Assembly: GCA_028290305.1 (NCBI GenBank)
Contig: JAQGKC010000083.1
Span: forward strand, 1 to 64,000
Origin: Bradyrhizobium sp.
Lineage (GTDB): Bacteria > Pseudomonadota > Alphaproteobacteria > Rhizobiales > Xanthobacteraceae
Reading direction: 5' to 3'
Length of the DNA stretch: 64,000 bases
This document shows, one piece after another, positions 1-64,000 of this stretch. Both the position numbers and the translations under genes were made by a program. The notes under the pieces were generated by a model. The model saw only the letters and a list, made by a program, of their open reading frames with translations, was not told the origin of the DNA and ran no database searches. The first letter of the stretch is position 1, and the number at the start of each line of letters is the position of its first letter.

Positions 1-161
1 AGGAGATCGTAGAGGGGACGTCTGCATTCGCTCGTTACATCGGCGCTTTAGGAGCGAGCCGGTATGACGGGGGATAGAAACAACGGCGGTGAGCGCCAGA
101 GAAACATGTTCTTGCTCGCGCCGGATAGACATCAACAGCTTATAAAGAGCGAGGAACGATC

Positions 162-614
162 ATGATCAAGGTGAAGATTAACGGCCACGAGCAAAACTGG
201 GACGGCGACCCGGATCTTCCATTACTCTGGTTTCTCCGTGATGAAGTCGGATTGATGGGCACGAAATTTGGCTGCGGTCAGGCTCTCTGCGGCGCATGCA
301 CGGTTATTGTCGACAAGCAGGCCGTGCGCGCCTGCATCACCTCGGTCTCCGACGTGGTCGACCGGGAGGTCACCACCATCGAGGGTCTTCATCCCACAGG
401 CGATCATGCGGTTCAGAAAGCCTGGCGCCAGATGAATGTCCCGCAATGCGGCTATTGCCAGGTCGGCCAGATCATGCAGGCCGCCGCGCTGCTCGCGGAA
501 AATCCAAAACCCACACACGACCAGATACGCGAAGCGATGTCGGGCAACATCTGCCGGTGTGGCTGTTACCAACGCATCGAAAACGCGATCCATCTCGCTT
601 CGACGGGAGTCTGA
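162..614 (+). CDS. iorA: Isoquinoline 1-oxidoreductase-like [2Fe-2S] subunit
   Basis: Small iron-sulfur subunit (150 aa) of a xanthine-oxidase-family molybdenum hydroxylase. It carries two [2Fe-2S] clusters that pass electrons from the molybdenum centre to an outside acceptor. The plant-type cluster ligands are C38, C43, C46 and C58; the second set is C96, C99, C131 and C133 in the CGYC and CRCGC segments. The length is normal for the family. GAGGAA sits six bases before the ATG. The stop lies two bases before the next gene, so the two are co-translated. It has no signal peptide of its own; I infer it leaves the cell bound to the Tat-exported large subunit. Substrate is unknown: members oxidise N-heterocycles or aldehydes. 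Confidence 0.88.
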   Translation: MIKVKINGHEQNWDGDPDLPLLWFLRDEVGLMGTKFGCGQALCGACTVIVDKQAVRACITSVSDVVDREVTTIEGLHPTGDHAVQKAWRQMNVPQCGYCQVGQIMQAAALLAENPKPTHDQIREAMSGNICRCGCYQRIENAIHLASTGV

Positions 615-616
615 TC

Positions 617-2935
617 ATGAACATCATCACAAATCCCGATAGGCTTCGCGGCATTGAGGGCCGCATCAAGGTTGAAAACGTCTCACGCCGCAGCATTCTT
701 AGGGGTCTCGGCATCGCGGGCGGGCTGGTGCTGGCCGCGCCTATCATGTCGCGTCAGGCTTTCGCGGCTTATGAAACCGGCGCCGGAAAGATGCCGCATG
801 GCACCGTGGTCGATCCGCGCGTCTTCGTCGCCATTGCATCCGATGGAACGGTTACGATCGTGGCGCACCGTTCCGAAATGGGAACGGGTGTCCGTACCAG
901 CCTGCCGTTGATCGTGGCTGAGGAAATGGAAGCCGACTGGTCGCGCGTAAAGGTGCAGCAGGCGCACGGCGACGAAGTGAAATACGGCAATCAGGACACC
1001 GACGGGTCGCGCAGCACACGGCACTATCTGATCCCGATGCGCGAGATCGGCGCGTCGGCGCGCACCATGCTTGAAGCCGCGGCCGCCAAACGTTGGGGCG
1101 TGCCGGCAACCGAGGTCAAGGCGGTGAACCATGAGGTGGTTCATTCCGCGAGCGGTCGCCATCTTGGGTTCGGCGAACTGGCTGCCGATGCGGCTAAGGA
1201 ATCGGTGCCGAGCGTTGAAGGCCTGAAGTTAAAGGACCCGAAGGACTTTCGCTATCTCGGTAAAGGTGAAATCGGCATTGTCGACCTTCGTGACATTACC
1301 GTTGGCACCGCGCACTACGGTAGCGATACGCGTCTCCCCGGCATGAAATATGCCGTGATCGCACGACCGCCGGTGACCGGCGGCAAGCTGGTGTCCTTCG
1401 ACTCAACTGACGCGATGAAGGTCTCCGGCGTCGAAAAGGTCATGGAAGTCCAGGGGTGGCCGTGGCCGTCCAAGTTCCAGCCACTCGGCGGCGTCGCGGT
1501 GATCGCGCGTAACACCGGCGCGGCCATCAAGGGACGTGACGCGCTCAAGGTCGTCTGGGACGACGGGGCCAACGCAAAATACGAGTCGGCTGCCTATCGA
1601 ACCGAACTCGAGGAAGCCGCGCGCAAGCCGGGTTTGGTCGTGCGCAAGGAGGGCGACGTAGACGCCGCCCTGAAGAGCGCCGACAAGGTGATCGTGGGCG
1701 AATACTACCTGCCTCACCTTGCCCATGTCAGCATGGAGACCCCAGTCGCGGTCGCCAACGTCAGGGATGGCAAGGCCGAAATCTGGGCGCCCGTGCAAAG
1801 CCCCGGCGGCACGCGCGAAGACGTCGCGAAGACCCTCGGAATCCCCGAGGATAACGTCACCGTCAACGTCACGCTGCTGGGGGGCGGATTCGGACGCAAA
1901 TCGAAGTGCGATTTCGCGCTTGAAGCGGCGTTGCTGTCAAAGGCGCTAGGGGCTCCGGTGAAGGTGCAGTGGACGCGGGAAGATGACGTTCGTCACGACT
2001 TCCTGCACACCGTCTCGGTGGAGCGGATCGAAGCCGGCCTCGACAAGAACGGCAAGGTGATTGCCTGGCGCCACCGCAGTGTCGCGCCAACCATCGCCTC
2101 GACGTTTGCGGCCAACGCCGTGCACGAGGCCCCCTTCGAACTCGGCATGGGGCTTATCGATATGCCGTTCGAGATTGCCAATGTTCAGTGCGAGAATCCG
2201 GAAGCCGCCGCTCACACCCGCATCGGCTGGTTCCGTTCGGTGTCCAATATCCCGCGCGCCTTTGCGGTCCAATCGATGGTGGGTGAACTCGCGCACGCCA
2301 CCAACCGCGATCAAAAGGACATGCTGCTGGAGCTGATCGGCTCTCCGCGGATCGTCAGTCTCGCCTCCGTGAAAGACCCGTGGAACTATGGCGAGCCGTA
2401 CGACAGCTATCCGATCGATACCGCGCGTCTGCGGCGCGTGGTCGAACTGGTCGCCGACAAGGGTGGCTGGGGACGGACGGTGCCCAAAGGACGCGGGCTC
2501 GGCATTGCCGTGCACCGGAGTTTCGTCAGCTATATCGCCACCATCGTCGAGGTATCCATTGACGACAAGGGCAAGCTCACCGTGCCCCGGGTCGACACCG
2601 CCATCGACTGCGGCACGTTCGTCAATCCCGAAAGGATCGAGTCGCAAATTGAGGGTGCCGCGATCATGGGGCTGAGCCTCGCCAAATACGGCGAGATCAC
2701 CTTCAAGGACGGCAAGGTCCAACAGGGCAATTTTGACGACTTCCCTGTGATCCGGATCGACGAGTCCCCCCTCGTGACCAACGTGTACATCGTACCCGTT
2801 GATGCCAATACGCCACCCAGCGGCGTCGGAGAGCCGGGCGTGCCTCCGTTTGCTCCAGCCCTGGTCAACGCCATCTTCGCCGCGACCGGGAAACGCATCC
2901 GGGCACTGCCGATCGGCAAGCAACTGGAGGCGTGA
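617..2935 (+). CDS. iorB: Isoquinoline 1-oxidoreductase-like molybdenum subunit, Tat-exported
   Basis: Large molybdenum-cofactor subunit (772 aa) of the same hydroxylase. The start chosen is the ATG two bases after the iorA stop; the reading frame is open upstream but that stretch overlaps iorA. A Tat signal is clear near residues 18-40 (SRRSILRG followed by a glycine- and leucine-rich core and an AFA-type cleavage site), so the enzyme works in the periplasm. The cofactor-binding segments are recognisable: GGGFGRKSK, and the C-terminal [14 protein letters not shown]. No flavin subunit is encoded nearby, which matches the IorAB type that donates to a cytochrome or quinone. Together with the PQQ dehydrogenase downstream it could oxidise an aldehyde product; that link is inference. 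Confidence 0.88.
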
Positions 2936-2990
2936 GGTGGAACGTTAGACGATACAGGTCGTTTTCATTGATCTGAGAGGAGCCGGATCA

Positions 2991-3251
2991 ATGAACTGCA
3001 AACTGATGACGCTCGCGGCGTTGGTCTCGAGCGTCCTTCTTTCGAGCGCGCAGGAGGTGGCCGCCCAGACAAGTCAGCCACCCGACACCACAGCCACGCG
3101 GCCGGCGAAGACACCGCCGGCGCAAACTTCTGTTCCTGATGCCAGCCCGCCGGCCACGACCACGCAGACCACCGGTGAGGCCAATCAGGATGCGACCGTC
3201 AAAAAAATGAACGAAGACGAGAAGCAAAAGGTCGATACCAAGGGCAAGTAG
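2991..3251 (+). CDS. Small secreted Pro/Thr-rich hypothetical protein
   Basis: An 86-residue protein of no family I recognise. It begins with a Sec signal (about residues 1-27, ending near EVAAQ), followed by a low-complexity segment rich in proline, threonine and alanine and a short charged tail (KKMNEDEKQKVDTKGK). GAGAGGA lies shortly before the ATG and the gene follows iorB by 55 bases, so it may be read through from iorAB. It is followed at once by a terminator-like hairpin. It is probably a small periplasmic protein; function unknown. Confidence 0.6.
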   Translation: MNCKLMTLAALVSSVLLSSAQEVAAQTSQPPDTTATRPAKTPPAQTSVPDASPPATTTQTTGEANQDATVKKMNEDEKQKVDTKGK

Positions 3252-3291
3252 GCTGCAAGTAGGCTGAACGTCGACCTGCTGAGCAATTAAA

Positions 3292-3324
3292 AAAGGGCGG
3301 CGGGCATCTTGTCCGTCGCCCTTT
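3292..3324. terminator. Bidirectional terminator hairpin
   Basis: Inverted repeat of 12 bases (AAAGGGCGGCGG at 3292-3303, CCGTCGCCCTTT at 3313-3324) with one G-T type mismatch and a 9-base loop. A-rich on the left and T-rich on the right, so it can end transcription of the small gene on the plus strand and of the PQQ dehydrogenase gene on the minus strand. Confidence 0.7.
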
Positions 3325-3359
3325 CTTGTTTGTTTGCTCGCCCGCCTGGGAGGAAGCGG

Positions 3360-5087
3360 TTACTTCTTGACGGCGAACACCCAAACGACGCCGCCCTGGG
3401 GCACGTTACTCTCGATACCGACGTTGTCGCCGGCCAGCGCGTCCTGGATGCGCTGCGCATCGACACCCCAGCCCGACTGGACGGCAATATATTCGGTGCC
3501 ATCCACTTCGTAGGCCATCGGCATGCCCATGATTCCCGAGTTGGTCTTTTGCTCCCAAAGGACGTCACCCGTCTTGGCATCGAAGGCCCGGAAATACCGG
3601 TCATTGGTACCTCCGGCAAAGACCAGATCACCCGCGGTCGCCGTCACCGAACCAAACAGCTGCGACTTGGCGAAGTTGTGCGACCATGCCTTCTTGCCGG
3701 TGGCCGGATCCCACGCTTGCAGTTCGCCGAAATGATCCGCGCCGGGGCGCACCGTCAGGCCGATATCTTCCGCCTTGGTCCCGAGCCAAAGCTGGCCGGG
3801 AACCAACGGCACCTTCTCGCCGGTAAAGCCGCCGCAGAAATTCTCGTTGGCGGGAACGTAAACCAGACCGGTTTTCTGGCTATAGGCCGCGGATGGCCAA
3901 TCCTTGCCGCCCCACAATGAAGGACAGAAATCGACCCGTTTGCCGAGTGTTGGCTTATGCGCGGGGTCGACGGTTGGCCTGCCGGTCTCGGCTTCGATGC
4001 CTTTCCAGACATCAGTATGAACGAAAGGCCAGCCCGCCACGTAGTTGATGCGCTCCGGCGTGCGTTCCAGAATCCAGAAGATCGCGTCGCGTCCCGGATG
4101 GATCAGACTTTTGAAAGAGCGCCCGTCCCTCTGCAGGTCGACCAACATCGGCGCATCCACTTCGTCCCAATCCCATGAATCGTTTTGATGGTACTGGTGG
4201 AATGCCTTGATCTTGCCGGTGTCGGGATCGAGCCCGAGCACAGAGCTGGTATAGAGGTTGTCACCGGGGTGAAGTCCACCCGGCCAAGGTGCGGCATTGC
4301 CGACACCCCAATAAATCGTCTTGGTATCCTTGTCGTAGTTGCCAGTCATCCAGGCGGATCCGCCGCCCGACTTCCAGTCGTCGCCGCTCCATGTGTCATG
4401 GCCGGGCTCGCCCTCGCCCGGGATAGTGAAGGTCCGCCAGAGTTCCTTGCCATCGTTGGCGTCAAACGCGACGACATATCCCCGAACGCCGAATTCGCCG
4501 CCGGACCCTCCGACGACAACCTTTCCGTCGACGATCAAAGGCATCAGGGTCATGTACTGACCCTTCTTGTAGTCCTGGACCTTCTTGTCCCAGACCACCT
4601 TGCCGGTTTTGGCGTCGAGCGCGACGACATGATCGTCGGTCGTGGCCAGATACAGCTTGTCCTGCCACAATCCGACGCCGCGGCTGGTCGGATGCAATTG
4701 AAAGAGATCGTCGGGAAGCTGGCGTTTGTATCGCCAGTACTCATCGCCGGTTTTGGCGTTGAGGGCGATCACCTGCCCCATCGGGGTTGCGACGAACATC
4801 ACGCCATTGTTGACGATCGGCGGCGCCTCGTGCCCTTCGACTACGCCGGTGGAGAAGGTCCACACCGGTGTCAGGTTTTTGACGTTGGAGGTGTTGATCT
4901 GGTCGAGCGGGCTATAGCCCTGCCCGTCATAAGTCCGGCGATACAGCATCCAGTTGCCGGGTTCGGGATTTGCGAGACGATCTGCGGTCACCGGGCTGTA
5001 ATTCTCAATCGGGCCGGCGCTGGCGGCGATTGAGACAAGGCACGTGGACGCAACCAAGCTCGACAATAGCCATTGCTTCGTGGTCAT
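3360..5087 (-). CDS. PQQ-dependent alcohol dehydrogenase, lanthanide-type motif
   Basis: Periplasmic quinoprotein (575 aa) of the methanol/ethanol dehydrogenase family, with a Sec signal (residues 1-24) and repeated beta-propeller tryptophan motifs such as LDAKTGKVVW. There is no cytochrome c domain. The probable metal ligands are E198 (GGSGGEFG) and N264 (GVGNAAPWP). The catalytic segment reads W305-D306-W307-D308; a second Asp two residues after the catalytic one is the known hallmark of lanthanide-using members (XoxF, ExaF, PedH), whereas calcium enzymes have Ala, Ser or Thr there. The adjacent Cys-Cys pair usual in the family is replaced by HPTSRG (132-137). It follows a Rieske protein gene by about 80 bases, probably its operon partner. 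Substrate unknown. Confidence 0.88.
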   Translation of the reverse strand: MTTKQWLLSSLVASTCLVSIAASAGPIENYSPVTADRLANPEPGNWMLYRRTYDGQGYSPLDQINTSNVKNLTPVWTFSTGVVEGHEAPPIVNNGVMFVATPMGQVIALNAKTGDEYWRYKRQLPDDLFQLHPTSRGVGLWQDKLYLATTDDHVVALDAKTGKVVWDKKVQDYKKGQYMTLMPLIVDGKVVVGGSGGEFGVRGYVVAFDANDGKELWRTFTIPGEGEPGHDTWSGDDWKSGGGSAWMTGNYDKDTKTIYWGVGNAAPWPGGLHPGDNLYTSSVLGLDPDTGKIKAFHQYHQNDSWDWDEVDAPMLVDLQRDGRSFKSLIHPGRDAIFWILERTPERINYVAGWPFVHTDVWKGIEAETGRPTVDPAHKPTLGKRVDFCPSLWGGKDWPSAAYSQKTGLVYVPANENFCGGFTGEKVPLVPGQLWLGTKAEDIGLTVRPGADHFGELQAWDPATGKKAWSHNFAKSQLFGSVTATAGDLVFAGGTNDRYFRAFDAKTGDVLWEQKTNSGIMGMPMAYEVDGTEYIAVQSGWGVDAQRIQDALAGDNVGIESNVPQGGVVWVFAVKK

Positions 5088-5168
5088 AGACGCTACCTCC
5101 CTATTTGTTTGTCTTCCCTATTTTATCTTTTATCGTTGTACTGAACCCGTTGCGGCGGCAGGCCGCCG

Positions 5169-5828
5169 TCACCCTCCTTGCTGCGCACCTACCTTTCCGA
5201 CAAATATTGCCGCCACGATGAGCGAACCATCGGCTATCGCCAGCGGAAGCGCCGCAAGACGCCGGGGCGCTGGTCCAAACACGACTTGCGCGCCTTGCCG
5301 GGGATCATATTCAGAATTGTGACAGACGCATTTAAACACGTCCTTGTCACCGGCCTCCCCTTTCACCCAGGCTGTCACAGGACATCCCGCGTGGGCGCAA
5401 ATGACCGAATAGGCAACGATACCGTCAGCAGAGTGCGAACGCGTCTCATCATCCAGTTCGGCTGGATCAAGCCTGATGACCAGCACCTCGTTCAACCGCG
5501 AGCCCTTGCGGACCACCGAGGTTTTTGGGTCCTTTGGCCAGGCGCGGACCGGCGGTCCGCCGAGTTTTAGATCCTGCGGCTTGATGACCTCGCCCGCATG
5601 TTCGCCCTCGGAGAGAACGAGAATATCAGCTTTTTGAGGTCGCTCGTCGCTGCCGGGCTGATCCTCATCGCCGGCAACGGATGGGGATGCCGCAATGCAC
5701 GCTCCCGCGGCGAGAGCGGTCAAGAGGAGCGTTCGCCGGGTCTGATCGGAAGGCGACGGCGTTGCCATTTCAAGTTTCGCAGTCATGCTTTCAACCGACG
5801 TCGTAGCACTGTGATCGGATTCAGACAT
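5169..5828 (-). CDS. Exported Rieske [2Fe-2S] protein
   Basis: Rieske iron-sulfur protein, likely an electron-transfer partner of the PQQ dehydrogenase encoded just downstream. Cluster ligands are seen as CAHAGC and CVCHNSEYD (C-x-H and C-x2-H), as in Rieske proteins of bc1 complexes, but no cytochrome b or c1 gene is nearby. A Tat signal (TRRTLLLTALAAG) shows export. The start is uncertain: candidates are ATG 5828 (used here, 219 aa), ATG 5786, which puts the twin arginine 16 residues in, and TTG 5876. None has a clear ribosome site; the only strong one (GGAGGAG near 5897) precedes two ATGs in other frames (see findings). Confidence 0.78.
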   Translation of the reverse strand: MSESDHSATTSVESMTAKLEMATPSPSDQTRRTLLLTALAAGACIAASPSVAGDEDQPGSDERPQKADILVLSEGEHAGEVIKPQDLKLGGPPVRAWPKDPKTSVVRKGSRLNEVLVIRLDPAELDDETRSHSADGIVAYSVICAHAGCPVTAWVKGEAGDKDVFKCVCHNSEYDPRQGAQVVFGPAPRRLAALPLAIADGSLIVAAIFVGKVGAQQGG

Positions 5829-5876
5829 GGCGTCGACTGAACGGTGAAACTCGGCCAAAAAGAAGGCGGCAGACAA

Positions 5877-6197
5877 CTTTGTTGTTCTGAGTCATGCATC
5901 TCCTCCATTTTTTTCGCGACCTAGGTGAGAGTTCACATCCCCGAAGGTCATCGCACCCTATCTGATCACAATCACAGAAAACAATGTCATGCGCATTTTG
6001 TGGATCAGCTCAGACATCCGCAAATTTGTCATCTGCAAAATTTGTGCGGCGCATTATCGCAACGTGCGAACGCGAACGATCAACAGATAAAAAATGGCTG
6101 GCTTTCTTCTCTTAGTTATCGGAATTTTGTCCGATATCGGCTCAACGCTGCATCTTGCAGATCGCATCGCCGTCAGAGCTGATCGGCCATCTTTCCG
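5877..6197. other. Intergenic region upstream of the Rieske/PQQ operon
   Basis: About 320 bases without a convincing gene. It must hold the promoter of the Rieske-PQQ dehydrogenase unit and contains the GGAGGAG ribosome-site-like sequence near 5893-5900. A near-direct repeat (GCAAATTTGT, then GCAAAATTTGT) lies around 6018-6045. The short open frames here have no family resemblance or ribosome site. Confidence 0.4.
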
Positions 6198-6803
6198 TTA
6201 TGGCACGTTGCCAACGGTCACAACCTGGACCTGTTGGTTTATCGGCGCTGTCGGGTGGGCGGAATCTCGCATTTGCTCTTCGCCCAGACCGATCGCCTTG
6301 AGGCGCTTCGGCGAAATCTTGAACGTCGTTACCAGCACATCGCGGACCGCATCAGCTCTTCGCTGGCTCAAAGTCAGATTGTATTCGCGTTTTCCCGTTG
6401 TTTCGGTATGACCAATGATCAGGAACGTGTACGGCAATAGCGTTGGATGGGAGAGGACATCGGCGATACGTCCGATCGTTCGATACGACTCGGGCCTGAT
6501 GATCGGAGAGTCTGCGTCGAACTGAATCTCGACATTGAATTGCGGCAACTTAAGCAGCTGGGCGGCGATTGGCGGGCGCTTCAACGGCGTTCCGTCCACC
6601 TTCGACTTAACTCGCTCGAGAGCCTGCTGGCGCAGTGCAGCGACATCCACATCTGCCGGAGCTTCCAGAGCGGCGAGCTGTTCGATGATGTTGTCCGGCG
6701 CGGCAGCCGCTTGAGCGCGTGCCGGTGGCGCGGGCTGCGCGAGTACGATCAGGGCGCCTGTCAGCAGGCCAATGTCGCGCAGGCTCCGCTTTGCCAGCCT
6801 CAT
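6198..6803 (-). CDS. OmpA-family C-terminal domain protein, secreted
   Basis: Exported protein (201 aa) with a Sec signal (MRLAKRSLRD then a hydrophobic stretch to about residue 30) and a C-terminal OmpA/MotB peptidoglycan-binding domain. The domain is recognised by the segment around GHTETTGKREYNLTLSQRRA, by VRDVLV and by the GLGEEQ motif. There is no N-terminal beta barrel, so it is a periplasmic, wall-bound protein rather than a porin. The start chosen overlaps the upstream stop by one base (TGATG), giving translational coupling to the Cys-rich protein gene. The longer open frame upstream lies inside that gene and is rejected. Confidence 0.82.
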   Translation of the reverse strand: MRLAKRSLRDIGLLTGALIVLAQPAPPARAQAAAAPDNIIEQLAALEAPADVDVAALRQQALERVKSKVDGTPLKRPPIAAQLLKLPQFNVEIQFDADSPIIRPESYRTIGRIADVLSHPTLLPYTFLIIGHTETTGKREYNLTLSQRRADAVRDVLVTTFKISPKRLKAIGLGEEQMRDSAHPTAPINQQVQVVTVGNVP

Positions 6804-7219
6804 CACCGATACCCCGCATCGCCAACGGCCTGGTTGCATCTTGCGCTTACTCCGCGCGTCGCCGTCAATATGCATTCGAGAGCCTTGCTGTCTCCCTTTT
6901 TGAGGCCTCCGCACAATTTGGAAGCGTCGCGTTCGCATAGCTTGGGAACGGCCGCGCGCGCCGCGATACGCTTTTGGATCGCATCGAAGGCTCGAACATT
7001 ATCGGCCGTGCATTGGGCCGACACGCTGTCCTGATTCCGGTAAAGGCAGTCCTTGGTACGGATCGAGTCGAGATTAACGCCGCGGCAATTTGATTCGATG
7101 TCCTTGGCGCAGCTCTTGCCCAGTATTGCCGTCGCGTCTTCGAAACTCATGGTTTCTGCCGACGCCATCGGCGGTGCCGCGAGCGCAAGGACAAGCAGGA
7201 TCGATCGACCGTGGATCAT
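6803..7219 (-). CDS. Secreted cysteine-rich repeat protein
   Basis: A 138-residue protein with a Sec signal (residues 1-21, ending ASA) and two repeats, each with four cysteines in the order C..C..C..C (first around SCAKDIESNC...DCLY...AQC, second around LCERDASKLC...LEC...ARC). This matches the cysteine-rich repeat found in eukaryotic Golgi/FGF-receptor proteins and in small periplasmic proteins of Bradyrhizobium relatives. The four-cysteine modules suggest disulfide-bonded helices. It is the first gene of a two-gene unit with the OmpA-like protein. Function unknown. Confidence 0.7.
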   Translation of the reverse strand: MIHGRSILLVLALAAPPMASAETMSFEDATAILGKSCAKDIESNCRGVNLDSIRTKDCLYRNQDSVSAQCTADNVRAFDAIQKRIAARAAVPKLCERDASKLCGGLKKGDSKALECILTATRGVSARCNQAVGDAGYR

Positions 7220-7531
7220 GGCTTTATCTCACACGATGAAGTCATCGATGGTCAAGGCCTCATACGGCCAGCGGCAGGACTTTGGTCGGGACCGCGTCCG
7301 GTTTAGCCGGTCCCCACGGAAGCAGGCACCGGCCAAGCGGCTGTGCGGAGCCTCCTGGTACGCAAATTGAACGTGAAATGTCCGTTTTCTAATGCTTTTG
7401 CTGATGTAGGATAAAACCTTGATCGGACCTGGGCTCAATACAAGCTCGCGGCCGAATTCCACTCCACCGGTACGATCGCGTAGACGTTTCTTGCCGGACG
7501 AAAAGGTCAAAGGTTATACGGGGGGACGACA
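7220..7531. other. Intergenic region between divergent genes
   Basis: About 310 bases between the minus-strand Cys-rich gene and the plus-strand GH16 gene. It should contain two outward promoters. I found no strong -35/-10 pair or palindrome by eye. A 93-codon open frame on the minus strand (7229-7510) has no start signal or family resemblance and is not called. Confidence 0.35.
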
Positions 7532-8542
7532 TTGTTGTCGCCATGCGAACCGAGGATCGACAAATTGACGCTGAGAATTCTGGTCGCGATCGGCTGTTTC
7601 ATCGTTATCTCACCCGCTTTTGCGCAAGACGATCTCAAGGCCGCGCCGACGCAGCTTACATTGCAAGTCACGACCGATCTCCCTGACACATGCCGTCCCA
7701 CCGAATCCTCAAATCACCCAGCCCCCCTGACGTCGCTGTCCCTGCACCGGACCTTCCACGATGATTTCGACCAGCACCCATTGCTGAGCGGGAAGTGGAC
7801 GCCTCATTATGCCGGCGGCGCCGCCTGGCCAGAAGCGCGCTACTGGGGAGGAGACGGCTCCGACTTCAAGCGCAAAACCACCTACAACGGTGAACAGCAG
7901 ATCTATGTGGACCCGCGCTATGCCGGACGAGCAACAACCCCGCTGGGCCTCGACCCTTTCAAAATTCGTGATGGCATTCTTTCGATCGTCGCAAGCCGCA
8001 CGCCTCCCGAACTGAAATCGGTGCTGTTCGATAATGAGTATGTGTCGGGTATCCTCACGACCCAAAATTCATTTTCGCAAAAGTACGGTTACTTCGAGAT
8101 TCGTTCCAAGATACCGGTGGGGACTGGCGTATGGCCGGCCTTCTGGATGCTCGCAAATGATGGCGGCTGGCCGCCCGAGATCGACATCGTGGAAGGACGC
8201 GGAGAGGAACCCGGCGCGATCGTGATGACGACACATTGGCGGCACCCCGACACCGGACGTATCCAATCCTGCCCGCAGGATTTTATCCTTCCGGACGCTC
8301 CCAGCGATTTCCATGACTATGGAGCGCTATGGGAGCGGGATCGCATTACCTACTTTGTCGACCGCAAGCCCGTGGCCGATATCAAGGTCCCCTTCGGTTT
8401 TGACGATCCGATGTACATGATCGTGAATTTAGCGATGGGCGCGAAGTACTTCAAAGGCGTGGGACTTGTCGACGCCGAAACTCCCAATTCGGTCGCATTC
8501 GAAATCGACAGGGTGTCTGTCTATCAAATTGATTCCTATTAG
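7532..8542 (+). CDS. Glycoside hydrolase family 16, secreted
   Basis: Beta-glucanase-type hydrolase (336 aa). The GH16 catalytic motif is E216-I-D218-I-V-E221, with the preceding WPAFWML segment typical of the family; E216 would be the nucleophile, E221 the acid/base. A Sec signal runs to about residue 31 (AFAQ). The frame opens at TTG 7532; TTG 7565 gives a tighter signal peptide and is an equal candidate. It lies nine bases before a GH1 gene, suggesting one exported pathway: this endo-enzyme cuts a beta-glucan and the GH1 enzyme trims the products. GH16 members also cut agar, carrageenan or xyloglucan; the exact glucan is not shown by the sequence. Confidence 0.82.
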   Translation: MLSPCEPRIDKLTLRILVAIGCFIVISPAFAQDDLKAAPTQLTLQVTTDLPDTCRPTESSNHPAPLTSLSLHRTFHDDFDQHPLLSGKWTPHYAGGAAWPEARYWGGDGSDFKRKTTYNGEQQIYVDPRYAGRATTPLGLDPFKIRDGILSIVASRTPPELKSVLFDNEYVSGILTTQNSFSQKYGYFEIRSKIPVGTGVWPAFWMLANDGGWPPEIDIVEGRGEEPGAIVMTTHWRHPDTGRIQSCPQDFILPDAPSDFHDYGALWERDRITYFVDRKPVADIKVPFGFDDPMYMIVNLAMGAKYFKGVGLVDAETPNSVAFEIDRVSVYQIDSY

Positions 8543-8550
8543 GAGCAGCG

Positions 8551-10023
8551 GTGTTCAGTAAATTCTCTCGGCGACATTTTGCCAAGCTTGCAGGTCTTTC
8601 CGCACTCGGGATAGCGGCTACGCCCGCGAAGTCAGAAGACAGCGAGCCAAAACCAGCCTCCGACCGGCACGCCCCCGCCCGTTTTCCGACTGGCTTTCTG
8701 TGGGGCACCGCCACTTCCGCCTATCAGATCGAAGGCGCCGTCCATGAAGACGGCCGGGGCCAGTCGATCTGGGATACCTTTTCTCATACACCCGGCAAGA
8801 TCGAGGATCGCAGCAACGCGGATCGCGCCAACGATCACTATCACCGCTACAAGGAAGACGTTGGGCTGATCAGGGACCTCGGCGTAAAAGCCTATCGTTT
8901 TTCGATCGCGTGGCCGCGGGTGTTTCCCGAAGGAACGGGCGCCCCGAACCCCAAAGGCCTCGACTTCTACGACCGCCTGCTGGATGAACTTCTGACGAAC
9001 GGCATCGAGCCATTCGCAACGCTTTATCATTGGGATCTGCCCCAGTCGCTGCAGGACCGTTTTGGCGGATGGCAGTCCAGCGAGACATCCAAGGCATTCG
9101 CAGATTACGCAGGCTACGTGGCAGAGCGTTTGAGCGATCGCGTCAAGTCGTTTTTCACGGTCAACGAAGTCGGACGATTCGTGAACTTCGGCTATGGCTA
9201 CGGCATCGATGCGCCAGGCCTCAAGCTGCCGCAGGCGACACTGAACCAGATACATCACAATGTCGCGTTGGCCCACGGCCTCTCGGTGCAGGCGATCCGC
9301 GCCAAAGGGCGCGCTGGCACCAAAGTTGGGCCGGCCGAAAATATCGCGGCCTGCCTGCCGGCGATCGACACGCCCGAGAACATTCGTGCAGCCGAGATCG
9401 CGACGCGTGAGTTGAATGCCGGCTTCCTGAACGTGATCCTGGAGGGCAAATATACTGATGCGTTTCTCGCCTATGCCGGCAAGGACGCCCCCAAATATAC
9501 CGCCGAGGAGTTGAAGATCATCTCCTCCCCGGTCGATTTCGTCGGCCTGAATATCTATGCGCCCCAGTTTTACGTGGTCGCAACTGACCGTGCGCCGGGT
9601 TTCGACGTTCTGCCTTTTCCCGCCTCGTTTCCCCACATGAATTCCGAATGGCTCAGGATCGGGCCGGAAACGGCTTACTGGGTGCCGCGGCTTGCGGCGA
9701 AGGTCTGGAACATCGACACGATCTACATCAGCGAGAACGGGACCTCCAGTGTCGACAAGCTGGCTGCCGACGGCAAAGTATACGATCTCGACCGCATCAT
9801 GTATCTGCGCAACTACCTGACGCAGTTGCAGCGCGCGACTGCCGAAGGCGTGCCGGTTCGTGGATATTTCCTGTGGAGCCTGATGGACAATTTCGAGTGG
9901 ATATTCGGCTTCGAAAAGCGCTTCGGGCTGTACCGCGTGGACTTCGACACGCTAGCCCGGACGCCTAAGCTCAGCGTGTCATTCTATCGCGACGTGATCG
10001 CGCGCAATGCCATAGGGGCTTGA
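8551..10023 (+). CDS. Glycoside hydrolase family 1 beta-glucosidase, Tat-exported
   Basis: Beta-glucosidase-type enzyme (490 aa, GTG start). The TIM-barrel landmarks are FLWGTATSAYQIEGA near the N-terminus, the acid/base E206 in TVNEVG, and the nucleophile E395 in YISENG. The acid/base motif is usually NEP; here the proline is valine. The N-terminus has a Tat signal (SRRHFAKLAG), which is notable because most bacterial GH1 enzymes stay in the cytoplasm. It follows the GH16 gene directly and is probably co-transcribed. Exact sugar specificity (glucoside, fucoside, galactoside) is not resolved. Confidence 0.88.
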   Translation: MFSKFSRRHFAKLAGLSALGIAATPAKSEDSEPKPASDRHAPARFPTGFLWGTATSAYQIEGAVHEDGRGQSIWDTFSHTPGKIEDRSNADRANDHYHRYKEDVGLIRDLGVKAYRFSIAWPRVFPEGTGAPNPKGLDFYDRLLDELLTNGIEPFATLYHWDLPQSLQDRFGGWQSSETSKAFADYAGYVAERLSDRVKSFFTVNEVGRFVNFGYGYGIDAPGLKLPQATLNQIHHNVALAHGLSVQAIRAKGRAGTKVGPAENIAACLPAIDTPENIRAAEIATRELNAGFLNVILEGKYTDAFLAYAGKDAPKYTAEELKIISSPVDFVGLNIYAPQFYVVATDRAPGFDVLPFPASFPHMNSEWLRIGPETAYWVPRLAAKVWNIDTIYISENGTSSVDKLAADGKVYDLDRIMYLRNYLTQLQRATAEGVPVRGYFLWSLMDNFEWIFGFEKRFGLYRVDFDTLARTPKLSVSFYRDVIARNAIGA

Positions 10024-10088
10024 CCGAGAGTGGTCGTTCGACACCAGCGGCACTGGACTCCTTGCCACGGGGCGAAGGCTTTCAGCTC

Positions 10089-10814
10089 TCAACCGGCATG
10101 CAGTTGGCCGTTGTCGCTCAGCCGTCGCAGGCTGCCATCCAGCACACGCTGCACAGCCGCCCGCGCGCGCCGCTGATCCCCTGCCTCAATGGCTTCGAAA
10201 ATCTCGACGTGTTCGCGATAGGCGGCAATTTCCGTCTCCTGCCTCCTCGCCGAACTGGCGCGCGCCAGCGCGATCGACTCGTGCAGATGCGGCTGAAGAA
10301 ATTCCATGAAGCTGACAATCAAAGGGTTCCGCGTCGCTTCCGCGATCGCCCGATGAAAGGCGAGGTCCGCCAAAAGCGCCTGGTCGAATGACTTCCGCGA
10401 CGGCTCCATCGCCTTCAAATACTTCGTCAAGATCGTGAGGTCGCGCGTGGTCCGGCGTTTCGCCGCGAGGCTTGCCGCCTGGACCTCAACCCCCATGCGC
10501 AGCTCGAATATTTCAAGAAGCGCGCGTTGCGTGCCGTTCGACTTGACCAGGCGAAATGGCCGGGCCTTTGAGTCGTTGGCGACAAAAACGCCTTTGCCTT
10601 GCCGCGACGCGACCAGACCGTCAGCCTTGAGGCGCGACAGCGCTTCCCGGATCACGGTGATGCTGACGCCGAAGGCCTGACTCAGGTCCTTGCCCGCCGG
10701 AAGCTGGCGACCCGGCGCGTACTTTCCTCCGACGATGTGCTCGCGCAACGTAACGGTGATGCGATCGGTGAGGCTCTGCGGAGAGAGAGCCTGCTCGGCG
10801 CCTTCAGCCACCAT
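10089..10814 (-). CDS. GntR-family (FadR/FCD) transcriptional regulator
   Basis: Regulator of 241 aa with an N-terminal winged helix (about residues 13-80; LREHIVGGKYAPGRQLP, then VIREALSRLKADGLV) and a C-terminal all-helical FCD ligand domain. It is divergent from the UbiD/UbiX genes with a 300-base gap, so it probably controls them and itself in response to the carboxylic acid substrate. A 7-7-7 inverted repeat in the gap (11068-11088) is a candidate operator. Confidence 0.85.
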   Translation of the reverse strand: MVAEGAEQALSPQSLTDRITVTLREHIVGGKYAPGRQLPAGKDLSQAFGVSITVIREALSRLKADGLVASRQGKGVFVANDSKARPFRLVKSNGTQRALLEIFELRMGVEVQAASLAAKRRTTRDLTILTKYLKAMEPSRKSFDQALLADLAFHRAIAEATRNPLIVSFMEFLQPHLHESIALARASSARRQETEIAAYREHVEIFEAIEAGDQRRARAAVQRVLDGSLRRLSDNGQLHAG

Positions 10815-11114
10815 GAGGATTCCGTTCTTTCAAGACGTCTTGACGACTGCCACGCGCAGCCGATTCAATTCATCGCAACATTTCACACATTAATCAAAAC
10901 TCTTACAACCGCGATCTGCCTCTTCGGTGCCGGTCCGGCTACCGCAACTTAGTCCACACAACCCTCATATCTGGCGCACGCCACCTGCCCTCGCGTTGTG
11001 CGTTCGGCCCACAATCTGAGCTCCATAAATAAGCAGGATGCCGTCTAAATGGTATCGCTTGGCCATACTTATCATATAAGCTGATAAGCTGAAACCTCAC
11101 CGGGGGAGTTGGCA
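10815..11114. other. Divergent promoter region, GntR / ubiD
   Basis: Three hundred bases without a gene. The main visible structure is an inverted repeat close to the ubiD start (listed separately). The rest is AT-richer than its surroundings around 10870-10920 but shows no clear promoter by eye. Confidence 0.4.
11068..11088. promoter_or_regulatory. Candidate GntR operator (7-7-7 inverted repeat)
   Basis: CTTATCA at 11068-11074 and TGATAAG at 11082-11088 are exact inverted repeats separated by seven bases. A second, overlapping palindrome, CTTAT-CAT-ATAAG, spans 11068-11080. It ends 26 bases before the proposed ubiD start, a position suited to repression. Confidence 0.5.
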
Positions 11115-12506
11115 TTGACGACCGATAATCAAAGCTTGCGGGGATTTCTTGAAACCACGGAGCGGACGTTTCCGGAGGAAATTCTTCGGATCCGGGAGCC
11201 GGTGAGCCGTAACCTCGAGATGACGTCGGTGGTCTTCGAACTGGACCGCCTCGGCAAGAGCCCGGTCGTGATCTTCGAAAATGTCCAGGGGTCCAGCACC
11301 CCGGTGGTGACGAACATTGCCGGCAACCGAAAACTGCTGGCGCACTGCCTCGACGCCGAGGCCCGCAATCTGCCCACGGCGTTTCGCGATCGTTGCCAGA
11401 ACTACATTCCATGTGAAGTCGTCTCCAGGGGAGCCTGGGACGACGTGGTTCTAGAAGGCGAACAGATCGACCTCACCCAACTGCCAATTCCGTTTCAGTT
11501 TTCCGTCGATGCCGCGCCCTATATCACCGCGGGCCAGATCTGCGCACGCGATCCCGAGACCGGCGTCGATACCACGGGCTTTCACCGGTTGATGCTGAAA
11601 GGCAAAAATCGGCTGGGAATATCGCTGCATTCGCGCCGGCGCATGTATGAATTTCACCGGCGCGCCGAAGCACGCGGCCAGTCGCTGCCTGCCGCGATCG
11701 TCATCGGAACCCATCCGCTGCACTATATGGGTTCGATGGTGTACGCGTATCCGCCCCACGTTCGAAAGTACGAAATCATCGGCGGATTGTTCGGCGAGCC
11801 CTATCGGCTGGCGCGCTGCGGCGTCAGCGGTATCGAGGTCCCCGCGGGCGCGGAAATCATCATCGAGGGGGAAATCCTCGCAGGCGAGCACGAGCCGGAA
11901 GGTCCGTTCGGAGAATTCACCGGATACGCCTCTTATCGCAGCACTCAAAACGTTTTCGTCGCTAACCGGGTTCGGATGCGGCGCGATGCGCTGTTTCACA
12001 GCATCGTCTCCGGAATGTCGCGCGATCACATCCTGATCTCCTGCATCACCCGCGAAGGCGAAATTCTCAATGCGCTGCGCCGCAACCTGCCCAATGTCAA
12101 AGCGGTGCACGTGCCGCACAAGACCTGCGGTGCGTTTCTGGCCATCGTCTCGATGAAGAAGATTGCAGAAGGCGAACCGAAAATGGCGATGCTGACGGCG
12201 CTCGGGACCGAGCTCTACACCAAGCACGTCATCGTGGTGGATGACGACGTCGACATCTTCGACATGGAGGATGTGATGTGGGCCGTCGCCACCCGGGTTC
12301 GCGCTGAAAAAGACATCTTTCTAGTTCCCGGCGTCAAGTCGGCGATCATCGACCCGACCTCCGATCCCAAGACGTTCACCGTCACCAAAATGGGAATCGA
12401 CGCGACCGCGCCGCTCAATGAAGGATTCGCCGAGCGCCTCACCATCTCCGACGCGCAGCGCACCAGGGCGCAGCAAATTCTGGGCGGCGCCGGTGTCACT
12501 GCCTAG
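11115..12506 (+). CDS. UbiD-family prenylated-FMN decarboxylase
   Basis: Reversible aromatic or unsaturated acid (de)carboxylase (463 aa) of the UbiD family, which uses prenylated FMN made by UbiX. Family segments seen include MLKGKNRLGISLHSRRRM, HPLHYM, EGPFGEFTGYA and the C-terminal WAVATRVRAEKD region. The start is TTG 11115, because GGGGGAG at 11102-11108 is seven bases upstream; an earlier TTG (11109) abuts that site. It is followed by UbiX, so a complete prFMN system sits in one unit. A paralogue is encoded at 23747-25171. The length is near the usual 450-500. Substrate unknown. Confidence 0.87.
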   Translation: MTTDNQSLRGFLETTERTFPEEILRIREPVSRNLEMTSVVFELDRLGKSPVVIFENVQGSSTPVVTNIAGNRKLLAHCLDAEARNLPTAFRDRCQNYIPCEVVSRGAWDDVVLEGEQIDLTQLPIPFQFSVDAAPYITAGQICARDPETGVDTTGFHRLMLKGKNRLGISLHSRRRMYEFHRRAEARGQSLPAAIVIGTHPLHYMGSMVYAYPPHVRKYEIIGGLFGEPYRLARCGVSGIEVPAGAEIIIEGEILAGEHEPEGPFGEFTGYASYRSTQNVFVANRVRMRRDALFHSIVSGMSRDHILISCITREGEILNALRRNLPNVKAVHVPHKTCGAFLAIVSMKKIAEGEPKMAMLTALGTELYTKHVIVVDDDVDIFDMEDVMWAVATRVRAEKDIFLVPGVKSAIIDPTSDPKTFTVTKMGIDATAPLNEGFAERLTISDAQRTRAQQILGGAGVTA

Positions 12507-12670
12507 CGCGTTGACCGGCGACCACGTCATGGGCGTGGGTATGTCTGTGAGTTCTGATATCTTCGAACGCCGGATGACGCGCCGGTCCTTACGGGGTACA
12601 ACGGTGATGCAACAATCTGGCTGCGGCTAAGGCCGCGATTTCCCGCCTTTGACATGTGAAAGACCGCAAC

Positions 12671-13276
12671 GTGAGCAAACAGCGATTGATCGTCGGAATT
12701 AGCGGAGCGTCGGGAGCGGTGTATGGGCAGGCCGCCCTGAAGGCGCTGCGGAGGGCGGGCGTCGAAACTCACCTGGTGGTCTCGCGCTCGGCCCAGATCA
12801 CCATCGCCCATGAACTGGGATTGAAAATATCGGAACTGACAGCGCTTGCCGACGTGGTCTACCGGATCGACGACATTGGCGCCGCGATCTCAAGCGGATC
12901 GTTCAAGACCATGGGCATGATCATCGCGCCCTGCTCGATCCGGACCCTGTCCGAGATTGCGAGTGGCGTGACCTCCAGCCTGCTGACACGCGCGGCCGAC
13001 GTGGTCCTGAAAGAGCGCCGCAAACTTGTGCTGATGGTGCGCGAAACGCCGCTGCATCTCGGTCATTTGCGCGCGATGACGCAGGTCACGGAGATCGGCG
13101 CGATCGTCATGCCACCGGTGCCGGCGTTCTACGCGCGGCCCACGAGCCTCGAGGATATCGTCAATCACTCGATCGGGCGTGCGCTCGATCTGTTCGGCCT
13201 GGAGAGCGGTCTGGTTCCGCGCTGGGGAGAGACGATCGGCGTCGGATCATCGCGCAACGCCGATCCAGCCGGTTGA
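12671..13276 (+). CDS. ubiX: UbiX-family flavin prenyltransferase
   Basis: Makes prenylated FMN from FMN and dimethylallyl phosphate for UbiD enzymes. Family marks are the N-terminal GISGASGAVYG, the PCSIRTLSEIASG segment and the RETPLHLGHLRAM segment. From the GTG at 12671 it has 201 residues, the usual size; a GTG at 12656 would add five. It lies 164 bases after the UbiD gene in the same orientation. It could also supply cofactor to the second UbiD at 23747-25171, which has no UbiX beside it. Confidence 0.88.
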   Translation: MSKQRLIVGISGASGAVYGQAALKALRRAGVETHLVVSRSAQITIAHELGLKISELTALADVVYRIDDIGAAISSGSFKTMGMIIAPCSIRTLSEIASGVTSSLLTRAADVVLKERRKLVLMVRETPLHLGHLRAMTQVTEIGAIVMPPVPAFYARPTSLEDIVNHSIGRALDLFGLESGLVPRWGETIGVGSSRNADPAG

Positions 13277-13337
13277 AATCATCGCCCGTTATTTTCGTTC
13301 GCCGTCATCTGCCTGGCCGGGCGAGCCGACAGGCGTC

Positions 13338-14018
13338 CTACAGGTTACGCAGGACGTTGCGTCGAAACGAATCGATGTGGGCACGCATCGCGTTCTCGGC
13401 AGCCTCGACGTCGCGGTGGCTGATCGCCTGGAAAATCCTGTGGTGCTGATCGTTGACGCTGCCCTGATGATCCGGCGCGGCCAGCGAAATGAACCACAGC
13501 CGCAACGAGCGCTCGTGAAGCTTCAACAGGATATCCGCAAGCACCGTGTTGTGCGCGGCGCGCGCGATCAGCCGATGAAACTCGCGGTCCAGCAACATCA
13601 TGATCTCGACCTTGCCGGCCGCGACCGCGTCGCCCGCCTTCGCCAGAACGTCGCGTATCGCCATGATTTCGGCGGAGCTTGCCCTTTCCGCCGCGAGGCG
13701 AACCGCGAATGTTTCGTTGAGAAGCCGGATCTCGATGATTTCGATGACTTCGTCGAGATTGATGGGCCGAACCACGACGCCCTTGCGCGGCTGAACGTCG
13801 ACAAGACCTTCGGTATTGAGGCGGTCGAAGGCCTGGTGAACCGGCGTCCTCCCAATCCTGAGAAGACCGGCGACCGTGTTTTCGCTCAGTTCCTGCCCCG
13901 GCTTGAACGCACAGGTGATGATGCGATGCTTGATCGCCTCATAGGCCTGATCCTTCAATGACTCCGCCAGAACCGGCTCTGCCGCACGGTCCTTGCGCAG
14001 CCGCGTGATCTGGTTCAT
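13338..14018 (-). CDS. GntR-family (FCD) transcriptional regulator
   Basis: Regulator of 226 aa with an N-terminal winged helix (YEAIKHRIITCAFKPGQEL; RTPVHQAFDRLNTEGLV) and a C-terminal FCD domain. It is the last gene of a minus-strand run that includes the ABC importer, flavoprotein hydroxylase and DUF2848 genes, nine bases after the DUF2848 stop. It therefore probably regulates that operon from within. The CTGATATTTCAG repeats upstream of the operon (18719 and 18815) are candidate binding sites. Confidence 0.84.
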   Translation of the reverse strand: MNQITRLRKDRAAEPVLAESLKDQAYEAIKHRIITCAFKPGQELSENTVAGLLRIGRTPVHQAFDRLNTEGLVDVQPRKGVVVRPINLDEVIEIIEIRLLNETFAVRLAAERASSAEIMAIRDVLAKAGDAVAAGKVEIMMLLDREFHRLIARAAHNTVLADILLKLHERSLRLWFISLAAPDHQGSVNDQHHRIFQAISHRDVEAAENAMRAHIDSFRRNVLRNL

Positions 14019-14027
14019 CGGCCGCCC

Positions 14028-14720
14028 TCAACCCGCGATCGGCAGAGACAGGATATCGTAGCCATGGCTGATCTTCCGGCCCATGACGTCATCGACGATC
14101 TCGAAATCAAAGCGCGGGGCCGACCGGATGCCACCGATGGCGCTGAACGTTCCGCCGAACAAAATCGTTCCCTCCGCGAGATTGCCCCCGCCGGTATAGC
14201 GCTGAATCAGGTCCTTCGGCGCCAGCATCTTGTCCAGCGTGCCTTCCTGGTAGAGCTCCCTGTTGCCGCCGATGGTGATGAAGGAGCGGAGAACAAGCTT
14301 GTCCCAGTGGTCCGCGACATCTTCGAACGCCCAGAACACCGGCGCGATCGGCTTGTCGCACATCTGTTTCGATACGGCGACACCGTAGGTTTCCACCTCG
14401 CGATCGGTATGATCCGACCCAACGCCGACCCAGAGCTTGCCGCGATATTGCAGCACGACATATTCAACCTCGCCGCTCGACGCATTGCCGAGAGCCTCGA
14501 TCTGATCGGTGATCAGCAGCCGCTGTTTGCTGGCCCGGTAGAAAATCGGTGTCGAGGCCGGCCTTTTCACACCCAACGCTTCCAGTTCGACGATATGCTT
14601 TTCGAGCGCAACCGCGTCACGTCCGGTCCAGCCGGCGATGACGCAGGCCTCGATCGTCGCGACAACAGCCTCTTCCGTGTTGCGGCCGGCAAGAGAAAGG
14701 GCGAGAGAGTGCGTGGACAT
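14028..14720 (-). CDS. DUF2848 protein (fumarylacetoacetate-hydrolase-like)
   Basis: A 230-residue protein of the DUF2848 family, distantly related to fumarylacetoacetate hydrolase enzymes that cleave acylpyruvates. Segments typical of the family are VGVGSDHTDREVE, GGGNLAEGTILFGGT and IRSAPRFDFEI. The ATG at 14720 is chosen because AGGA lies upstream at proper spacing; the frame is open further up but runs into the hydroxylase gene. In this operon (importer, flavoprotein hydroxylase, this protein) a C-C or ester cleavage step after ring hydroxylation is a reasonable but unproved role. Confidence 0.72.
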   Translation of the reverse strand: MSTHSLALSLAGRNTEEAVVATIEACVIAGWTGRDAVALEKHIVELEALGVKRPASTPIFYRASKQRLLITDQIEALGNASSGEVEYVVLQYRGKLWVGVGSDHTDREVETYGVAVSKQMCDKPIAPVFWAFEDVADHWDKLVLRSFITIGGNRELYQEGTLDKMLAPKDLIQRYTGGGNLAEGTILFGGTFSAIGGIRSAPRFDFEIVDDVMGRKISHGYDILSLPIAG

Positions 14721-14757
14721 GATTTTTCCTGTAAGGTTTTCGTTGGACCGATTGTCT

Positions 14758-15954
14758 TCAGCCGAGTTCGCCGGCACGCCGCAGGCTCGCTATCATTGAG
14801 ACCCGTTCGAGATAGGTCTTGCGCGCATCGGGATCTGCCGCGATCCCCCTGAGGCGGTCGCGAAACTCGACCTGGCTTTGCTCGTCCTTTGCCTCGAGAT
14901 CGCGCTTGTTCTGAATGGTCTGGGTCTGAACGCTTTCCAGCGTCACCAGCCGGCGCTGGGCGTCGTAACGATCGAGCTCACTGTCCGCAGCCTGTCCGCC
15001 GTAAACCGCAGCCAGCCGCGACGTCAGGTTCACCGCATCGTGGATGCCGCCGTTCATCCCCATGCCACCGAGTGGATTGTTGATGTGCGCCGCGTCGCCG
15101 GCCAGGAAGGCGCGCCCTAGTCTGAACTGCTTGGCGACGCGCTGGTGCACCCGATAGAGCGTCGTATGCAGGATATCGAAGGTCCTGACGCCGGGCACGA
15201 CGCGTGCCAGCAGTGATTGCCCGAATTCAGGGGTCAACGCCGCCTCGTCGCCGACATCCTGCGGGATCGGAAACATCACCCGCCACATGCCGGGAATACG
15301 CAGCAAAAACTGCCAGCACTCGGGATCGGCGACATAATTGACCGAAACGAGATCGGGAATAACCGCATCGAAATCGAACGGCGTGCTCAACACCAGAAAG
15401 CGCTCCGGCCAGGTGAAGCCTTCGAATTCGATGCCGAGCGAACGGCGAACTTCGCTCCTTGCACCATCGGCGCCGATCAGCCAGCGGCCGGACCGGATCT
15501 GCTCGGTGTCGTTGACCCGCACCGATACCTGTACGCCGTCGTCGTCCTGCAGAACATTCTCGAGCCGCGCCCCAAATTCGATCCTGAAATTGCTTTCGTT
15601 GCGCAGACTGGCCAGCAATATCCGCGTCAGTTTGAACTGCTCGCTTTGCACCCGGTAGGGATGCCTGGTGCGGTCCGCGATCTCGTTGAAATCGAACTGC
15701 GCGATCACGCCATCCTTTTTCGACCGATATTGCAGCTTCGGGGCTTTCAGCCCTTCATCGATGAGATGACGCGCGACGCCAAGCTCCTCGAGCATGTCAA
15801 GCGTCGGCGGATGGAATGTCGATGCCCTCGATTCGGCGCTGAGATCGTTGCCGGCCTCGAGTACCGTGACGGGAATTCCCTTGCGCACCAGTTGCGCCGC
15901 GGCAACGAGTCCAACGGGTCCCGCCCCCGCAATCAACACGCGATCTTCGATCAT
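14758..15954 (-). CDS. FAD-dependent class A monooxygenase
   Basis: Single-component flavoprotein hydroxylase (398 aa) of the PHBH/UbiH group. The FAD-binding GAGPVGLVAAAQL motif is at residues 9-21, the DG-type motif is in LIGADGARSEVRRSLG, and the GD motif is FLAGDAAHINNPLGGMGMN. Such enzymes use NAD(P)H and O2 to hydroxylate phenolic or heteroaromatic rings. It lies between the ABC importer and the DUF2848 gene in one operon, suggesting that the imported compound is hydroxylated here. Substrate not determinable. Confidence 0.87.
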   Translation of the reverse strand: MIEDRVLIAGAGPVGLVAAAQLVRKGIPVTVLEAGNDLSAESRASTFHPPTLDMLEELGVARHLIDEGLKAPKLQYRSKKDGVIAQFDFNEIADRTRHPYRVQSEQFKLTRILLASLRNESNFRIEFGARLENVLQDDDGVQVSVRVNDTEQIRSGRWLIGADGARSEVRRSLGIEFEGFTWPERFLVLSTPFDFDAVIPDLVSVNYVADPECWQFLLRIPGMWRVMFPIPQDVGDEAALTPEFGQSLLARVVPGVRTFDILHTTLYRVHQRVAKQFRLGRAFLAGDAAHINNPLGGMGMNGGIHDAVNLTSRLAAVYGGQAADSELDRYDAQRRLVTLESVQTQTIQNKRDLEAKDEQSQVEFRDRLRGIAADPDARKTYLERVSMIASLRRAGELG

Positions 15955-15985
15955 CTACTGTCTCTTGAATATAAGGAGGTTGCCA

Positions 15986-16798
15986 TTAGGTGGGCCGCGC
16001 GCCCGCGACGATGAGGGAGCGGACTTCATCCTTGATTCGATCGGATACCGCACGGTCCTCCCACGCCTGCGGTGGAACGACGATTTCCGCCATCAGCCGC
16101 GCCGGCGCGCCGAACACCAGGATTCGGTTGGCGAGAAAGATCGCTTCGTCGATGCTGTGAGTGACGATCAGAAACGTGGTCTGCTGCGACTGCGCCAGCG
16201 TCTTGAAATCCTGCCGTAACCGCGACGCAGTGACATCGTCGAGCGCGCTGAAAGCTTCGTCCAGCAGGACCAGTTCCGGGTTCGGCGCGAACGCGCGCGC
16301 GATGTTCACGCGTTGCCGCATGCCGCCGGACAACTCCCTCGGCAAGGCGTCCTTGAAGGCGGACAATCCAACCGCGTCCAGCCAACGCGCAGCCTGTTTG
16401 CGGCGCTCGGCTGGTGCGACGCCTTGGATCTGTAGGCCGAACGCGGCATTGTCAGTGGCCGATAGCCAGGGCAGCAACCTGTCTTCCTGGAATATCCGGG
16501 TGATGTGGCCTTTCTTTTCCCGGACGAAATTTTCAACCGGAAGCCCATCGATACGAATTTGACCCGCGTCCAGGTATTTCAGCCCCAGCAGGCAGTCGAG
16601 CAAAACCGACTTGCCCGCGCCGGTCGGCCCCACGATCGCGACATACTCGCCGTTTTTCACCGAAAAACTGAGATCCGCGATCGCCGAAATCTCGGCACCG
16701 CTGGCCTGACGAAAGCCCTTGCGCGCTCGCTCGACGAGGAGCTTCGGCAATCTCTCCGCTGCGCTTACCACATCCATGGCCATGTCAGTTTCTGCCAT
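15986..16798 (-). CDS. ABC transporter ATPase, nitrate/sulfonate/taurine type
   Basis: ATP-binding subunit (270 aa). Walker A is GPTGAGKSVLL, the signature is LSGGMRQRVNIARA, and Walker B is LVLLDEAFSALD, followed by the H-loop histidine in VTHSIDEA. The start at ATG 16798 is supported by GGAGAGAG upstream; it overlaps the permease stop by 14 bases. It groups with the SsuB/TauB type that energises uptake of sulfonates, nitrate, pyrimidine precursors or aromatic acids, together with the next two genes. Confidence 0.88.
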   Translation of the reverse strand: MAETDMAMDVVSAAERLPKLLVERARKGFRQASGAEISAIADLSFSVKNGEYVAIVGPTGAGKSVLLDCLLGLKYLDAGQIRIDGLPVENFVREKKGHITRIFQEDRLLPWLSATDNAAFGLQIQGVAPAERRKQAARWLDAVGLSAFKDALPRELSGGMRQRVNIARAFAPNPELVLLDEAFSALDDVTASRLRQDFKTLAQSQQTTFLIVTHSIDEAIFLANRILVFGAPARLMAEIVVPPQAWEDRAVSDRIKDEVRSLIVAGARPT

Positions 16799-17657
16799 GG
16801 CTCTCTCCGCGCCAGCGCAGCATGGTCCGCTCGGCGTATTCGATGCCATGGGTCATGATCAGTGCCATCATGACGAGGAAGATGGTCCAGGCCAGCACCG
16901 TCGGCATATCGAACACGTTCTTGGCGAGATCGAGTTCCTTGCCGATACCGAGGGGGGCACCGACCAGTTCGGCGACGATCACGGTTCGCACGGCATTGCC
17001 GACATTGAGCTTGGCCGCGGTAAACGCGGATGCCTGCACATAGGGCCATAATAGAAGGCGGACGTGTTGAAGCGGATTGGCGCCGAATGCCAACACCATA
17101 TCGGTCAGTTTTCGATCGATCGAACGCACGCCGTCATAGACGCAGAACACCGTGACCGGCGTGCACAGAACGATCAGCACGAAACCGATCCGCAGTTCGG
17201 TGGTCGAAAACCAGATGATGACGATGATGACCCAGTTCAGCGCCGGGACCCCCATGATGAATTTCACGACCGGACGAAGAAATTCGTCCCACGTGGGAGA
17301 AAGCCCCATCGCCAATCCAATGGGGATGCCGATGATGAGCGACGCGCTGACCGCGACAAGCAATCGCAGCCACGTCACGAGGCCCTGCGAGAGCAGGTCC
17401 CAGGTCGTCAGGATGGTCCAGAAGCTTTTCGCGATGCTGCCGAGCCCGGGAAACAGATAGGGCTTGGTGAACAGCGACGCCGTCTGCCACAGCGCGGCGA
17501 TGACGAGAAACGGCAGGACCGCCCTGAACGTTCGCGACAAAAGGCTACGTTCCCGCGGCGGCCTCGCGGTGAGGGCATCATAGGGAACGCCACTGATGGC
17601 GGCCATCGTGACGCGTCCCGCGTCGCCAGGCGCATGCATGCCGCCGGGCACACGCAT
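16785..17657 (-). CDS. ABC transporter permease, SsuC/TauC type
   Basis: Integral membrane subunit (290 aa from ATG 17657, which has GGAG nine bases upstream; a TTG at 17702 overlapping the previous stop is the alternative). It has about six hydrophobic segments and the cytoplasmic EAA-type loop around MVLAFGANPLQHVRLLLWP that contacts the ATPase. It forms the transport channel with the ATPase and the solute-binding protein encoded on either side. Confidence 0.86.
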   Translation of the reverse strand: MRVPGGMHAPGDAGRVTMAAISGVPYDALTARPPRERSLLSRTFRAVLPFLVIAALWQTASLFTKPYLFPGLGSIAKSFWTILTTWDLLSQGLVTWLRLLVAVSASLIIGIPIGLAMGLSPTWDEFLRPVVKFIMGVPALNWVIIVIIWFSTTELRIGFVLIVLCTPVTVFCVYDGVRSIDRKLTDMVLAFGANPLQHVRLLLWPYVQASAFTAAKLNVGNAVRTVIVAELVGAPLGIGKELDLAKNVFDMPTVLAWTIFLVMMALIMTHGIEYAERTMLRWRGESHGRN

Positions 17658-17698
17658 TATGTCGGGCTCCGTCGAGCCGTCCTGCGCGGCAACGCCGC

Positions 17699-18700
17699 TC
17701 AAGATTTCCTGGCCCAGGGATAATAGATGCCGGCGTCGGGTACGTCGTTCAGGAATCCGACATCCTTGAAGCCGCCGAACAAGGCATCGAGATTATTCTT
17801 TTCGGCGACCGCCGGCGCAACCTTGAACTGAGTGATGTTGAGCTTGCGGCTGAGCATCAGCGCTTCCACGGGGACCTTGGTGAACTCGGAGATCAGCTTG
17901 TCGGCCTCTGCGGCGTTTTCATTGTAGAACGCCGCGGCGTCCTGCCACATCTTCAGGGTCGCCGCGACCCGCTTCGGATCGCTGTCGATCCAGTCCTTGT
18001 GCCCGTAGCAGCCGAGATACCAGACGTTGGCATCGCTCTGCATTTTCAACGCCGCACGGATTCCGGCGTTCATATCGCCGACGAGATGATAGCCCTGCGA
18101 CAGGATATTCGACAAAGCGGGATCGAACAGCAGTCCCGCGTCAACCTTCTCCGCCAGCAATTGCGTCTGTACGGACGAAGGCGGCGAGTTGATGACGTTC
18201 AGGTTCTTGCGTGGATCGAGCCCGTTCTCTTTGAGGAACAACACCGCCATTCCGTAAAAACCCGAACTCGTGGTCGCGGCGATGGTCTTGTCCTTGAGGT
18301 CGCCGGCGCCTTTGATATCCGGGTTCTTCGAAACGAATGCGTGATTGGCGGTCGAGATCGTGAACAGTAATTGCAGCGGCACACCGCGCACGTAGAAGTT
18401 GGCGCAGTTGTAGATCGCGCCGAAGACGTGGCTGGTTCGGCCTGCCGCGAGATCGGAATAAAGCGTGCTCGGGTCGCTGTAGAGGTTGATGTCGAAATCG
18501 AGACCGTTCTTTTTGTCGAGTTCCAGCTTGCGAATAATCGGCACCAGAAACGAGCCGTTCGACGGCGGGGCAAGGCCACCCGCGCCAGACTTGTTCACCT
18601 GCGCCCAGGCTTGCCCGAATCGCAGAATGGCGGGCGACAGGACCATTCCAACGCCCAAGGCGCGAACGACCGTGCGTCGGGACCATCTCAGGGAACTCAT
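17699..18700 (-). CDS. ABC transporter solute-binding protein (NMT1/SsuA type)
   Basis: Periplasmic binding protein (333 aa) with a Tat-like or Sec signal (WSRRTVVRALGVGMV, cleaved near AWAQ). The fold is that of the SsuA/TauA/ThiY group, which binds sulfonates, taurine, pyrimidines or aromatic carboxylates. It is the first gene of a six-gene minus-strand operon: binding protein, permease, ATPase, FAD monooxygenase, DUF2848, GntR. The promoter region upstream holds two copies of CTGATATTTCAG. Confidence 0.84.
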   Translation of the reverse strand: MSSLRWSRRTVVRALGVGMVLSPAILRFGQAWAQVNKSGAGGLAPPSNGSFLVPIIRKLELDKKNGLDFDINLYSDPSTLYSDLAAGRTSHVFGAIYNCANFYVRGVPLQLLFTISTANHAFVSKNPDIKGAGDLKDKTIAATTSSGFYGMAVLFLKENGLDPRKNLNVINSPPSSVQTQLLAEKVDAGLLFDPALSNILSQGYHLVGDMNAGIRAALKMQSDANVWYLGCYGHKDWIDSDPKRVAATLKMWQDAAAFYNENAAEADKLISEFTKVPVEALMLSRKLNITQFKVAPAVAEKNNLDALFGGFKDVGFLNDVPDAGIYYPWARKS

Positions 18701-18710
18701 CCGCCTCTCC

Positions 18711-18746
18711 GTTTCAGTCTGATATTTCAGATACAGAGACTGAAAC
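18711..18746. promoter_or_regulatory. Nested palindromes upstream of the ABC/monooxygenase operon
   Basis: GTTTCAGTCT (18711-18720) and AGACTGAAAC (18737-18746) form an exact 10-base inverted repeat with a 16-base centre. CTGATATTTCAG (18719-18730; CTGA/TCAG arms) overlaps its left arm. It ends 11 bases upstream of the operon's first ATG, where a bound repressor would block transcription or translation. Likely GntR site. Confidence 0.55.
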
Positions 18747-18814
18747 GATCAGGCAAGCCCGTTTTATCGACGCTGAATGCACTCAATCTGTGCGCTGGTG
18801 CTCGAAATTGAACA

Positions 18815-18826
18815 CTGATATTTCAG
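18815..18826. promoter_or_regulatory. Second copy of CTGATATTTCAG
   Basis: An exact second copy of the 12-base motif, flanked by TGAAC on the left and GTTCA on the right, which extends the palindrome. It lies 115 bases upstream of the operon start and 79 bases past the stop of the thiamine-enzyme gene. Two exact copies in one 200-base gap argue for a real operator pair. Confidence 0.5.
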
Positions 18827-18904
18827 TTCAAGGGCGACGCGCTCGTCTTGGCCAGGGCAGACTGTGCGCTCCGGCAACCAGCGGATTTGGCGTGGCGTGC
18901 CCGC

Positions 18905-20581
18905 TTACAGGCTGCGGTCTGGCGTCAACTGCTTGCTGTTGACGCGGAGCTCGATGATCGCGGGTCGATTGGCGGTCATTGCCCGCTCCAGTGCGCGCGG
19001 AAAATCCTTGTGCCGTTCAATCGCTTCGCCATGCGCGCCATAGCACTGGGCCAGAGCCGCGAAGTCGGGATTGAAGAGCTCCGTCCCGCTTGGCCGGCCG
19101 GGAAAGTTGATCTCCTGATGCATCCGGATCGAGCCATACATTCCGTTGTTCACGATGATGACGATGATCGGCAGTCCATGGTGAACCGCGGTCGCAAATT
19201 CCTGCGATGCCATCATGAAGCAGCCGTCCCCCGCAAGGCACACAACCCTGCGTTCCGGAAAACGAAGTTTTGCCGCGATGGCCGCGGGCAATCCGTATCC
19301 CATCACGCCGGACTTCGGCGCCAGCTGAGTGCCCGGCTTGCGATAACGGAAGAAGCGATGCAGCCAGATCGTGTAATTACCCGCGCCGTTGGTGATGATG
19401 GCGTCATCCGGCAGCTTCTCGCGCAGGTGAGCGATGACTTCGGAAAGGTCGAACCCGGAGACGGCGGTCTTGGTATTTTGATAGGCTACATAATCGCGCC
19501 GCATCTCCTCACGCCAGCGGGCCCATGTCTTCGACTCCATCGGCTTGCAGCGTGCGAGGGCATCGACGAAAAGCGAGGAATTCGACTGGATCCCCAGCGT
19601 GGGGATGTAAACGCGTCCCAGTTCCTCGGCGCCGGGGAAAACGTGAATCAACGTCTGCTTTGGCGTCGGCACATCGATCAGCGAGTACCCCTTGGTGGTG
19701 ACGTCGCCGAGACGATCCCCAATGGCGAGAAGACAGTCCGACGATTTCACACGTTGCGCCAGAGCCCGGCTGCCGCCCAGGCTGAGATCGCCGACATAGT
19801 GATCGCTGTCGTTGTCGAGAATATCCTGCGAACGGAACCCAGCGACGACCGGGATGTCGTTGCACGTGACAAATGCCCTGAACTGATCGACGGCGGCCGG
19901 CGTCCAGCCGAGATTGCCGACGATGATTAGCGGGCGCTGGGCTCGCCGCAGCAATCGCTCGACCTCGCGCATTTGTGCATCGGACGGACCGGCCATCGCG
20001 ACATGCGCAGGAGCAGCGTCCGCCACGTCGCTCATGGCGCCAAGAACATCTTCAGGAATCGACAGTACGACCGGCCCCGGTCTTCCCTGCATGGCGATGT
20101 GGAACGCGCGATTGACGTATTCCGGGATCAGATCGACGGAATCGATCTCGCCGACCCACTTCGTCATATCGTCGAAAGTCCGCGTGTAGTTCATCTCCTG
20201 GAAGGCCTCGCGCCCGCGGTGGCTGCGCGGCACCTGACCCACGATCAACAGCATCGGGGTCGAATCCTGAAAAGCCGTATGTAGCCCGATCGCGGCGTGC
20301 ATCGCACCAGGACCGCGGCTGACGACGCAGATTCCTGGCCTGCCGCGAAGTTTTCCGTCCGCTTCCGCCATATGCGACGCTGTGGCCTCGTGCCGACAGG
20401 CGATAAAGCGGATCGCATCGTTCTCGCCGTAAAGAGCGTCGAAAATAGGCAGTGCGCTTTCACCGGGGACGCCAAACATCCTGTCCGTGCCATTCAGGCG
20501 CAGCGCGGAAACGAGAATTTCGCCGCCGCTCCTTTTGTCGGTAATCGCCTGCGCTGCAGACGCGGGACTATGCATACCCAT
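18905..20581 (-). CDS. Thiamine-diphosphate enzyme, acetolactate synthase-like
   Basis: ThDP-dependent enzyme (558 aa) with the three-domain layout of acetolactate synthase, glyoxylate carboligase and benzoylformate decarboxylase. The activating glutamate is in CRHEATASHMAEADG; the ThDP/Mg site is GDGCFMMASQEFATAVHHG followed by NN about 14 residues later. There is no regulatory-subunit gene, so a biosynthetic role is unlikely. It is the last gene of the UbiD-TctCBA operon, so a 2-oxo acid decarboxylase or carboligase acting on a breakdown product is inferred. The ATG at 20581 is preferred over a GTG three codons earlier. Confidence 0.82.
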   Translation of the reverse strand: MGMHSPASAAQAITDKRSGGEILVSALRLNGTDRMFGVPGESALPIFDALYGENDAIRFIACRHEATASHMAEADGKLRGRPGICVVSRGPGAMHAAIGLHTAFQDSTPMLLIVGQVPRSHRGREAFQEMNYTRTFDDMTKWVGEIDSVDLIPEYVNRAFHIAMQGRPGPVVLSIPEDVLGAMSDVADAAPAHVAMAGPSDAQMREVERLLRRAQRPLIIVGNLGWTPAAVDQFRAFVTCNDIPVVAGFRSQDILDNDSDHYVGDLSLGGSRALAQRVKSSDCLLAIGDRLGDVTTKGYSLIDVPTPKQTLIHVFPGAEELGRVYIPTLGIQSNSSLFVDALARCKPMESKTWARWREEMRRDYVAYQNTKTAVSGFDLSEVIAHLREKLPDDAIITNGAGNYTIWLHRFFRYRKPGTQLAPKSGVMGYGLPAAIAAKLRFPERRVVCLAGDGCFMMASQEFATAVHHGLPIIVIIVNNGMYGSIRMHQEINFPGRPSGTELFNPDFAALAQCYGAHGEAIERHKDFPRALERAMTANRPAIIELRVNSKQLTPDRSL

Positions 20582-20604
20582 GATTTTCACTCTTTCGCCG
20601 ACCC

Positions 20605-20648
20605 GGCTATTCTTCGGCTATTCTTCGGCTATTCTTCGGCTATTCCTG
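20605..20648. repeat. Four tandem 11-bp repeats (GGCTATTCTTC)
   Basis: Three exact copies of GGCTATTCTTC (20605-20637) and a fourth copy with one change (20638-20648). The array lies between tctA and the thiamine-enzyme gene; its last copy overlaps the tctA stop codon. On the minus strand each unit reads TAGCCGAAGAA or its rotation, so each copy repeats the stop-containing sequence. Confidence 0.85.
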
Positions 20649-22142
20649 GAACACCTCGACACGCCGCTTTCCGATCGAAGGCATGGCGATGGATATCAGC
20701 AACGCCGCGCTCAGCACCAGCAATGTCAGGCTGATCGGGCGCTGCAGAAAAACCATGGCATCGCCATGCGAGGTGATCAGGCTGCGGCGAAAATTCTCCT
20801 CGACCATCGGGCCGAGCACGAATCCCATCAGTAACGGAGCCGGCTCCGCGTCGAGCTTGCGCAGGATATATCCCAGCAGCGTGAAGCCGATCGTCATGTA
20901 GACGTCGAAGCTGGAGTTGTTGACCGAGAACACGCCAATCGCGCAAATGACCACAATGGCGAGAAAAAGAACCCGGTACGGCACGGCAAGCAGGCGCACC
21001 CAGATGCCTATCATCGGAAGATTGATGATCACCAGCATCGCGTTGCCCAGAAACATGCTCGCGATCAGCCCCCAGAATAAATCAGGCTGACGCGAAATGA
21101 TCATCGGCCCCGGCGCGATGCCATGCAATGTCAGGGCACCGACCATCAGCGCCATGGTCGCACTGGTCGGAATTCCCATGGTCAGGAGCGGCACAAAAGA
21201 AGTCTGGGCGGCAGCATTATTGGCCGATTCCGGCGCGGCGACGCCTTCGATCGCGCCATTGCCGAAGCGCGACGGGTCGCGCGCGATGCGCTTTTCAAGC
21301 GCGTAGGCGGAAAACGACGCGATGGTCGCACCACCGCCCGGCAGAATTCCAAAGATCGTGCCAACCAATGTTCCTCGCATCACCGAGCCCCACGCACCTT
21401 TCAGGACCTTGAAGGTCGGCCAGATGCTGCCGATGTGGGAATGATTGACGATGCGAACCGAGACATCTTCGAGATTGGCGATGACTTCGGCCACTCCGAA
21501 CAATCCCATCACAAGCGCGACGAAATTAATGCCGTCGGACAATTCGACCAGACCGAACGTCATGCGGGCTTCGCCGGTGTTGATATCCATGCCGACCATG
21601 CCGAGCAGCAGGCCCAGCAAAATCATCGAGATGGCACGGAACACCGAACTGTTCGCCAGCACGACAGCCGAGACGAGCCCCAGCACCATCAACGAGAAAT
21701 AATCCGGCGATGCGAATTTCTGGGTCATCAGCGCCAGCGGCGGGCCGGCGACGGCGATCACCAGCGTGCCGATACAGCCGGCAATGAAGGAGCCGATGGC
21801 CGCAATGGCCAGGGCTTCGCCGGCCCGCCCCTGCTGCGCCATCTTGTAGCCGTCGATCGCCGTCACCACGGAGGTGGATTCCCCGGGAATGTTGACGAGG
21901 ATGGCCGTCGTCGATCCACCATATTGCGCGCCATAGTAGATGCCGGAGAGCATGATGATGGCAGCGAGAGGATCGAGTGCAAACGTCGCGGGCAGCAGCA
22001 GCGAGATTGTCGCGACGGGGCCAAGCCCCGGCAGCACGCCGATCAGGGTGCCGCAGACGGCGCCGACGAGACAGAAGAACAGATTGGACGGCGTGGCGGC
22101 AACGACGAAGCCATGAGCAAGCAGCGAGAAAACGTCCATCAT
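20640..22142 (-). CDS. tctA: TctA-family tripartite transporter large membrane subunit
   Basis: Large membrane component (500 aa, the standard size) of a tripartite tricarboxylate transporter, which takes up carboxylates with cation gradients. The family signature GVLPGLGPVATISLLLP and the repeat-related GILPGGGATIASFSAYALEK are present, with about ten to twelve hydrophobic segments. It overlaps tctB by four bases (ATGA). The imported acid is probably a substrate or intermediate of the UbiD enzyme in the same operon. Confidence 0.92.
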   Translation of the reverse strand: MMDVFSLLAHGFVVAATPSNLFFCLVGAVCGTLIGVLPGLGPVATISLLLPATFALDPLAAIIMLSGIYYGAQYGGSTTAILVNIPGESTSVVTAIDGYKMAQQGRAGEALAIAAIGSFIAGCIGTLVIAVAGPPLALMTQKFASPDYFSLMVLGLVSAVVLANSSVFRAISMILLGLLLGMVGMDINTGEARMTFGLVELSDGINFVALVMGLFGVAEVIANLEDVSVRIVNHSHIGSIWPTFKVLKGAWGSVMRGTLVGTIFGILPGGGATIASFSAYALEKRIARDPSRFGNGAIEGVAAPESANNAAAQTSFVPLLTMGIPTSATMALMVGALTLHGIAPGPMIISRQPDLFWGLIASMFLGNAMLVIINLPMIGIWVRLLAVPYRVLFLAIVVICAIGVFSVNNSSFDVYMTIGFTLLGYILRKLDAEPAPLLMGFVLGPMVEENFRRSLITSHGDAMVFLQRPISLTLLVLSAALLISIAMPSIGKRRVEVFQE

Positions 22143-22588
22143 GGCAACAGATCCACCGGAATCTTGAGTAGCCAGACGAACAGCACGGAGGAAGCAGCCG
22201 CCAATGCGACGCCGGTCACGACGCTTTCGCGAAGGCTGGTTTCATTCGAGGCGAAATGCGCCACGGCGACCTGTGCGAGGATGGCAAGAATAAGTCCGGC
22301 CCGCTCGATCAGAACGCCGAAGGCGGCAAAGGACAGCAACACGAAAAACAGCGGCCGCAGGTGAAACTGCCCGACCGGCGATCCGCCCACCACGACGCCC
22401 TTCACCATCAGGCACAGCCCCATGCCGAGCAGGATCGACGCCAGCCCGAACGGGAAATATCCGGGCCCCATCTGCAGCACGGTTCCGATCGTGAGGCTGC
22501 GGATATAGGTCAATGCGACGGCGGCGATAGCGACCAGCAGCACGCCGGAATAGAAGTCGACATTTCCCCGCCATGCTATCGATTTCAT
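22139..22588 (-). CDS. tctB: TctB-family tripartite transporter small membrane subunit
   Basis: Small membrane component (149 aa) with four hydrophobic segments, located as usual between the binding protein and the large subunit. The middle segment GPGYFPFGLASILLGMGL is typical of the family. The stop overlaps the tctA start. A 137-base gap separates it from tctC. Confidence 0.88.
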   Translation of the reverse strand: MKSIAWRGNVDFYSGVLLVAIAAVALTYIRSLTIGTVLQMGPGYFPFGLASILLGMGLCLMVKGVVVGGSPVGQFHLRPLFFVLLSFAAFGVLIERAGLILAILAQVAVAHFASNETSLRESVVTGVALAAASSVLFVWLLKIPVDLLP

Positions 22589-22725
22589 GATGATGCTTTC
22601 GGCGCCTTCAAACCGGATACGATCCTGTTACCGGCGGTTTGCCCCTGATGGTTGGAAAGAAAAGGCATCCGAATGCAGCAAGTCACGGCGTTGCATCCAG
22701 CCTTCGTGAACGGCTCGCGCGGATC

Positions 22726-23694
22726 TCAGGTTTTCTTGTCGGCGATTTCCTTGAGCAGGCCTTTCCACTGCTCGACTTCCTGACCGATCCTGCTCTTGTA
22801 TTCCTCCGGCGTCGTGAAGACCGTGGAGGCTCCCGCGATCGCCATGCTTTTCTGCACGTCGGGATCGGCAGCCATCTTCTTCAGGACATCGGAAAGCTTG
22901 CCGATGATCGCGTCAGGCGTGCCGGGAGGAGCCATGATCCCGTTCCACGATTCCGCGCTATAGCCGGGCAGCATCGCCTCGGCGACGGTCGGCAGTTTCG
23001 GCGTGAATGGGCTTCGCTCCGTGGAAGTGACAGCAAGCGCGCGGACGGTGTTTGCCTCCATCTGCGGCAATGCGTCGGTCATGTTGGTGAATGCGAAGTC
23101 GACCTCTCCCGAAACAACTGCCGCGGTTGCCGGTGCACCGCCCTTGAAAGGCACGTGGGTCATCTTGGTCCCGGTGCGGGCCTCGAACAGCGCCACCGAA
23201 AAATACATCAAGCCGCCGGCTCCGCTGGAGCCATAGTTCAGCTTGCCGGGATTGGCCTTGGCATAGGCCACCAGCTCTTGCATCGAATTCACCGGCAGGG
23301 CTGGATTGACGATCACCGTTTGCGGAATCGTGCTGACCAGACTGACCGGCTTGAAGCCGTTGACAGGGTCGTATTGCACCGACTGGGCAACGGGAGCGAT
23401 GGAAACGGCGCCGACGCTACAAACACAGAACGTGTAGCCATCGCCGGGAGATTTCGACACGAGGTCAGTACCGACAATACCGCCGCCGCCGGCACGGTTA
23501 TCGACGATGACGGTCTGTCCCAACGCCTTCTCGACATAACGCGCGGTAATTCTCCCGACGGAATCGGTGTAACCGCCAGGCGCATAAGGCACCACAAATT
23601 TGATGGTCTTTGACGGCCAGTCGGTCTGGGCCGATGCCGCGGTGACGCCCAGGACCGCCCACAACGAAAACACCGCGGCAACAACTCTCTTCAT
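22726..23694 (-). CDS. tctC: TctC/Bug-family solute-binding protein
   Basis: Periplasmic binding protein (322 aa) of the Bug family, partner of TctA and TctB. The Sec signal spans residues 1-22 (MKRVVAAVFS to AASAQ), which fixes the start at ATG 23694. Family marks are WPSKTIKFVVPYAPGGYTD and the loops around NRAGGGGIVGTDLV. It follows ubiD by 52 bases. Confidence 0.9.
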   Translation of the reverse strand: MKRVVAAVFSLWAVLGVTAASAQTDWPSKTIKFVVPYAPGGYTDSVGRITARYVEKALGQTVIVDNRAGGGGIVGTDLVSKSPGDGYTFCVCSVGAVSIAPVAQSVQYDPVNGFKPVSLVSTIPQTVIVNPALPVNSMQELVAYAKANPGKLNYGSSGAGGLMYFSVALFEARTGTKMTHVPFKGGAPATAAVVSGEVDFAFTNMTDALPQMEANTVRALAVTSTERSPFTPKLPTVAEAMLPGYSAESWNGIMAPPGTPDAIIGKLSDVLKKMAADPDVQKSMAIAGASTVFTTPEEYKSRIGQEVEQWKGLLKEIADKKT

Positions 23695-23746
23695 GGCATG
23701 ATATCCTCTGAACTTGCGACGGCCACCGGCAAGGCTATCGTGCCTA

Positions 23747-25171
23747 TCACGATGCAAGATCCGTTCCCGTCAATCCCATCGCCTTGATCGCCACGGCTTT
23801 CTCCGACCCGAAAGCGCCAGCATTGATTGCAGTGGGCGCAAATTCAACGCGCCGGAATTTCATCTGGTCCTCAAACGGCACCGTGGCATCGATTCCCAAT
23901 TTCGTGCGTATTCCGTCCTTGCTGACGCGCACATATTCGTGCCCGCGCGCCCCCGGAATGAGCACAAGATCGGATGAAGCCTCCATGCGTGTCGCGAGCG
24001 CATATTCGACATCCGCCGGATCGCGGATGTCGATGTCGTCGTCAACAACGGTAACGAGGTCGAGGTCCTTCAGCGCACCGAATGCCGCCATCATCGCGTT
24101 CCGCTGCAAACCATTGTGCTGGCGGCTTTGCTTCCTGACCTGGATGACGACATGGAATCGATGCAATCCGCCGGCCGTCATTTCCACATCCGTCACGATC
24201 GGAACAGACGATTGCAGCACCTTGAGAAGACTTGCCTCGAGAACGTATTTGCGCAGCATGATGGTCTCACGCCCGAATCCGTTGATGACATGATAGATCG
24301 GACGTTTGCGGTGCGTGACGGCGGTGATCTGTAAAACCGGCGCATCCGCCGCGGGCGCGGCAAAGCCGACAAACTCTCCGAACGGCCCCTCCGGCGCGAC
24401 TTCGTCGGCGAGAATCTTTCCTTCGAGGACGAACTCGCCCTCGGCAGGCACGAGAATATCCTGAGATACTGCCTTCGCGACCTTGAGCGCTCTGCCGGCC
24501 AAACCGCCCGCGACCGCCAGTTCGTCGGCGCTTTCCGGCATTTGCGATCCCATCGTCGCCGCAGTGAAATGCAGCGCCAGATCGGTGCCGATGCAGACCG
24601 CGACGGCAAGTGCTTCACCCTTTTCCTTCGAACGCTCGAAGGCGAGCCGCATATGGCGGCCAAAGTCGAGCTTGATGGCGACACGGTCCGGGCCCAGCAA
24701 CTGCAGCCGATGATAGGACGCGTTGTAGATTCCGGTGACCGGATCCTTCACCACGACGATACCGGCCGTTATGTAGCGACCGGCATCGCCGGGGGCGTGG
24801 AACAGCGCCGGCAGCTTTCCGATATCGATGTTCGCGGTCTCGATCACTTCCTGAACCGGCGCATCGGCGACCAGTTCCGGCGCCAGCGGCGCGCCCATCG
24901 CGCGCTGCACCAGGCTGCGGATTCCATTGAAATCGATGCCGAAGGCGGCCTCGCAGTTTTCCCTTGAACTCAAGAGGTTGCCAATGACGGGGATGTCGTA
25001 GCCTTTGACCGAGGGAAACAGCAGCACCTTGTCACCATCGAGCTTCTTGAGGATGGCAGCGACTTCGAGGTGCGGATCGGCAATCCCGTTGAACGTCAGA
25101 ATTCTGTCGTTGTGCGACAAACGCGACAGCGCCGATCGGAAGCGTGTGTCCAGAACCTGTAACTTCGACAT
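23747..25171 (-). CDS. UbiD-family prenylated-FMN decarboxylase (second copy)
   Basis: Second UbiD enzyme (474 aa from ATG 25171). It shares the family segments with the copy at 11115: HRLQLLGPDRVAIKL, EVAPEGPFGEFVGFA and EYALATRMEASSDL. It is first in an operon with tctCBA and a thiamine enzyme, so it probably decarboxylates an imported aromatic or heteroaromatic acid. Its promoter (25257-25284) contains the 17-base palindrome shared with three other units in this region, implying MarR control. No ubiX is adjacent; the one at 12671 may serve it. Confidence 0.87.
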   Translation of the reverse strand: MSKLQVLDTRFRSALSRLSHNDRILTFNGIADPHLEVAAILKKLDGDKVLLFPSVKGYDIPVIGNLLSSRENCEAAFGIDFNGIRSLVQRAMGAPLAPELVADAPVQEVIETANIDIGKLPALFHAPGDAGRYITAGIVVVKDPVTGIYNASYHRLQLLGPDRVAIKLDFGRHMRLAFERSKEKGEALAVAVCIGTDLALHFTAATMGSQMPESADELAVAGGLAGRALKVAKAVSQDILVPAEGEFVLEGKILADEVAPEGPFGEFVGFAAPAADAPVLQITAVTHRKRPIYHVINGFGRETIMLRKYVLEASLLKVLQSSVPIVTDVEMTAGGLHRFHVVIQVRKQSRQHNGLQRNAMMAAFGALKDLDLVTVVDDDIDIRDPADVEYALATRMEASSDLVLIPGARGHEYVRVSKDGIRTKLGIDATVPFEDQMKFRRVEFAPTAINAGAFGSEKAVAIKAMGLTGTDLAS

Positions 25172-25256
25172 GCCGCCCGGGTTCCCCAAGTTCGTCGCGG
25201 TCCGGTTCGCAGAACTTCGCGCAAGTCCCGTCACCGCACGCAACTTTTATCGAAAA

Positions 25257-25284
25257 ATAATAGCTATGCTACAAAGCTAGTCAA
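25257..25284 (-). promoter_or_regulatory. ubiD-tctCBA promoter with MarR-type operator in the spacer
   Basis: On the minus strand: -35 TTGACT (25284-25279), 16-base spacer, -10 TATTAT (25262-25257). The 17-base palindromic motif AGCTATGCTACAAAGCT (plus strand, 25262-25278) fills the spacer. The -10 ends 85 bases before the ATG. A protein bound there would exclude RNA polymerase. Confidence 0.68.
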
Positions 25285-25330
25285 GCCTGCTAAATGAGCA
25301 CCCGACGATCAAGCTCTCCACATTCGATCG

Positions 25331-25891
25331 TTACTCGATGGCTTCAGTGAGCCGGCCATCGCCGCGAACCCGTCCGGCCGCTTCGGCAATCACGTCGATA
25401 TCAGATAAATGCGCGGCAATCTGGCCGCTATCCTTCAACGCCGACATAACGACATTGCGAAGCACAGCGCGAACGTCTTCAGGCGTGGCCGGTCGGTGCT
25501 GCGGCGCTTTCAGTCGCAGGTAATCCGCCAGCAGATCATTCTCGATCCGCTCCGCGGATAATTCGCTGGCTTTGATTTTCGATCTCAGGCGCTCGGTCGC
25601 CCGATTGGGTGCGGGCGAAGGCCCCGACTTCAGGGCCACGCGAAACGCGCGGAGCGGACGCACGACCTGCTCCCGCCATGGAGAGCAGATGCCGTCGATC
25701 TCCTTAAGATCGGACGGCTCGAACAAAACTCGATGTCTGACAGCCGCAAAAGCCGCGAACAGAAGGATGATGACGTCCGTGCCCGCCTTGGCTTGAAGGG
25801 CCAGGCAGGATTCCGCTACCCGCGGCTGTTCGTAAATCTCAAGCGCAAACGCCCAGCTCTCGGCATCAAGGCCGCGGTGAGATCGCTTCAT
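25331..25891 (-). CDS. TIGR02444-family conserved protein
   Basis: Protein of 186 aa, with AGGA seven bases before ATG 25891; an ATG three codons earlier is possible. The N-terminal pattern W-x-FALEIY with PRVAESCLALQAKAGTDVIILLF matches the TIGR02444 family, small cytoplasmic proteins of unknown role common in proteobacteria. It is helix-rich with no signal peptide. It is separated from the cupin gene by 71 bases and may be a housekeeping gene unrelated to the surrounding catabolic units. Confidence 0.66.
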   Translation of the reverse strand: MKRSHRGLDAESWAFALEIYEQPRVAESCLALQAKAGTDVIILLFAAFAAVRHRVLFEPSDLKEIDGICSPWREQVVRPLRAFRVALKSGPSPAPNRATERLRSKIKASELSAERIENDLLADYLRLKAPQHRPATPEDVRAVLRNVVMSALKDSGQIAAHLSDIDVIAEAAGRVRGDGRLTEAIE

Positions 25892-25962
25892 GGCCGACAT
25901 CCTGATAGCCGAATGCGAAATCTCCTAGTGATGCCTGTTTAACACTCACCGCGGTGTCGGGT

Positions 25963-26343
25963 TCACGCCGGATCGAAGTAATGAATCTCCATCAGCACAC
26001 AGCCGGTTTCGGACTTGAACGGACCGTGAAATGCGCCCGGCGGCCGGCAGGCATAGGTGTTCGGCTTGAACGCTTCACCGCCTTTGCCATGTTCATCGTT
26101 GCCGACCGTCAAGTCGCCGGAGAACAGAAACACTTCTTCCCAATATTCGTGAACGAACGGCTTTGTGGTATAGACACCGGGCGCGAAGCGCAGCAGTCGG
26201 GTCCGGCTGCCGCGCTTGTTGGTCTCGTCGAGCGCTCCCGACAGGATTTTCTGCTGAATGCCCGCGGGGTACCCGGTCGGCGTTTCCCATCCCTTCGACA
26301 TGTCGAGGGTGTGGAATTCATCGTGGGCCTTGTTGATAGCCAT
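25963..26343 (-). CDS. Cupin-domain protein
   Basis: Small (126 aa) single-cupin protein. The metal-binding motif is visible as HEYWEEVFLFSGDL (His, then Glu-Glu) and the second half as PPGAFHGPF (His). It lies 20 bases after the HpaB stop and shares that operon. Proteins of this type act as ring-opening or thiol dioxygenases, isomerases or sensors; here a step after hydroxylation is plausible, but nothing in the sequence decides it. Confidence 0.78.
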   Translation of the reverse strand: MAINKAHDEFHTLDMSKGWETPTGYPAGIQQKILSGALDETNKRGSRTRLLRFAPGVYTTKPFVHEYWEEVFLFSGDLTVGNDEHGKGGEAFKPNTYACRPPGAFHGPFKSETGCVLMEIHYFDPA

Positions 26344-26363
26344 TTGGGATTCTCCTGGGAGGG

Positions 26364-27866
26364 CTAGGCGACCGCGCGGGTCGGGGAAGTCTGGTTGGTT
26401 TTCGCACCGACCTCGTCGGCCAGATCATAACTGGACAGCATCCGGTCGAGCAACGACGTTGCCGCATTCCAGTCATAGGTACGGAAGGCATGTCCCTTGG
26501 TAACAAAGGTCGCACCGGCATAGAACATTTCATACTGCGCATGGCGTGAGGCGAATTCCGAGCCGACAGCGTCCCACGCCAGCTTGTAGAATTTCACCTT
26601 GTCGATCGCGCTGGCCGCAGGCGACTGCTGAGTCTTTCCGATCAGCCGCGCGACCTCCGGATTGTTGAAATCCTTCACCGACGATGGCAGCATGATCATT
26701 CCGCCGCCGGCCAATTCGCGCAGTGTGTTGATGACCTTGGCGTAGAGTTGCTGCGTCAGGGTCTGTGCCGCATAGAGCATTCGCCGGTCCGGCACGAAAT
26801 AGGCGCCACGTTGTTGGCCGCTGGTCTCCATCGCCACAACAAACGCATCGACCATGCTGGCTTCGGCAGACAATTGCCCCAACGTCTCGCGCACCTGCGG
26901 AAATCCGGTGATGCCGTTGGTTTCGGCGGTGCGGTGCGCGATGCCCAGAAGAAAGCGAAGCTTGATCGAGAGCCGGATCATGGCCTGATAGTTCTGATAG
27001 ACGTGCGCAGGCGTCGCGTGAAACTGCTTTTGGCACATTTCGATGCTGTCGACGACAAACACCCGCTCCCACGGAACCTTGACATCGTCGAAATAGAGCA
27101 CGGCGTCGTTTTCATCAAATCGGCTGGCCAACGGATTGTCGAACACGGACGGCGCGGCCGCCTCATAGGATTTTCGCGACAGTATCTTCAGGCCCTTGGC
27201 GTTCATCGGGACCGCAAATGAGATGGCGTATTTCTCGTCTCCCGGCTGCAGTGGCTGGATACAGGTCACAAAGACCTCGTTTGCCATGATGCCGCCGGTT
27301 GCGAGCATTTTCGCGCCCCGCACCGTAATGCCATCCGCATCGCGATCGACGACTCCCGCCGACAAAAACGGATCGCTTTGCTGAGCGGCGCTCTTGGAAC
27401 GATCGGCCTGCGGATTGATGATCACGTAAGTGAGGTAAAGATCGTTGTCCCGCGCGTAACGGTAATAATCCCCAAGCGCCTTGGCGCGTGCAGGATCATA
27501 CGCTTCGAAAACCTCGCAGCCCATATACATCCCGGAGATGCAGGACGCGACGTGATCGGGAGCCCGTCCCATGAAGCCTGCATGGAGTTCGGTCCACGCC
27601 TCGAGACCTTTGCGGCGGGTCACAAGTTCGTCATAGCTCGCGGGAAGTTGCCAGATTCGATTGGCCCGCGTACCCGTCTCGGTTTCGAACGTCATCAATT
27701 CGCGATTTTCGGGAGCGCTTTGAAAATCGAACATCCGTCCGATCGAGGCGATCGCGCCACGATAGGCGGAATGGGTCGTGACATCATCGACAAGCTCGCC
27801 ATCGAGATAAATCTCGCGGCCATCGCGCAAGCTCGCAATATGCTGTTCGCCACTCTTGATCATCAC
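26364..27866 (-). CDS. HpaB-family two-component flavin hydroxylase (copy 1)
   Basis: Oxygenase component (500 aa) of the 4-hydroxyphenylacetate 3-hydroxylase family, which uses reduced FADH2 supplied by a separate reductase to hydroxylate aromatic or heteroaromatic rings. Segments include RVFVVDSIEMCQKQFHATPAHVYQ (around 270-295), the central PWER motif, and the C-terminal GSEFASRHAQYEMFYAG. It is 34 bases downstream of the reductase gene, so both components are made together. A second copy is encoded at 36799-38313. Other family members attack chlorophenols, nitrophenols or pyrrole-2-carboxylate, so the substrate is open. Confidence 0.86.
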   Translation of the reverse strand: MMIKSGEQHIASLRDGREIYLDGELVDDVTTHSAYRGAIASIGRMFDFQSAPENRELMTFETETGTRANRIWQLPASYDELVTRRKGLEAWTELHAGFMGRAPDHVASCISGMYMGCEVFEAYDPARAKALGDYYRYARDNDLYLTYVIINPQADRSKSAAQQSDPFLSAGVVDRDADGITVRGAKMLATGGIMANEVFVTCIQPLQPGDEKYAISFAVPMNAKGLKILSRKSYEAAAPSVFDNPLASRFDENDAVLYFDDVKVPWERVFVVDSIEMCQKQFHATPAHVYQNYQAMIRLSIKLRFLLGIAHRTAETNGITGFPQVRETLGQLSAEASMVDAFVVAMETSGQQRGAYFVPDRRMLYAAQTLTQQLYAKVINTLRELAGGGMIMLPSSVKDFNNPEVARLIGKTQQSPAASAIDKVKFYKLAWDAVGSEFASRHAQYEMFYAGATFVTKGHAFRTYDWNAATSLLDRMLSSYDLADEVGAKTNQTSPTRAVA

Positions 27867-27899
27867 ATCCCTCGATCAGCTTCGTTCATCGACGAAAAT

Positions 27900-28430
27900 T
27901 CAGTAGTGCATCGGGAGCGGCCATTCGGGGCTGCGCTCGTTGCCGGCAAGACTTCGATAAGTACCACGAAAGAAAATCAAAGGCTCCTTCTGCGGATATG
28001 CCGTGAACCTTTTGACCCGGCCAACGAAGATGACATGGTCGCCGCCATCATGATGCGCATAGGGCGTGCATTCGAAATGGGCAAGGGCGCCGGCGATCAG
28101 CGGCGCCGCATTGTCACCGAGCGTGTGCTCGACCGCTGTCCATTTGTCACCCAGCGCCTTCGCGAACTTGTCGGACAGATGCTCCTGGTCGCGGCCCAAT
28201 ATATTCACAGCATACCCCTTGGCCTCGATCATGGCATTGAGGCTGAACGACCTGCGGTCAATCGAGAACAGAATGAGCGGCGGATCGACGGAAACGGAAT
28301 TGAACGAACTCATGGTCAGCCCAACAGCGCTGCCATCGGCGGCCTGGGCGGTGATGACGGCCACGCCGGTGGCAAATTGGCCGAGTGCCTGCCGAAACGA
28401 CCGCGGATCCAGGTCGAGCGCCACGCCCAT
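27900..28430 (-). CDS. Flavin reductase (HpaC-like)
   Basis: NAD(P)H:flavin reductase (176 aa), the partner for the HpaB oxygenase. Family marks are RQALGQFATGVAVIT near the N-terminus, TMSSFNSVSVDPPLILF and the late GDHVIFVGRV. ATG 28430 is chosen because GGAGG lies five bases upstream; a GTG two codons earlier overlaps that site. It starts the operon reductase-HpaB-cupin. The operator-like palindrome at 28448-28464 is only 18 bases before the start. It is the only such reductase in the window, so it may serve both HpaB copies. Confidence 0.87.
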   Translation of the reverse strand: MGVALDLDPRSFRQALGQFATGVAVITAQAADGSAVGLTMSSFNSVSVDPPLILFSIDRRSFSLNAMIEAKGYAVNILGRDQEHLSDKFAKALGDKWTAVEHTLGDNAAPLIAGALAHFECTPYAHHDGGDHVIFVGRVKRFTAYPQKEPLIFFRGTYRSLAGNERSPEWPLPMHY

Positions 28431-28447
28431 TTTCACCTCCGCTATTT

Positions 28448-28464
28448 ACCTTTGTTACAAAGCT
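28448..28464. promoter_or_regulatory. MarR-type operator between reductase and MarR genes
   Basis: ACCTTTGTTACAAAGCT: a near-perfect palindrome (AGCTTTGT/ACAAAGCT half-sites, one mismatch) between the minus-strand reductase gene and the plus-strand marR gene. It is the most symmetrical of four related sites (25262, 28448, 33945, 38379). Position suits repression of the reductase operon and perhaps autoregulation of marR. Confidence 0.65.
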
Positions 28465-28595
28465 ATATGATCGGAGGCGACGCTGTCAAGAACCCGCCTG
28501 TGGTCGGACGACACGGGTGCCGTTGTCGAGGCCGGCCGATCTTGTTGTTCTGGTGATCGGTGGTTATAGAAATGCAAACGATGTGCGGAGCCCGA

Positions 28596-29162
28596 ATGGC
28601 CACGAAGACCAGATCCCGGAAAGTCACGATCGAATCCACGGTGACGCGGCCCGAGCTGCTGGTCGAGGGATCGGACCGGGCGTTTCGCCAGTTCGTTCAC
28701 GACACGCTGGCCTTTTCCGCGCGCCTGCAGCAGGTGCGGGGCCAGCTCGGACAAGTCATCGGCCTCTCGGGAACGCAATACACCGTGTTGATCGCCATCG
28801 CCCATCTGCACGGGCTGGATGAAAGAGTCGGCGTCAACCTCGTGGCCGACCATTTGCATTTCAGCGGCGCTTTCATCACCATCGAGATCAACAAGCTGGT
28901 CGCTGCCGGCCTGGTCGAGAAGGAGATCGACTCCGAAGATCGCCGGCGGGTTGTCCTCAGCATTACGCCGAAGGCGCGGGCGTTGCTCAACGAGCTGGCG
29001 CCAGTACAACGGCCGGCCAACGACCTGCTCTTCAGTTGTCTGTCCGCAAAGGATTTCAGCAAGATCGGGAAGCTGATGTCCGAACTGGTAGAGACCGCTG
29101 ATCAGGCCATTCGGTTGCTGGAATACACCACCCCGATCGCGGCGGCGCGGTCGGCAAAATAA
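28596..29162 (+). CDS. MarR-family regulator (copy 1)
   Basis: Regulator of 188 aa. GGAG six bases before ATG 28596 sets the start. It has a winged-helix core (LVADHLHFSGAFITIEINKLVAAGLVEKE as the recognition region) and a basic N-terminal arm. After it comes ELLVEGSDRAFRQFVHD, also found nearly unchanged in the MarR copy at 34077-34718. Divergent from the reductase/HpaB operon with the palindromic operator between them. MarR proteins usually repress catabolic genes until the aromatic ligand binds; I infer that role for the four units carrying the shared site. Confidence 0.86.
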   Translation: MATKTRSRKVTIESTVTRPELLVEGSDRAFRQFVHDTLAFSARLQQVRGQLGQVIGLSGTQYTVLIAIAHLHGLDERVGVNLVADHLHFSGAFITIEINKLVAAGLVEKEIDSEDRRRVVLSITPKARALLNELAPVQRPANDLLFSCLSAKDFSKIGKLMSELVETADQAIRLLEYTTPIAAARSAK

Positions 29163-29220
29163 CTCGCCGGCGCAGCGCATCCGCCGAGACGCTTGCGGGA
29201 AAGAGCGATCTTCCGAGCGT

Positions 29221-29955
29221 TCACGCTTTCGCATGGCGGGCCTCATTGGCGCCGGCGCCGAGAAACGTCTCGGAGACGATGGAATCCTGCGCAAGCTCGC
29301 TCGCCGTCCCTGACGTCACCATGCGGCCGGTCTCAAGCAGATAGGCCCGGTCGGCGAATTTGAGCGTTTGCCGGGCCTTCTGCTCGATCAACATGATCGT
29401 CAAACCTTCGGCGCGGAGCTCTCCGATCATGCCAAAAACGTGCTCGGTCATTTTCGGCGCCAGTCCCAGCGAAGGCTCGTCCAGCAGCAGCAAACGGGGT
29501 TTGGAAAGGCACGCTCTCGCGATCGCCAGCAATTGCTGTTCGCCGCCGCTGAGAAGGCTCGCCAGCCGGTGACGCCGCTGCTCCAGAATCGGGAACCGGG
29601 CTAACATCCGCTTGACGTCCGACGCCGCCTCTCGTTTGTCCGAACGGCAGTAGATGCCCATGAGCAGGTTCTCCTCGACCGTCATGCGCGCGAGAATGCC
29701 CCGCCCCTCCGGCACCAGCGAGATGCCGGCTCGCAGATTTCGTTCGGCGGCATTGGGCTTCAACAGGCGATCCTCGAAACGAATATCGCCATCGAACGGC
29801 AACAGCCCCGCGATCGCGCGCGCGATGGTGGTCTTGCCAGCCCCATTGGCACCCAGCAGCGCGACGATTTCACCTGCATTGATGTCGAGATCGATTCCCC
29901 GGACTGCGGCTACGGAACCGTAGTGAACCCTGAGGCCGCGGACCGACAGCATCAT
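29221..29955 (-). CDS. livF: Branched-chain-type ABC transporter ATPase LivF (importer 1)
   Basis: Second ATPase (244 aa) of a Liv/HAAT importer. Walker A GANGAGKTT, signature LLSGGEQQLLAIARA and Walker B LLLLDEPSLGLAP are intact. Its start overlaps the livG stop. These importers carry amino acids, amides, urea or aromatic acids; the local context points to an aromatic or heteroaromatic acid. Confidence 0.92.
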   Translation of the reverse strand: MMLSVRGLRVHYGSVAAVRGIDLDINAGEIVALLGANGAGKTTIARAIAGLLPFDGDIRFEDRLLKPNAAERNLRAGISLVPEGRGILARMTVEENLLMGIYCRSDKREAASDVKRMLARFPILEQRRHRLASLLSGGEQQLLAIARACLSKPRLLLLDEPSLGLAPKMTEHVFGMIGELRAEGLTIMLIEQKARQTLKFADRAYLLETGRMVTSGTASELAQDSIVSETFLGAGANEARHAKA

Positions 29956-30704
29956 GCGTCCGCCCCGAGATAAGCGTCCATGACGACCGGATTCGTCCGC
30001 ACCTCGTCCGGCAGTCCCTGGGCGATCAAAACGCCGAAATCGAGCACGTAGAGATAATCACAGAGGTTCATGACAAAGCTCATGTCGTGTTCGATCAGGA
30101 GTATGGTCAGGCCATCATCGCGCAAGCGCAACATCAGGTGACGGATCTCTTCCGCCTCGTCGTGATTCATTCCGGCCACCGGTTCATCGAGCAGCAAGAC
30201 CTTCGGTCCAGCCGTCAACGCCCGCGCCATCTCGACTTTCCTCTGGGTGCCATAAGACAGCGAGCGCGCGCTCTGGTCACGCACGCTCTCAAGCCCGAAA
30301 AACGCCAGGACCTGCTCCGCACGCGCGATGGCGGCGCGATCGGTCCAGCGCGTCGGCAGCGCCCGCCGCAGCAACGAACCCTGCGCCGGTTGCGCCACCA
30401 GCAGGTGTTGCCACACCGTCATGCTTCCGAACAACCTGATGTTCTGGAACGTCCGCACGACGCCCGCCCGGGCTATGCGATAGGAACGCCACTGCGTAAT
30501 CGGCGAGTTGTCGAAAACCACCTCCCCGCCATCGGCGCGATAGGCGCCGGTGATGACGTTGAAAAGCGTCGTCTTGCCGGCGCCGTTAGGACCGATGACA
30601 CCGACGATCCGCCCTTGCGGCACTTCGCAGGAAAGTCCGGACAGAGCCGTGATTCCGCCAAAGGATTTGGTGACGTTGCTCAACTGCAGCAATGGCTTGC
30701 TCAT
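29952..30704 (-). CDS. livG: Branched-chain-type ABC transporter ATPase LivG (importer 1)
   Basis: First ATPase (250 aa): Walker A GPNGAGKTT, signature SYGTQRKVEMARAL, Walker B VLLLDEPVAGMN, and the LivG-specific C-terminal extension ending in a DAYLG motif. It overlaps livM by four bases and livF by four bases, so the whole set is translationally coupled. Confidence 0.92.
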   Translation of the reverse strand: MSKPLLQLSNVTKSFGGITALSGLSCEVPQGRIVGVIGPNGAGKTTLFNVITGAYRADGGEVVFDNSPITQWRSYRIARAGVVRTFQNIRLFGSMTVWQHLLVAQPAQGSLLRRALPTRWTDRAAIARAEQVLAFFGLESVRDQSARSLSYGTQRKVEMARALTAGPKVLLLDEPVAGMNHDEAEEIRHLMLRLRDDGLTILLIEHDMSFVMNLCDYLYVLDFGVLIAQGLPDEVRTNPVVMDAYLGADA

Positions 30705-31537
30705 GCCGCGCGCCTTCGAAACGTCATCCGCCGAAACAGGCTTCGGTCGAGAATGCCCTGGCGCCGGACCAGCAGCACGACAATCAGGAGAGCACCGAAC
30801 GCGGCGAGCCGCCAGTCGGCCAGCGCGCGGAGTTGCTCCGGCAACAGCACCAAAAGCGACGCTCCGACCAGCGAGCCCGCCCCGATCGTCGATCCGCCGA
30901 GAATGACAGCGAGAACGAAATCGATCGATCGCTCGAAGCCGAAATTGCCGGGTTCGATATAAACGTGATGATGGGCGAAAAGGCCGCCTGATATCGCCGC
31001 GACCGCGGCGCTCAGTCCGAATGCTCCCACCTTCGTCATCGTGGTGTTGAGGCCGATCAGGTTCGCGGCGGTCTCATCGTCGGCGATGGCCCGCATTTCC
31101 AACCAGAGCCGAGACGATTCCATCAGCCAGACCAGAAGCAGGATCAGGCCCACCCAGATCCAGATGTAGGAGACCGACACATGCGCCATGCCATGAAATC
31201 CCTCCGCGCCACCGGTAGCGTCGAGATTGAGGAACAGGCTGCGCGTCATTTCCCCAAAACCAAGCGTGGCCATGGCGAGAAACAGCCCTTTCAGGCGCAG
31301 CGCAGGAAAGCCGATCAACAGGCCAACCAGTCCCGACGTGACTGCGGCGATCACAAGCGCTGGCGTCAGCGCCATGCCGCCTTTCACCGTCAGATAGGAT
31401 GTCAAATAGGCGCCGATCGCCATGAAACCCGCATTGCCCAGCGACAACTGGCCGGTCGCAAGGATGATGTAGACGCTGAGCGCGCCCAAGGTGAGGATGC
31501 CGACATCCGCCAAAAGACTCGCGTAATAGGTCGACAT
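30701..31537 (-). CDS. livM: Branched-chain-type ABC permease LivM (importer 1)
   Basis: Membrane subunit (278 aa) with about eight hydrophobic segments. The family region GAYLTSYLTVKGGMA and the ATPase-contacting loop around ADDETAANLIGLNTTMTKV are recognisable. It shares one base with the livH stop. It is slightly shorter than the usual 300-plus residues at its N-terminus. Confidence 0.9.
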   Translation of the reverse strand: MSTYYASLLADVGILTLGALSVYIILATGQLSLGNAGFMAIGAYLTSYLTVKGGMALTPALVIAAVTSGLVGLLIGFPALRLKGLFLAMATLGFGEMTRSLFLNLDATGGAEGFHGMAHVSVSYIWIWVGLILLLVWLMESSRLWLEMRAIADDETAANLIGLNTTMTKVGAFGLSAAVAAISGGLFAHHHVYIEPGNFGFERSIDFVLAVILGGSTIGAGSLVGASLLVLLPEQLRALADWRLAAFGALLIVVLLVRRQGILDRSLFRRMTFRRRAA

Positions 31538-32415
31538 CAGACGCGCTGCCCCTGGTCGGCGCCGCTGCCGCCCAGCAAGCCCTGTGGTCGAAACAGCAGA
31601 ATCAGGATCATGAAGCCATAGACCACGAAGTCACGGATCTGCGACCCGCCATAGGCGACCGTCAGCACTTCCGCGATGCCGATCAGCGGCCCGGCGATGA
31701 GCGCACCCCAGATCCGGCTGGTGCCGCCAATCACCATGACGGCGATGGCCTTCAGTCCAATCTCGACGCCGACATAGGGCGTGATCGCCGCGTAATGCAG
31801 TGCGATCAATACCCCGGCGGCGCCGGCCAGCGCGCCCGACATCATAAACGCGATCAGCGTGATGCGACTTCCGGAGACGCCGAGCAGCCGGGCGACGTCG
31901 CGATTTTCGGCGACCGCCCGCAATGCGCGGCCGATCGGCGTGCGCTGCACGATGTAGGCGATGATCGCAACCAGTCCCACGGTGGCGCCAAGGACGACCA
32001 ACTGAATGTCTCCGACGCTTACAGGACCCAGCGTGACGCGGCCTCCGAGCAAATCGTCCGGCAGTTGCAGGGGATCCGATCCCCAGACGTTGGTCGCGAC
32101 ATTCTGGAGAATGATTGAGAATCCGAGTGTACTCAGCATCGGCGTCACAGCGGGTGCATCGCGCAACGGCTCATAACCGACCTTCTCGATCACGACGGAT
32201 ATCAGCGCCGCGCCCGCCATCCCGGCCGCGACCGCCAGTGGCAATGGCAAATGCGCGGTGATGACCGCGAAACCCAGATAGCCGCCGATCATGAACAACT
32301 CGGCAATCGCCAGATTGAGAATTCCAAGGATTCCCATCACGATCGAGAATGACAAGGCGAGCAGCGTATAAACCGCTCCCAATGTCACACCATTTACGAG
32401 CTGCTGAAGAAACAT
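31537..32415 (-). CDS. livH: Branched-chain-type ABC permease LivH (importer 1)
   Basis: Membrane subunit (292 aa, the standard size). It begins with the typical MFLQQLVNGVTLGAVYTLL and contains the ATPase-contacting loop around RAVAENRDVARLLGVSGSRI. It lies about 150 bases downstream of the binding-protein gene, a common arrangement that leaves room for a hairpin to dampen downstream expression. Confidence 0.91.
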   Translation of the reverse strand: MFLQQLVNGVTLGAVYTLLALSFSIVMGILGILNLAIAELFMIGGYLGFAVITAHLPLPLAVAAGMAGAALISVVIEKVGYEPLRDAPAVTPMLSTLGFSIILQNVATNVWGSDPLQLPDDLLGGRVTLGPVSVGDIQLVVLGATVGLVAIIAYIVQRTPIGRALRAVAENRDVARLLGVSGSRITLIAFMMSGALAGAAGVLIALHYAAITPYVGVEIGLKAIAVMVIGGTSRIWGALIAGPLIGIAEVLTVAYGGSQIRDFVVYGFMILILLFRPQGLLGGSGADQGQRV

Positions 32416-32568
32416 CGATCTTCTACCGCCATTGCCGCGAATGCTCGACGAAAACTCGCCAGCGTCTCGCGCTCATCATGCTTGCACAAACCTTGTCGGC
32501 AATGCCGTACGCGGGGCAAGCAATATCCCCCCGTATCCTGGATTTGACGAACCGACGGCTTTATCGGC

Positions 32569-33807
32569 TCAGCAGGCGGTATGACCGGGCGCCGAACTGC
32601 AGCCATGGACCTTTGTCGACCATGCGCCATTCTGCCCCTGCAATACGTAGAACGATTTGACGGCATCGCCGTCGTCGTTGAAGCTGATCGGGCCGCCCAA
32701 TCCCTGGAAATCCCGAAGCTTGACCAGGTAATCGCGAATCTTGACGCGATCGGCTTCAACATCCTCTGGCTTGCCCGTCACGCCGGCATTCTTTGCCGCA
32801 TCCACATACATGCTGACGGTCTCGTAGATGTTGGCATCGTACATGCTGGGCTCGATTTCCGCCGGCAGGCTGGATTCCTTGCGCAACAGCGGCTGAAGCT
32901 CGGCGACGAACGCGGTTGGCCGGTCTCCCTGCATCGAAGCAAAGAACGTAGCGGGCGCGACGATCGGCAGCTCGGGAGCGGCCTTGAGAATCGCCGACGA
33001 AATCAACTGGGTTGCACCCACGACCGGCTTGATGAATCCCTGCCGCTTCATCTCGCGAAGCACCGTCACGGCCTGGCTGTAATCGGCGCTCAGCACCACG
33101 CCATCCGGATTGAGCGACTTCATCTTGGTCACCTGGGCACTGACGTCGAGATCGCCCGTATTGAAAGAAAGCGGGTCGTTCTCGTTCGCGATCGTGATGC
33201 CGTTTTCCTTCATCAGCGGCGGCATGATCTTGGTGCCCACGGTGGCGGCCGTGGCGTCCTTGGCGTCGAAGATGATCGCGACCGACTTGATATTGAACGT
33301 CTTCTGGAAATAGGGAACCGTCGATTTCGCGAGAATCCCTTCGTCGATGGTATTGCGGAACGCCCACGGCCGATTTGCCTTGGCAACGCCGGGCTTCGAA
33401 GATGCCTGCGACATCGCCACGACCTTCATTTCGTTGGCGACCGGGAAAGTCACCTCCGCCGCACTGCTGGTCAGCGGGCCGGCGATGGCGAGGACGTTCT
33501 CGTCGCCGGCCAGTTTGCGCAGCGAACTCGCCGCCTGAGCCGGCTTGGTCGCGTCGTCCAGGATGATCAGTTTGAGCTTTGCGCCGTTCACGCCGCCGGC
33601 CTTGTTGACCTGCTGCTCCAGCATCTTCAGCGTCACGGTATTGGTGCGGCCCCATTCCGCAAACGGTCCACTGCTCGGGACAATCGCACCGATCGCGATT
33701 TCGCGACCGGCGAGACTCTGCGCCGCGGCCGGACCAATCGCGGCGAATGAAATCTGAAGGATGACTGCGGCAAAAAGTCCGCCAAGTTTGGCGCCCGTCG
33801 ATATCAT
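32569..33807 (-). CDS. livK: Branched-chain-type ABC solute-binding protein (importer 1)
   Basis: Periplasmic binding protein (412 aa). ATG 33807 is chosen for the GAGGAG upstream and the Sec signal that follows (MISTGAKLGGLFAAV to AAAQ). The type I fold is shown by IAIGAIVPSSGPFAEWG and IAGPLTSSAAEVTFPVANE. It is the first gene of livKHMGF. Upstream are a perfect TATAAT and, just before it, the shared 17-base MarR-type site, tying uptake to the nearby enzymes. Confidence 0.88.
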   Translation of the reverse strand: MISTGAKLGGLFAAVILQISFAAIGPAAAQSLAGREIAIGAIVPSSGPFAEWGRTNTVTLKMLEQQVNKAGGVNGAKLKLIILDDATKPAQAASSLRKLAGDENVLAIAGPLTSSAAEVTFPVANEMKVVAMSQASSKPGVAKANRPWAFRNTIDEGILAKSTVPYFQKTFNIKSVAIIFDAKDATAATVGTKIMPPLMKENGITIANENDPLSFNTGDLDVSAQVTKMKSLNPDGVVLSADYSQAVTVLREMKRQGFIKPVVGATQLISSAILKAAPELPIVAPATFFASMQGDRPTAFVAELQPLLRKESSLPAEIEPSMYDANIYETVSMYVDAAKNAGVTGKPEDVEADRVKIRDYLVKLRDFQGLGGPISFNDDGDAVKSFYVLQGQNGAWSTKVHGCSSAPGHTAC

Positions 33808-33935
33808 GAGTGAACTCCTCGAAATTGGAAACGACGCTTGGATGCCCGGCTCCAGGGCCTGCCGGTGCTTGCACAGGCCATGCCAGCGCCCCTGCCGCAA
33901 CCATGATTCCTCAAAATAAGCCGAATGACAAACAA

Positions 33936-33961
33936 ATTATAAACAGCTTTTAGACAAAGGT
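33936..33961 (-). promoter_or_regulatory. livK promoter -10 with MarR-type operator
   Basis: On the minus strand, TATAAT at 33941-33936. Three bases upstream of it is the operator AGCTTTTAGACAAAGGT (plus strand 33945-33961), covering the space where -35 contacts occur. The -35 itself is weak. A half-site-like AAGCTATT follows at 33970-33977. Confidence 0.58.
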
Positions 33962-34076
33962 TCTATTGGAAGCTATTTTATCTGACGGCGCCTCTCGATG
34001 TCTGCCCTGCTGCAAAAAGCGCCTGCGCCGCTCAGTTGTTGGGCGGCGACGGGTCCCAAGTGCCAGACCACACGGC

Positions 34077-34718
34077 TCAAGACAGCTTGGTCTTTCGAGG
34101 CGTTTTCTGTCGGCCGCCAAGTTCGGCGACGATCGGCTTCGCGTTCAGATCCGACAGATAGCGCTGCAGCGCCATCGCCTGCTCGCTCGATTTGACCAGC
34201 CGCTCGACCATATCGGTCAGCGATGCAAATTCCTTCGCCGTGAGGCAGCCGAACTGGACGTCGTTGACCTGCGTCTGAATCGGCGCCAGACGTTCGAGCA
34301 TATCCCTGCCGCGCGCCGTCACCGTCAGACACAGGCGGCGCTTGTCCACGGGGTGGCTGGCTTTCTCGATCAGTCCCTTGCTCAGAAGCTTGTTGGTGAT
34401 GACGGTGGTGAAGGCGCCGCTGAGATGAAGATGATCGGCGACATCCTTGACGCTGACGTCCCCTTCAGCGGCGAGATGCCCGATCGAGATCAGCATCGTA
34501 TATTCGATACCCGCGAGGCCAATGACCGCGCCATGGCCTTCGCGAATGGCGGAATGGCGGGCGAGAAAGCCGAACAGGTTATGGACAAGGCCTCGAAACT
34601 TCTGGTCGGAGCCCTCTACCAGAAGCTCCGGCTTCGAAATCGTCAGCGCTGCCCGCCGCGGAGGCTTGACCGCGACCGGCTTGACCGATGTTGAGGCCAG
34701 ATTACGTTTCCGTTCCAT
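34077..34718 (-). CDS. MarR-family regulator (copy 2)
   Basis: Regulator of 213 aa, a paralogue of the one at 28596. They share PELLVEGSD, the VIGL[AS]G segment, the ADHLHxSGAF recognition region and the spacing of the C-terminal helices. It has a longer basic N-terminal arm (MERKRN onward, several Lys/Arg and prolines). It lies just upstream of livK in the same direction with the D site between its stop and livK. I infer both MarR copies read the same or overlapping palindromes. Confidence 0.86.
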   Translation of the reverse strand: MERKRNLASTSVKPVAVKPPRRAALTISKPELLVEGSDQKFRGLVHNLFGFLARHSAIREGHGAVIGLAGIEYTMLISIGHLAAEGDVSVKDVADHLHLSGAFTTVITNKLLSKGLIEKASHPVDKRRLCLTVTARGRDMLERLAPIQTQVNDVQFGCLTAKEFASLTDMVERLVKSSEQAMALQRYLSDLNAKPIVAELGGRQKTPRKTKLS

Positions 34719-34797
34719 TGCACTTCCATAACAAGACGAATGTCGTAGCACCTTGGCCGGTTCGCCCCGAGGTTACAATGACCTCATGAGGCAATTG

Positions 34798-34833
34798 GAT
34801 CATGATCCGATTAGATTGAATCCGATCATGATC
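34798..34833. repeat. 15-bp inverted repeat
   Basis: GATCATGATCCGATT (34798-34812) and AATCCGATCATGATC (34819-34833) are inverted with one mismatch and a 6-base loop. It lies in the marR/amidohydrolase gap just before the larger palindromic element, and has the look of a related intergenic repeat or of a strong RNA hairpin. Confidence 0.6.
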
Positions 34834-34847
34834 TGATCTCTTTGTTT

Positions 34848-34921
34848 GAGCATGATCTCCGCGCAAACGCTTCGCGTTTGTCGCGAGGGAAAACCGGTTT
34901 CCATTTTTCCGGATCATGCTC
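34848..34921. repeat. 74-bp imperfect palindrome, Bradyrhizobium-type intergenic repeat
   Basis: The ends are inverted (GAGCATGATC at 34848, GATCATGCTC at 34912), with an inner exact hairpin CAAACGC-TTC-GCGTTTG (34864-34880) and a central AAACCGGTTT. From memory this closely resembles an element dispersed in intergenic regions of Bradyrhizobium and relatives. It ends exactly at the stop codon of the amidohydrolase gene and may serve as its terminator. Confidence 0.7.
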
Positions 34922-36117
34922 TAGTGAACAGCGCCGGAGAAATCGCGCGGCAACGCACATTGAACGACCCGCACGTTTCGTATCGATGCCGGCGTATTGC
35001 GGCTGCGACCGACAAATCGCGGGACGCCGTCTGTAAACACCGCAGCGACCGCGGGAACGTCGCCATTGCGCAGGGCGGACAATGCATCGGGTTGCGAGCC
35101 GCCGGCGCAGGCGTCGATGAGCACGACATCGGCATCCTTGCCGACCTCAAGCATTCCCGAGTTGAGCCGGTAAACTCTGGCGTTATTTCCAGTCGCGGCC
35201 GCGATCGCCTGTTCCGGCGGCATGCCGCCAAGGCTCGCGAGATGGCTGATGGTGTAGAACATCCCCAATGGCATGATGCCGCTTCCGGTCGGCGTATCGG
35301 TCGCGATCAGCAATCGCTCCGGCTGGCCCGCATCATCAAGCAGTTTTGCGGTCAGCAATGCCGTTCGCAAATTTCCGGCCGTGCAAAGCTGCAGCGCGAT
35401 GTCGCTTTCATTGACCAGCCGCGCAAAGCCGGGCTCGGGCATCGCGACCGGACCGCCATTGACGTGGAACGACACGCTCGGATTGGAGGCGAGCACGTGC
35501 TCGGCCCAGATTCCGGACGAGCCCGGGATCGACGACCCGCCGGTATGCATGGTGGTGATCATGCCGAGCCGGCGCGCGGCCTGCATCAGAGAGGCATACT
35601 CGAACGGCGTTTCGAACGCGCCGAAGCCCGCCTTTGCCAGCCACAATCCCTGCGCAACTAAATCCCCGAGGTCCGCCTCGGTCAGTCCGGGCTCGAGGAT
35701 GACCGAACCGGCGTGGACGCGCATGCCGCCCGGCCGATAGTCGAGGAAGCAGGCGCGCGCAGCCAGCGCAAGCGCCTTGACACCCGCCGGATCTTTCGGC
35801 CGGCCGGGCACATGAACTTCGGAAGCCGTGATGGCGGTGGTGGTGCCGCCGTGCAGATAGCTCTCGAGATACCCGACCGTGCGCTGGCGCGGCGTGTAAT
35901 CCCCGAACGTGATGTGAACATGACTGTCGATCAGACCGGGAATTGCCGTCGTGCCGGCGGCATCCACCACCACATCGCACGCGGCCACCTTGTCGGACGA
36001 CAACGTGCCGATCTCGGAGATCGAGCCATTATCGAGCAGGATGTCGCTGCCCGGACCGACCGGCGATTTCAGATCGCCCGTGACGATGACGCCGATGTTG
36101 ACAATAGCCGTGCGCAA
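34921..36117 (-). CDS. Enamidase-like amidohydrolase
   Basis: Cytoplasmic metal-dependent amidohydrolase (398 aa). Metal-site segments are DSHVHIT, MHTGG, HVNGG and LIATDTPTGSG. Many long stretches match what I remember of enamidase from Eubacterium barkeri nicotinate fermentation (6-oxo-tetrahydronicotinate to 2-formylglutarate): NIGVIVTGDLKSPV at the start, DYTPRQRTV, HVPGRPKDPAG, GGSSIPGSS and RSRNTP near the end. I therefore infer hydrolysis of a cyclic enamide or lactam. It follows a DUF1185 gene by 12 bases and ends an operon begun by HpaB copy 2. Confidence 0.82.
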   Translation of the reverse strand: MRTAIVNIGVIVTGDLKSPVGPGSDILLDNGSISEIGTLSSDKVAACDVVVDAAGTTAIPGLIDSHVHITFGDYTPRQRTVGYLESYLHGGTTTAITASEVHVPGRPKDPAGVKALALAARACFLDYRPGGMRVHAGSVILEPGLTEADLGDLVAQGLWLAKAGFGAFETPFEYASLMQAARRLGMITTMHTGGSSIPGSSGIWAEHVLASNPSVSFHVNGGPVAMPEPGFARLVNESDIALQLCTAGNLRTALLTAKLLDDAGQPERLLIATDTPTGSGIMPLGMFYTISHLASLGGMPPEQAIAAATGNNARVYRLNSGMLEVGKDADVVLIDACAGGSQPDALSALRNGDVPAVAAVFTDGVPRFVGRSRNTPASIRNVRVVQCALPRDFSGAVH

Positions 36118-36129
36118 ACCATCCCCCTC

Positions 36130-36706
36130 TTACCGCAGCCCGTCCTTGCCGATGATATCCTTGGCCGCGAGGCCACCGACCCGCGCGTTGAGCCGCCCCC
36201 GGTTCGCCAGGCAGACGATCAGCGCGACCTCGTCGGCCGCGGGCGCGTCAGACGGCAAGGTAATCGACACGCCATCATAGTGCGATCTGACGTAGAGAGC
36301 GTCTTTGTGTGCGAGCGGCACATCGATCGCACTGCCCGGCGCCGCGAGCTTCGTGAAGGAAGGGATCCAGGCCTCGGCGCCTCCAACCGCTTCGCGCAGC
36401 GGTGCGGCGAAGACGGTCGTCAGCATGGCATTCGCATGCTCCAATTCGCCGCCAAGGCCGACAACCCCGCCCTTGCCATGACTCTCGATCTTGTACGACC
36501 CCATCAATTCGACCGCGAGCTTCGCCAGGGTCCGGCCGACCTCGGCGCTGGCCTCGATCGCTTCACTTAAATCCTCGGCATAACCTCCGGCGTAAGGGTT
36601 TCCCACCACTGCGACCGACGCGGCGCAGCGGCAGCGCATGCCGACGGCCGGCCTCGACTTCCCTGTGATCCCAAAACGACAGCAGGCGGCGGATATCGAG
36701 TTTCAT
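36130..36706 (-). pseudogene. DUF1185 (amino acid synthesis family) gene with a frameshift
   Basis: From ATG 36706 (AGAGG upstream) the frame reads MKLDIRRLLSFWDHREVEAG, matching the start of the intact paralogue at 47712-48272, but it ends after 48 residues. The rest of the protein (GNPYAGGYAEDL to the C-terminus) continues in another frame from about 36625 to 36130. One extra base in the run CGCCGCG near 36619-36626 explains it. Family segments LGGELEHANAML and SAIDVPLAHKDALYVRSHYD are intact. It is either a recent inactivation or a sequencing error. Confidence 0.72.
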
Positions 36707-36798
36707 CAGAGACCTCTTGGAACCAGGCGCGGGTTCGTAGCGAGCTTATCCAGCGTCATCATCGAACGTGTGGACCGGAGTGACCATGAGCACCCATA

Positions 36799-38313
36799 TC
36801 AAGCGATGTTCCCAGCGCTTTGCTTCGAATCTTCCAGATCGTAACTGTTCATGATCTGCGTTGCCATCGCCGTTGCACGATCCCAATCATAGGTACGATA
36901 GCTGTGACCTCGCGTGACGAACTGGGCGCCGGCATAGAACATCTCGTATTGCAGATGGCGGGAAGCGAATTCCGAGCCAACGGCGTCCCAGGTCAATTTC
37001 AGCAGCTTGACGCGGTCCTGGCCCGTCATGACCGGAGACACCTGCGTCAGCGAAATCATGCGGGCGATTTCCGGATTATCGAAATCGGCTGCCGATGATG
37101 GCAGCATCATGAGCGCCCCGCCCGCCAACTCCCTGATCGTGTTGATGACGACTGGATACATCTCCTGCGACTGAACCTGCGCCGCATACAGCAGTTGCCT
37201 GTTGGGCAGGAAATATTCGCCGCGCATGGCGCCGCCGGCTTCCATACCAAGCACCATGCCTTCGATCAGGGATGCCTGCGACGCCAGCTTGCCAAGGACA
37301 TCGACGACCGGCGGGAAATTGATCGTGCCGATGGTCCGCGCGATCCCTCTCGCGAGGCCGACCAGAAAGCGCAACTTCACCGACAGCCGGATCTGCGCCT
37401 GATAGTTTTGGTAGACATGTGCCGGCGTGTCATGAAGTTGTGCGCGGCACATATCGGTGTTCCGCAGCACGAAGACGCGCTCCCAGGGAACCTTCACGTC
37501 ATCGAAGAAAATCAGCGCATCGTTTTCATCGAAACGGGACGACAACGGATTATCGTATTCGCTGACCGCGCTTGCCTCGAACGACTTGCGCGACAGCATA
37601 TTGAGGCCTTTGGTGCCCATCGGCAGCGCGCACGAGAAGGCCAGATGTTCCTCGCCCGGCTTCAGCGGTTGACCGGAGCCCACGAAGATTTCGTTCGCCA
37701 TGATCGCACTGGTGGCGAACAGCTTGGCGCCGCGAATCGTGATTCCCGCTGCGTCCTCATCGACGATGCGTGCAACCATATCTTCCGCGTTCTTGCCCTG
37801 ATCGCCGAACGCCTTGGACCGGTCGCCCTGCACGTTGTTGATCACGTAGGTTAGAAACAGATCGTTTTTCCGCGCATGGTCGTACCAGTCCCGAAAGGCG
37901 CGGCCGCGCTTCTCGTCGTAATTGTCGAATACCTCGATGCCCATCATCATGCCCGACATGGAGGATGCCACGTGATCCGGAGAGCGCCCCAGAAATCCGC
38001 ATGAGACTTCGGCCCATTCCACCAGGGCCTTGCGGCGCTCGGCCAGCTCGGCGTAACTGCGAGGCAACTGCCAGCATCGATTGACGCGGCAGCCGCCACC
38101 AAGGTCGAAGGTCATGCGTTCGACGTTTTCCGGCCTCGACTGATAGTCGTAAAGCGCGCCGGCCGACGCCACCGCGTTGCGGTAGGCCGGATGCACGGAA
38201 ACGTCGTGGACGAGTTTTCCATTCAAATAGACCGCACGACCGTCGCGAACACTTTCGATGTGCTCCGCGCCGTTTTTCACCCGGCGGGACTGCGGCAACC
38301 CTGGATTGGTCAT
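36799..38313 (-). CDS. HpaB-family two-component flavin hydroxylase (copy 2)
   Basis: Oxygenase component (504 aa), clearly paralogous along its length to the copy at 26364: both share RDGR-x-x-YL-x-G-x-LV-x-DV near residue 22, DHVASxxSGMxMG, the FFDDVKVPWERVFV segment and GSEFASRHxQYEMFYAG. No reductase is adjacent, so it probably depends on the one at 27900. It heads the operon HpaB2-DUF1185-amidohydrolase and has its own promoter with the shared 17-base site. The two copies may act on successive or related substrates. Confidence 0.86.
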   Translation of the reverse strand: MTNPGLPQSRRVKNGAEHIESVRDGRAVYLNGKLVHDVSVHPAYRNAVASAGALYDYQSRPENVERMTFDLGGGCRVNRCWQLPRSYAELAERRKALVEWAEVSCGFLGRSPDHVASSMSGMMMGIEVFDNYDEKRGRAFRDWYDHARKNDLFLTYVINNVQGDRSKAFGDQGKNAEDMVARIVDEDAAGITIRGAKLFATSAIMANEIFVGSGQPLKPGEEHLAFSCALPMGTKGLNMLSRKSFEASAVSEYDNPLSSRFDENDALIFFDDVKVPWERVFVLRNTDMCRAQLHDTPAHVYQNYQAQIRLSVKLRFLVGLARGIARTIGTINFPPVVDVLGKLASQASLIEGMVLGMEAGGAMRGEYFLPNRQLLYAAQVQSQEMYPVVINTIRELAGGALMMLPSSAADFDNPEIARMISLTQVSPVMTGQDRVKLLKLTWDAVGSEFASRHLQYEMFYAGAQFVTRGHSYRTYDWDRATAMATQIMNSYDLEDSKQSAGNIA

Positions 38314-38656
38314 GCGACGGTTTCTCTTATGCTGCGAGACATCGATCCATCATGCTGGCCCTAAAGCAATTGCATAATAGCTACTATACGAAGCTATTTC
38401 AATCATAAAAAATTCCGGTACGCAATTCTGAACTGTGAGCGCCGCCGCATTGTTGCCTGCCGCTGATAAATTCAAGCGTGCCTTCGCCGAGTTCGACTGG
38501 CATGGTCATTGCTAGACCGGCGTCGCGGAAACGGCCACGCTAACGGCGTATCGGTTTCGCAGCGCTGGGATGCCCCGACCGGCCTTCCGCCTGCCGGCGC
38601 GAGCATTGTAAAAGAAGCCGGTGCGAACGAGTGACTGATGCGAAGCTGGAACGATC
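38314..38656. other. Divergent promoter region, HpaB2 / flavoprotein
   Basis: About 340 bases. The HpaB2 promoter and operator lie at 38374-38402 (listed separately). On the flavoprotein side I see no clear promoter. No gene is supported here. Confidence 0.45.
38374..38402 (-). promoter_or_regulatory. HpaB2 promoter with MarR-type operator in the spacer
   Basis: Minus strand: -35 TTGAAA (38402-38397), 17-base spacer, -10 TATTAT (38379-38374). The site AGCTACTATACGAAGCT (plus strand 38379-38395) fills the spacer, the same layout as at the ubiD promoter 13 kb away. The divergent flavoprotein gene may share it. Confidence 0.68.
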
Positions 38657-40384
38657 ATGACTCTCAATGGAAGCAACGGTGCCGCGGCGGCGCCGACGCA
38701 TATCGAAACCGACGTTCTCGTGATCGGTGCCGGCGGCGCCGGCGTGTACGCGGCGCTTGAAGCCGCGCGGGCCGGCGCGGCGGTTGTTCTGGCCGACCGC
38801 AGCCTGATCGGGCGTGGCGGTGCCACGGTCATGGCGCAAATGACGGTCGCCGCAGCGCTGGGCGAGCAGACGCCGGATCATTGGGAGCATCATTTATCCG
38901 ATACGCTCGCGGCCGGACGCGGTCTTTGCGACGAGCGTCTTGCGGCGCTGCTGTGTGAGGATGGACCGCGGCGACTGCGCGAGATGGATGACTGGAAAGT
39001 CGGCTGGGCGCGCGAGGACGGTCATATCAAGCAGGCGCAGGCGCCCGGCCACGATCGACCTCGTTGCGCCTATGTCGATTTTCTTTCCACCGGTCCCGCG
39101 GTGTCGCGCACCCTGCGCTCACAGCTCAATGCCGCCAACAGTGTCCGCCGCATCGGCGAGCTCGTGATCGTCGATATCGCGGTTCGCGATGGCGAAGCCT
39201 GCGGCGCGACGGCCCTGCATCTGCCGACCGGACACGCCGTCACGTTTGCCGCCAAGGCCGTGATCATCGCAACCGGCGGGTTGACGGGACTTTATCGCCG
39301 CAACAGCGCATCTTCCAACATGGGCGGTGACGGCTACGCGCTGGCGCTGCGTGCCGGCGCCGAGCTCATCGACATGGAGTTCGTGCAGTTCTTTCCCATC
39401 GGTCACCTTGCGCCAAGACTTGTCGGCATGGACCCGATCATGTGGGATCCGTTCCGCTACAAGCTGGGCGGCAAGCTGCTCAATGCTGAAATGCGTGAAT
39501 TCGAGCAAGACTATGCCACGCAGGACAACCGCAGTGACGGCCGTTACGTCCTGACGCGCGATCTCGCGACCTACGCCATCACCAGGGAAGTCGAGGCCGG
39601 CCGTGGCAGCCCCGCCGGCGGCGCTTATCTGAGTTTCCAGCACGTGCCCGAGGCCGAGATCCGCAGCGCGTTCGGGCCAGTGGTGGATCGGCTTGCCGCC
39701 AATGGCATCGATCTGGCCAAACGCCCGGTGGAAGTCGCGCCGATCGCGCATTATCACATGGGCGGCGTGCGGGTCGACGAGACGCTGCAAACATGCGTGC
39801 CCGGTCTTTACGCGTGCGGCGAGGCGGTCGGCGGAGCCAATGGCGCCAACCGGCTATCGGGCAACGCGATCACCGAAGCCTTTGTGTTCGGCGCCCGCGC
39901 CGGTCTCAACGCCGCGCTGCGTGCGTTGCAGAGCTCGTCGCTCTGGTCGCCGCAGGCCGCTGGTCCCGCGCTCGATCTGTTACGCAGCGCGCAAAGGCGC
40001 GACGCCCCAAATCCGGCGGCGGTCGTTGCAGAATTGAAGGCGCTGATGGCCGATATGGTTGGGCCGTTCCGCACCGAAGACCAGCTGCGTTCGGCTGTGC
40101 AGGCCATCGAGCGGTTGAAAACCGACATCGGCGAGATCCCGTTCTCGTCTGCAGCCGCGTTTGATCCTGTGCTGGTCGACTGGCTCGACCTGCGCAACAT
40201 GCTGCTGGTCGCGCAATCCGTCACGTTGCCGGCGCTCGCCCGCACCGAGAGTCGCGGCGCGCATCAGCGCGAGGATCATCCGGGTCTCGACGACAACTGG
40301 TGTGTCAACCAGCTCGTAGCCCTTTCGCGCGGCAAGATCCGGCTCAGCCGCAGCGCACCATCGACCGGGAGGGCCGCGGCATGA
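38657..40384 (+). CDS. Fumarate reductase/succinate dehydrogenase-like flavoprotein
   Basis: FAD enzyme (575 aa) of the SdhA/FrdA/AprA family. The dinucleotide motif is VLVIGAGGAGVYAALEAARAG; the substrate-site segment is IAHYHMGGVRVDE, and the late FAD segment is GEAVGGANGANRLSGNAI. At the site of the covalent FAD-binding histidine (HTxAAQGG in SdhA) it has GRGGATVMAQ, so FAD is probably not covalently bound. It overlaps a small [2Fe-2S] gene (ATGA). No membrane anchor genes are present, so it is a soluble oxidoreductase, perhaps reducing or oxidising a C=C bond of a ring-derived acid. Divergent from HpaB2. Confidence 0.82.
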   Translation: MTLNGSNGAAAAPTHIETDVLVIGAGGAGVYAALEAARAGAAVVLADRSLIGRGGATVMAQMTVAAALGEQTPDHWEHHLSDTLAAGRGLCDERLAALLCEDGPRRLREMDDWKVGWAREDGHIKQAQAPGHDRPRCAYVDFLSTGPAVSRTLRSQLNAANSVRRIGELVIVDIAVRDGEACGATALHLPTGHAVTFAAKAVIIATGGLTGLYRRNSASSNMGGDGYALALRAGAELIDMEFVQFFPIGHLAPRLVGMDPIMWDPFRYKLGGKLLNAEMREFEQDYATQDNRSDGRYVLTRDLATYAITREVEAGRGSPAGGAYLSFQHVPEAEIRSAFGPVVDRLAANGIDLAKRPVEVAPIAHYHMGGVRVDETLQTCVPGLYACGEAVGGANGANRLSGNAITEAFVFGARAGLNAALRALQSSSLWSPQAAGPALDLLRSAQRRDAPNPAAVVAELKALMADMVGPFRTEDQLRSAVQAIERLKTDIGEIPFSSAAAFDPVLVDWLDLRNMLLVAQSVTLPALARTESRGAHQREDHPGLDDNWCVNQLVALSRGKIRLSRSAPSTGRAAA

Positions 40385-40716
40385 AGGCAACGCTCGCGAT
40401 CCAGCGTGGCGCGCTCGGCGAGCCGCCGCGCGTCGAAAACTTCGAGGTCACGTTCGAGCATGGCCAGTCCGTGCTCGACGGCTTGCGCGCGCTTCGGCGC
40501 GAGGTCGATCCGTCGCTTGCGTTTCGGTTCTCCTGCATCAACGCCAACGCCTGCAAGGAATGCATGATGCTGATCGACGGCAGGGTCGATTACGCCTGCA
40601 CGGTCCGGCTGAAGGAGGGCGTGACGGCCCTTGCGCCGTTGCCGAAGAAAGCCTTGATCCGGGATCTCGTCACCGAGATTGCCCCGCCAGACGAGCGACT
40701 TTGGCCGCGACCGTGA
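40381..40716 (+). CDS. One-domain [2Fe-2S] protein, SdhB N-terminal domain only
   Basis: A 111-residue protein that corresponds to the plant-ferredoxin-like N-terminal domain of SdhB/FrdB. The ligands are C52, C58, C61 and C73 (C-x5-C-x2-C-x11-C; SdhB has x4 in the first gap). The C-terminal domain that carries the 4Fe-4S and 3Fe-4S clusters in SdhB is missing. The start overlaps the flavoprotein stop by four bases. It is the likely electron carrier of the flavoprotein. Confidence 0.83.
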   Translation: MKATLAIQRGALGEPPRVENFEVTFEHGQSVLDGLRALRREVDPSLAFRFSCINANACKECMMLIDGRVDYACTVRLKEGVTALAPLPKKALIRDLVTEIAPPDERLWPRP

Positions 40717-40877
40717 CAACAGCGGTCTATCCGGGAATGCGGCAGTAAGCTTCACTTCCTGAGTTTGAAAAGTCGTTACTGAGCCTGGCACAAAGCCAGA
40801 AATTTCAGGTAACTTATGATCCGATTGATGTTACAAAGCACTTATTCGATTTTATGTCTTATCAACCGAGCACGATA

Positions 40878-41648
40878 ATGCGTCCCTGCTGGCAAGCCTT
40901 CGCTGTTGCTATTATTTTCTTTATAACTCCGTCAGTTGCCGAGCTGTCCTATGGCAGACCGCTTCTTCCATCGTTTTCCAGTGGTGTGTCCGACGATTTG
41001 GGGACATCCGGACGCCCTGTAATTTTAGTCTCGAATGAGGCTAAAGGACAAGAACCGGATACTGATATATTCGCGCTCATGTCAGGGCGGTGCAGCATCC
41101 TGAAAATCGCGGGACGCGATTTCGCGTGCAGGGCCGTTGCATACTTCCATATGGAACAAGGCCGGACAAATTTTACGGTTGCTCTCGACGACCCAACTGA
41201 CAATAGCCACATCGTCTCGTTCTCGGGTGAAAATGGCCGGAAACAAGATAATCTATACGAACTGCCCATCGACCGGATGCTGCTAAGCTCCAAGGACAGG
41301 CCGAAGGTCGATGGCCTGCCAGTGCCGTTCGTCGAATTGTCGAGTGGAATATGCCGGCAGTTGGGAAACTTCGCGATGAGACAGATTTCCAGTATCTCCT
41401 GCACCGCGATCGACAAGAATGGTAAAACCTATGAATTGCAGTTCGAATCCGACGGCTCACCCATCAAGGTGCGAAAGGTCAGGCAGGCGCCGCTGATATC
41501 GGAAAAGCGCCGCGCCAAGCAGCTCGAGCAACTCGAATGCCGCCACAGGGCCGATCTTGCGCAGATCCTGCCCAGAGATCGGGCTTCTTACATTATTGGG
41601 TGCCTAGGCGAGGATAGCCAAAACTCCGCGACGGACACGCATCCATAA
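40878..41648 (+). CDS. Secreted hypothetical protein
   Basis: About 256 residues from ATG 40878, which gives a clean Sec signal (MRPCWQAFAVAIIFFI to SVAE); an in-frame ATG at 40854 adds eight residues. Cysteines occur at several places in the mature part (GRCSIL, DFACRAVAYF, GICRQL, ISSCTAID, LECRHRADL), suggesting disulfides. I do not recognise the family. Its upstream sequence is AT-rich and includes a half-match to the MarR-type site (TTACAAAGC at 40831-40839). The gene is less GC-rich than its neighbours. Confidence 0.6.
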   Translation: MRPCWQAFAVAIIFFITPSVAELSYGRPLLPSFSSGVSDDLGTSGRPVILVSNEAKGQEPDTDIFALMSGRCSILKIAGRDFACRAVAYFHMEQGRTNFTVALDDPTDNSHIVSFSGENGRKQDNLYELPIDRMLLSSKDRPKVDGLPVPFVELSSGICRQLGNFAMRQISSISCTAIDKNGKTYELQFESDGSPIKVRKVRQAPLISEKRRAKQLEQLECRHRADLAQILPRDRASYIIGCLGEDSQNSATDTHP

Positions 41649-41680
41649 AGCGCAAAGGCCCTGCGGGGTTGCGCCTGGCG

Positions 41681-42076
41681 CTATCGCTTGTCGATCAGGA
41701 AATCGTCCGTGAATTCCCCTCGCGACACTTTCACGGGAATTTCGCCCTCACTTCCGACCTCCAGAATCTCCGAGCCGGACTTGTTGTCCTTTGGGGTGAG
41801 CAGTTCGATACGCTCGGCAATCTGCGCGGCCTGCCAGTTATTCAAGTTCCACCTGAACTTGCCGCCTGTATCTCGCATGCCGAACTCTCCGTCGGCCGGC
41901 GCAAGGATCAAATCGGCGCGGGATGCCGCACCCGGAATGCGTTCTGCGACGGACATTTCCTGCGGACTAGCGGCAAAGCGGCGAAGCAGCTTCGCGAGCG
42001 CGGCAAGGTCCGCACCTTCGCCGACGAACAGAAAGAGCGGGTGGAAATCGCTCGGCATGTATTCAAAGCGAAGCAT
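41681..42076 (-). CDS. Conserved-looking hypothetical protein next to dioxygenase genes
   Basis: Acidic cytoplasmic protein of 131 aa, family not recognised. It begins LRFEYMPSDFHPLFLFVGEG and ends with a charged segment (EGEIPVKVSRGEFTDDFLIDKR region). It shares direction with the dioxygenase genes and lies 32 bases past the 68-residue protein's stop. The opposite strand is also open here, but the minus-strand product has the more protein-like composition and fits the operon. Confidence 0.5.
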   Translation of the reverse strand: MLRFEYMPSDFHPLFLFVGEGADLAALAKLLRRFAASPQEMSVAERIPGAASRADLILAPADGEFGMRDTGGKFRWNLNNWQAAQIAERIELLTPKDNKSGSEILEVGSEGEIPVKVSRGEFTDDFLIDKR

Positions 42077-42108
42077 GGTTGATGTCCGACAATTCCTGCC
42101 CTGACCGT

Positions 42109-42315
42109 TCAGGTGCCTTCGGGATTGCTCAAAACCTCGAGAATATCCTGAGCATGACAGAGTTCGCTGGTGCCTACATCGTCCGGGCTCTTGGGAACTT
42201 CAAGATAGCGCACCTGCAGCCACATGCCGTCTTCCATATTCTCAAGCACCTCCGCCACGATGCCCTCGCGCAGCCGAAGGCGTTCTCCTGGCTTGATGGT
42301 CAGAACGTTTATCAT
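42109..42315 (-). CDS. Small hypothetical protein in the dioxygenase operon
   Basis: A 68-residue acidic protein (MINVLTIKPGERLRLREG start) predicted to be mostly beta strand, without signal peptide or cysteines. It is 30 bases downstream of the dioxygenase beta subunit. The composition and position suggest a real gene, perhaps a small accessory factor of the dioxygenase. No family recognised. Confidence 0.55.
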   Translation of the reverse strand: MINVLTIKPGERLRLREGIVAEVLENMEDGMWLQVRYLEVPKSPDDVGTSELCHAQDILEVLSNPEGT

Positions 42316-42345
42316 TGTATCACTCTCTGCGCCCGCCGGCCCGGC

Positions 42346-42945
42346 TCAAAAAAACATCGTCAGGTTCTTGGCCAGCAGAATATTCTGCTCAAGGAGAATT
42401 TCACGTTTGGCGACCTTCCATCCGGCGCCAGTCATCCGGAGCATGTCGTTTCGCCTGCCGACAAACGTGTAGGTCTCATACTCGACGCGGTTTTGATAGA
42501 TCAGGAAGCGGCTCGTGACATCGATTTCCCCGGGCTGTTCGAGATCGGGACGAACGCCTCTGATCTGGACGTTGCTCACTATATGGCAAATCCGGGACAG
42601 CGGCTCTTCGGCATAATGCACGCCGGTGAGGATCTGCTCTACCCGCTTGGTGAGCGTCCACTTGTCTTCGTCGAACCAGCTGATGCCTTCACCGATCCTG
42701 GTATTTTCCCGTGCGGCATGCTGGCCGAACTTCACGTTTCGCCGGATCGGCATGAAGTAGGTTATGTCGTCGGCCAGAATGTCCAGCCAATCGCGAAACC
42801 GGCGATCGTCGAGCAGATCAGCCTCGTGGAAGTAGAAGTCCTCGATGTCGGCTTTCAGACGATAATACGCGGCTGACCGCTCGATGGAGGAGTTCGCGGC
42901 GGGCGGCGCGGCGCCCTTTTCCTTGTCCTGAACGACTGCGTTCAT
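42346..42945 (-). CDS. Aromatic-ring-hydroxylating dioxygenase, beta subunit
   Basis: Small subunit (199 aa) with the SnoaL-like cone fold of Rieske dioxygenase beta chains. It is recognised by FYFHEADLLDDRRFRDWLD, the DDITYFMPIRRN strand and the late FVGRRNDMLRMTGAGWKV segment. It has a structural role in the alpha3-beta3 hexamer. Order in the operon is alpha, dehydrogenase, beta; the dehydrogenase sits between the two subunits. Confidence 0.88.
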   Translation of the reverse strand: MNAVVQDKEKGAAPPAANSSIERSAAYYRLKADIEDFYFHEADLLDDRRFRDWLDILADDITYFMPIRRNVKFGQHAARENTRIGEGISWFDEDKWTLTKRVEQILTGVHYAEEPLSRICHIVSNVQIRGVRPDLEQPGEIDVTSRFLIYQNRVEYETYTFVGRRNDMLRMTGAGWKVAKREILLEQNILLAKNLTMFF

Positions 42946-42975
42946 GGGGATGTCCTTTTCGGGTTGCGCATCGTG

Positions 42976-43794
42976 CTAAGAGGCCGTGGCGGTCGAGGGC
43001 TTGGATGGCACCGGACCGCCCTGATGCGAGAAGCACCCGACATCGATCACGGTCCCTGAGAGCGTCTCCGCTTCAGCCGACAACAGGAATGCGACGACAT
43101 TGGCGACGTCGTCACCGGTCGCCACCCGGCCCGCCGCGGTGCCGGGCGCTCCCTTGCCGAAACGGCTTTCATCGCCGCCAACGCGGCCGAGACTCATGCC
43201 GCTGACGATTCCGCCACCACCCGGAATGACGGTGTTCACACGGATGCGATCATGAAGGAAATCGTAGGCCAGCGCGGCACTCAGCGCGACCAGTCCGCCT
43301 TTGCTCGCGCTATAGACGGCCATGTTCGGCTTGCCCCAGCCGGCGCCGGACCCGATATTGATAATCGAGCCGCCACCCTGGCGGATCATATGTGGAATGA
43401 CGGCGCGGCTCGTCAGAAACGGCCCCTTCAAGTTGACAGCCATGATTCTGTCGAACAGCGCCTCGTCGGTATCAAGCACCGTTCCTAGTGGTCCGATCGC
43501 AGCGTTGTTCACGACGGCATCGACGCGGCCAAACTGCGTCAGCGCACGGTCGACGACCTTCGCCACATCGTCGGCCTGCGAGACATCCGCTTCCATCAAT
43601 GTCGCCTCAAGTCCTCGCTGCGAAAGCTCGGCGCGAAGGCCAGGTATCGCTGATTGAGCGGTGCTGGAGACCTGCGGTGCCTCGAGACCGAATGCCAGAA
43701 CGGAATGTCCGCGCTGGGCAAGACCAAGTGTGATCGCACGTCCGATTCCGAAGGTGCCACCACTGACGAGAACGACTTTGCCGTCTTGTGTCAC
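42976..43794 (-). CDS. Short-chain dehydrogenase (cis-dihydrodiol type)
   Basis: NAD(P)-dependent SDR of 272 aa. Motifs are SGGTFGIG (cofactor), NNAAIG, and the active-site Y-x3-K in VYSASKGGL with an upstream serine in INIGSGAG. The start is GTG 43794, overlapping the dioxygenase alpha stop (GTGA); the frame is open upstream, but that part lies inside the alpha gene. Between the two dioxygenase subunits, its expected job is to rearomatise the cis-dihydrodiol to a catechol. Other alcohol substrates cannot be excluded. Confidence 0.85.
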   Translation of the reverse strand: MTQDGKVVLVSGGTFGIGRAITLGLAQRGHSVLAFGLEAPQVSSTAQSAIPGLRAELSQRGLEATLMEADVSQADDVAKVVDRALTQFGRVDAVVNNAAIGPLGTVLDTDEALFDRIMAVNLKGPFLTSRAVIPHMIRQGGGSIINIGSGAGWGKPNMAVYSASKGGLVALSAALAYDFLHDRIRVNTVIPGGGGIVSGMSLGRVGGDESRFGKGAPGTAAGRVATGDDVANVVAFLLSAEAETLSGTVIDVGCFSHQGGPVPSKPSTATAS

Positions 43795-45140
43795 TCTGCA
43801 GCCTGCCTGTTTCCCGCCGGCGCTCCCAGCAGTTCGCGCCAGTCGCCGCCATTCATGTACGATGTCCACCGGCGATAGAAGCCGCGCGCAATCTGCTCGG
43901 TGATCTGCGTGCTGACCTCGCCGCCGAGTTGATGGTCGGTCGAGAACGCTCCCATCGATTGCTGATAGTTGAATGGATAGCGTCTTGCGATCGTGCCAGT
44001 ACTCGCGGCTGTCGCGTAGAGCCAGTTTTCCATGTCGTCCTGCTCGGTCATGCCAGCCGGCCCCGAGTAACGCATGTAGTAGCGGCGAAGATAGTCTTTG
44101 ACTTCGTTCGGCGCATCCTTGTCGACGAGAAAGAAACGCCACCCTTCTGTAGAGGTCGGGCTGTGGGGATGCCAGGCGCAGAGCCCGCGCGGCTGACGCC
44201 CATGATAGGAGGTGTTGGGGAAGATGGTGCCGACGAATGGCAACAGCTTGGCTTGCTCACCGAGCCGCCGTTTTCTCTCTTCAAAACAGTGTCGGAAATA
44301 CTGCTCGAGGACCGGGTTGTCGAGGAAAGATTCAACATACTCGTTCGCATCGGGCTGGACAGCACTGTGCACGCCGTGACCAGCCGGAAAACTTATCCAG
44401 ACGTGCTGCGCCTTTTCCAGTTCGTCATCGCGACGGCCCTTCTTGCCTGCGGCAGCGCTCGGTCCAATGCCGATCAGGTCAACCGACCGGTGGCTTGGAT
44501 TGTGATAGGTATCGCCAAGGAAATTTTCCGCCGCGAACTTCCAGTTCGCAGGAAACACCCATTTGTGCACGCCGATCACCTCGGAGCCGCCCTCCCGGCC
44601 ATCGCGACAGTCGAGGGCCTGGTCGAGGTGGATCTTTGCATCGCCGAGATAGGTGATGAAGTCAGGGGCATCCTTGTCCCATGACGCCCAAATCGATCCT
44701 TTGTAATTGCAGAGCTTGGCAACAGACACCAGCGAGTTCAATTCCCGGTCGAGAACGCCGTCGTACAGCGACCTGTAAAGAGGGACACCTTGCAACTTGC
44801 CGTCCGTGGTGTAGGTCCAGCTATGATAGGGACAGGTGAACAGCGAGGTATTCCCTGATTCGTATCGGCACACTTTCATGCCCCGGTGCCGGCACGAATT
44901 CAGGAAAACGTGGATTTCACTTTTTTTGTCGCGGCAAAGGATGACCGACTCCTCTCCCATTCGCGACGTATAGAAATCGCCGGGATTTGGAATCAGGCTT
45001 TCGTGACCGACCATGAGCCACGCCCGCGTGAAAACTTTGTCTAATTCTTCCTTGTAGATGTCCGAATCCACGAAGATCTCGCGGCTGATGAAGCCTTTGT
45101 TGACGTCGACCAGCTGATCGAAATCGCTCTTCCGGGCCAT
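43791..45140 (-). CDS. Aromatic-ring-hydroxylating dioxygenase, alpha subunit
   Basis: Catalytic subunit (449 aa from ATG 45140, with AAGGAG upstream). The Rieske cluster ligands are C83, H85, C103 and H106. The non-haem iron site is in NFLGDTYHNPSH: D210, H213 and H217, with the late carboxylate in EQDDMENW. The two iron-binding histidines are three residues apart, whereas the usual spacing is four or five. It adds O2 to an aromatic ring. No ferredoxin or reductase gene is near, so electrons must come from elsewhere. Confidence 0.87.
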   Translation of the reverse strand: MARKSDFDQLVDVNKGFISREIFVDSDIYKEELDKVFTRAWLMVGHESLIPNPGDFYTSRMGEESVILCRDKKSEIHVFLNSCRHRGMKVCRYESGNTSLFTCPYHSWTYTTDGKLQGVPLYRSLYDGVLDRELNSLVSVAKLCNYKGSIWASWDKDAPDFITYLGDAKIHLDQALDCRDGREGGSEVIGVHKWVFPANWKFAAENFLGDTYHNPSHRSVDLIGIGPSAAAGKKGRRDDELEKAQHVWISFPAGHGVHSAVQPDANEYVESFLDNPVLEQYFRHCFEERKRRLGEQAKLLPFVGTIFPNTSYHGRQPRGLCAWHPHSPTSTEGWRFFLVDKDAPNEVKDYLRRYYMRYSGPAGMTEQDDMENWLYATAASTGTIARRYPFNYQQSMGAFSTDHQLGGEVSTQITEQIARGFYRRWTSYMNGGDWRELLGAPAGNRQAAE

Positions 45141-45242
45141 GGGCTTCTCCTTCGCTTGAAAATCCGCTGTAAATTCGTCTCGCTCGCGTAGCGCCGTTCG
45201 ATAGGCCAACCTGACAATTTAACGCGCCGTCTGCGTCAACGA

Positions 45243-46487
45243 TCACTTGCTGAGATTGCACGCCCCGTCGCTTTCGGGCCGGAACGCCTTGTCCCCCGGA
45301 ATGACCGAGATTTTTTCATAGTAATCCCAGGCGTACCGGCTGGCTGATGGCGCTTTCACGCGGTACAGAGAGAGATCATAGACGACCCGGCCGTCACTGC
45401 GAATGTGAGCGGGCCTGCCGAAGAAATCCACCGGCAGCTTCCGCATCTCGGCGTTAACGGCTTTGGCCTCGTCGGTGCCGGCAGCTTCGATTGCTCTGAG
45501 ATAGTGGTGCACCGACGCGTAGGTCGCAGCCTGGAGCTTGGTCGGTTCGCGCTTCTCGACATCGAAGAATCGCTTGGCGAACGCGCGGGTTGCGTCGTCA
45601 TCGTCCCAATAATATTGCGCCGCGATGTACATTCCTTGCGCATCTTTTAGCCCGATGGAGTGGACGTCCGATATGAAAGTCAGCATTCCGACGATGGTCT
45701 GGCCAGAACTCTGCAGACCAAATTCATGGGTCTGCTTGACGGCATTGACAGTGTCCGCACCTGTGCCAGCGAGCGCGACGACCTTGGCGCCCGAACTCTG
45801 CGCGGCGAGAAGAAAGGAGGAGAAATCAGTGGTGTTGAACGGATATCGTACGGTCCCAACCACTTTTCCGCCGGAATCGACGATCGCCTTGGACGCATCG
45901 CGCACCATCGCCGAGCCGAAGGAGTAGTCGACCGCGACGAAATACCAATCCTTGCCGACCCGCTTGCTCAGTTCGCCGACGAGACCAGCCGACAGGGCGT
46001 AGGTGTCATCCGCCCAATGGGTAATCACAGGCGAACATTTGGCCCCCGTCAGCTCAGAAGTTGCCGCACCGGAAACCAGCGCACTGCGATTAAATTGGGT
46101 CGCCAGTCCGGCCACGGCCAAGCCAACCGAACTCACGGCGAGGTCCGTGACGGCATCGACATGTTGGACGTCGAACCATTGCCGCGCAATCCCGACCGCG
46201 ACGTCGGGCTTGTTCTGATGATCCGCCGATATGATCTCGATCGGCTTGCCGAGCACGGTGTTGTGAAAGTCTTCGGCGGCAAGCTTTGCAGCCGTTACCG
46301 AGCCCGGCCCGCCGAGATCACGGCCGCTTCCATAGTCGCCAAGGACGCCGATGCGGACCACACCGTCCGATATGCCAGAGCCATCGCTCTGCGCGTGAAC
46401 CGCCGAACCTGAGACCATGACAAAGGTGATCATCGATATCGCCAGGCATTTGCGCGATCTGCCGAACTGGCCGCAGAGCTGAATCAA
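45243..46487 (-). CDS. Liv-type ABC solute-binding protein without adjacent transporter
   Basis: Periplasmic binding protein (414 aa) of the branched-chain amino acid type (VRIGVLGDYGSGRDLGGPG start; YFVAVDYSFGSAMVRDASK). The start is TTG 46487: GGGAGG is six bases upstream and a good Sec signal follows (MIQLCGQFGRSRKC to AVHAQ). Longer upstream reading is rejected. It is the first gene of the dioxygenase operon and has no permease or ATPase of its own nearby in that operon; it may feed the importer at 49254-53903. Regulated by palindromes at 46511-46546. Confidence 0.85.
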   Translation of the reverse strand: MIQLCGQFGRSRKCLAISMITFVMVSGSAVHAQSDGSGISDGVVRIGVLGDYGSGRDLGGPGSVTAAKLAAEDFHNTVLGKPIEIISADHQNKPDVAVGIARQWFDVQHVDAVTDLAVSSVGLAVAGLATQFNRSALVSGAATSELTGAKCSPVITHWADDTYALSAGLVGELSKRVGKDWYFVAVDYSFGSAMVRDASKAIVDSGGKVVGTVRYPFNTTDFSSFLLAAQSSGAKVVALAGTGADTVNAVKQTHEFGLQSSGQTIVGMLTFISDVHSIGLKDAQGMYIAAQYYWDDDDATRAFAKRFFDVEKREPTKLQAATYASVHHYLRAIEAAGTDEAKAVNAEMRKLPVDFFGRPAHIRSDGRVVYDLSLYRVKAPSASRYAWDYYEKISVIPGDKAFRPESDGACNLSK

Positions 46488-46510
46488 TTCAATCCTCCCG
46501 GGAATTGCCA

Positions 46511-46527
46511 TGTCCATCTGGTGGACA
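46511..46527. promoter_or_regulatory. Palindrome TGTCCA-N5-TGGACA, likely IclR operator
   Basis: Exact six-base inverted repeats with a five-base centre, 24-40 bases upstream of the TTG start of the binding-protein gene. It lies in the divergent gap with the iclR gene, just after the predicted transcription start. Size and spacing fit an IclR-family dimer site. Confidence 0.55.
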
Positions 46528-46529
46528 TC

Positions 46530-46568
46530 ATTATCATAATGATAATATGATGGCTGGAGGGTCGTCAA
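46530..46568 (-). promoter_or_regulatory. Promoter of the dioxygenase operon with a palindrome over the -10
   Basis: Minus strand: -35 TTGACG (46568-46563), 18-base spacer, -10 TATCAT (46544-46539). ATTATCAT-A-ATGATAAT (46530-46546), an exact palindrome around one base, covers the -10. Together with the adjacent TGTCCA palindrome it forms a compact control region for the binding protein and dioxygenase genes. Confidence 0.6.
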
Positions 46569-46780
46569 GTTTGGCTGGCCCGCCCCATAGACGCGCGGTG
46601 AATGGAAAATCTTGAGACGCGACGGACGAGGCAGACAAGTGAGGCCCGGCGCGCCGATTTCGCGGCATCGCCAACCGCTGACGGATATCGAGCTTTCGTG
46701 AGGCCCGGTGGCTCGGTATGATCCGCCGTTGCGAAACGATATTCGTCGCGACCATCTCATCAACAGTTTTGCAGGATCCA

Positions 46781-47647
46781 ATGCCGAAAGCACGCAAGGC
46801 ACCCTCCCCCAATGCGGAAGATGGGGTAACCGGTGTACGGGCCGTCGATCGCGCCATCGCGATCCTGCAATGTTTCAGTGCTGATCAGCCGTCGATGAGC
46901 GTTGTCGAAATTCAAAAGCGTGTCGGACTGAGCCGTCCCACGCTATATCGGCTTCTTCACACGTTATCATCGCGCGGCCTCATTCACTCCGAAGGCGATC
47001 CGCAGCGTTTCATGCTCGCCCACGGCGTGATGAAGCTCTCGCATGTGTGGCTAAAGGGCCTGGAAGTCGTGGTGGTGGCCCGGCCGATTGTGGAAGGATT
47101 GCGCGAAGCCACCGGCGAAACAGCCGCTTTGTTCAGGTTGCAGGAAGACCACGGCATCTGCATCCTCGAATGCGAGAGCAGACACGTGCTTTCGATCAGC
47201 CGCGGCGTTGGCGATTCACTGAAGATTACTCAGGGATCGACCGGCAAGGCCATACTGGCCTTCATGGAGCCACACCGCCAGGCTGAATTTCTTTCCCACA
47301 TGCCGACGGGTGCGCAACGAGCCCATCTGGAACAGTCGCTCGAATTGGCGCGGCGCAATGGATACGCTATCAGCCGCGGCGAAATATTTGTGGGCGCCGT
47401 CGCAGTCTCCTCTCCCTATTTCGATCACAGAGGCAGCGTCGTCGGCTCGGTCGGCCTCTATGGTCCGAATGCACGAATTAGCGATGACAAGCTTTTGGAA
47501 TACGGGAAGCTGGTTTGCGAAGCCGGTCGAAAGATATCCACCCTGTTAGGTTTCCAGCCAACCGAGAAATCCGCGGATTTAAGCGACCGCCGTGGCGAAG
47601 CCATCCAGAAACAAGCCCGCAAGCCGCCGCGTTCGCGTGCGAGATAA
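46781..47647 (+). CDS. IclR-family transcriptional regulator
   Basis: Regulator of 288 aa. AGGA six bases before ATG 46781 sets the start. N-terminal helix-turn-helix: MSVVEIQKRVGLSRPTLYRL; C-terminal ligand domain with the typical GSTGKAILAF and DHRGSVVGSVGLYGP segments. It is divergent from the dioxygenase operon and convergent with the DUF1185 gene, with two palindromes in the divergent gap. I infer that it controls the dioxygenase operon and perhaps itself. Confidence 0.87.
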   Translation: MPKARKAPSPNAEDGVTGVRAVDRAIAILQCFSADQPSMSVVEIQKRVGLSRPTLYRLLHTLSSRGLIHSEGDPQRFMLAHGVMKLSHVWLKGLEVVVVARPIVEGLREATGETAALFRLQEDHGICILECESRHVLSISRGVGDSLKITQGSTGKAILAFMEPHRQAEFLSHMPTGAQRAHLEQSLELARRNGYAISRGEIFVGAVAVSSPYFDHRGSVVGSVGLYGPNARISDDKLLEYGKLVCEAGRKISTLLGFQPTEKSADLSDRRGEAIQKQARKPPRSRAR

Positions 47648-47711
47648 AAGATGTTTTGAACGCAGATGGTCGCGCCTTGGAAAATCAGGCTTGCGCCTTG
47701 TTTCCATTGTT

Positions 47712-48272
47712 TCAGCTTGACGCGCGCGGCGCCACGGCGCCGGCCTTGGAAACGCGGGGGCGTGGTCTTCCGCCGTCTGCCAGTGCGACAATCACAACAA
47801 TCTCGTCGGGACGCGGTGCATTGCCGACGGTAACGCTGAGCGTGTCAATTTGATCGAACGACCAGACATCATCCTTATGGCCAAGCGGAACATCGATGCT
47901 GCAACCCACCGCGCCTATTTTCACATTGGATGGAATGATGGCCTGGCCGCCGCCGATCGCATCTCGCATGGGTTTGCCCATGCGTGGGTGCAGGATCGCC
48001 GCCGCATGCTCGATATCGCCGGACACACCGACGATCGCTGCCTTGCCATAGGAGACCGCTGGGCGTGGAAGCAGCTTCAACGCCTCCTGCACCAGCAGTT
48101 CTCCCAGTTCGGCGCCGAATGGAATAAGTTCCTGCAGATCGTCCAGCGCGCGGCCGGCCAGCGGATTGGCGATCACGGCGCATGCCGCAACGCGCGTCAC
48201 CGGTGTAATGGAGGGCAGTCCGCCCTCGGCGTAGACCACGTCCTTGACCAACAGCAGCCGGCGGATGTCCAT
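47712..48272 (-). CDS. DUF1185 (amino acid synthesis family) protein, intact
   Basis: Protein of 186 aa (ATG 48272, GGAG six bases upstream). It belongs to the DUF1185 / 'amino acid synthesis' family, named from annotation rather than a proven reaction. Family segments are MDIRRLLLVKDVVYAEGG, NPLAGRALDDLQELI, VGVSGDIEHAAAIL and SIDVPLGHKDDVWSFDQID. It follows the amidohydrolase gene by one base. The frameshifted paralogue at 36130 also sits beside an amidohydrolase gene, hinting that the two functions go together. Confidence 0.76.
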   Translation of the reverse strand: MDIRRLLLVKDVVYAEGGLPSITPVTRVAACAVIANPLAGRALDDLQELIPFGAELGELLVQEALKLLPRPAVSYGKAAIVGVSGDIEHAAAILHPRMGKPMRDAIGGGQAIIPSNVKIGAVGCSIDVPLGHKDDVWSFDQIDTLSVTVGNAPRPDEIVVIVALADGGRPRPRVSKAGAVAPRASS

Positions 48273-48273
48273 G

Positions 48274-49254
48274 TCAGGCTCCAATCAAACGATCAAAGTT
48301 GCGATTGAGAATGAGTTCGGCCTGGTCCGCCGGCAATGCATTCCGAACAAAAGTCACCGGATTGGGCTCGCCGAGCGGAAACGGTGCGTCGCTCCCCAGC
48401 AAAAGATGCTCGACCGGAACGACGTCGGCAACGTAGCGCAAGATCGCCGGCTCGAAACAGATGGTGTCGAAATACAGCCGGCGCAAATAATCCCCGACGG
48501 GCATTTTCAGCATGGCGGCAAGTTGCGGGTTGGTATCGACTTCACGCTGCATCCGCGCCCGAAGAATCGGGCTGAACGCGCCGGCATGCGCGCAGACAAG
48601 CCTGAGATCCGGCCACCGATCGAGAAACCCCGAGCAGATCATTTTCAGGATATTGATCGTGTTGTCGAACAGATAGCCTGCAACGATGGTCAGCTCGTAT
48701 TCTTTGGTGCGGTCCTTGCCGAGCGGATCAGCCGGATGCACGAACAACGGCACATCGAGGTCGACCGCCATCCGAAAGATGGGTTCAAACTGCGCATCGT
48801 GCAGATAGACCCCGCGGACGTTGGACGCGACATGGCCGCCGACAAAGCCGTGATCGCGGACGCATCGGCGCAACTCTTGCGCCGCAGCCTCGGGCTCCTG
48901 CATCGGCAGCAACGCCCATCCGCCAAACCGCGTCCGGTCAGGCGCGATTGCGCCGGCCAGGGCATCGTTGAAGACCCGCGCCGCCTCGACCGCGAGTTTC
49001 GTATCGAGATGATAGTCAATGAACGGCGTAGCCAGCGACAGGATCGTGCGCTCGACGCCGTCGCGCTGCATCCGCTCAACTTGCTTGCGCATGTCGAAGA
49101 ATGTCGTGTTGAGACCAAAATGCATGCCGCGAATATCGAGATCAACAGCGTCGCCCTCCTGTCGCTTGACCTTGATGGCGAATTCATTCCTCGATTGGGC
49201 AAATCTGAAGAAATCTTCCGGCACGAAGTGACAGTGGATATCGGTAATCATCAT
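48274..49254 (-). CDS. ACMSD-like metal-dependent amidohydrolase/decarboxylase
   Basis: TIM-barrel enzyme (326 aa) of the amidohydrolase-2 family. Metal-site segments are TDIHCHFVPE (HxH), FVHPADPLG, CAHAGAF and GSDAPFPLGEP. Relatives decarboxylate aromatic or semialdehyde acids (ACMSD, gamma-resorcylate decarboxylase) or hydrolyse lactones. ATG 49254 shares one base with the livF stop (TGATG); the next ATG is at 49251. Its place at the end of the importer operon suggests it acts on the imported compound. Confidence 0.84.
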   Translation of the reverse strand: MMITDIHCHFVPEDFFRFAQSRNEFAIKVKRQEGDAVDLDIRGMHFGLNTTFFDMRKQVERMQRDGVERTILSLATPFIDYHLDTKLAVEAARVFNDALAGAIAPDRTRFGGWALLPMQEPEAAAQELRRCVRDHGFVGGHVASNVRGVYLHDAQFEPIFRMAVDLDVPLFVHPADPLGKDRTKEYELTIVAGYLFDNTINILKMICSGFLDRWPDLRLVCAHAGAFSPILRARMQREVDTNPQLAAMLKMPVGDYLRRLYFDTICFEPAILRYVADVVPVEHLLLGSDAPFPLGEPNPVTFVRNALPADQAELILNRNFDRLIGA

Positions 49255-49958
49255 CAAAGTCCCAGGTAAGCAGTTTTCAGGCGATCATCGTTCAAAAGGG
49301 TTTCGCCTTGCCCCTCCATGACGATCCGGCCGTTCTCCAGCACGTAGGCTCGGTCGGCCGCACGCAGAACATGGTGGACATTCTGTTCGACGATCATCAC
49401 GGTCAGCCCCTTGGCGCGCAGGTCGATGATCAGGTCGAACAATAGCTTTACGTAGATGGGAGCCAGACCTTCGGTCGGCTCATCAAGCAGCAGGACGCGC
49501 GGCTTGGCCATCAGGGCCCGGCCGATCGCCAGCATCTGCTGTTCGCCACCGCTCATTGAGCCTGCCACCTGCTTGCGCCGCTCGGCGAGGACTGGAAGCA
49601 ACGCAAATACCTCGTCGAGCGTCTGCATTGCGACAGAACGGGCGGCTGTGGAATAGGCACCGACCTCGAGATTTTCCAGGACTGTCATGAACGGAAACAG
49701 CCGCCGCCGCTCCGGCACCAGCACCAAGCCTCTGCTCGGCCGTTCATAGGCAGGCAGATTGTCCACGGCGACGCCGTCAAGCAGCACCTGGCCCTGATGG
49801 GTAGTCCTCAGTCCTGCGATCGTGAACATCAGCGTGCTCTTGCCGGCAGCATTCGCGCCGACCAGACCGACGATCTCGCCAGCACCGACGGACAGATTCA
49901 CATCGTGCAGCACCTGCACGGCGCCATAGAAGGCGTTGAGATTTTTGACCTCAAGCAA
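49254..49958 (-). CDS. livF: Branched-chain-type ABC transporter ATPase LivF (importer 2)
   Basis: ATPase of 234 aa. The start is TTG 49958, seven bases after GAGGAG and overlapping the livG end by eight bases; the frame is open further upstream only inside livG. Walker A is GANAAGKST (usually GxNGAGKT/S), the signature MSGGEQQMLAIGRAL, Walker B LLLDEPTEGLAP. Part of the second Liv-type importer. Confidence 0.9.
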   Translation of the reverse strand: MLEVKNLNAFYGAVQVLHDVNLSVGAGEIVGLVGANAAGKSTLMFTIAGLRTTHQGQVLLDGVAVDNLPAYERPSRGLVLVPERRRLFPFMTVLENLEVGAYSTAARSVAMQTLDEVFALLPVLAERRKQVAGSMSGGEQQMLAIGRALMAKPRVLLLDEPTEGLAPIYVKLLFDLIIDLRAKGLTVMIVEQNVHHVLRAADRAYVLENGRIVMEGQGETLLNDDRLKTAYLGL

Positions 49959-50679
49959 GGTCCATCTCCTCGCCGAGATAGGCTTTGACCACAGCCGGGT
50001 GGCGCGCCAGCGCAGCCGGCGTGCCCTCTGCAATCAGCTTGCCGCGATTGATCACGATCATGCGCGTTGCGGTTTTCATGATCGCGTAAAGCACATGCTC
50101 GACCCAGATCACGGTGATGTCACGCGCCGGCAGCCCCGCCACGAATTTCGTCATGGTGCCCACTTCCGTTGGCGTAAGGCCGGCCATGATCTCATCGAAC
50201 AGCACAAGCTTCGGCCGCATCGCAAGGGCCCGCGCCACTTCGAGCCGTTTCAAGAGGCCAACCGTCAGGGAGCTCGCGGGCGTGCTGGAATAATCGGCAA
50301 GTCCGACATCGGCGAGCGTGGCTTCCGCCAGCCTGCGCGCGCCCGCGAGGGACTTTTCCCGCAGGAAGGCGCTGAGCATGACGTTCTCGATAACAGATAA
50401 TTGCCGGTATGGCTTCGGGATCTGAAACGTGCGGGCAATGCCGACGCGCGCAATGTCGTGGGATTTCCAGCCGGTGATGGGCTTGCCGCCAAACAATATC
50501 TGACCTGACGACGGCGGGAGGACGCCGGCAACGAGATTGAACAGCGTGCTCTTGCCGGCGCCGTTCGGCCCGATCAGGCCGAGCAGCTCTCCGGGCTGCA
50601 CCTCAAAGCTGACATCGTCGACGGCACGCGTCGTACGAAACGAGCGGCTGACATTGCGGACCTGCAGAAGCACGCTCAT
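49951..50679 (-). CDS. livG: Branched-chain-type ABC transporter ATPase LivG (importer 2)
   Basis: ATPase of 242 aa: Walker A GPNGAGKST, Walker B LVLFDEIMAGLTP, and the LivG-type C-terminal KAYLGEE motif. The signature reads LTVGLLKRLEVARAL rather than the common SYGxQRxLEIARAL, a variation also seen in other LivG proteins. It overlaps livM by four bases. Confidence 0.9.
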   Translation of the reverse strand: MSVLLQVRNVSRSFRTTRAVDDVSFEVQPGELLGLIGPNGAGKSTLFNLVAGVLPPSSGQILFGGKPITGWKSHDIARVGIARTFQIPKPYRQLSVIENVMLSAFLREKSLAGARRLAEATLADVGLADYSSTPASSLTVGLLKRLEVARALAMRPKLVLFDEIMAGLTPTEVGTMTKFVAGLPARDITVIWVEHVLYAIMKTATRMIVINRGKLIAEGTPAALARHPAVVKAYLGEEMDLA

Positions 50680-51689
50680 GTGAACGGCCTTTGGCGGGTC
50701 AGTCTGTTCAATGCCCCGGCCAGGCCCGCCGGGAAATACAGCATGACGACGATCAACCCGAAACTGTAGATCACAAGATGCAGCCCGACCGCCGAACTGC
50801 CGAGATATGAGCGCAGCAATTCGGAGAGTGGCGTGATCAGGAACGAGCCAAGCACGGGCCCTATGACCGTCCCCAGTCCGCCGACGGCGGACAACAGTGC
50901 GAACTGGAATGAGAGCTCCGGCGAGATCACATAGGTCGGATCGAGGTAAAGGAAATACTGCGCAAACAACGATCCACCGATGCCCGTCAGACCGGCGCTG
51001 AGGGCCATAGCCGCGGTCCTGCCGAGCAGCGGATTGACACCCGCTGCCCCGGCGGCATCTTCATTGTCGCGAATGGCAAGGAGATAATAACCGAAGCGGG
51101 AAGCTTCGAGCCCCTTTGTTACGGCATAAACCAGGACGAGATAGCCCAGCATCAGCGCGGCATAGGTGGTCTTCGACGCAAAGACCATGCTGACCCAATT
51201 TGGCGCCGGCATGATCGACAAGCCTTCCGGCCCTCCGGTCAGTGACGACCAGTTCAATGCGCCAATGCGAACGACCTCGGCAAAGGCCAGGGTCGAGAGA
51301 ATGAAGAACGGGCCGCGCAGCCGCGCGCAGATCAACGCCAGCACCGAGCCAAGGGCCGCAGCTATCAGCGCACCGATCCAGATCCCGATCCATGGCGTAA
51401 TGCCATAGCGCAGCAAAAGGATCGTGGAGGCGTAGGCGCCGACGCCGAAAAAGGCCGAATGGCCAAATGAGATCAAGCCGGCATAGCCGCCTGCGATATT
51501 CCAGGCCAGTGCCAGGCCGCCAAACAGGAAGCTCAGCAGCATGACATCCTGCAAACTGGGGGCGATGCCGGAGGCGACCAGCGCACAACACATCAGCAGC
51601 AGCAGAATTTCGAACCAAGAAATCTGTCCACGCTGCGGCATCGCCGGGATGCGTCTTGTACTGGCTGCTCTGGCTGTCACGGTCGACAT
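50676..51689 (-). CDS. livM: Branched-chain-type ABC permease LivM (importer 2)
   Basis: Membrane subunit (337 aa) with about nine hydrophobic segments, the family GYAGLISFGHSAFFGVGAYAS region and the ATPase-contacting loop RDNEDAAGAAGVNPLL. The first 25 residues are polar; a start at residue 17 (51641) is possible. Six bases separate it from the livH stop. Confidence 0.9.
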   Translation of the reverse strand: MSTVTARAASTRRIPAMPQRGQISWFEILLLLMCCALVASGIAPSLQDVMLLSFLFGGLALAWNIAGGYAGLISFGHSAFFGVGAYASTILLLRYGITPWIGIWIGALIAAALGSVLALICARLRGPFFILSTLAFAEVVRIGALNWSSLTGGPEGLSIMPAPNWVSMVFASKTTYAALMLGYLVLVYAVTKGLEASRFGYYLLAIRDNEDAAGAAGVNPLLGRTAAMALSAGLTGIGGSLFAQYFLYLDPTYVISPELSFQFALLSAVGGLGTVIGPVLGSFLITPLSELLRSYLGSSAVGLHLVIYSFGLIVVMLYFPAGLAGALNRLTRQRPFT

Positions 51690-51695
51690 CGGGCG

Positions 51696-52580
51696 CTACT
51701 CGTTCATGCCGAGGGTCGCAGCACCCTGCTGACCAAGAAGTCCATTCGGGCGAAAGATCATCACCAGCAGGAACAGGATGAAGAAGAACATCTGACCGAA
51801 AGCCGGCGCCACGTAGTAGCTGCTGAGGGATTGCACCACGCCGACGCAGATGCCGCCAAACAATGCGCCTTCGATACTTCCCATCCCGCCCAATACGACG
51901 ATGACAAAGGCGATCAGGACGAAGTTCAGCCCGACCGAAGGGAATACCGAAAACAAGGGAACCATCACGCAGGCGGCAAGTCCCACCAGCGCAGATCCGC
52001 ACGCGAAGGTGATGAGAAAAATGCGAGGCACCGGAACGCCCATCAACATCGCGGCTTCACCGTCCTGCACGGTCGCCCGGATCGCCTTGCCGAGATAAGT
52101 CCTCCTGATCATCCACTGCAACGCGAACGTGCAAAGCAGCGTTATCAGGAAGCCCAGCAACAGTTCGACCTTGAGGTAGATCGGCCCAATGACAATTGAA
52201 TGATTGAAGATCGGGGGAATATCCCGAAGATCCGCGGTCATCACCATCAGCGCCGCATTTTGCAGGAAGATCGACAGCGCCATGGTCGCAAACACGACCG
52301 CCAGATGCGGCTTATCCAATGCAGGGCTGATGACCAGCCAGTATACGACCGCGCCAAACAGAAACATCGCCGGCACGATCGCGATAGAAGCGATATAAGG
52401 GTTAAGCCCGAACAGTTGGGTAAACGCCCAGGCGCCGTACATCGCGATCATCAGGAACTCGCCGTGGGCGAAGTTGACGATGCGCAGGACGCCAAAGATC
52501 AACGTCAGGCCGATGCTCATCAAGGCGTAAATGCTGCCGATGAGGATACCGGACAGGACGAGTTGGACGATGGTGCTCAT
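51696..52580 (-). CDS. livH: Branched-chain-type ABC permease LivH (importer 2)
   Basis: Membrane subunit (294 aa) with eight or so hydrophobic segments. The characteristic LTLIFGVLRIVNFAHGEF and the ATPase-contacting loop RATVQDGEAAMLMGVPVPRI are present. It follows the binding-protein gene by 54 bases. Confidence 0.91.
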   Translation of the reverse strand: MSTIVQLVLSGILIGSIYALMSIGLTLIFGVLRIVNFAHGEFLMIAMYGAWAFTQLFGLNPYIASIAIVPAMFLFGAVVYWLVISPALDKPHLAVVFATMALSIFLQNAALMVMTADLRDIPPIFNHSIVIGPIYLKVELLLGFLITLLCTFALQWMIRRTYLGKAIRATVQDGEAAMLMGVPVPRIFLITFACGSALVGLAACVMVPLFSVFPSVGLNFVLIAFVIVVLGGMGSIEGALFGGICVGVVQSLSSYYVAPAFGQMFFFILFLLVMIFRPNGLLGQQGAATLGMNE

Positions 52581-52634
52581 GGCGTTTGCCCAACAGCGTC
52601 AGGGATGCGGAACCCGGTCTCCCGCGCGATCAGG

Positions 52635-53903
52635 TTAGCGATTGTTCCAATTCGGCAGCGGCACCATCATTGGCTCGTGGGTCGCGAGGCTTGGCGGGAA
52701 TACTTCCTCGTTTCCGGTCTTGGTCCACTGCCAGACACCGATCGACGCCCGCAGGTTCTGGCCGGCATCCTTGGGATCATCGGCCCAATCGAAGTTTGTG
52801 AACTTGATGCCGCTGCCGTTGACCAGCGATCCCTCGGGCAGATCCAGCTTCAACGCGATTTCACGCAGTTCGTCGGGCTCAAACGTCCTGGCCTTCGGCA
52901 AGACCTCGGTGAACAGGGCCCAGATCGCCGAGAAACCCGCCGTCGCGTGCCCCGCGGGTGGACGCTTCAGCTTGGCTTCGTAACGCTTGTAGAACTCCTC
53001 GGCGATTTTCTTGATCTCGGGATTCAGCACATTTTCGTTCACCTTGGGCGGAAAATCCGCGACAAGAATGCCGTTCACGGAATCGCCGATGGAATCCCGC
53101 AGGTCCGGCGAAGAATAGCCGGCGCTGACGCCGATGAAGGCCGCTACGTTGAAATCGAGCTCCTTGGCCTTTCGCTGAAACAGGATCGCGTCGTTGGGAA
53201 ATGAGATCGCGATCAGAATGTCCGGCGCGACATCCTTCAGTTTCTGCACGATCGGGGTCATGTCCGTCGCGGTCTGATCGTAGCCTTCGTCATAGACGAG
53301 CTTGATCCCCTTGCTTTGCGAGTAGGCCCGGATGCCGTCTCCGACGGATTTACCGAACGCCCGGTTTTCCCAAAGCAGTGCGATTTTCAGATCCGATGCC
53401 GGCTTCTTCAGCCGCTTGCTGAGATCGTCAAGCACGATGTCAACCGCGGCCTGACCATACTTACGGGCGGGCGCACCGACCTGAAAAGTGTACTTGAAGC
53501 CGCGGCGCGTGATGATCTCGGCGGCGCCGGTGGTCTCCCAGTGAAACACGTTGTGACGTTCCGCGGCCTGACTCACAGCAATCGCGATGGGTGAAGCAAA
53601 TGAACCTGTCGTGATCTTGACGCCGTCTTTGGTGATGAGCCGCTCGGTTTCACTGATCGCCGCATTGGGATTCGTCGCATCGCCCTGCACGTATTCGATC
53701 TTTCGGCCATTCACGCCACCGCGTTCATTGATCATGTCGCGCGCGATTTGCATGGCCTCCCAGTTCTCGATTCCATTTTTTGCCAAAGGGCCGGTGAATG
53801 GCAACAGCACGCCGATCCGAATTGGCTCTTGTGCGTTCGCGCTCATCGTCAGCGCCAGCGTGATGCTCGCAAATATTGCGCTCAGTCGCAGGAGAGGTCG
53901 CAT
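52635..53903 (-). CDS. livK: Branched-chain-type ABC solute-binding protein (importer 2)
   Basis: Periplasmic binding protein (422 aa from ATG 53903; Sec signal ending SANAQ). It has the type I fold: IRIGVLLPFTGPLAKNG, AISETERLI and the long VDIVLDDLSKRLKK segment. It heads the operon livKHMGF-amidohydrolase-DUF1185. Divergent from a LysR regulator gene across a 126-base gap, which likely controls it. Confidence 0.89.
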   Translation of the reverse strand: MRPLLRLSAIFASITLALTMSANAQEPIRIGVLLPFTGPLAKNGIENWEAMQIARDMINERGGVNGRKIEYVQGDATNPNAAISETERLITKDGVKITTGSFASPIAIAVSQAAERHNVFHWETTGAAEIITRRGFKYTFQVGAPARKYGQAAVDIVLDDLSKRLKKPASDLKIALLWENRAFGKSVGDGIRAYSQSKGIKLVYDEGYDQTATDMTPIVQKLKDVAPDILIAISFPNDAILFQRKAKELDFNVAAFIGVSAGYSSPDLRDSIGDSVNGILVADFPPKVNENVLNPEIKKIAEEFYKRYEAKLKRPPAGHATAGFSAIWALFTEVLPKARTFEPDELREIALKLDLPEGSLVNGSGIKFTNFDWADDPKDAGQNLRASIGVWQWTKTGNEEVFPPSLATHEPMMVPLPNWNNR

Positions 53904-54029
53904 GGCTGGCTCCGTTGCGTTCAATCCGTCCGAGTCACGCAAACGTAGCAATCGGGCCGCCATGCAGCAATCGAATTTTTGTTATATGATCTATTCAGTA
54001 AATGTATACTTTGGCGCAGGAGCAGGCGC

Positions 54030-54944
54030 ATGGACCTCAGAAAAATCCAGTATTTCTTTGCAGTGATCGAGCACGGAAACCTGAGCAGCGCAGCCCAATC
54101 CTTGCGCGTTTCACAACCAACGCTCAGCCGACAAATTCAGGCCATTGAAGATCAGTTTCAGACCCCGCTTTTCGTACGGGGCGGGCGCGGCATGATGCTG
54201 ACCGAGGCCGGCAAACTGCTGCACGAGGGATTACAAAGCATCGAGCGGCAGTTACGCAGCTTAAAGACCGATGTTGCTGCAGTTTCGCTGGAGCCATCTG
54301 GCGAGGTGGCTTTTGGAATTCCACCATCGCCACGCGGGCTTATCGCTGTTCCCCTGGTCAGGAATTTCAACGCCGCATACCCGCGAATCGTGGTCCGCAT
54401 CATCGAGGAAACCAGCGGTCAGCTGCGCGACCTCGTCGCCAACGGCCTTATCGACGTCGCCGTCACCAACACACACGAACCGGGTCACGGCGTAGCCGCG
54501 CGACAACTGGGCCGCGAGCGCATGCTCCTGGTTGGATCGGTCGGCGCGAAGCTGTCGATGCGACGGGAAACCCCGATTAAAACACTGGCTGACCTGCCTC
54601 TCATTTTGACAACCCGCCCAAACAGTCTGCGATTGACGATCGAAACAGGACTGGGCGTCCATGGATTACAGCCGAATGTGAGGTTCGAAGCCAACACACT
54701 TCCGCTGATGACGGACCTCGTAATGGCGGGACTGGGCTATACGGTCCTGCCCGCCTGCGGCGTTCGCGCTTTACTTGCGCAAAACAAGATCACAGCGAGT
54801 CCGATCAGCGATCTCTTCATTACCTGGCTTGTCGCGCGGCCGAAGACCCGCTCGCTCGGTGTAGCAGCCGAGCGATTTTACGATATGCTCTGCGAACTCG
54901 CACGAAAGCAAGTTCGAGACGGCATCTGGGAATCGGCCGCGTAG
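54030..54944 (+). CDS. LysR-family transcriptional regulator
   Basis: Regulator of 304 aa with AGGAG eight bases before ATG 54030. The N-terminal helix-turn-helix reads LSSAAQSLRVSQPTLSRQIQAIED, followed by a periplasmic-binding-like effector domain (GIPPSPRGLIAVPLVRNF). It is divergent from importer 2. The short gap is AT-rich (around 53975-54005), as expected for a LysR-controlled promoter. LysR proteins usually activate the divergent operon in the presence of a pathway acid. Confidence 0.88.
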   Translation: MDLRKIQYFFAVIEHGNLSSAAQSLRVSQPTLSRQIQAIEDQFQTPLFVRGGRGMMLTEAGKLLHEGLQSIERQLRSLKTDVAAVSLEPSGEVAFGIPPSPRGLIAVPLVRNFNAAYPRIVVRIIEETSGQLRDLVANGLIDVAVTNTHEPGHGVAARQLGRERMLLVGSVGAKLSMRRETPIKTLADLPLILTTRPNSLRLTIETGLGVHGLQPNVRFEANTLPLMTDLVMAGLGYTVLPACGVRALLAQNKITASPISDLFITWLVARPKTRSLGVAAERFYDMLCELARKQVRDGIWESAA

Positions 54945-55024
54945 GGTCGCATCACGACAATGACATTTGGCCGCTGCACGATTCTTGCTTATCGATCCCA
55001 CCGATATATCCGGGAGAGAATGAT

Positions 55025-56029
55025 ATGGCTGAACGGAACAACGACGGTTTGATGGACCGCCGGACGATACTTGCGGGGATTTCGGCAGGCGTCGTCGCGA
55101 CAACATCGGGCGCGGCGTTCGCGCAGCAATCTCCAGCAACGCCTCCAGAAAAAGGGCCAGCGGTCTGGCTCAACATGGATCAAAAGCAGCTGGACGATGC
55201 CTATGATCAATCGAAATACGCGCCAAATCTCGAACAGGTCATAAAGCGCTATGCTTCAAACAGCATCGCGATGAGAACGCGTGTTGGCGAGCCCAAACGC
55301 TTCAACTACGGCCCGACAGCGATCGAACGGCTCGAAGTCTATTCCACCCGGCGGCCGAATGCGCCGATCCACATTCACATTCATGGCGGGGCCTGGCACC
55401 AGCGTCCGGCCACCGACTACGCCTTTCCGGCCGAAATGCTGATGAACGCCGGCGCACATTACGTCGTGCCGGACTTCATTTCGGTGGACGAGACGAAAGG
55501 CGAGCTGATGCCGATGCTGGAGCAGGTTCAGCGATCCATTGCATGGACCGTGCGCAATGCGCAGAGTTTTGGAGGTGACGCGGAGCGCGTCTACCTGTCA
55601 GGCTTCTCCTCCGGCTCGCATCTCGCGGGCGTCGCCCTGCTGACGGATTGGCGCAGGGATTTCGATCTACCCGGCAACGTCATCAAAGGCGCGGTGCTTT
55701 CAAGCGGCATGTACGAGCTCAAGCCGGTCCGGCTTTCCGCACGCTCGAAATATGTGAAATTCACCGATGAAATCGAGGACCGTCTCAGCACGCAACGACA
55801 CCTTGCCAGGATCGATACGCCGCTGGTTGTCGCGCACGGCACCTATGAGACGCCCGAATTTCAACGTCAGACCCGCGATTTTGCCGCCGCGCTGAAGGCT
55901 GCCAACAAGCCCGTGCAATATTTCGTAAACGAGAACTACAATCACTTCGAAATGATGGAGACTTTCGCGAACCCCTACGGCTTGCTTGGCCGCGCAGTTC
56001 TCGAGCAGATGCAACTCCGTTCAACTTGA
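55025..56029 (+). CDS. Exported alpha/beta hydrolase (esterase/kynurenine formamidase-like)
   Basis: Hydrolase of 334 aa with a Tat signal (MDRRTILAGISAG, cleaved near AFAQ). The oxyanion-hole motif is H120-G-G, the nucleophile S195 in GFSSG, and the likely catalytic histidine is in NYNHFEMM near residue 303. The HGG family includes arylformamidases and carboxylesterases. Export through Tat is unusual for a formamidase. It lies alone between a LysR gene and the convergent RidA-like gene. Substrate unknown. Confidence 0.82.
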   Translation: MAERNNDGLMDRRTILAGISAGVVATTSGAAFAQQSPATPPEKGPAVWLNMDQKQLDDAYDQSKYAPNLEQVIKRYASNSIAMRTRVGEPKRFNYGPTAIERLEVYSTRRPNAPIHIHIHGGAWHQRPATDYAFPAEMLMNAGAHYVVPDFISVDETKGELMPMLEQVQRSIAWTVRNAQSFGGDAERVYLSGFSSGSHLAGVALLTDWRRDFDLPGNVIKGAVLSSGMYELKPVRLSARSKYVKFTDEIEDRLSTQRHLARIDTPLVVAHGTYETPEFQRQTRDFAAALKAANKPVQYFVNENYNHFEMMETFANPYGLLGRAVLEQMQLRST

Positions 56030-56066
56030 GCGACCACCGAATGACGGGGAGATGGCGGCTTTTTCT

Positions 56067-56531
56067 TCAACTGCCTTTTGGGAACGCGGCAATCATATCG
56101 AGTTCCACGCGCGCGCCCTGCGTCGACAGTTGATTGACGCAAACCGTCGTGCTCGCCGGTGTCCAGGATCCAAAATATTCCTTGAGCACCGCCACCATGC
56201 CGTCCTGATCGCGAATATCCGTGAGATATTTCGTCACCTTCACCACATCGGTCCAGGTCAGCCCTTCATGGTCGAGGATGGTTTTGATGGTTTCCATCGC
56301 GCGGCGCGTCTGGTCCTCGATGCGGTTCGGATGATCGTGCTCATCGATGATGTGAGGATGCTTATGGTAGAGCGGCGATGGCGTGGCACCCGATATGAAA
56401 AGCAACCCGCATGGGCTCTCTACGCGAATGGCAGGAGCATAGGGCATATCCACGCTGCGCTCCGGAATCGTCTGCACCTCCTTGATTGCCGAATTGGAGG
56501 GCGAAGTTTTGAATGCCGGTTTTCGCGTCAT
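56067..56531 (-). CDS. RidA/YjgF-family protein
   Basis: A 154-residue protein with the chorismate-mutase-like fold of the Rid family: LLFISGATPS, QTRRAMETIKTILDHEGLTWTDVVKVTKYLTD and VELDMIAAFPKG. Rid1 enzymes deaminate enamines and imines with an arginine three residues before the VEL/VEV segment; at that place here I see glycine, with an arginine directly before VEL, so imine deaminase activity is uncertain. The start is ATG 56531; upstream reading is not supported. It precedes no obvious operon partner. Confidence 0.78.
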   Translation of the reverse strand: MTRKPAFKTSPSNSAIKEVQTIPERSVDMPYAPAIRVESPCGLLFISGATPSPLYHKHPHIIDEHDHPNRIEDQTRRAMETIKTILDHEGLTWTDVVKVTKYLTDIRDQDGMVAVLKEYFGSWTPASTTVCVNQLSTQGARVELDMIAAFPKGS

Positions 56532-56817
56532 GAGTGTCTCTCTTTCAAACGACCATAATTGGTTGCACCGGTAGGTATCTGGCGTGATAGCGAGTCCGCC
56601 TGATTTAGACAATATTTCCCGGTCCGCGACGGGATGCCGTCTCTGGACACCGGACGGCCTTGGGACCTCGTGGTCCAAGACCTGCGCGTGTGTTGGTGGG
56701 TCTCGCCGAGGCGACAGTGCCGCAGGTCCGCCTACGCCGGTGCGCGACCAGATCTCCAACCGACCCATGCTGCAGCTGGAAGGATGGTGCAAGCCATCTT
56801 GAGGCTTTCATCCAGTC

Positions 56818-58524
56818 TCATGCAGAAACTTTCTGCCCGGACCGAAGCCGAGAGACGATTAGAGGGGACATCAGTTCAGCCTCCGGCGGTCCGAAATATC
56901 CACGAACCCGATCCCGTTCGATCAAAGCCTTGTCTCGGTTGGCGATGTCACCGTAGCCGCCCCCACCAGGCGTCCAGATGCGGATCAGATCGCCCGGCTG
57001 CAGTTCGATATCCTGATCTTTCGAAAGATGCACCGGCGTGAAGGTCTTCTCACCCTGGAGAATTGCGATCCGGTTGGGGGCACCGTCGGCGCCTCCCAAA
57101 ATTCCGGGCGGCCCGACGCGTCCATGATCCATCACGAAAGATGCCCGGGCCTCGCCTCGCCGCAACCGGACAGTGTAGCTCACTCCAAATCCCCCGCGAT
57201 GGGCACCCAGGCCGGCAGAGCCCTCGGCGAGGGCGAACTCCTCGAACAGAACAGGGAAGCGCTGTTCGAGAATTTCGATCGGGGGCGTTTTGGATATTCC
57301 AATCGTGGAGCAACCATTGGAGATACCGTCGGTCTCCATGGATCCGCCATAGCCGCCGCCGGTCACGATGTACATGACGTAGTTTTTCCCGGTGGCGGGA
57401 TCCGTCCCACCGATCGCCAGATTTCCGCTGGTACCTGCGGGCGCAGCGAACAAGCGATCCGGAATTGCCTCAGCGAACGCAAGGAAAACCGCTTCCGCAA
57501 TGCGTTGGCTCACTTCCGCCGCGCAGCCCGAGACAGGACGCGGATATTGAGCATCCAGGAAGGTGCCAACGGGCGTCGGGATAATTAAAGGCTCGAAAGT
57601 CCCCGAATTGATCGAGACCTCCGGGAAGATGTGCTTCACCGCCAAATATACTGCGGATTTTGTGGTCGCGATTACACTGTTCATCGGGCCCTTGCATGGC
57701 AGGCTCGATTCGGACAGGTCGAACTCCAGATCCGGACCGATCTTCCGTACTTTAAGGCGAATGAAGAGTGGTTCGTCCACGACACCGTCGGAGTCCACTA
57801 CCGTAATGGCCGAATATTCGCCGTCAGGGATTGTCGCGATTTTCGCCCTCATCTGCTTTGTCGCAACGTCCTTTAGAATGGCGATCGACTCCTCCACCGT
57901 GTCCTCTCCATATCGATCAAGCAACGAAGTGAGGCGGCGCTCGCCGATCTCGAGCGCCGCAGCCTGAGCCCTGATGTCGCCAATCCGCTGTTCGGATATT
58001 CTGATGTTGGACAATATGATCGAAAGGATCTCTTGATCGAGTTCGCCGCTCTTGAAGAGCTTGACCGGCGGCAACCGAAGACCCTCCTGCTCTACCTCGG
58101 TCGCCTTTGCCGAGAAACCTCCGGGCACCATGCCGCCGGTGTCGGGCCAATGGCCGGTATTGGCGAGCCAGGCGAAGAGGCGCCCGCGATAGAAAAACGG
58201 CTTGACGAATTTGACATCCATCAGATGCGTACCGCCCATGTAGGGATCATTGACAATGAAGATGTCGCCCTCCTCGACTGTCTTCGCCCGATCGATCACC
58301 GCTTTTGTCGAAAATTGCATCGTCCCGACAAAAATGGGCAAGCCTAATTCACCCTGGGCAATGAGCTCGCCCGTCTCGCGATGATAGATTCCATCCGAAC
58401 GGTCCAACCCCTCCGCGATCACGGGGCTGAACGCGGCCCGAACGAAGGCCATGTCCATTTCGTTGCAGACCTGTTGCAGGCCGTTTTGAATGACGGCCAG
58501 CGTGACCGGATCGATCTTCTTCAT
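56818..58524 (-). CDS. hyuB: Hydantoinase/oxoprolinase subunit B
   Basis: B subunit (568 aa) of an ATP-dependent hydantoinase, 5-oxoprolinase or caprolactamase-type amide hydrolase. Marks are DPVTLAVIQNGLQQVCNEMD at the start, NDPYMGGTHLMDVKF, TGHWPDTGGMVPGGFS and the late GSAGLGAHRGGFGVSY. It starts one base after the hyuA stop with AAGGA upstream, so the subunits are made together. Confidence 0.9.
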   Translation of the reverse strand: MKKIDPVTLAVIQNGLQQVCNEMDMAFVRAAFSPVIAEGLDRSDGIYHRETGELIAQGELGLPIFVGTMQFSTKAVIDRAKTVEEGDIFIVNDPYMGGTHLMDVKFVKPFFYRGRLFAWLANTGHWPDTGGMVPGGFSAKATEVEQEGLRLPPVKLFKSGELDQEILSIILSNIRISEQRIGDIRAQAAALEIGERRLTSLLDRYGEDTVEESIAILKDVATKQMRAKIATIPDGEYSAITVVDSDGVVDEPLFIRLKVRKIGPDLEFDLSESSLPCKGPMNSVIATTKSAVYLAVKHIFPEVSINSGTFEPLIIPTPVGTFLDAQYPRPVSGCAAEVSQRIAEAVFLAFAEAIPDRLFAAPAGTSGNLAIGGTDPATGKNYVMYIVTGGGYGGSMETDGISNGCSTIGISKTPPIEILEQRFPVLFEEFALAEGSAGLGAHRGGFGVSYTVRLRRGEARASFVMDHGRVGPPGILGGADGAPNRIAILQGEKTFTPVHLSKDQDIELQPGDLIRIWTPGGGGYGDIANRDKALIERDRVRGYFGPPEAELMSPLIVSRLRSGQKVSA

Positions 58525-58525
58525 G

Positions 58526-60568
58526 TCAGGTCCTTCCCACTACTCTGATAACGAGATTGCCGACGGCGTCGATGCGCGCGAGATCCCCCGGCTCCACGAC
58601 CGTGGTCGCATCAAGCTGCTCCAGGATTGCCGGTCCGACAAATTCGCTGTTCAGAGGCAAACGGTCTCGTTGATAGATCGGCGTATCCATCCAGCCCTCT
58701 TCGAACCAGACACGTCGGCTGCCAGTGAGCGCACCGTCTATCGTCGAAGCCATATCCTTGCCGACAAGAATGCTGACCGAGAGGGCCTCCCTCTTGCCAA
58801 TGACCGCGGTGCTCAGATTGACCACGACGGGCTTGATCTCGGGAAGCGCCACGCGAAAACGTTGCCAATAGGCTTCCGCAAACGCAACGTGGAGTGTGGC
58901 CGGATCGGCCCGGCCTTGCGGCATGATGACATTCAAGACATGGGTCTGTCCCTGGAATTGCATATCGACCGTGTGGATGACGACGACGTCGGAAATCTTT
59001 ACGCCTTCGGCCGCAATCACGCGCCTTCCCTCAGCGACGTGCTCATCCAGAATGGTGTTCAGCTGGTCGCCCGTCAGCGCAGCGAGAGGCTTGTTGACGG
59101 TCTTTACGAAGTCGCGGCGCAAATCTGCGACCAGGCAACCGAAGGCATTGGTCAGTCCTGGACGCGCCGGAATCAGCACGTCAGGAATGTTCAACTCCTT
59201 CGCGAGAGCGACCGCATGCAGGGGACCTGCCCCGCCGAAGGCCAGCAGCGCGAAATCGCGCGGGTCATGGCCACGGGAGAGCGAAACCAATCTGACCGCC
59301 CCGGCCATCTTGTCGTTTGCGACCCGCAAGATCGCCGCGGCAGCCTCCTCCGCGCCCAATCCGAGCAAGCGGCCGACCTGGCTCTCGATAGCTTCGGCCA
59401 CGTGCGCCAGTGTCACGTGCTTGTCGACACCGAGCAGCTTCTGGGGATTCAATCTTCCAAGAACAAGGTTTGCATCGGTGATGGTCGGTTCTTTCCCGCC
59501 ACGGCCGAAGCAGATCGGGCCTGGAATTGCGCCGGCACTTCTTGGACCGATCTGAAGCATGCCCGCCTCGTTGACGTTCGCGATCGATCCGCCACCGGCT
59601 CCGACCGTATGCACGTCGACCATCGGCACGTGGATGGGCATCGCATATTCGAGTTCAAGCTCCGAGGAAATCAGGGGCACGCCGTCCTGGATCAGCGCCA
59701 CATCCGTCGACGTGCCGCCCATATCGTAGGTCACGACGTTCGCAAAGCCTGCCGAGTTCGCAGTATATGCCGCCGCGATGACACCCGATGCCGGTCCGGA
59801 CATCACGGTCTGTACCGCGTTCCTGGTTGCGATTTTCGAGGAGGCTGTTCCTCCGTTTCCCTGCATGACCAGAAGATTCCTGCGCAACCCCTGATCCTTG
59901 AGGCTGCGCTCCAGCCGCTCCAGATAACGATGGAGGATCGGCTGGACAGAACCGTTGACGGCCGCCGTGACGCCACGTTCGTACTCGCGGTACTCGGCAA
60001 TGATTTCGTGTCCGGCAGTGACATACTCGTTCGGCCAGAATTTCCGCAAGATCGCGGCGGCGCGACGCTCGTGCGACGAGTTCGCGTACGAATGCAGGAA
60101 GTGAACCACGACCGACTCGGCGCCACGCGCCAGGAGGTCCCGGCCGGCAGCAACGATTTCCGCCTCGATGAGGGGCCGCACGACTTCTCCTTGCGCATCC
60201 ATCCGTTCGGAGACCTCCAAGCGAAGATCGCGCGGAATGATCGGTTCGAATACGCTGATCATGCCGTAGGCGTGCGGCCGGGTGCGCCGCCCTAATTCCA
60301 GGACGTCGCGGAATCCCTTTGTGGTGATCAGCCCGCACTTCGCCAGCTTGCGTTCGAGCATGGCGTTCGTGGTGGCCGTCGTTCCATGTATGAAAAGATC
60401 GATGTCTTCCGCCGTCCGCCCCGTGCTTCCGAGCGCGGCAAGCACGCCGTCAGCCTGGTTGGCCGTGCTCGTCGGCACCTTCGCAAGCTGCAAATCGCCT
60501 TCGGAATTCCACAGGATCAGATCCGTGAATGTTCCACCAACATCACATCCGACAACAACCGAACTCAT
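58526..60568 (-). CDS. hyuA: Hydantoinase/oxoprolinase subunit A
   Basis: A subunit (680 aa) of the same enzyme, which phosphorylates the amide oxygen with ATP before hydrolysis. The actin-like phosphate-binding motif is GCDVGGTFTDLIL at residues 8-20, with HGTTATTNAMLERK, TYDMGGTSTDVALIQ and GPLHAVALAKEL following. The exact cyclic amide is not shown by sequence. Divergent from a GntR regulator gene that probably controls it. Confidence 0.9.
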   Translation of the reverse strand: MSSVVVGCDVGGTFTDLILWNSEGDLQLAKVPTSTANQADGVLAALGSTGRTAEDIDLFIHGTTATTNAMLERKLAKCGLITTKGFRDVLELGRRTRPHAYGMISVFEPIIPRDLRLEVSERMDAQGEVVRPLIEAEIVAAGRDLLARGAESVVVHFLHSYANSSHERRAAAILRKFWPNEYVTAGHEIIAEYREYERGVTAAVNGSVQPILHRYLERLERSLKDQGLRRNLLVMQGNGGTASSKIATRNAVQTVMSGPASGVIAAAYTANSAGFANVVTYDMGGTSTDVALIQDGVPLISSELELEYAMPIHVPMVDVHTVGAGGGSIANVNEAGMLQIGPRSAGAIPGPICFGRGGKEPTITDANLVLGRLNPQKLLGVDKHVTLAHVAEAIESQVGRLLGLGAEEAAAAILRVANDKMAGAVRLVSLSRGHDPRDFALLAFGGAGPLHAVALAKELNIPDVLIPARPGLTNAFGCLVADLRRDFVKTVNKPLAALTGDQLNTILDEHVAEGRRVIAAEGVKISDVVVIHTVDMQFQGQTHVLNVIMPQGRADPATLHVAFAEAYWQRFRVALPEIKPVVVNLSTAVIGKREALSVSILVGKDMASTIDGALTGSRRVWFEEGWMDTPIYQRDRLPLNSEFVGPAILEQLDATTVVEPGDLARIDAVGNLVIRVVGRT

Positions 60569-60866
60569 CTATGTCCTACATTTCTGCGCTTTTGAGGGGC
60601 TCTATTAGAGATCTTTGATGTCGAGTGCGGTTCTCGATCGCACCAACCCGACGAACTCATCTGGTCAAGCATTTTTCGTGCCGAACGATCTCGATGGAGC
60701 AAGTCCGACACGCTCGATCATGATGCCGCTGGCGCCGTGCGGATTGGCGGTCCTTCAACGGTCGTAAATTGTTGTGCAGCGGTACCTGTGGAACAACGCC
60801 CTTGATCAAATGACTCCCAAGCATTACTCGGGAAGAACTCCCATTCGCCGAACGCCGGAAAACGAA
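60569..60866. other. Divergent promoter region, hyuAB / GntR
   Basis: About 300 bases between hyuA and the GntR gene, with no gene supported. An imperfect inverted repeat (GTTGTGCAG ... CTGTGGAAC) surrounds GGTACC near 60768-60795; it is the only structure that stands out and may be an operator. Confidence 0.35.
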
Positions 60867-61616
60867 ATGCCCGTGAAAAATTCGACATCTCAGAAACTGA
60901 TCAACGAGATTGCCGACAAAATTCAGGCGAGGATCGTCGCTGGCGACTATCCTCCGGGTTCGCGCCTCAAACAGGAGATTCTTGCTCAGGATTTCGCAGT
61001 CAGCCGCACACCCATCCGCGAAGCTCTTTCCCATCTGGAAGCAAAAGGCATTGTAAGCCAGGACCAGGGCAAAAGTGCCATCGTCCGAGCGCCATCCTCC
61101 CGCGAGATCGCGGAGATGTATCAGGTCCGAGCCGAGCTCGAGGGGCTTGCGGCGCAGCTTGCGGCACGTTGGATTACCGATCAGCAGCTTCTCCAGCTCC
61201 GAATTTCTCACGATAGTTTCGTGAAAGCGGTCGACGATCTTCGGATGAAAAGAAAGGAAGCGCCCACCCTTGGCGCCAAGGTCAAGCTCGAGGCGAAGGC
61301 ATTCAAACTGGCATCCGTACGATGGATCGAGACCAACGCGCTGTTTCACCGGACGATCAGCGAGTCTTCCAACAACCGATTTTTGGACCGAACCCTGCAG
61401 GACATGACGTCGGGATACGCGCGAACGGTAATGCTCTCGTCGGCTCTCGCGATGAACAGTTACCGGCTGGACGAAAACATCGTTCAGCACGAACGCATCT
61501 TGAAGTCCCTGGAGGATCGCGAGCCGGCGAAGGCGCGGCGAGCCATGGTCGATCATATCGTCGAAGCCGAGAAATTTGTAATTGCATCGTTCGAAGATAC
61601 GACTGGCAAGCGCTGA
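60867..61616 (+). CDS. GntR-family (FCD) transcriptional regulator
   Basis: Regulator of 249 aa from ATG 60867 (GGAA upstream); earlier in-frame ATGs at 60810 and 60774 are possible. Winged helix: ADKIQARIVAGDYPPGSRLKQ and RTPIREALSHLEAKGIV; C-terminal FCD domain with an unusual basic insert (RMKRKEAPTLGAKVKLEAK). Divergent from hyuAB, the likely target. Its last 64 bases overlap the end of the convergent molybdopterin gene. Confidence 0.84.
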   Translation: MPVKNSTSQKLINEIADKIQARIVAGDYPPGSRLKQEILAQDFAVSRTPIREALSHLEAKGIVSQDQGKSAIVRAPSSREIAEMYQVRAELEGLAAQLAARWITDQQLLQLRISHDSFVKAVDDLRMKRKEAPTLGAKVKLEAKAFKLASVRWIETNALFHRTISESSNNRFLDRTLQDMTSGYARTVMLSSALAMNSYRLDENIVQHERILKSLEDREPAKARRAMVDHIVEAEKFVIASFEDTTGKR

Positions 61617-63607
61617 TCCCGAGCGAAGGTTGCCGTGTCAGCGAGAGGTACGGTTATCGGTTCCAACCTGACGCGAGTTTCGCCATACGCCGCCATCTGG
61701 CCGAAGTTGCTCATGATGTCCTCGGTCACTACATTGGCGCCGCCGCCGCGTTTCATCCAGGTGCCCACCGGCATGATCACCATTCCAGCCCCCACGCGGG
61801 AATCGACGATGACCTCGACATCGAGATGCCCAACGGGGGATGTCATCCGCGCTGTTGCTCCGTTTGCGACGCCAGCCTCTTTCGCCGCTTCGACGCCAAT
61901 CCTCACGGACGCGACCTTGGGATGATCGGTCTCCAGCATCTGCGACAATAGCCATTTCTTGCTGAAGTTCGTGACGAAGGTGAGCGGAAAATCCGGATGA
62001 GAACGCCGCTCGATATCGATCTGCTCGATGAACTCGAATTTTCCCGAACGCGTGGCGAACACCCGATCCGCGAACGGTACAAGAGGTGCCGTTGGACAAC
62101 GTATCGGCTGCTCCATGATCTGATCGACGCTTACGCCGTGGCTTTCGAGCGGCGCGAGGATGTGTTTCAGCCAATCCCGAGGGGTGCCCGCCATGTCCGG
62201 GCCAAATCCCAGCCTGTCCGCCAGCTGCTGAAATATCCACATGTCGGACCGGGCTTCGCCACGCGGAGCGACCGCCGGATTTACACCGCCGATAATGTTG
62301 TGCCCCCACGAGACGAGCGCATCTTCCTCCTCGAGAAACATGGTCGTTGGAAGAAACACATGGGCGTAGTCAGCCGTGTCGGTCAGGAAGCTGTCGACCA
62401 CGACCACGAAATCCAGCGCAGAGAAAGCCTTCGCGACCAGATTGGAATTTGGCGACTGGTTTACGGGGTTTCCTCCGTTCACAAACATCATCCGTACCGG
62501 CGGATCCCGAGCCTCCAACAATCCTCTCCCGAGGAGAGGCTCGGGAATTTCGCGATGGAAATGCACGCTGTCTCCGGCTTCCACGGATTTGTCGAAGTGA
62601 CGCTGCGTATTGAAACCATGCGTGACGCCGCCGCCGGCGATGCCGATCTGACCGCATAGGGCAGCCAGCGCATCAACGCATCGGAATATCTCAGCGCTAT
62701 TCCTGTATTTGTTGAGGCCCCAACCCAAAAGAATGGACGCAGGTTTCGTCGTCGCATAATCGCGCGCGCAAACCTGCAGTTCCTGCAAGGACAGCCCGCA
62801 TTCTTGGCTCAGTTCGTCGAGCGAATACGCGGACAGCAGGGTTTTGAATTGCTCATATCCGCTGGTATGGTCGCGAACGAACGCAGCGTCTTCCAGGCCC
62901 TCCGCCACGATGATCTTCGCCAGGGCCATGGCGAACGCAGCATCCGTCGCAACGCGCGGCTGAACATGCGAGTCGCAAATTGTCGCGGACTCGCTTTTGA
63001 CCGGATCGATCAGGACAACCCGCCCTTCATTCTCACGGACTTCCTTGAGCAGAGGGACGATGTGAAGGTTCGTCGCGAGCGGATTACGTCCCCACAGCAA
63101 GACTAATTTGCTGTTGAGCATATCGGACGGATCGTGGCCCAGACGCTCGCCGAAATCGAGCTTCTGGCCCGCCCTGGCCGCTCCGCTGCACAGCGAGCCG
63201 CTTGCGGTCGTAACGCCCCCGAGAAGATTCCAAAATCGGTGCCCAAGCTTCTTCGTCGCGCCCCATGATCCGGTGCGCTGATAGTGCATGATCGAAAGCG
63301 GGGTCGATTCCGCGACGAAACCCTTGATCTTTTCCGCAATCAGATCGAGCGCTTCATCCCAGCTAATCCTCTTCCAGGTGCTTTCGATGCTATCGCCCTC
63401 CCGTCTCAGCGGATGGAGCTGTCGCTCGTCGCTGTAGAGCGTTCGGGGAAATCGGTAGGTCTTCGCGCAGAGATATCCGCGCGTGAACTCATGATTCGAG
63501 TGGCCCTCCAGCTTGACGACCTTGCCGTCCGCCACGTGGGCAATGATGCCGCATCCGTCGGGGCAGTCGAGTGTGCATGAGGTGTAGACCTTCTTAACTT
63601 CGGACAT
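61553..63607 (-). CDS. Molybdopterin oxidoreductase (DMSO reductase family)
   Basis: Bis-MGD enzyme of 684 aa from ATG 63607 (GGAG nine bases upstream). The N-terminal [4Fe-4S] site is C-x3-C-x3-C then a cysteine in GYLCAK. Family segments follow: SWDEALDLIAEKIKGF, LLWGRNPLATNLH, LGWGLNKY and FVNGGNPVNQSPN. A candidate molybdenum-ligand cysteine is in GSLCSGAARAG. There is no Tat signal and no electron-transfer or membrane subunit beside it, so it is likely a cytoplasmic oxidoreductase or hydratase-like enzyme. Convergent with, and overlapping, the GntR gene. Confidence 0.84.
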   Translation of the reverse strand: MSEVKKVYTSCTLDCPDGCGIIAHVADGKVVKLEGHSNHEFTRGYLCAKTYRFPRTLYSDERQLHPLRREGDSIESTWKRISWDEALDLIAEKIKGFVAESTPLSIMHYQRTGSWGATKKLGHRFWNLLGGVTTASGSLCSGAARAGQKLDFGERLGHDPSDMLNSKLVLLWGRNPLATNLHIVPLLKEVRENEGRVVLIDPVKSESATICDSHVQPRVATDAAFAMALAKIIVAEGLEDAAFVRDHTSGYEQFKTLLSAYSLDELSQECGLSLQELQVCARDYATTKPASILLGWGLNKYRNSAEIFRCVDALAALCGQIGIAGGGVTHGFNTQRHFDKSVEAGDSVHFHREIPEPLLGRGLLEARDPPVRMMFVNGGNPVNQSPNSNLVAKAFSALDFVVVVDSFLTDTADYAHVFLPTTMFLEEEDALVSWGHNIIGGVNPAVAPRGEARSDMWIFQQLADRLGFGPDMAGTPRDWLKHILAPLESHGVSVDQIMEQPIRCPTAPLVPFADRVFATRSGKFEFIEQIDIERRSHPDFPLTFVTNFSKKWLLSQMLETDHPKVASVRIGVEAAKEAGVANGATARMTSPVGHLDVEVIVDSRVGAGMVIMPVGTWMKRGGGANVVTEDIMSNFGQMAAYGETRVRLEPITVPLADTATFARDQRLPVVSSNDAITNFSASTI

Positions 63608-63674
63608 TGCGGTCGTCTCCAAGCGCATCGGGCCATCGGTGAAACGGATCCAATGGACCAACTTACCCTCTGAT

Positions 63675-63716
63675 ATTGTATCCAATTTTGATTGTCTTGC
63701 ATTCAAAATATGCAAG
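63675..63716. promoter_or_regulatory. Two palindromes between molybdopterin enzyme and MFS genes
   Basis: ATTG-TATC-CAAT (63675-63686) resembles the ATTGTATACAAT type of site bound by FCD GntR regulators. CTTGCAT-N7-ATGCAAG (63696-63716) is an exact 7-base inverted repeat. Both lie 70-110 bases upstream of the molybdopterin gene start and about 190 bases before the MFS gene. Confidence 0.45.
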
Positions 63717-63901
63717 CCTGTCGCCAAAGTGGGCATCGCCAACGGCAAGAATAATTGGAATATCCGCTCATCTTCGTCCCGCTTCCGCCGCCAAGTGATT
63801 GAAGTAAAAGAGTAAAGTCGTAGCGATTACGCAGCACCGCTTCGATGGCACGCTTCTTGCGGTTTCCAGATCTCACCGCCCGACGATCGAGAGGAATTTG
63901 G

Positions 63902-64000
63902 ATGACCGCTTCTTCGCAACCTTCCCCTGCTTCGCAGCCCGTTCGTGCCGCTGCAGCGTCCTTTATCGGGACCATGATCGAGTGGTACGACTTCTTCGTC
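63902..64000 (+). CDS. MFS transporter, metabolite:proton symporter type (partial)
   Basis: Only the first 33 codons are in the window. After a polar Ser/Pro/Ala-rich start, the protein reads SFIGTMIEWYDFFV, the first-helix signature of the MHS (KgtP/ShiA-like) group of major facilitator symporters for organic acids. AGAGG lies about eight bases before the ATG. The 3' part is cut by the window edge. Confidence 0.82.
   Translation, partial: MTASSQPSPASQPVRAAAASFIGTMIEWYDFFV

Follow-up and report, generated by a model that had tools for sequence, protein, structure and literature searches.

The pathway regulated by HpaR includes an HpaB-type monooxygenase. Two MarR regulators, IadR (MarR_73) and IadR2 (MarR_50), are encoded in the iad auxin-degradation locus of Variovorax and Bradyrhizobium; the first MarR binds between its own gene and the target operon and, in the authors' model, is released upon substrate binding, and no DNA site is identified there for the second MarR (PMC9613470). 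A separate paper describes an enamidase that hydrolyzes a cyclic enamide in nicotinate breakdown (PMC7356986), and Rhodococcus is reported to have a two-component monooxygenase for pyrrole-2-carboxylate (Becker 1997, mentioned in PMC6165268). The Bradyrhizobium DNA analyzed here (the window, 64,000 nt) is, like iad, a catabolic locus with two MarR genes. It is probable that these paralogous MarR proteins are repressors that share overlapping operators and control one modular catabolic island.

The transcription unit under site 1 (18905–25243, minus strand; Pfam) encodes UbiD2 (23747–25243), TctC, TctB, TctA, and a TPP-dependent enzyme (18905–20590), in a gene order kept in six related loci (L002, L004, L005, L013, L014, and L016). 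The unit under site 2 (25331–28436, minus strand; Pfam and NCBIfam) encodes a flavin reductase (27900–28436), HpaB1 (26364–27866), a cupin (25963–26343), and a DUF2390/TIGR02444 protein (25331–25900), and is divergent from marR1 (28560–29162, plus strand; Pfam MarR_2). The livKHMGF branched-chain-type ABC transporter (29221–33900, minus strand), for which LivK was assigned by Pfam (Peripla_BP_6) and the names livHMGF are those of the initial annotation, has a gene order conserved in relatives. The unit under site 4 (34921–38313, minus strand; Pfam) encodes HpaB2 (36799–38313), a DUF1185 protein (36130–36639), and an enamidase-like amidohydrolase (34921–36117). The marR1 paralogue marR2 (34077–34751) lies downstream on the same strand; its co-transcription with this unit is uncertain, because approximately 170–200 bp separate marR2 and the amidohydrolase gene in the window. 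An frdA-like flavoprotein gene (38657–40384, plus strand), divergent from hpaB2 across site 4, is a possible further regulon member; in L001, L014, L016, and L158, frdA-like genes of 82–89% identity are linked to these modules.

The initial annotation had proposed four 17-bp sites in this region, all intergenic, identical at nine positions, and in two cases located within promoter spacers. The coordinates and letters of all four were verified in the window, as were the intergenic location of 4/4 sites and the nine identical positions (1, 3, 4, 10, 11, 13, 14, 15, and 17); a promoter scan likewise placed the sites at 25262 and 38379 within −35/−10 spacers of 16–17 nt, overlapping the first base of the −10 hexamer. 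Candidate site 1 (AGCTTTGTAGCATAGCT; 25262–25278, minus strand), of the ubiD class, ranks first with the ubiD-class and second with the marR1-class matrix, and fills the ubiD2 promoter spacer between −35 TTGACT (25284–25279) and −10 TATTAT (25262–25257). Candidate site 2 (28448–28464, no strand assigned), of the perfect-palindrome class, ranks first with the window-free marR1 matrix; it lies between the divergent flavin reductase and marR1 genes, just downstream of a flavin reductase promoter (TTGACA-16-TATAGC) that was placed by eye and is absent from the promoter-scan list. Candidate site 3 (ACCTTTGTCTAAAAGCT; 33945–33961, minus strand) is of the marR1 type, lies upstream of livK, and ranks third with the marR1 matrix. 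Candidate site 4 (AGCTTCGTATAGTAGCT; 38379–38395, minus strand), of the hpaB2 class, ranks first with the hpaB2-class matrix and fills the hpaB2 promoter spacer (TTGAAA-17-TATTAT), between hpaB2 and the divergent frdA-like gene.

At up to three mismatches, the consensus of the initial annotation has six matches in the window, at four places of which two match on both strands, and 100 shuffles gave a mean of 0.45 and at most 3, so that 0/100 reached 6; this test is circular because the consensus was fitted to the same four sites. The consensus was therefore dropped as sole evidence, and window-free matrices were used in its place. Matrix I was built from 43 sites (27 distinct) adjoining marR1 of other genomes, with the window excluded and without the marR1 sites of L013–L016. 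Over 63,984 window positions it ranked 28448 first, 25262 second, and 33945 third; the scores of the first two were reached by none of 5.9 million simulated positions, and that of 33945 is expected 0.02 times per 64 kb. The fourth-ranked position (30064), within the livG coding sequence, was taken as chance. The site at 38379 ranked only ninth, at a score for which 4.9 equally good positions are expected per window, and the proposal of one palindrome for all four sites holds for 3/4 only, 38379 being at chance level with the MarR1 matrix. With a matrix of orthologous hpaB2 promoter sites (6 distinct), 38379 ranks first (25.5 bits; next 17.5), and 25262 ranks first in the window with a ubiD-promoter matrix (5 distinct sites); the marR1 matrix of this class comparison includes two sites adjoining marR2 genes (L056 and L071). 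The single consensus hides at least two candidate operator classes, distinguished at position 6 by T (flavin reductase and ubiD) or C (hpaB2), and the candidate site at 38379 is of a different class, which is orthologously conserved.

In relatives, AGCTTTGTNACAAAGCT adjoins marR1 orthologues in 40/61 loci at no more than two mismatches, compared with 0/61 marR1 loci for scrambled palindromes (n = 198; 200 were made, and two equal to the real half-site were left out of the controls). The ideal palindrome of the initial annotation is the exact form that adjoins marR1 genes of other genera. Within three mismatches, a site adjoins marR1 in 47/61 loci and none was found near marR1 in 14/61; five of these 14 (L026, L043, L045, L049, and L051) have a site before the flavin reductase elsewhere, and nine stay without explanation. 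In L050, a one-mismatch site adjoins marR1, though the genome gave no hpaB1 match. The site is also retained before the flavin reductase of three hpaB1 operons that are not linked to marR1 (0, 1, and 3 mismatches), marR1 being on another contig (two genomes) or approximately 30 kb away (one genome). HpaB matches of 54% (G002) and 36% (G043) were left out of the hpaB1 count as more distant, and no site was found for the 54% match in G002. Because many loci are close relatives, these counts are not independent.

The aligned promoter rows were chosen because a site had already been found there. In 9/9 aligned ubiD2 promoters, including that of the window, CTTGACT, left-half CTTT, and right-half TAGCTA are invariant, and the −35 is also conserved; ATAGCTTC and TAGCTA are invariant in 7/7 aligned hpaB2 promoters, again including the window. 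The chosen hpaB2 rows correspond to 7/7 hpaB2 genes of at least 79% identity in a promoter-frame survey of 80 loci, in which divergent promoters were counted once per anchor gene, and the ubiD2 rows to 8/8 ubiD2 genes of at least 73% identity (with L019). For more distant hpaB2 genes (59–73%), many of which are not first genes, the 300 bp upstream contained no such frame in any of the 80 loci. The hpaB2-class pattern, which was built from sites already found (the window's included), occurs upstream of hpaB2, once per genome, in 11/15 genomes searched.

At no more than one mismatch, AGCTTTGTNACAAAGCT occurs at exactly one place, adjoining marR1, in 14/17 relatives' genomes and nowhere in the other 3/17; among a further 18 genomes (two repeated), 5/6 such places are within the cluster. 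The abundance of equally good matches in unrelated coding DNA, which the initial annotation had said would speak against the motif, did not appear across the 17 relatives' genomes. At two mismatches there are 14 off-cluster places in approximately 111 Mb, and the reversed-pattern control gave 18 forward matches; being no more frequent than this control, the off-cluster matches are not assigned to the regulon. These places include a conserved intergenic pair (L145/L146). A plasmid search gave 13 records, all below 60% identity. Comparison establishes the sites themselves, how conserved and specific they are, and where they lie in the promoters, and it supports the conserved MarR-type operator that had been proposed to link these transcription units.

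The two MarR genes are paralogous, as the initial annotation had said, with 46% identity, and both proteins have the MarR winged helix-turn-helix domain, PF12802 scoring above the gathering score in each; in the tree, marR2 forms a separate clade (24 rows, support 100/99). The pair is present in Bradyrhizobium, Tardiphaga, Azorhizobium, Xanthobacter, and others. The best AlphaFold2 model of MarR1 has a mean pLDDT of 85.5 (the other four, 61.8–74.5), and matches MarR structures with a best E-value of 5.1e-07; the recognition helix is predicted at residues 103–115. Positions 109 and 110 of this helix are E and I/V in 29/29 MarR1, and I/V and T in 14/14 MarR2, with L063 counted in neither; SGAF and T107 are common to all 43 sequences. 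The operator classes parallel these two paralogues with different recognition helices, and are separated naturally in two genomes: Paracraurococcus (L056), which has MarR2 and no MarR1 match, keeps the hpaB2-class site, and Nitratireductor (L019), which has MarR1 only, keeps the flavin-reductase- and ubiD-class sites. The separation is imperfect: AGCTTTTCTTCAAAGCT adjoins marR2 in MarR2-only L056, L071 has AGCTTCGTGATAAAGCT, the marR1 sites of L020 and L021 have C at position 6, and AGCTAAGTGACAAAGCT occurs at ubiD2 and the flavin reductase in MarR2-only G033 and G035. Motif discovery in 18 MarR2-clade loci lacking a local marR1 gene (in one of them, L071, the gene is present at another genomic position) gave no clean motif, the best being A/T-rich and containing AGCTTT.

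Of the four candidates, the livK site shows the weakest conservation, and it looks compound. Its orthologous sites are degenerate (three mismatches in L001; five in L015 and L016), and the livK promoters of L001 and L013–L016 have no match to the strict frame A[GC]CT-N9-AG[GC]T. In aligned livK promoters, including that of the window, ATA.CTT is invariant in 6/6 and AGCTTC occurs in 5/6. This alignment points to a possible compound operator whose second half (AGCTTCCAATAGAACCT; 33958–33974, minus strand) overlaps site 3; this half carries C at position 6 as in the hpaB2 sites and is weak, given its scores of 8.0 (hpaB2 class) and 1.2 (marR1 class).

We infer binding, the pairing of each MarR with a class, repression, ligand, and substrate as follows. 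The target of MarR1 would be the palindrome AGCTTTGTNACAAAGCT at site 2, within the divergent promoter of marR1 itself, along with weaker and asymmetric variants at site 1 (ubiD2) and site 3 (livK). MarR2 would recognize the related class AGCTTCGnatnnTAGCT at site 4, which belongs to hpaB2 and lies upstream of marR2, and may also act at the livK operator, shared with MarR1. Each dimer would sit on the −35/−10 spacer or start region and exclude RNA polymerase, until binding of a pathway ligand caused it to leave the DNA; marR1 and marR2 would both be autoregulated. In the pathway, UbiD would decarboxylate, HpaB and flavin reductase would hydroxylate the ring, and the enamidase-like amidohydrolase would open it. 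More tentatively, the duplicated MarR pair may have divided an ancestral operator into two codes distinguished mainly by one bp per half-site (AGCTTTGT vs. AGCTTCGT), with the livK operator shared. Recognition-helix positions 108–110 would have changed alongside, with the outer AGCT and its contacts fixed; livK, the shared transporter, would retain a compound operator in which three boxes at 13-bp spacing are accessible to both repressors, such that uptake would be gated jointly and each enzyme module by its own paralogue.

MarR1 alone might bind all four sites with graded affinity, the classes representing conserved affinity tuning and MarR2 having another target. The outer AGCT frame common to the sites is consistent with this, as are the good scores of 3/4 sites with the MarR1 matrix, the asymmetric ubiD-type site kept in MarR1-only L019, and a similar asymmetric site at an unlinked liv operon in MarR1-only L138 and L139; we consider it unlikely, given that site 4 scores no better than chance with that matrix (4.9 expected per window) and that its class persists in L056, a genome without a MarR1 match. 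MarR1:MarR2 heterodimers could read the asymmetric sites (an AGCTTTGT-type half plus a TAGCT-type half) and integrate two signals. The asymmetry is conserved class by class, and both paralogues occur in 14/18 genomes of one set (by identity to MarR2), but in only 1/22 of a second set. Asymmetric sites in MarR1-only L019 (ubiD type) and MarR2-only L056 (hpaB2 type) make a heterodimer unnecessary there; weakened by such single-paralogue genomes, this explanation is improbable. Two GntR-FCD genes (10089 and 13338) and an IclR gene (46718) lie in the window, and binding of the palindrome by one of these regulators is very improbable, since the site adjoins marR1 in most loci (the 47/61 above) and, across 80 loci, in a comparison that covered GntR 13338 and IclR, relatives of the former occur in six and of the latter in none. 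The conservation might instead chiefly reflect a core promoter whose spacer is A/T-rich, with an incidental palindrome. The spacer location of sites 1 and 4 and the conserved −35 of ubiD2 would suit this reading, but it is scarcely credible, because promoter spacers are normally not conserved in sequence, and because the palindrome tracks marR1 and hpaB1 genes and is close to unique in the genomes of relatives, where scrambled palindromes are absent.

The single-substrate system of the initial annotation is not supported: other genomes carry the hpaB1-marR1 module and the hpaB2-DUF1185-amidohydrolase-marR2 module separately. HpaB1 (342.6 bits with TIGR02309, 305.0 with TIGR02310) and HpaB2 (262.9 and 282.8) score below the cut-offs of 480.2 and 885.2; by score, they are superfamily members rather than 4-hydroxyphenylacetate 3-monooxygenase equivalogs. 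The best 120 of 6104 matches in an HpaB2 protein search carry generic names only. Among solved structures, the amidohydrolase is closest to enamidase 2vun, the Eubacterium barkeri protein, with full-length homology (E-value 1.7e-97 over 383 residues), and because of this relationship a nitrogen heterocycle is the likeliest candidate substrate.

In a literature collection with few subscription papers, the titles and abstract openings covered, which in one search dominated by unrelated papers were 20 of 155 and in another 20 of 647, contain no apparent description of this regulon. HpaR (TIGR02337), of homoprotocatechuate (hpa) degradation, is of the MarR family, as are MarR1 and MarR2, but these score 27.7 and 28.3 bits, respectively, against a TIGR02337 cut-off of 121.2. 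BpsR (6pco/6pcp), by its PDB title, has a MarR fold and responds to 6-hydroxynicotinic acid, a ligand from N-heterocycle catabolism; the relationship is a profile match only (E-value ~2e-9), with 24% identity in the fold match. The characterized enamidase belongs to nicotinate catabolism, whereas the partners of the window amidohydrolase are an HpaB monooxygenase and DUF1185. The Rhodococcus monooxygenase, as mentioned in passing, is a two-component flavin enzyme acting on a five-membered N-heterocycle acid, and its link to HpaB1 and HpaB2 is a lead by description only. The analysis provides a bounded gene set for a probable N-heterocycle pathway, and an uncharacterized MarR pair gains candidate operators and target operons. 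Compared with iad, MarR1 is a distant fold match to the Variovorax MarR structures (16% identity), and the key oxygenase there is iadDE rather than of the HpaB type. Unlike iad, the window has a candidate site class for the second MarR; with candidate sites for both MarRs, the division of a regulon by paralogous MarRs becomes testable.

The four 17-bp candidate operators that the initial annotation had read as one palindrome, defining a single-substrate MarR regulon of four transcription units, are present with exactly the positions and letters described: at 25262 (site 1, ubiD2), 28448 (site 2, flavin reductase/marR1), 33945 (site 3, livK), and 38379 (site 4, hpaB2), with nine positions common to all four. 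The shared site is real, and its support is better than could be known from that first reading, but the single-motif, single-substrate form is to be replaced: it is likely that two MarR repressors, MarR1 and MarR2 (genes at 28560–29162, forward strand, and 34077–34751, reverse strand), would act at several candidate operator classes, which are named by flanking gene. Where 0.45 strand-matches would be expected, the original consensus has 6 in the window, a number reached in 0/100 shuffles; because it had been made from the four sites themselves, independent tests were sought. A matrix of 43 sites (27 distinct) flanking marR1 in other genomes ranks 28448 first, 25262 second, 33945 third, and 38379 ninth in the window, and class matrices made without the window place 25262 first for the ubiD class and 38379 first for the hpaB2 class. 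The ninth rank of 38379 is explained by the promoter alignments, in which the classes are distinct.

A genome collection was scanned for relatives of 43 aligned MarR1/MarR2 sequences, two of them taken from the window; of the 192 encoding stretches obtained, the best 80 were taken as loci. When 36 window genes were mapped on these best 80 of 192, two recurrent modules emerged: flavin reductase–hpaB1–cupin, adjoining marR1, and hpaB2–DUF1185–amidohydrolase, often with liv genes, adjoining marR2. Both occur together in the window and in loci L001 and L013–L016, and separately in many other loci. Of the 61 marR1 loci, 53 have an HpaB gene, 48 a flavin reductase, and 44 the cupin; of the 23 marR2 loci, 19 have HpaB, 19 DUF1185, and 17 the amidohydrolase (five loci are counted in both sets and L063 in neither, and absences may reflect contig ends).

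The palindrome AGCTTTGTNACAAAGCT adjoins marR1 in 40/61 loci at ≤2 mismatches and in 47/61 at ≤3 (five perfect). Over the remaining 980,466 positions of these loci there is no match at 0–1 mismatch and there are three at two, one of which precedes a flavin reductase. Of 198 scrambled palindromes, not one turned up near marR1 in the 61 loci. Fourteen marR1 loci have no near site; in five of these a site precedes a flavin reductase elsewhere, and the other nine are unexplained. In about 111 Mb from 17 relatives' genomes, a single place at ≤1 mismatch occurs in each of 14 genomes, always between marR1 and flavin reductase or hpaB1. Sixteen places have two mismatches: one is its own genome's cluster, one precedes a marR2-type gene, and the 14 elsewhere are no more than a reversed-pattern control yields (18). 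A second genome set (n = 18, two repeated) has six places at ≤1 mismatch, of which five lie inside the cluster; the sixth (genome G037, locus L143) is unexplained. There, AGCTTTTTTACAAAGCT (L143:3359–3375) precedes a 174-aa open frame with no Pfam match, and only a MarR2-type gene was found in the genome. Two related genomes carry AGCTTTGATGCAAAGCT in intergenic DNA (L145:2645–2661 and L146:2575–2591), in L145 near E1 dehydrogenase and FMN reductase genes; this place is a possible distant regulon member. In L028, L029, L031, and L044, palindromes are chained at 13-bp spacing through a common central AGCT, itself self-complementary, which suggests adjacent or overlapping dimers.

Operators also occur apart from the regulator gene. 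marR1 and flavin reductase–hpaB1–cupin are on different contigs in two Xanthobacter genomes and about 30 kb apart in Bradyrhizobium sp. dw_78, and the palindrome precedes flavin reductase in all three, with 0, 1, and 3 mismatches (L141/L155, L142/L156, L158/L163); in the fourth case examined (L157), hpaB1 adjoins a marR1 of its own. In two further Xanthobacter genomes, an unlinked liv-type operon is preceded at about 70 bp by a related site (L138, L139, L151, L152). Such sites fit a regulator that would act in trans. HpaB had no match in three of seven genomes searched, including that of L050, although this locus has a one-mismatch site by marR1.

In alignments whose rows were selected on the basis of a site already seen, ubiD2 promoters keep CTTGACT-n2-CTTT-n6-TAGCTA in 9/9 and hpaB2 promoters keep ATAGCTTC-n6-TAGCTA in 7/7, with little else invariant. 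The underlying strict-frame scan found the site at 7/7 hpaB2 genes of at least 79% identity and at none of 59–73%, and at 8/8 ubiD2 genes of at least 73% identity, L019 being added by eye; two further ubiD2 relatives (L042, L065) are operon-internal or cut by a contig end. The hpaB2-class pattern has 14 places in 15 genomes searched: 11 genomes have one apiece upstream of hpaB2, two places correspond to the Xanthobacter liv sites, and the remaining one is unrelated. Four genomes (L116–L119) have a further MarR2-like gene adjoining DUF1185–amidohydrolase, with sites close to ACCTTCTTAACGAAGCT, the hpaB2 class in more symmetric form. The conserved livK block is longer, AGCTTC-n7-A[ACT]CT followed by the right half of site 3, and consists of three boxes 13 bp apart, the first altered in L001. 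Strict operator frames were not found in the livK promoters of L001 and L013–L016; thus, site 3 rests on matrix rank and a weaker footprint.

MarR1 shares 46% identity with MarR2, and the two belong to separate clades (MarR2 clade support 100/99). In the top AlphaFold2 model of MarR1 (mean pLDDT 85.5), residues 103–115 form a helix before the wing, and this by MarR convention would be the recognition helix. SGAF and T107 are invariant in 43 MarR sequences, whereas positions 108, 109, and 110 do not overlap between groups (MarR1 I/M, E, I/V vs. MarR2 T/V/A, I/V, T; n = 43). Position 6 is T in 27/29 distinct marR1-class sites and C in 6/6 distinct hpaB2-class sites. The conserved and divergent residues parallel the shared outer AGCT and the different inner bases of the sites. 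Paracraurococcus (G016), with a MarR2 but no MarR1 match, keeps the hpaB2 class, and Nitratireductor (G025), with MarR1 only, keeps the other two classes. An assignment of each paralogue to its own site classes is probable, with exceptions. Because the livK orthologues and the more distant hpaB2 genes give it limited support, the two-repressor model is rated as likely and no more, and a one-regulator alternative gains slightly. Possibly, though doubtfully, a duplicated MarR pair split one ancestral operator into two codes, with livK a compound operator open to both. That MarR1 alone serves all four sites is improbable: although three of them head the ranking by the marR1-flanking matrix, site 4 does not, and its class persists in Paracraurococcus.

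Sites 1 and 4 occupy promoter spacers of 16–17 nt, and a TTGACA-16-TATAGC promoter, assigned by eye, precedes site 2. MarR regulators usually repress sterically and are relieved by ligand, and the same mode would operate at the candidate operators. Such regulation is reported for IadR (PMC9613470). Autoregulation is probable for both regulator genes, given that marR1 diverges from site 2 and that marR2 lies on the site 4 strand, downstream of that site. Site 4 also separates hpaB2 from a divergent frdA-like flavoprotein gene (38657–40384; closest solved proteins, succinate dehydrogenase/fumarate reductase flavoproteins), whose linkage to the hpaB1/hpaB2 modules recurs in L001, L014, L016, and L158.

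Outside the four-site system, a second ubiD is followed by a ubiX-type flavoprotein gene (11109–13276); in L004, L005, L008, L013, L014, and L016, ubiX instead lies between cupin and DUF2390 genes. What looks like a parallel catabolic module has a second DUF1185 gene adjoining an Amidohydro_2 gene (47712–49257), close to genes for a liv-type transporter and a Rieske oxygenase. For the four-site system, we tentatively propose that a five-membered N-heterocycle acid would be decarboxylated, hydroxylated to a cyclic enamide, and opened hydrolytically; a furan or other ring may be the substrate instead. The proposed route is reasonable in light of comparisons with known systems. The best solved relatives of UbiD2 are 6h6v and 6h6x, structures of a furan-dicarboxylate decarboxylase. 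HpaB1 and HpaB2 score under the 4-hydroxyphenylacetate equivalog cut-offs, and a two-component pyrrole-2-carboxylate monooxygenase is known (referenced in PMC6165268). The only strong solved relative of the amidohydrolase is enamidase, which, according to PMC7356986, hydrolyses 6-oxo-1,4,5,6-tetrahydronicotinate.
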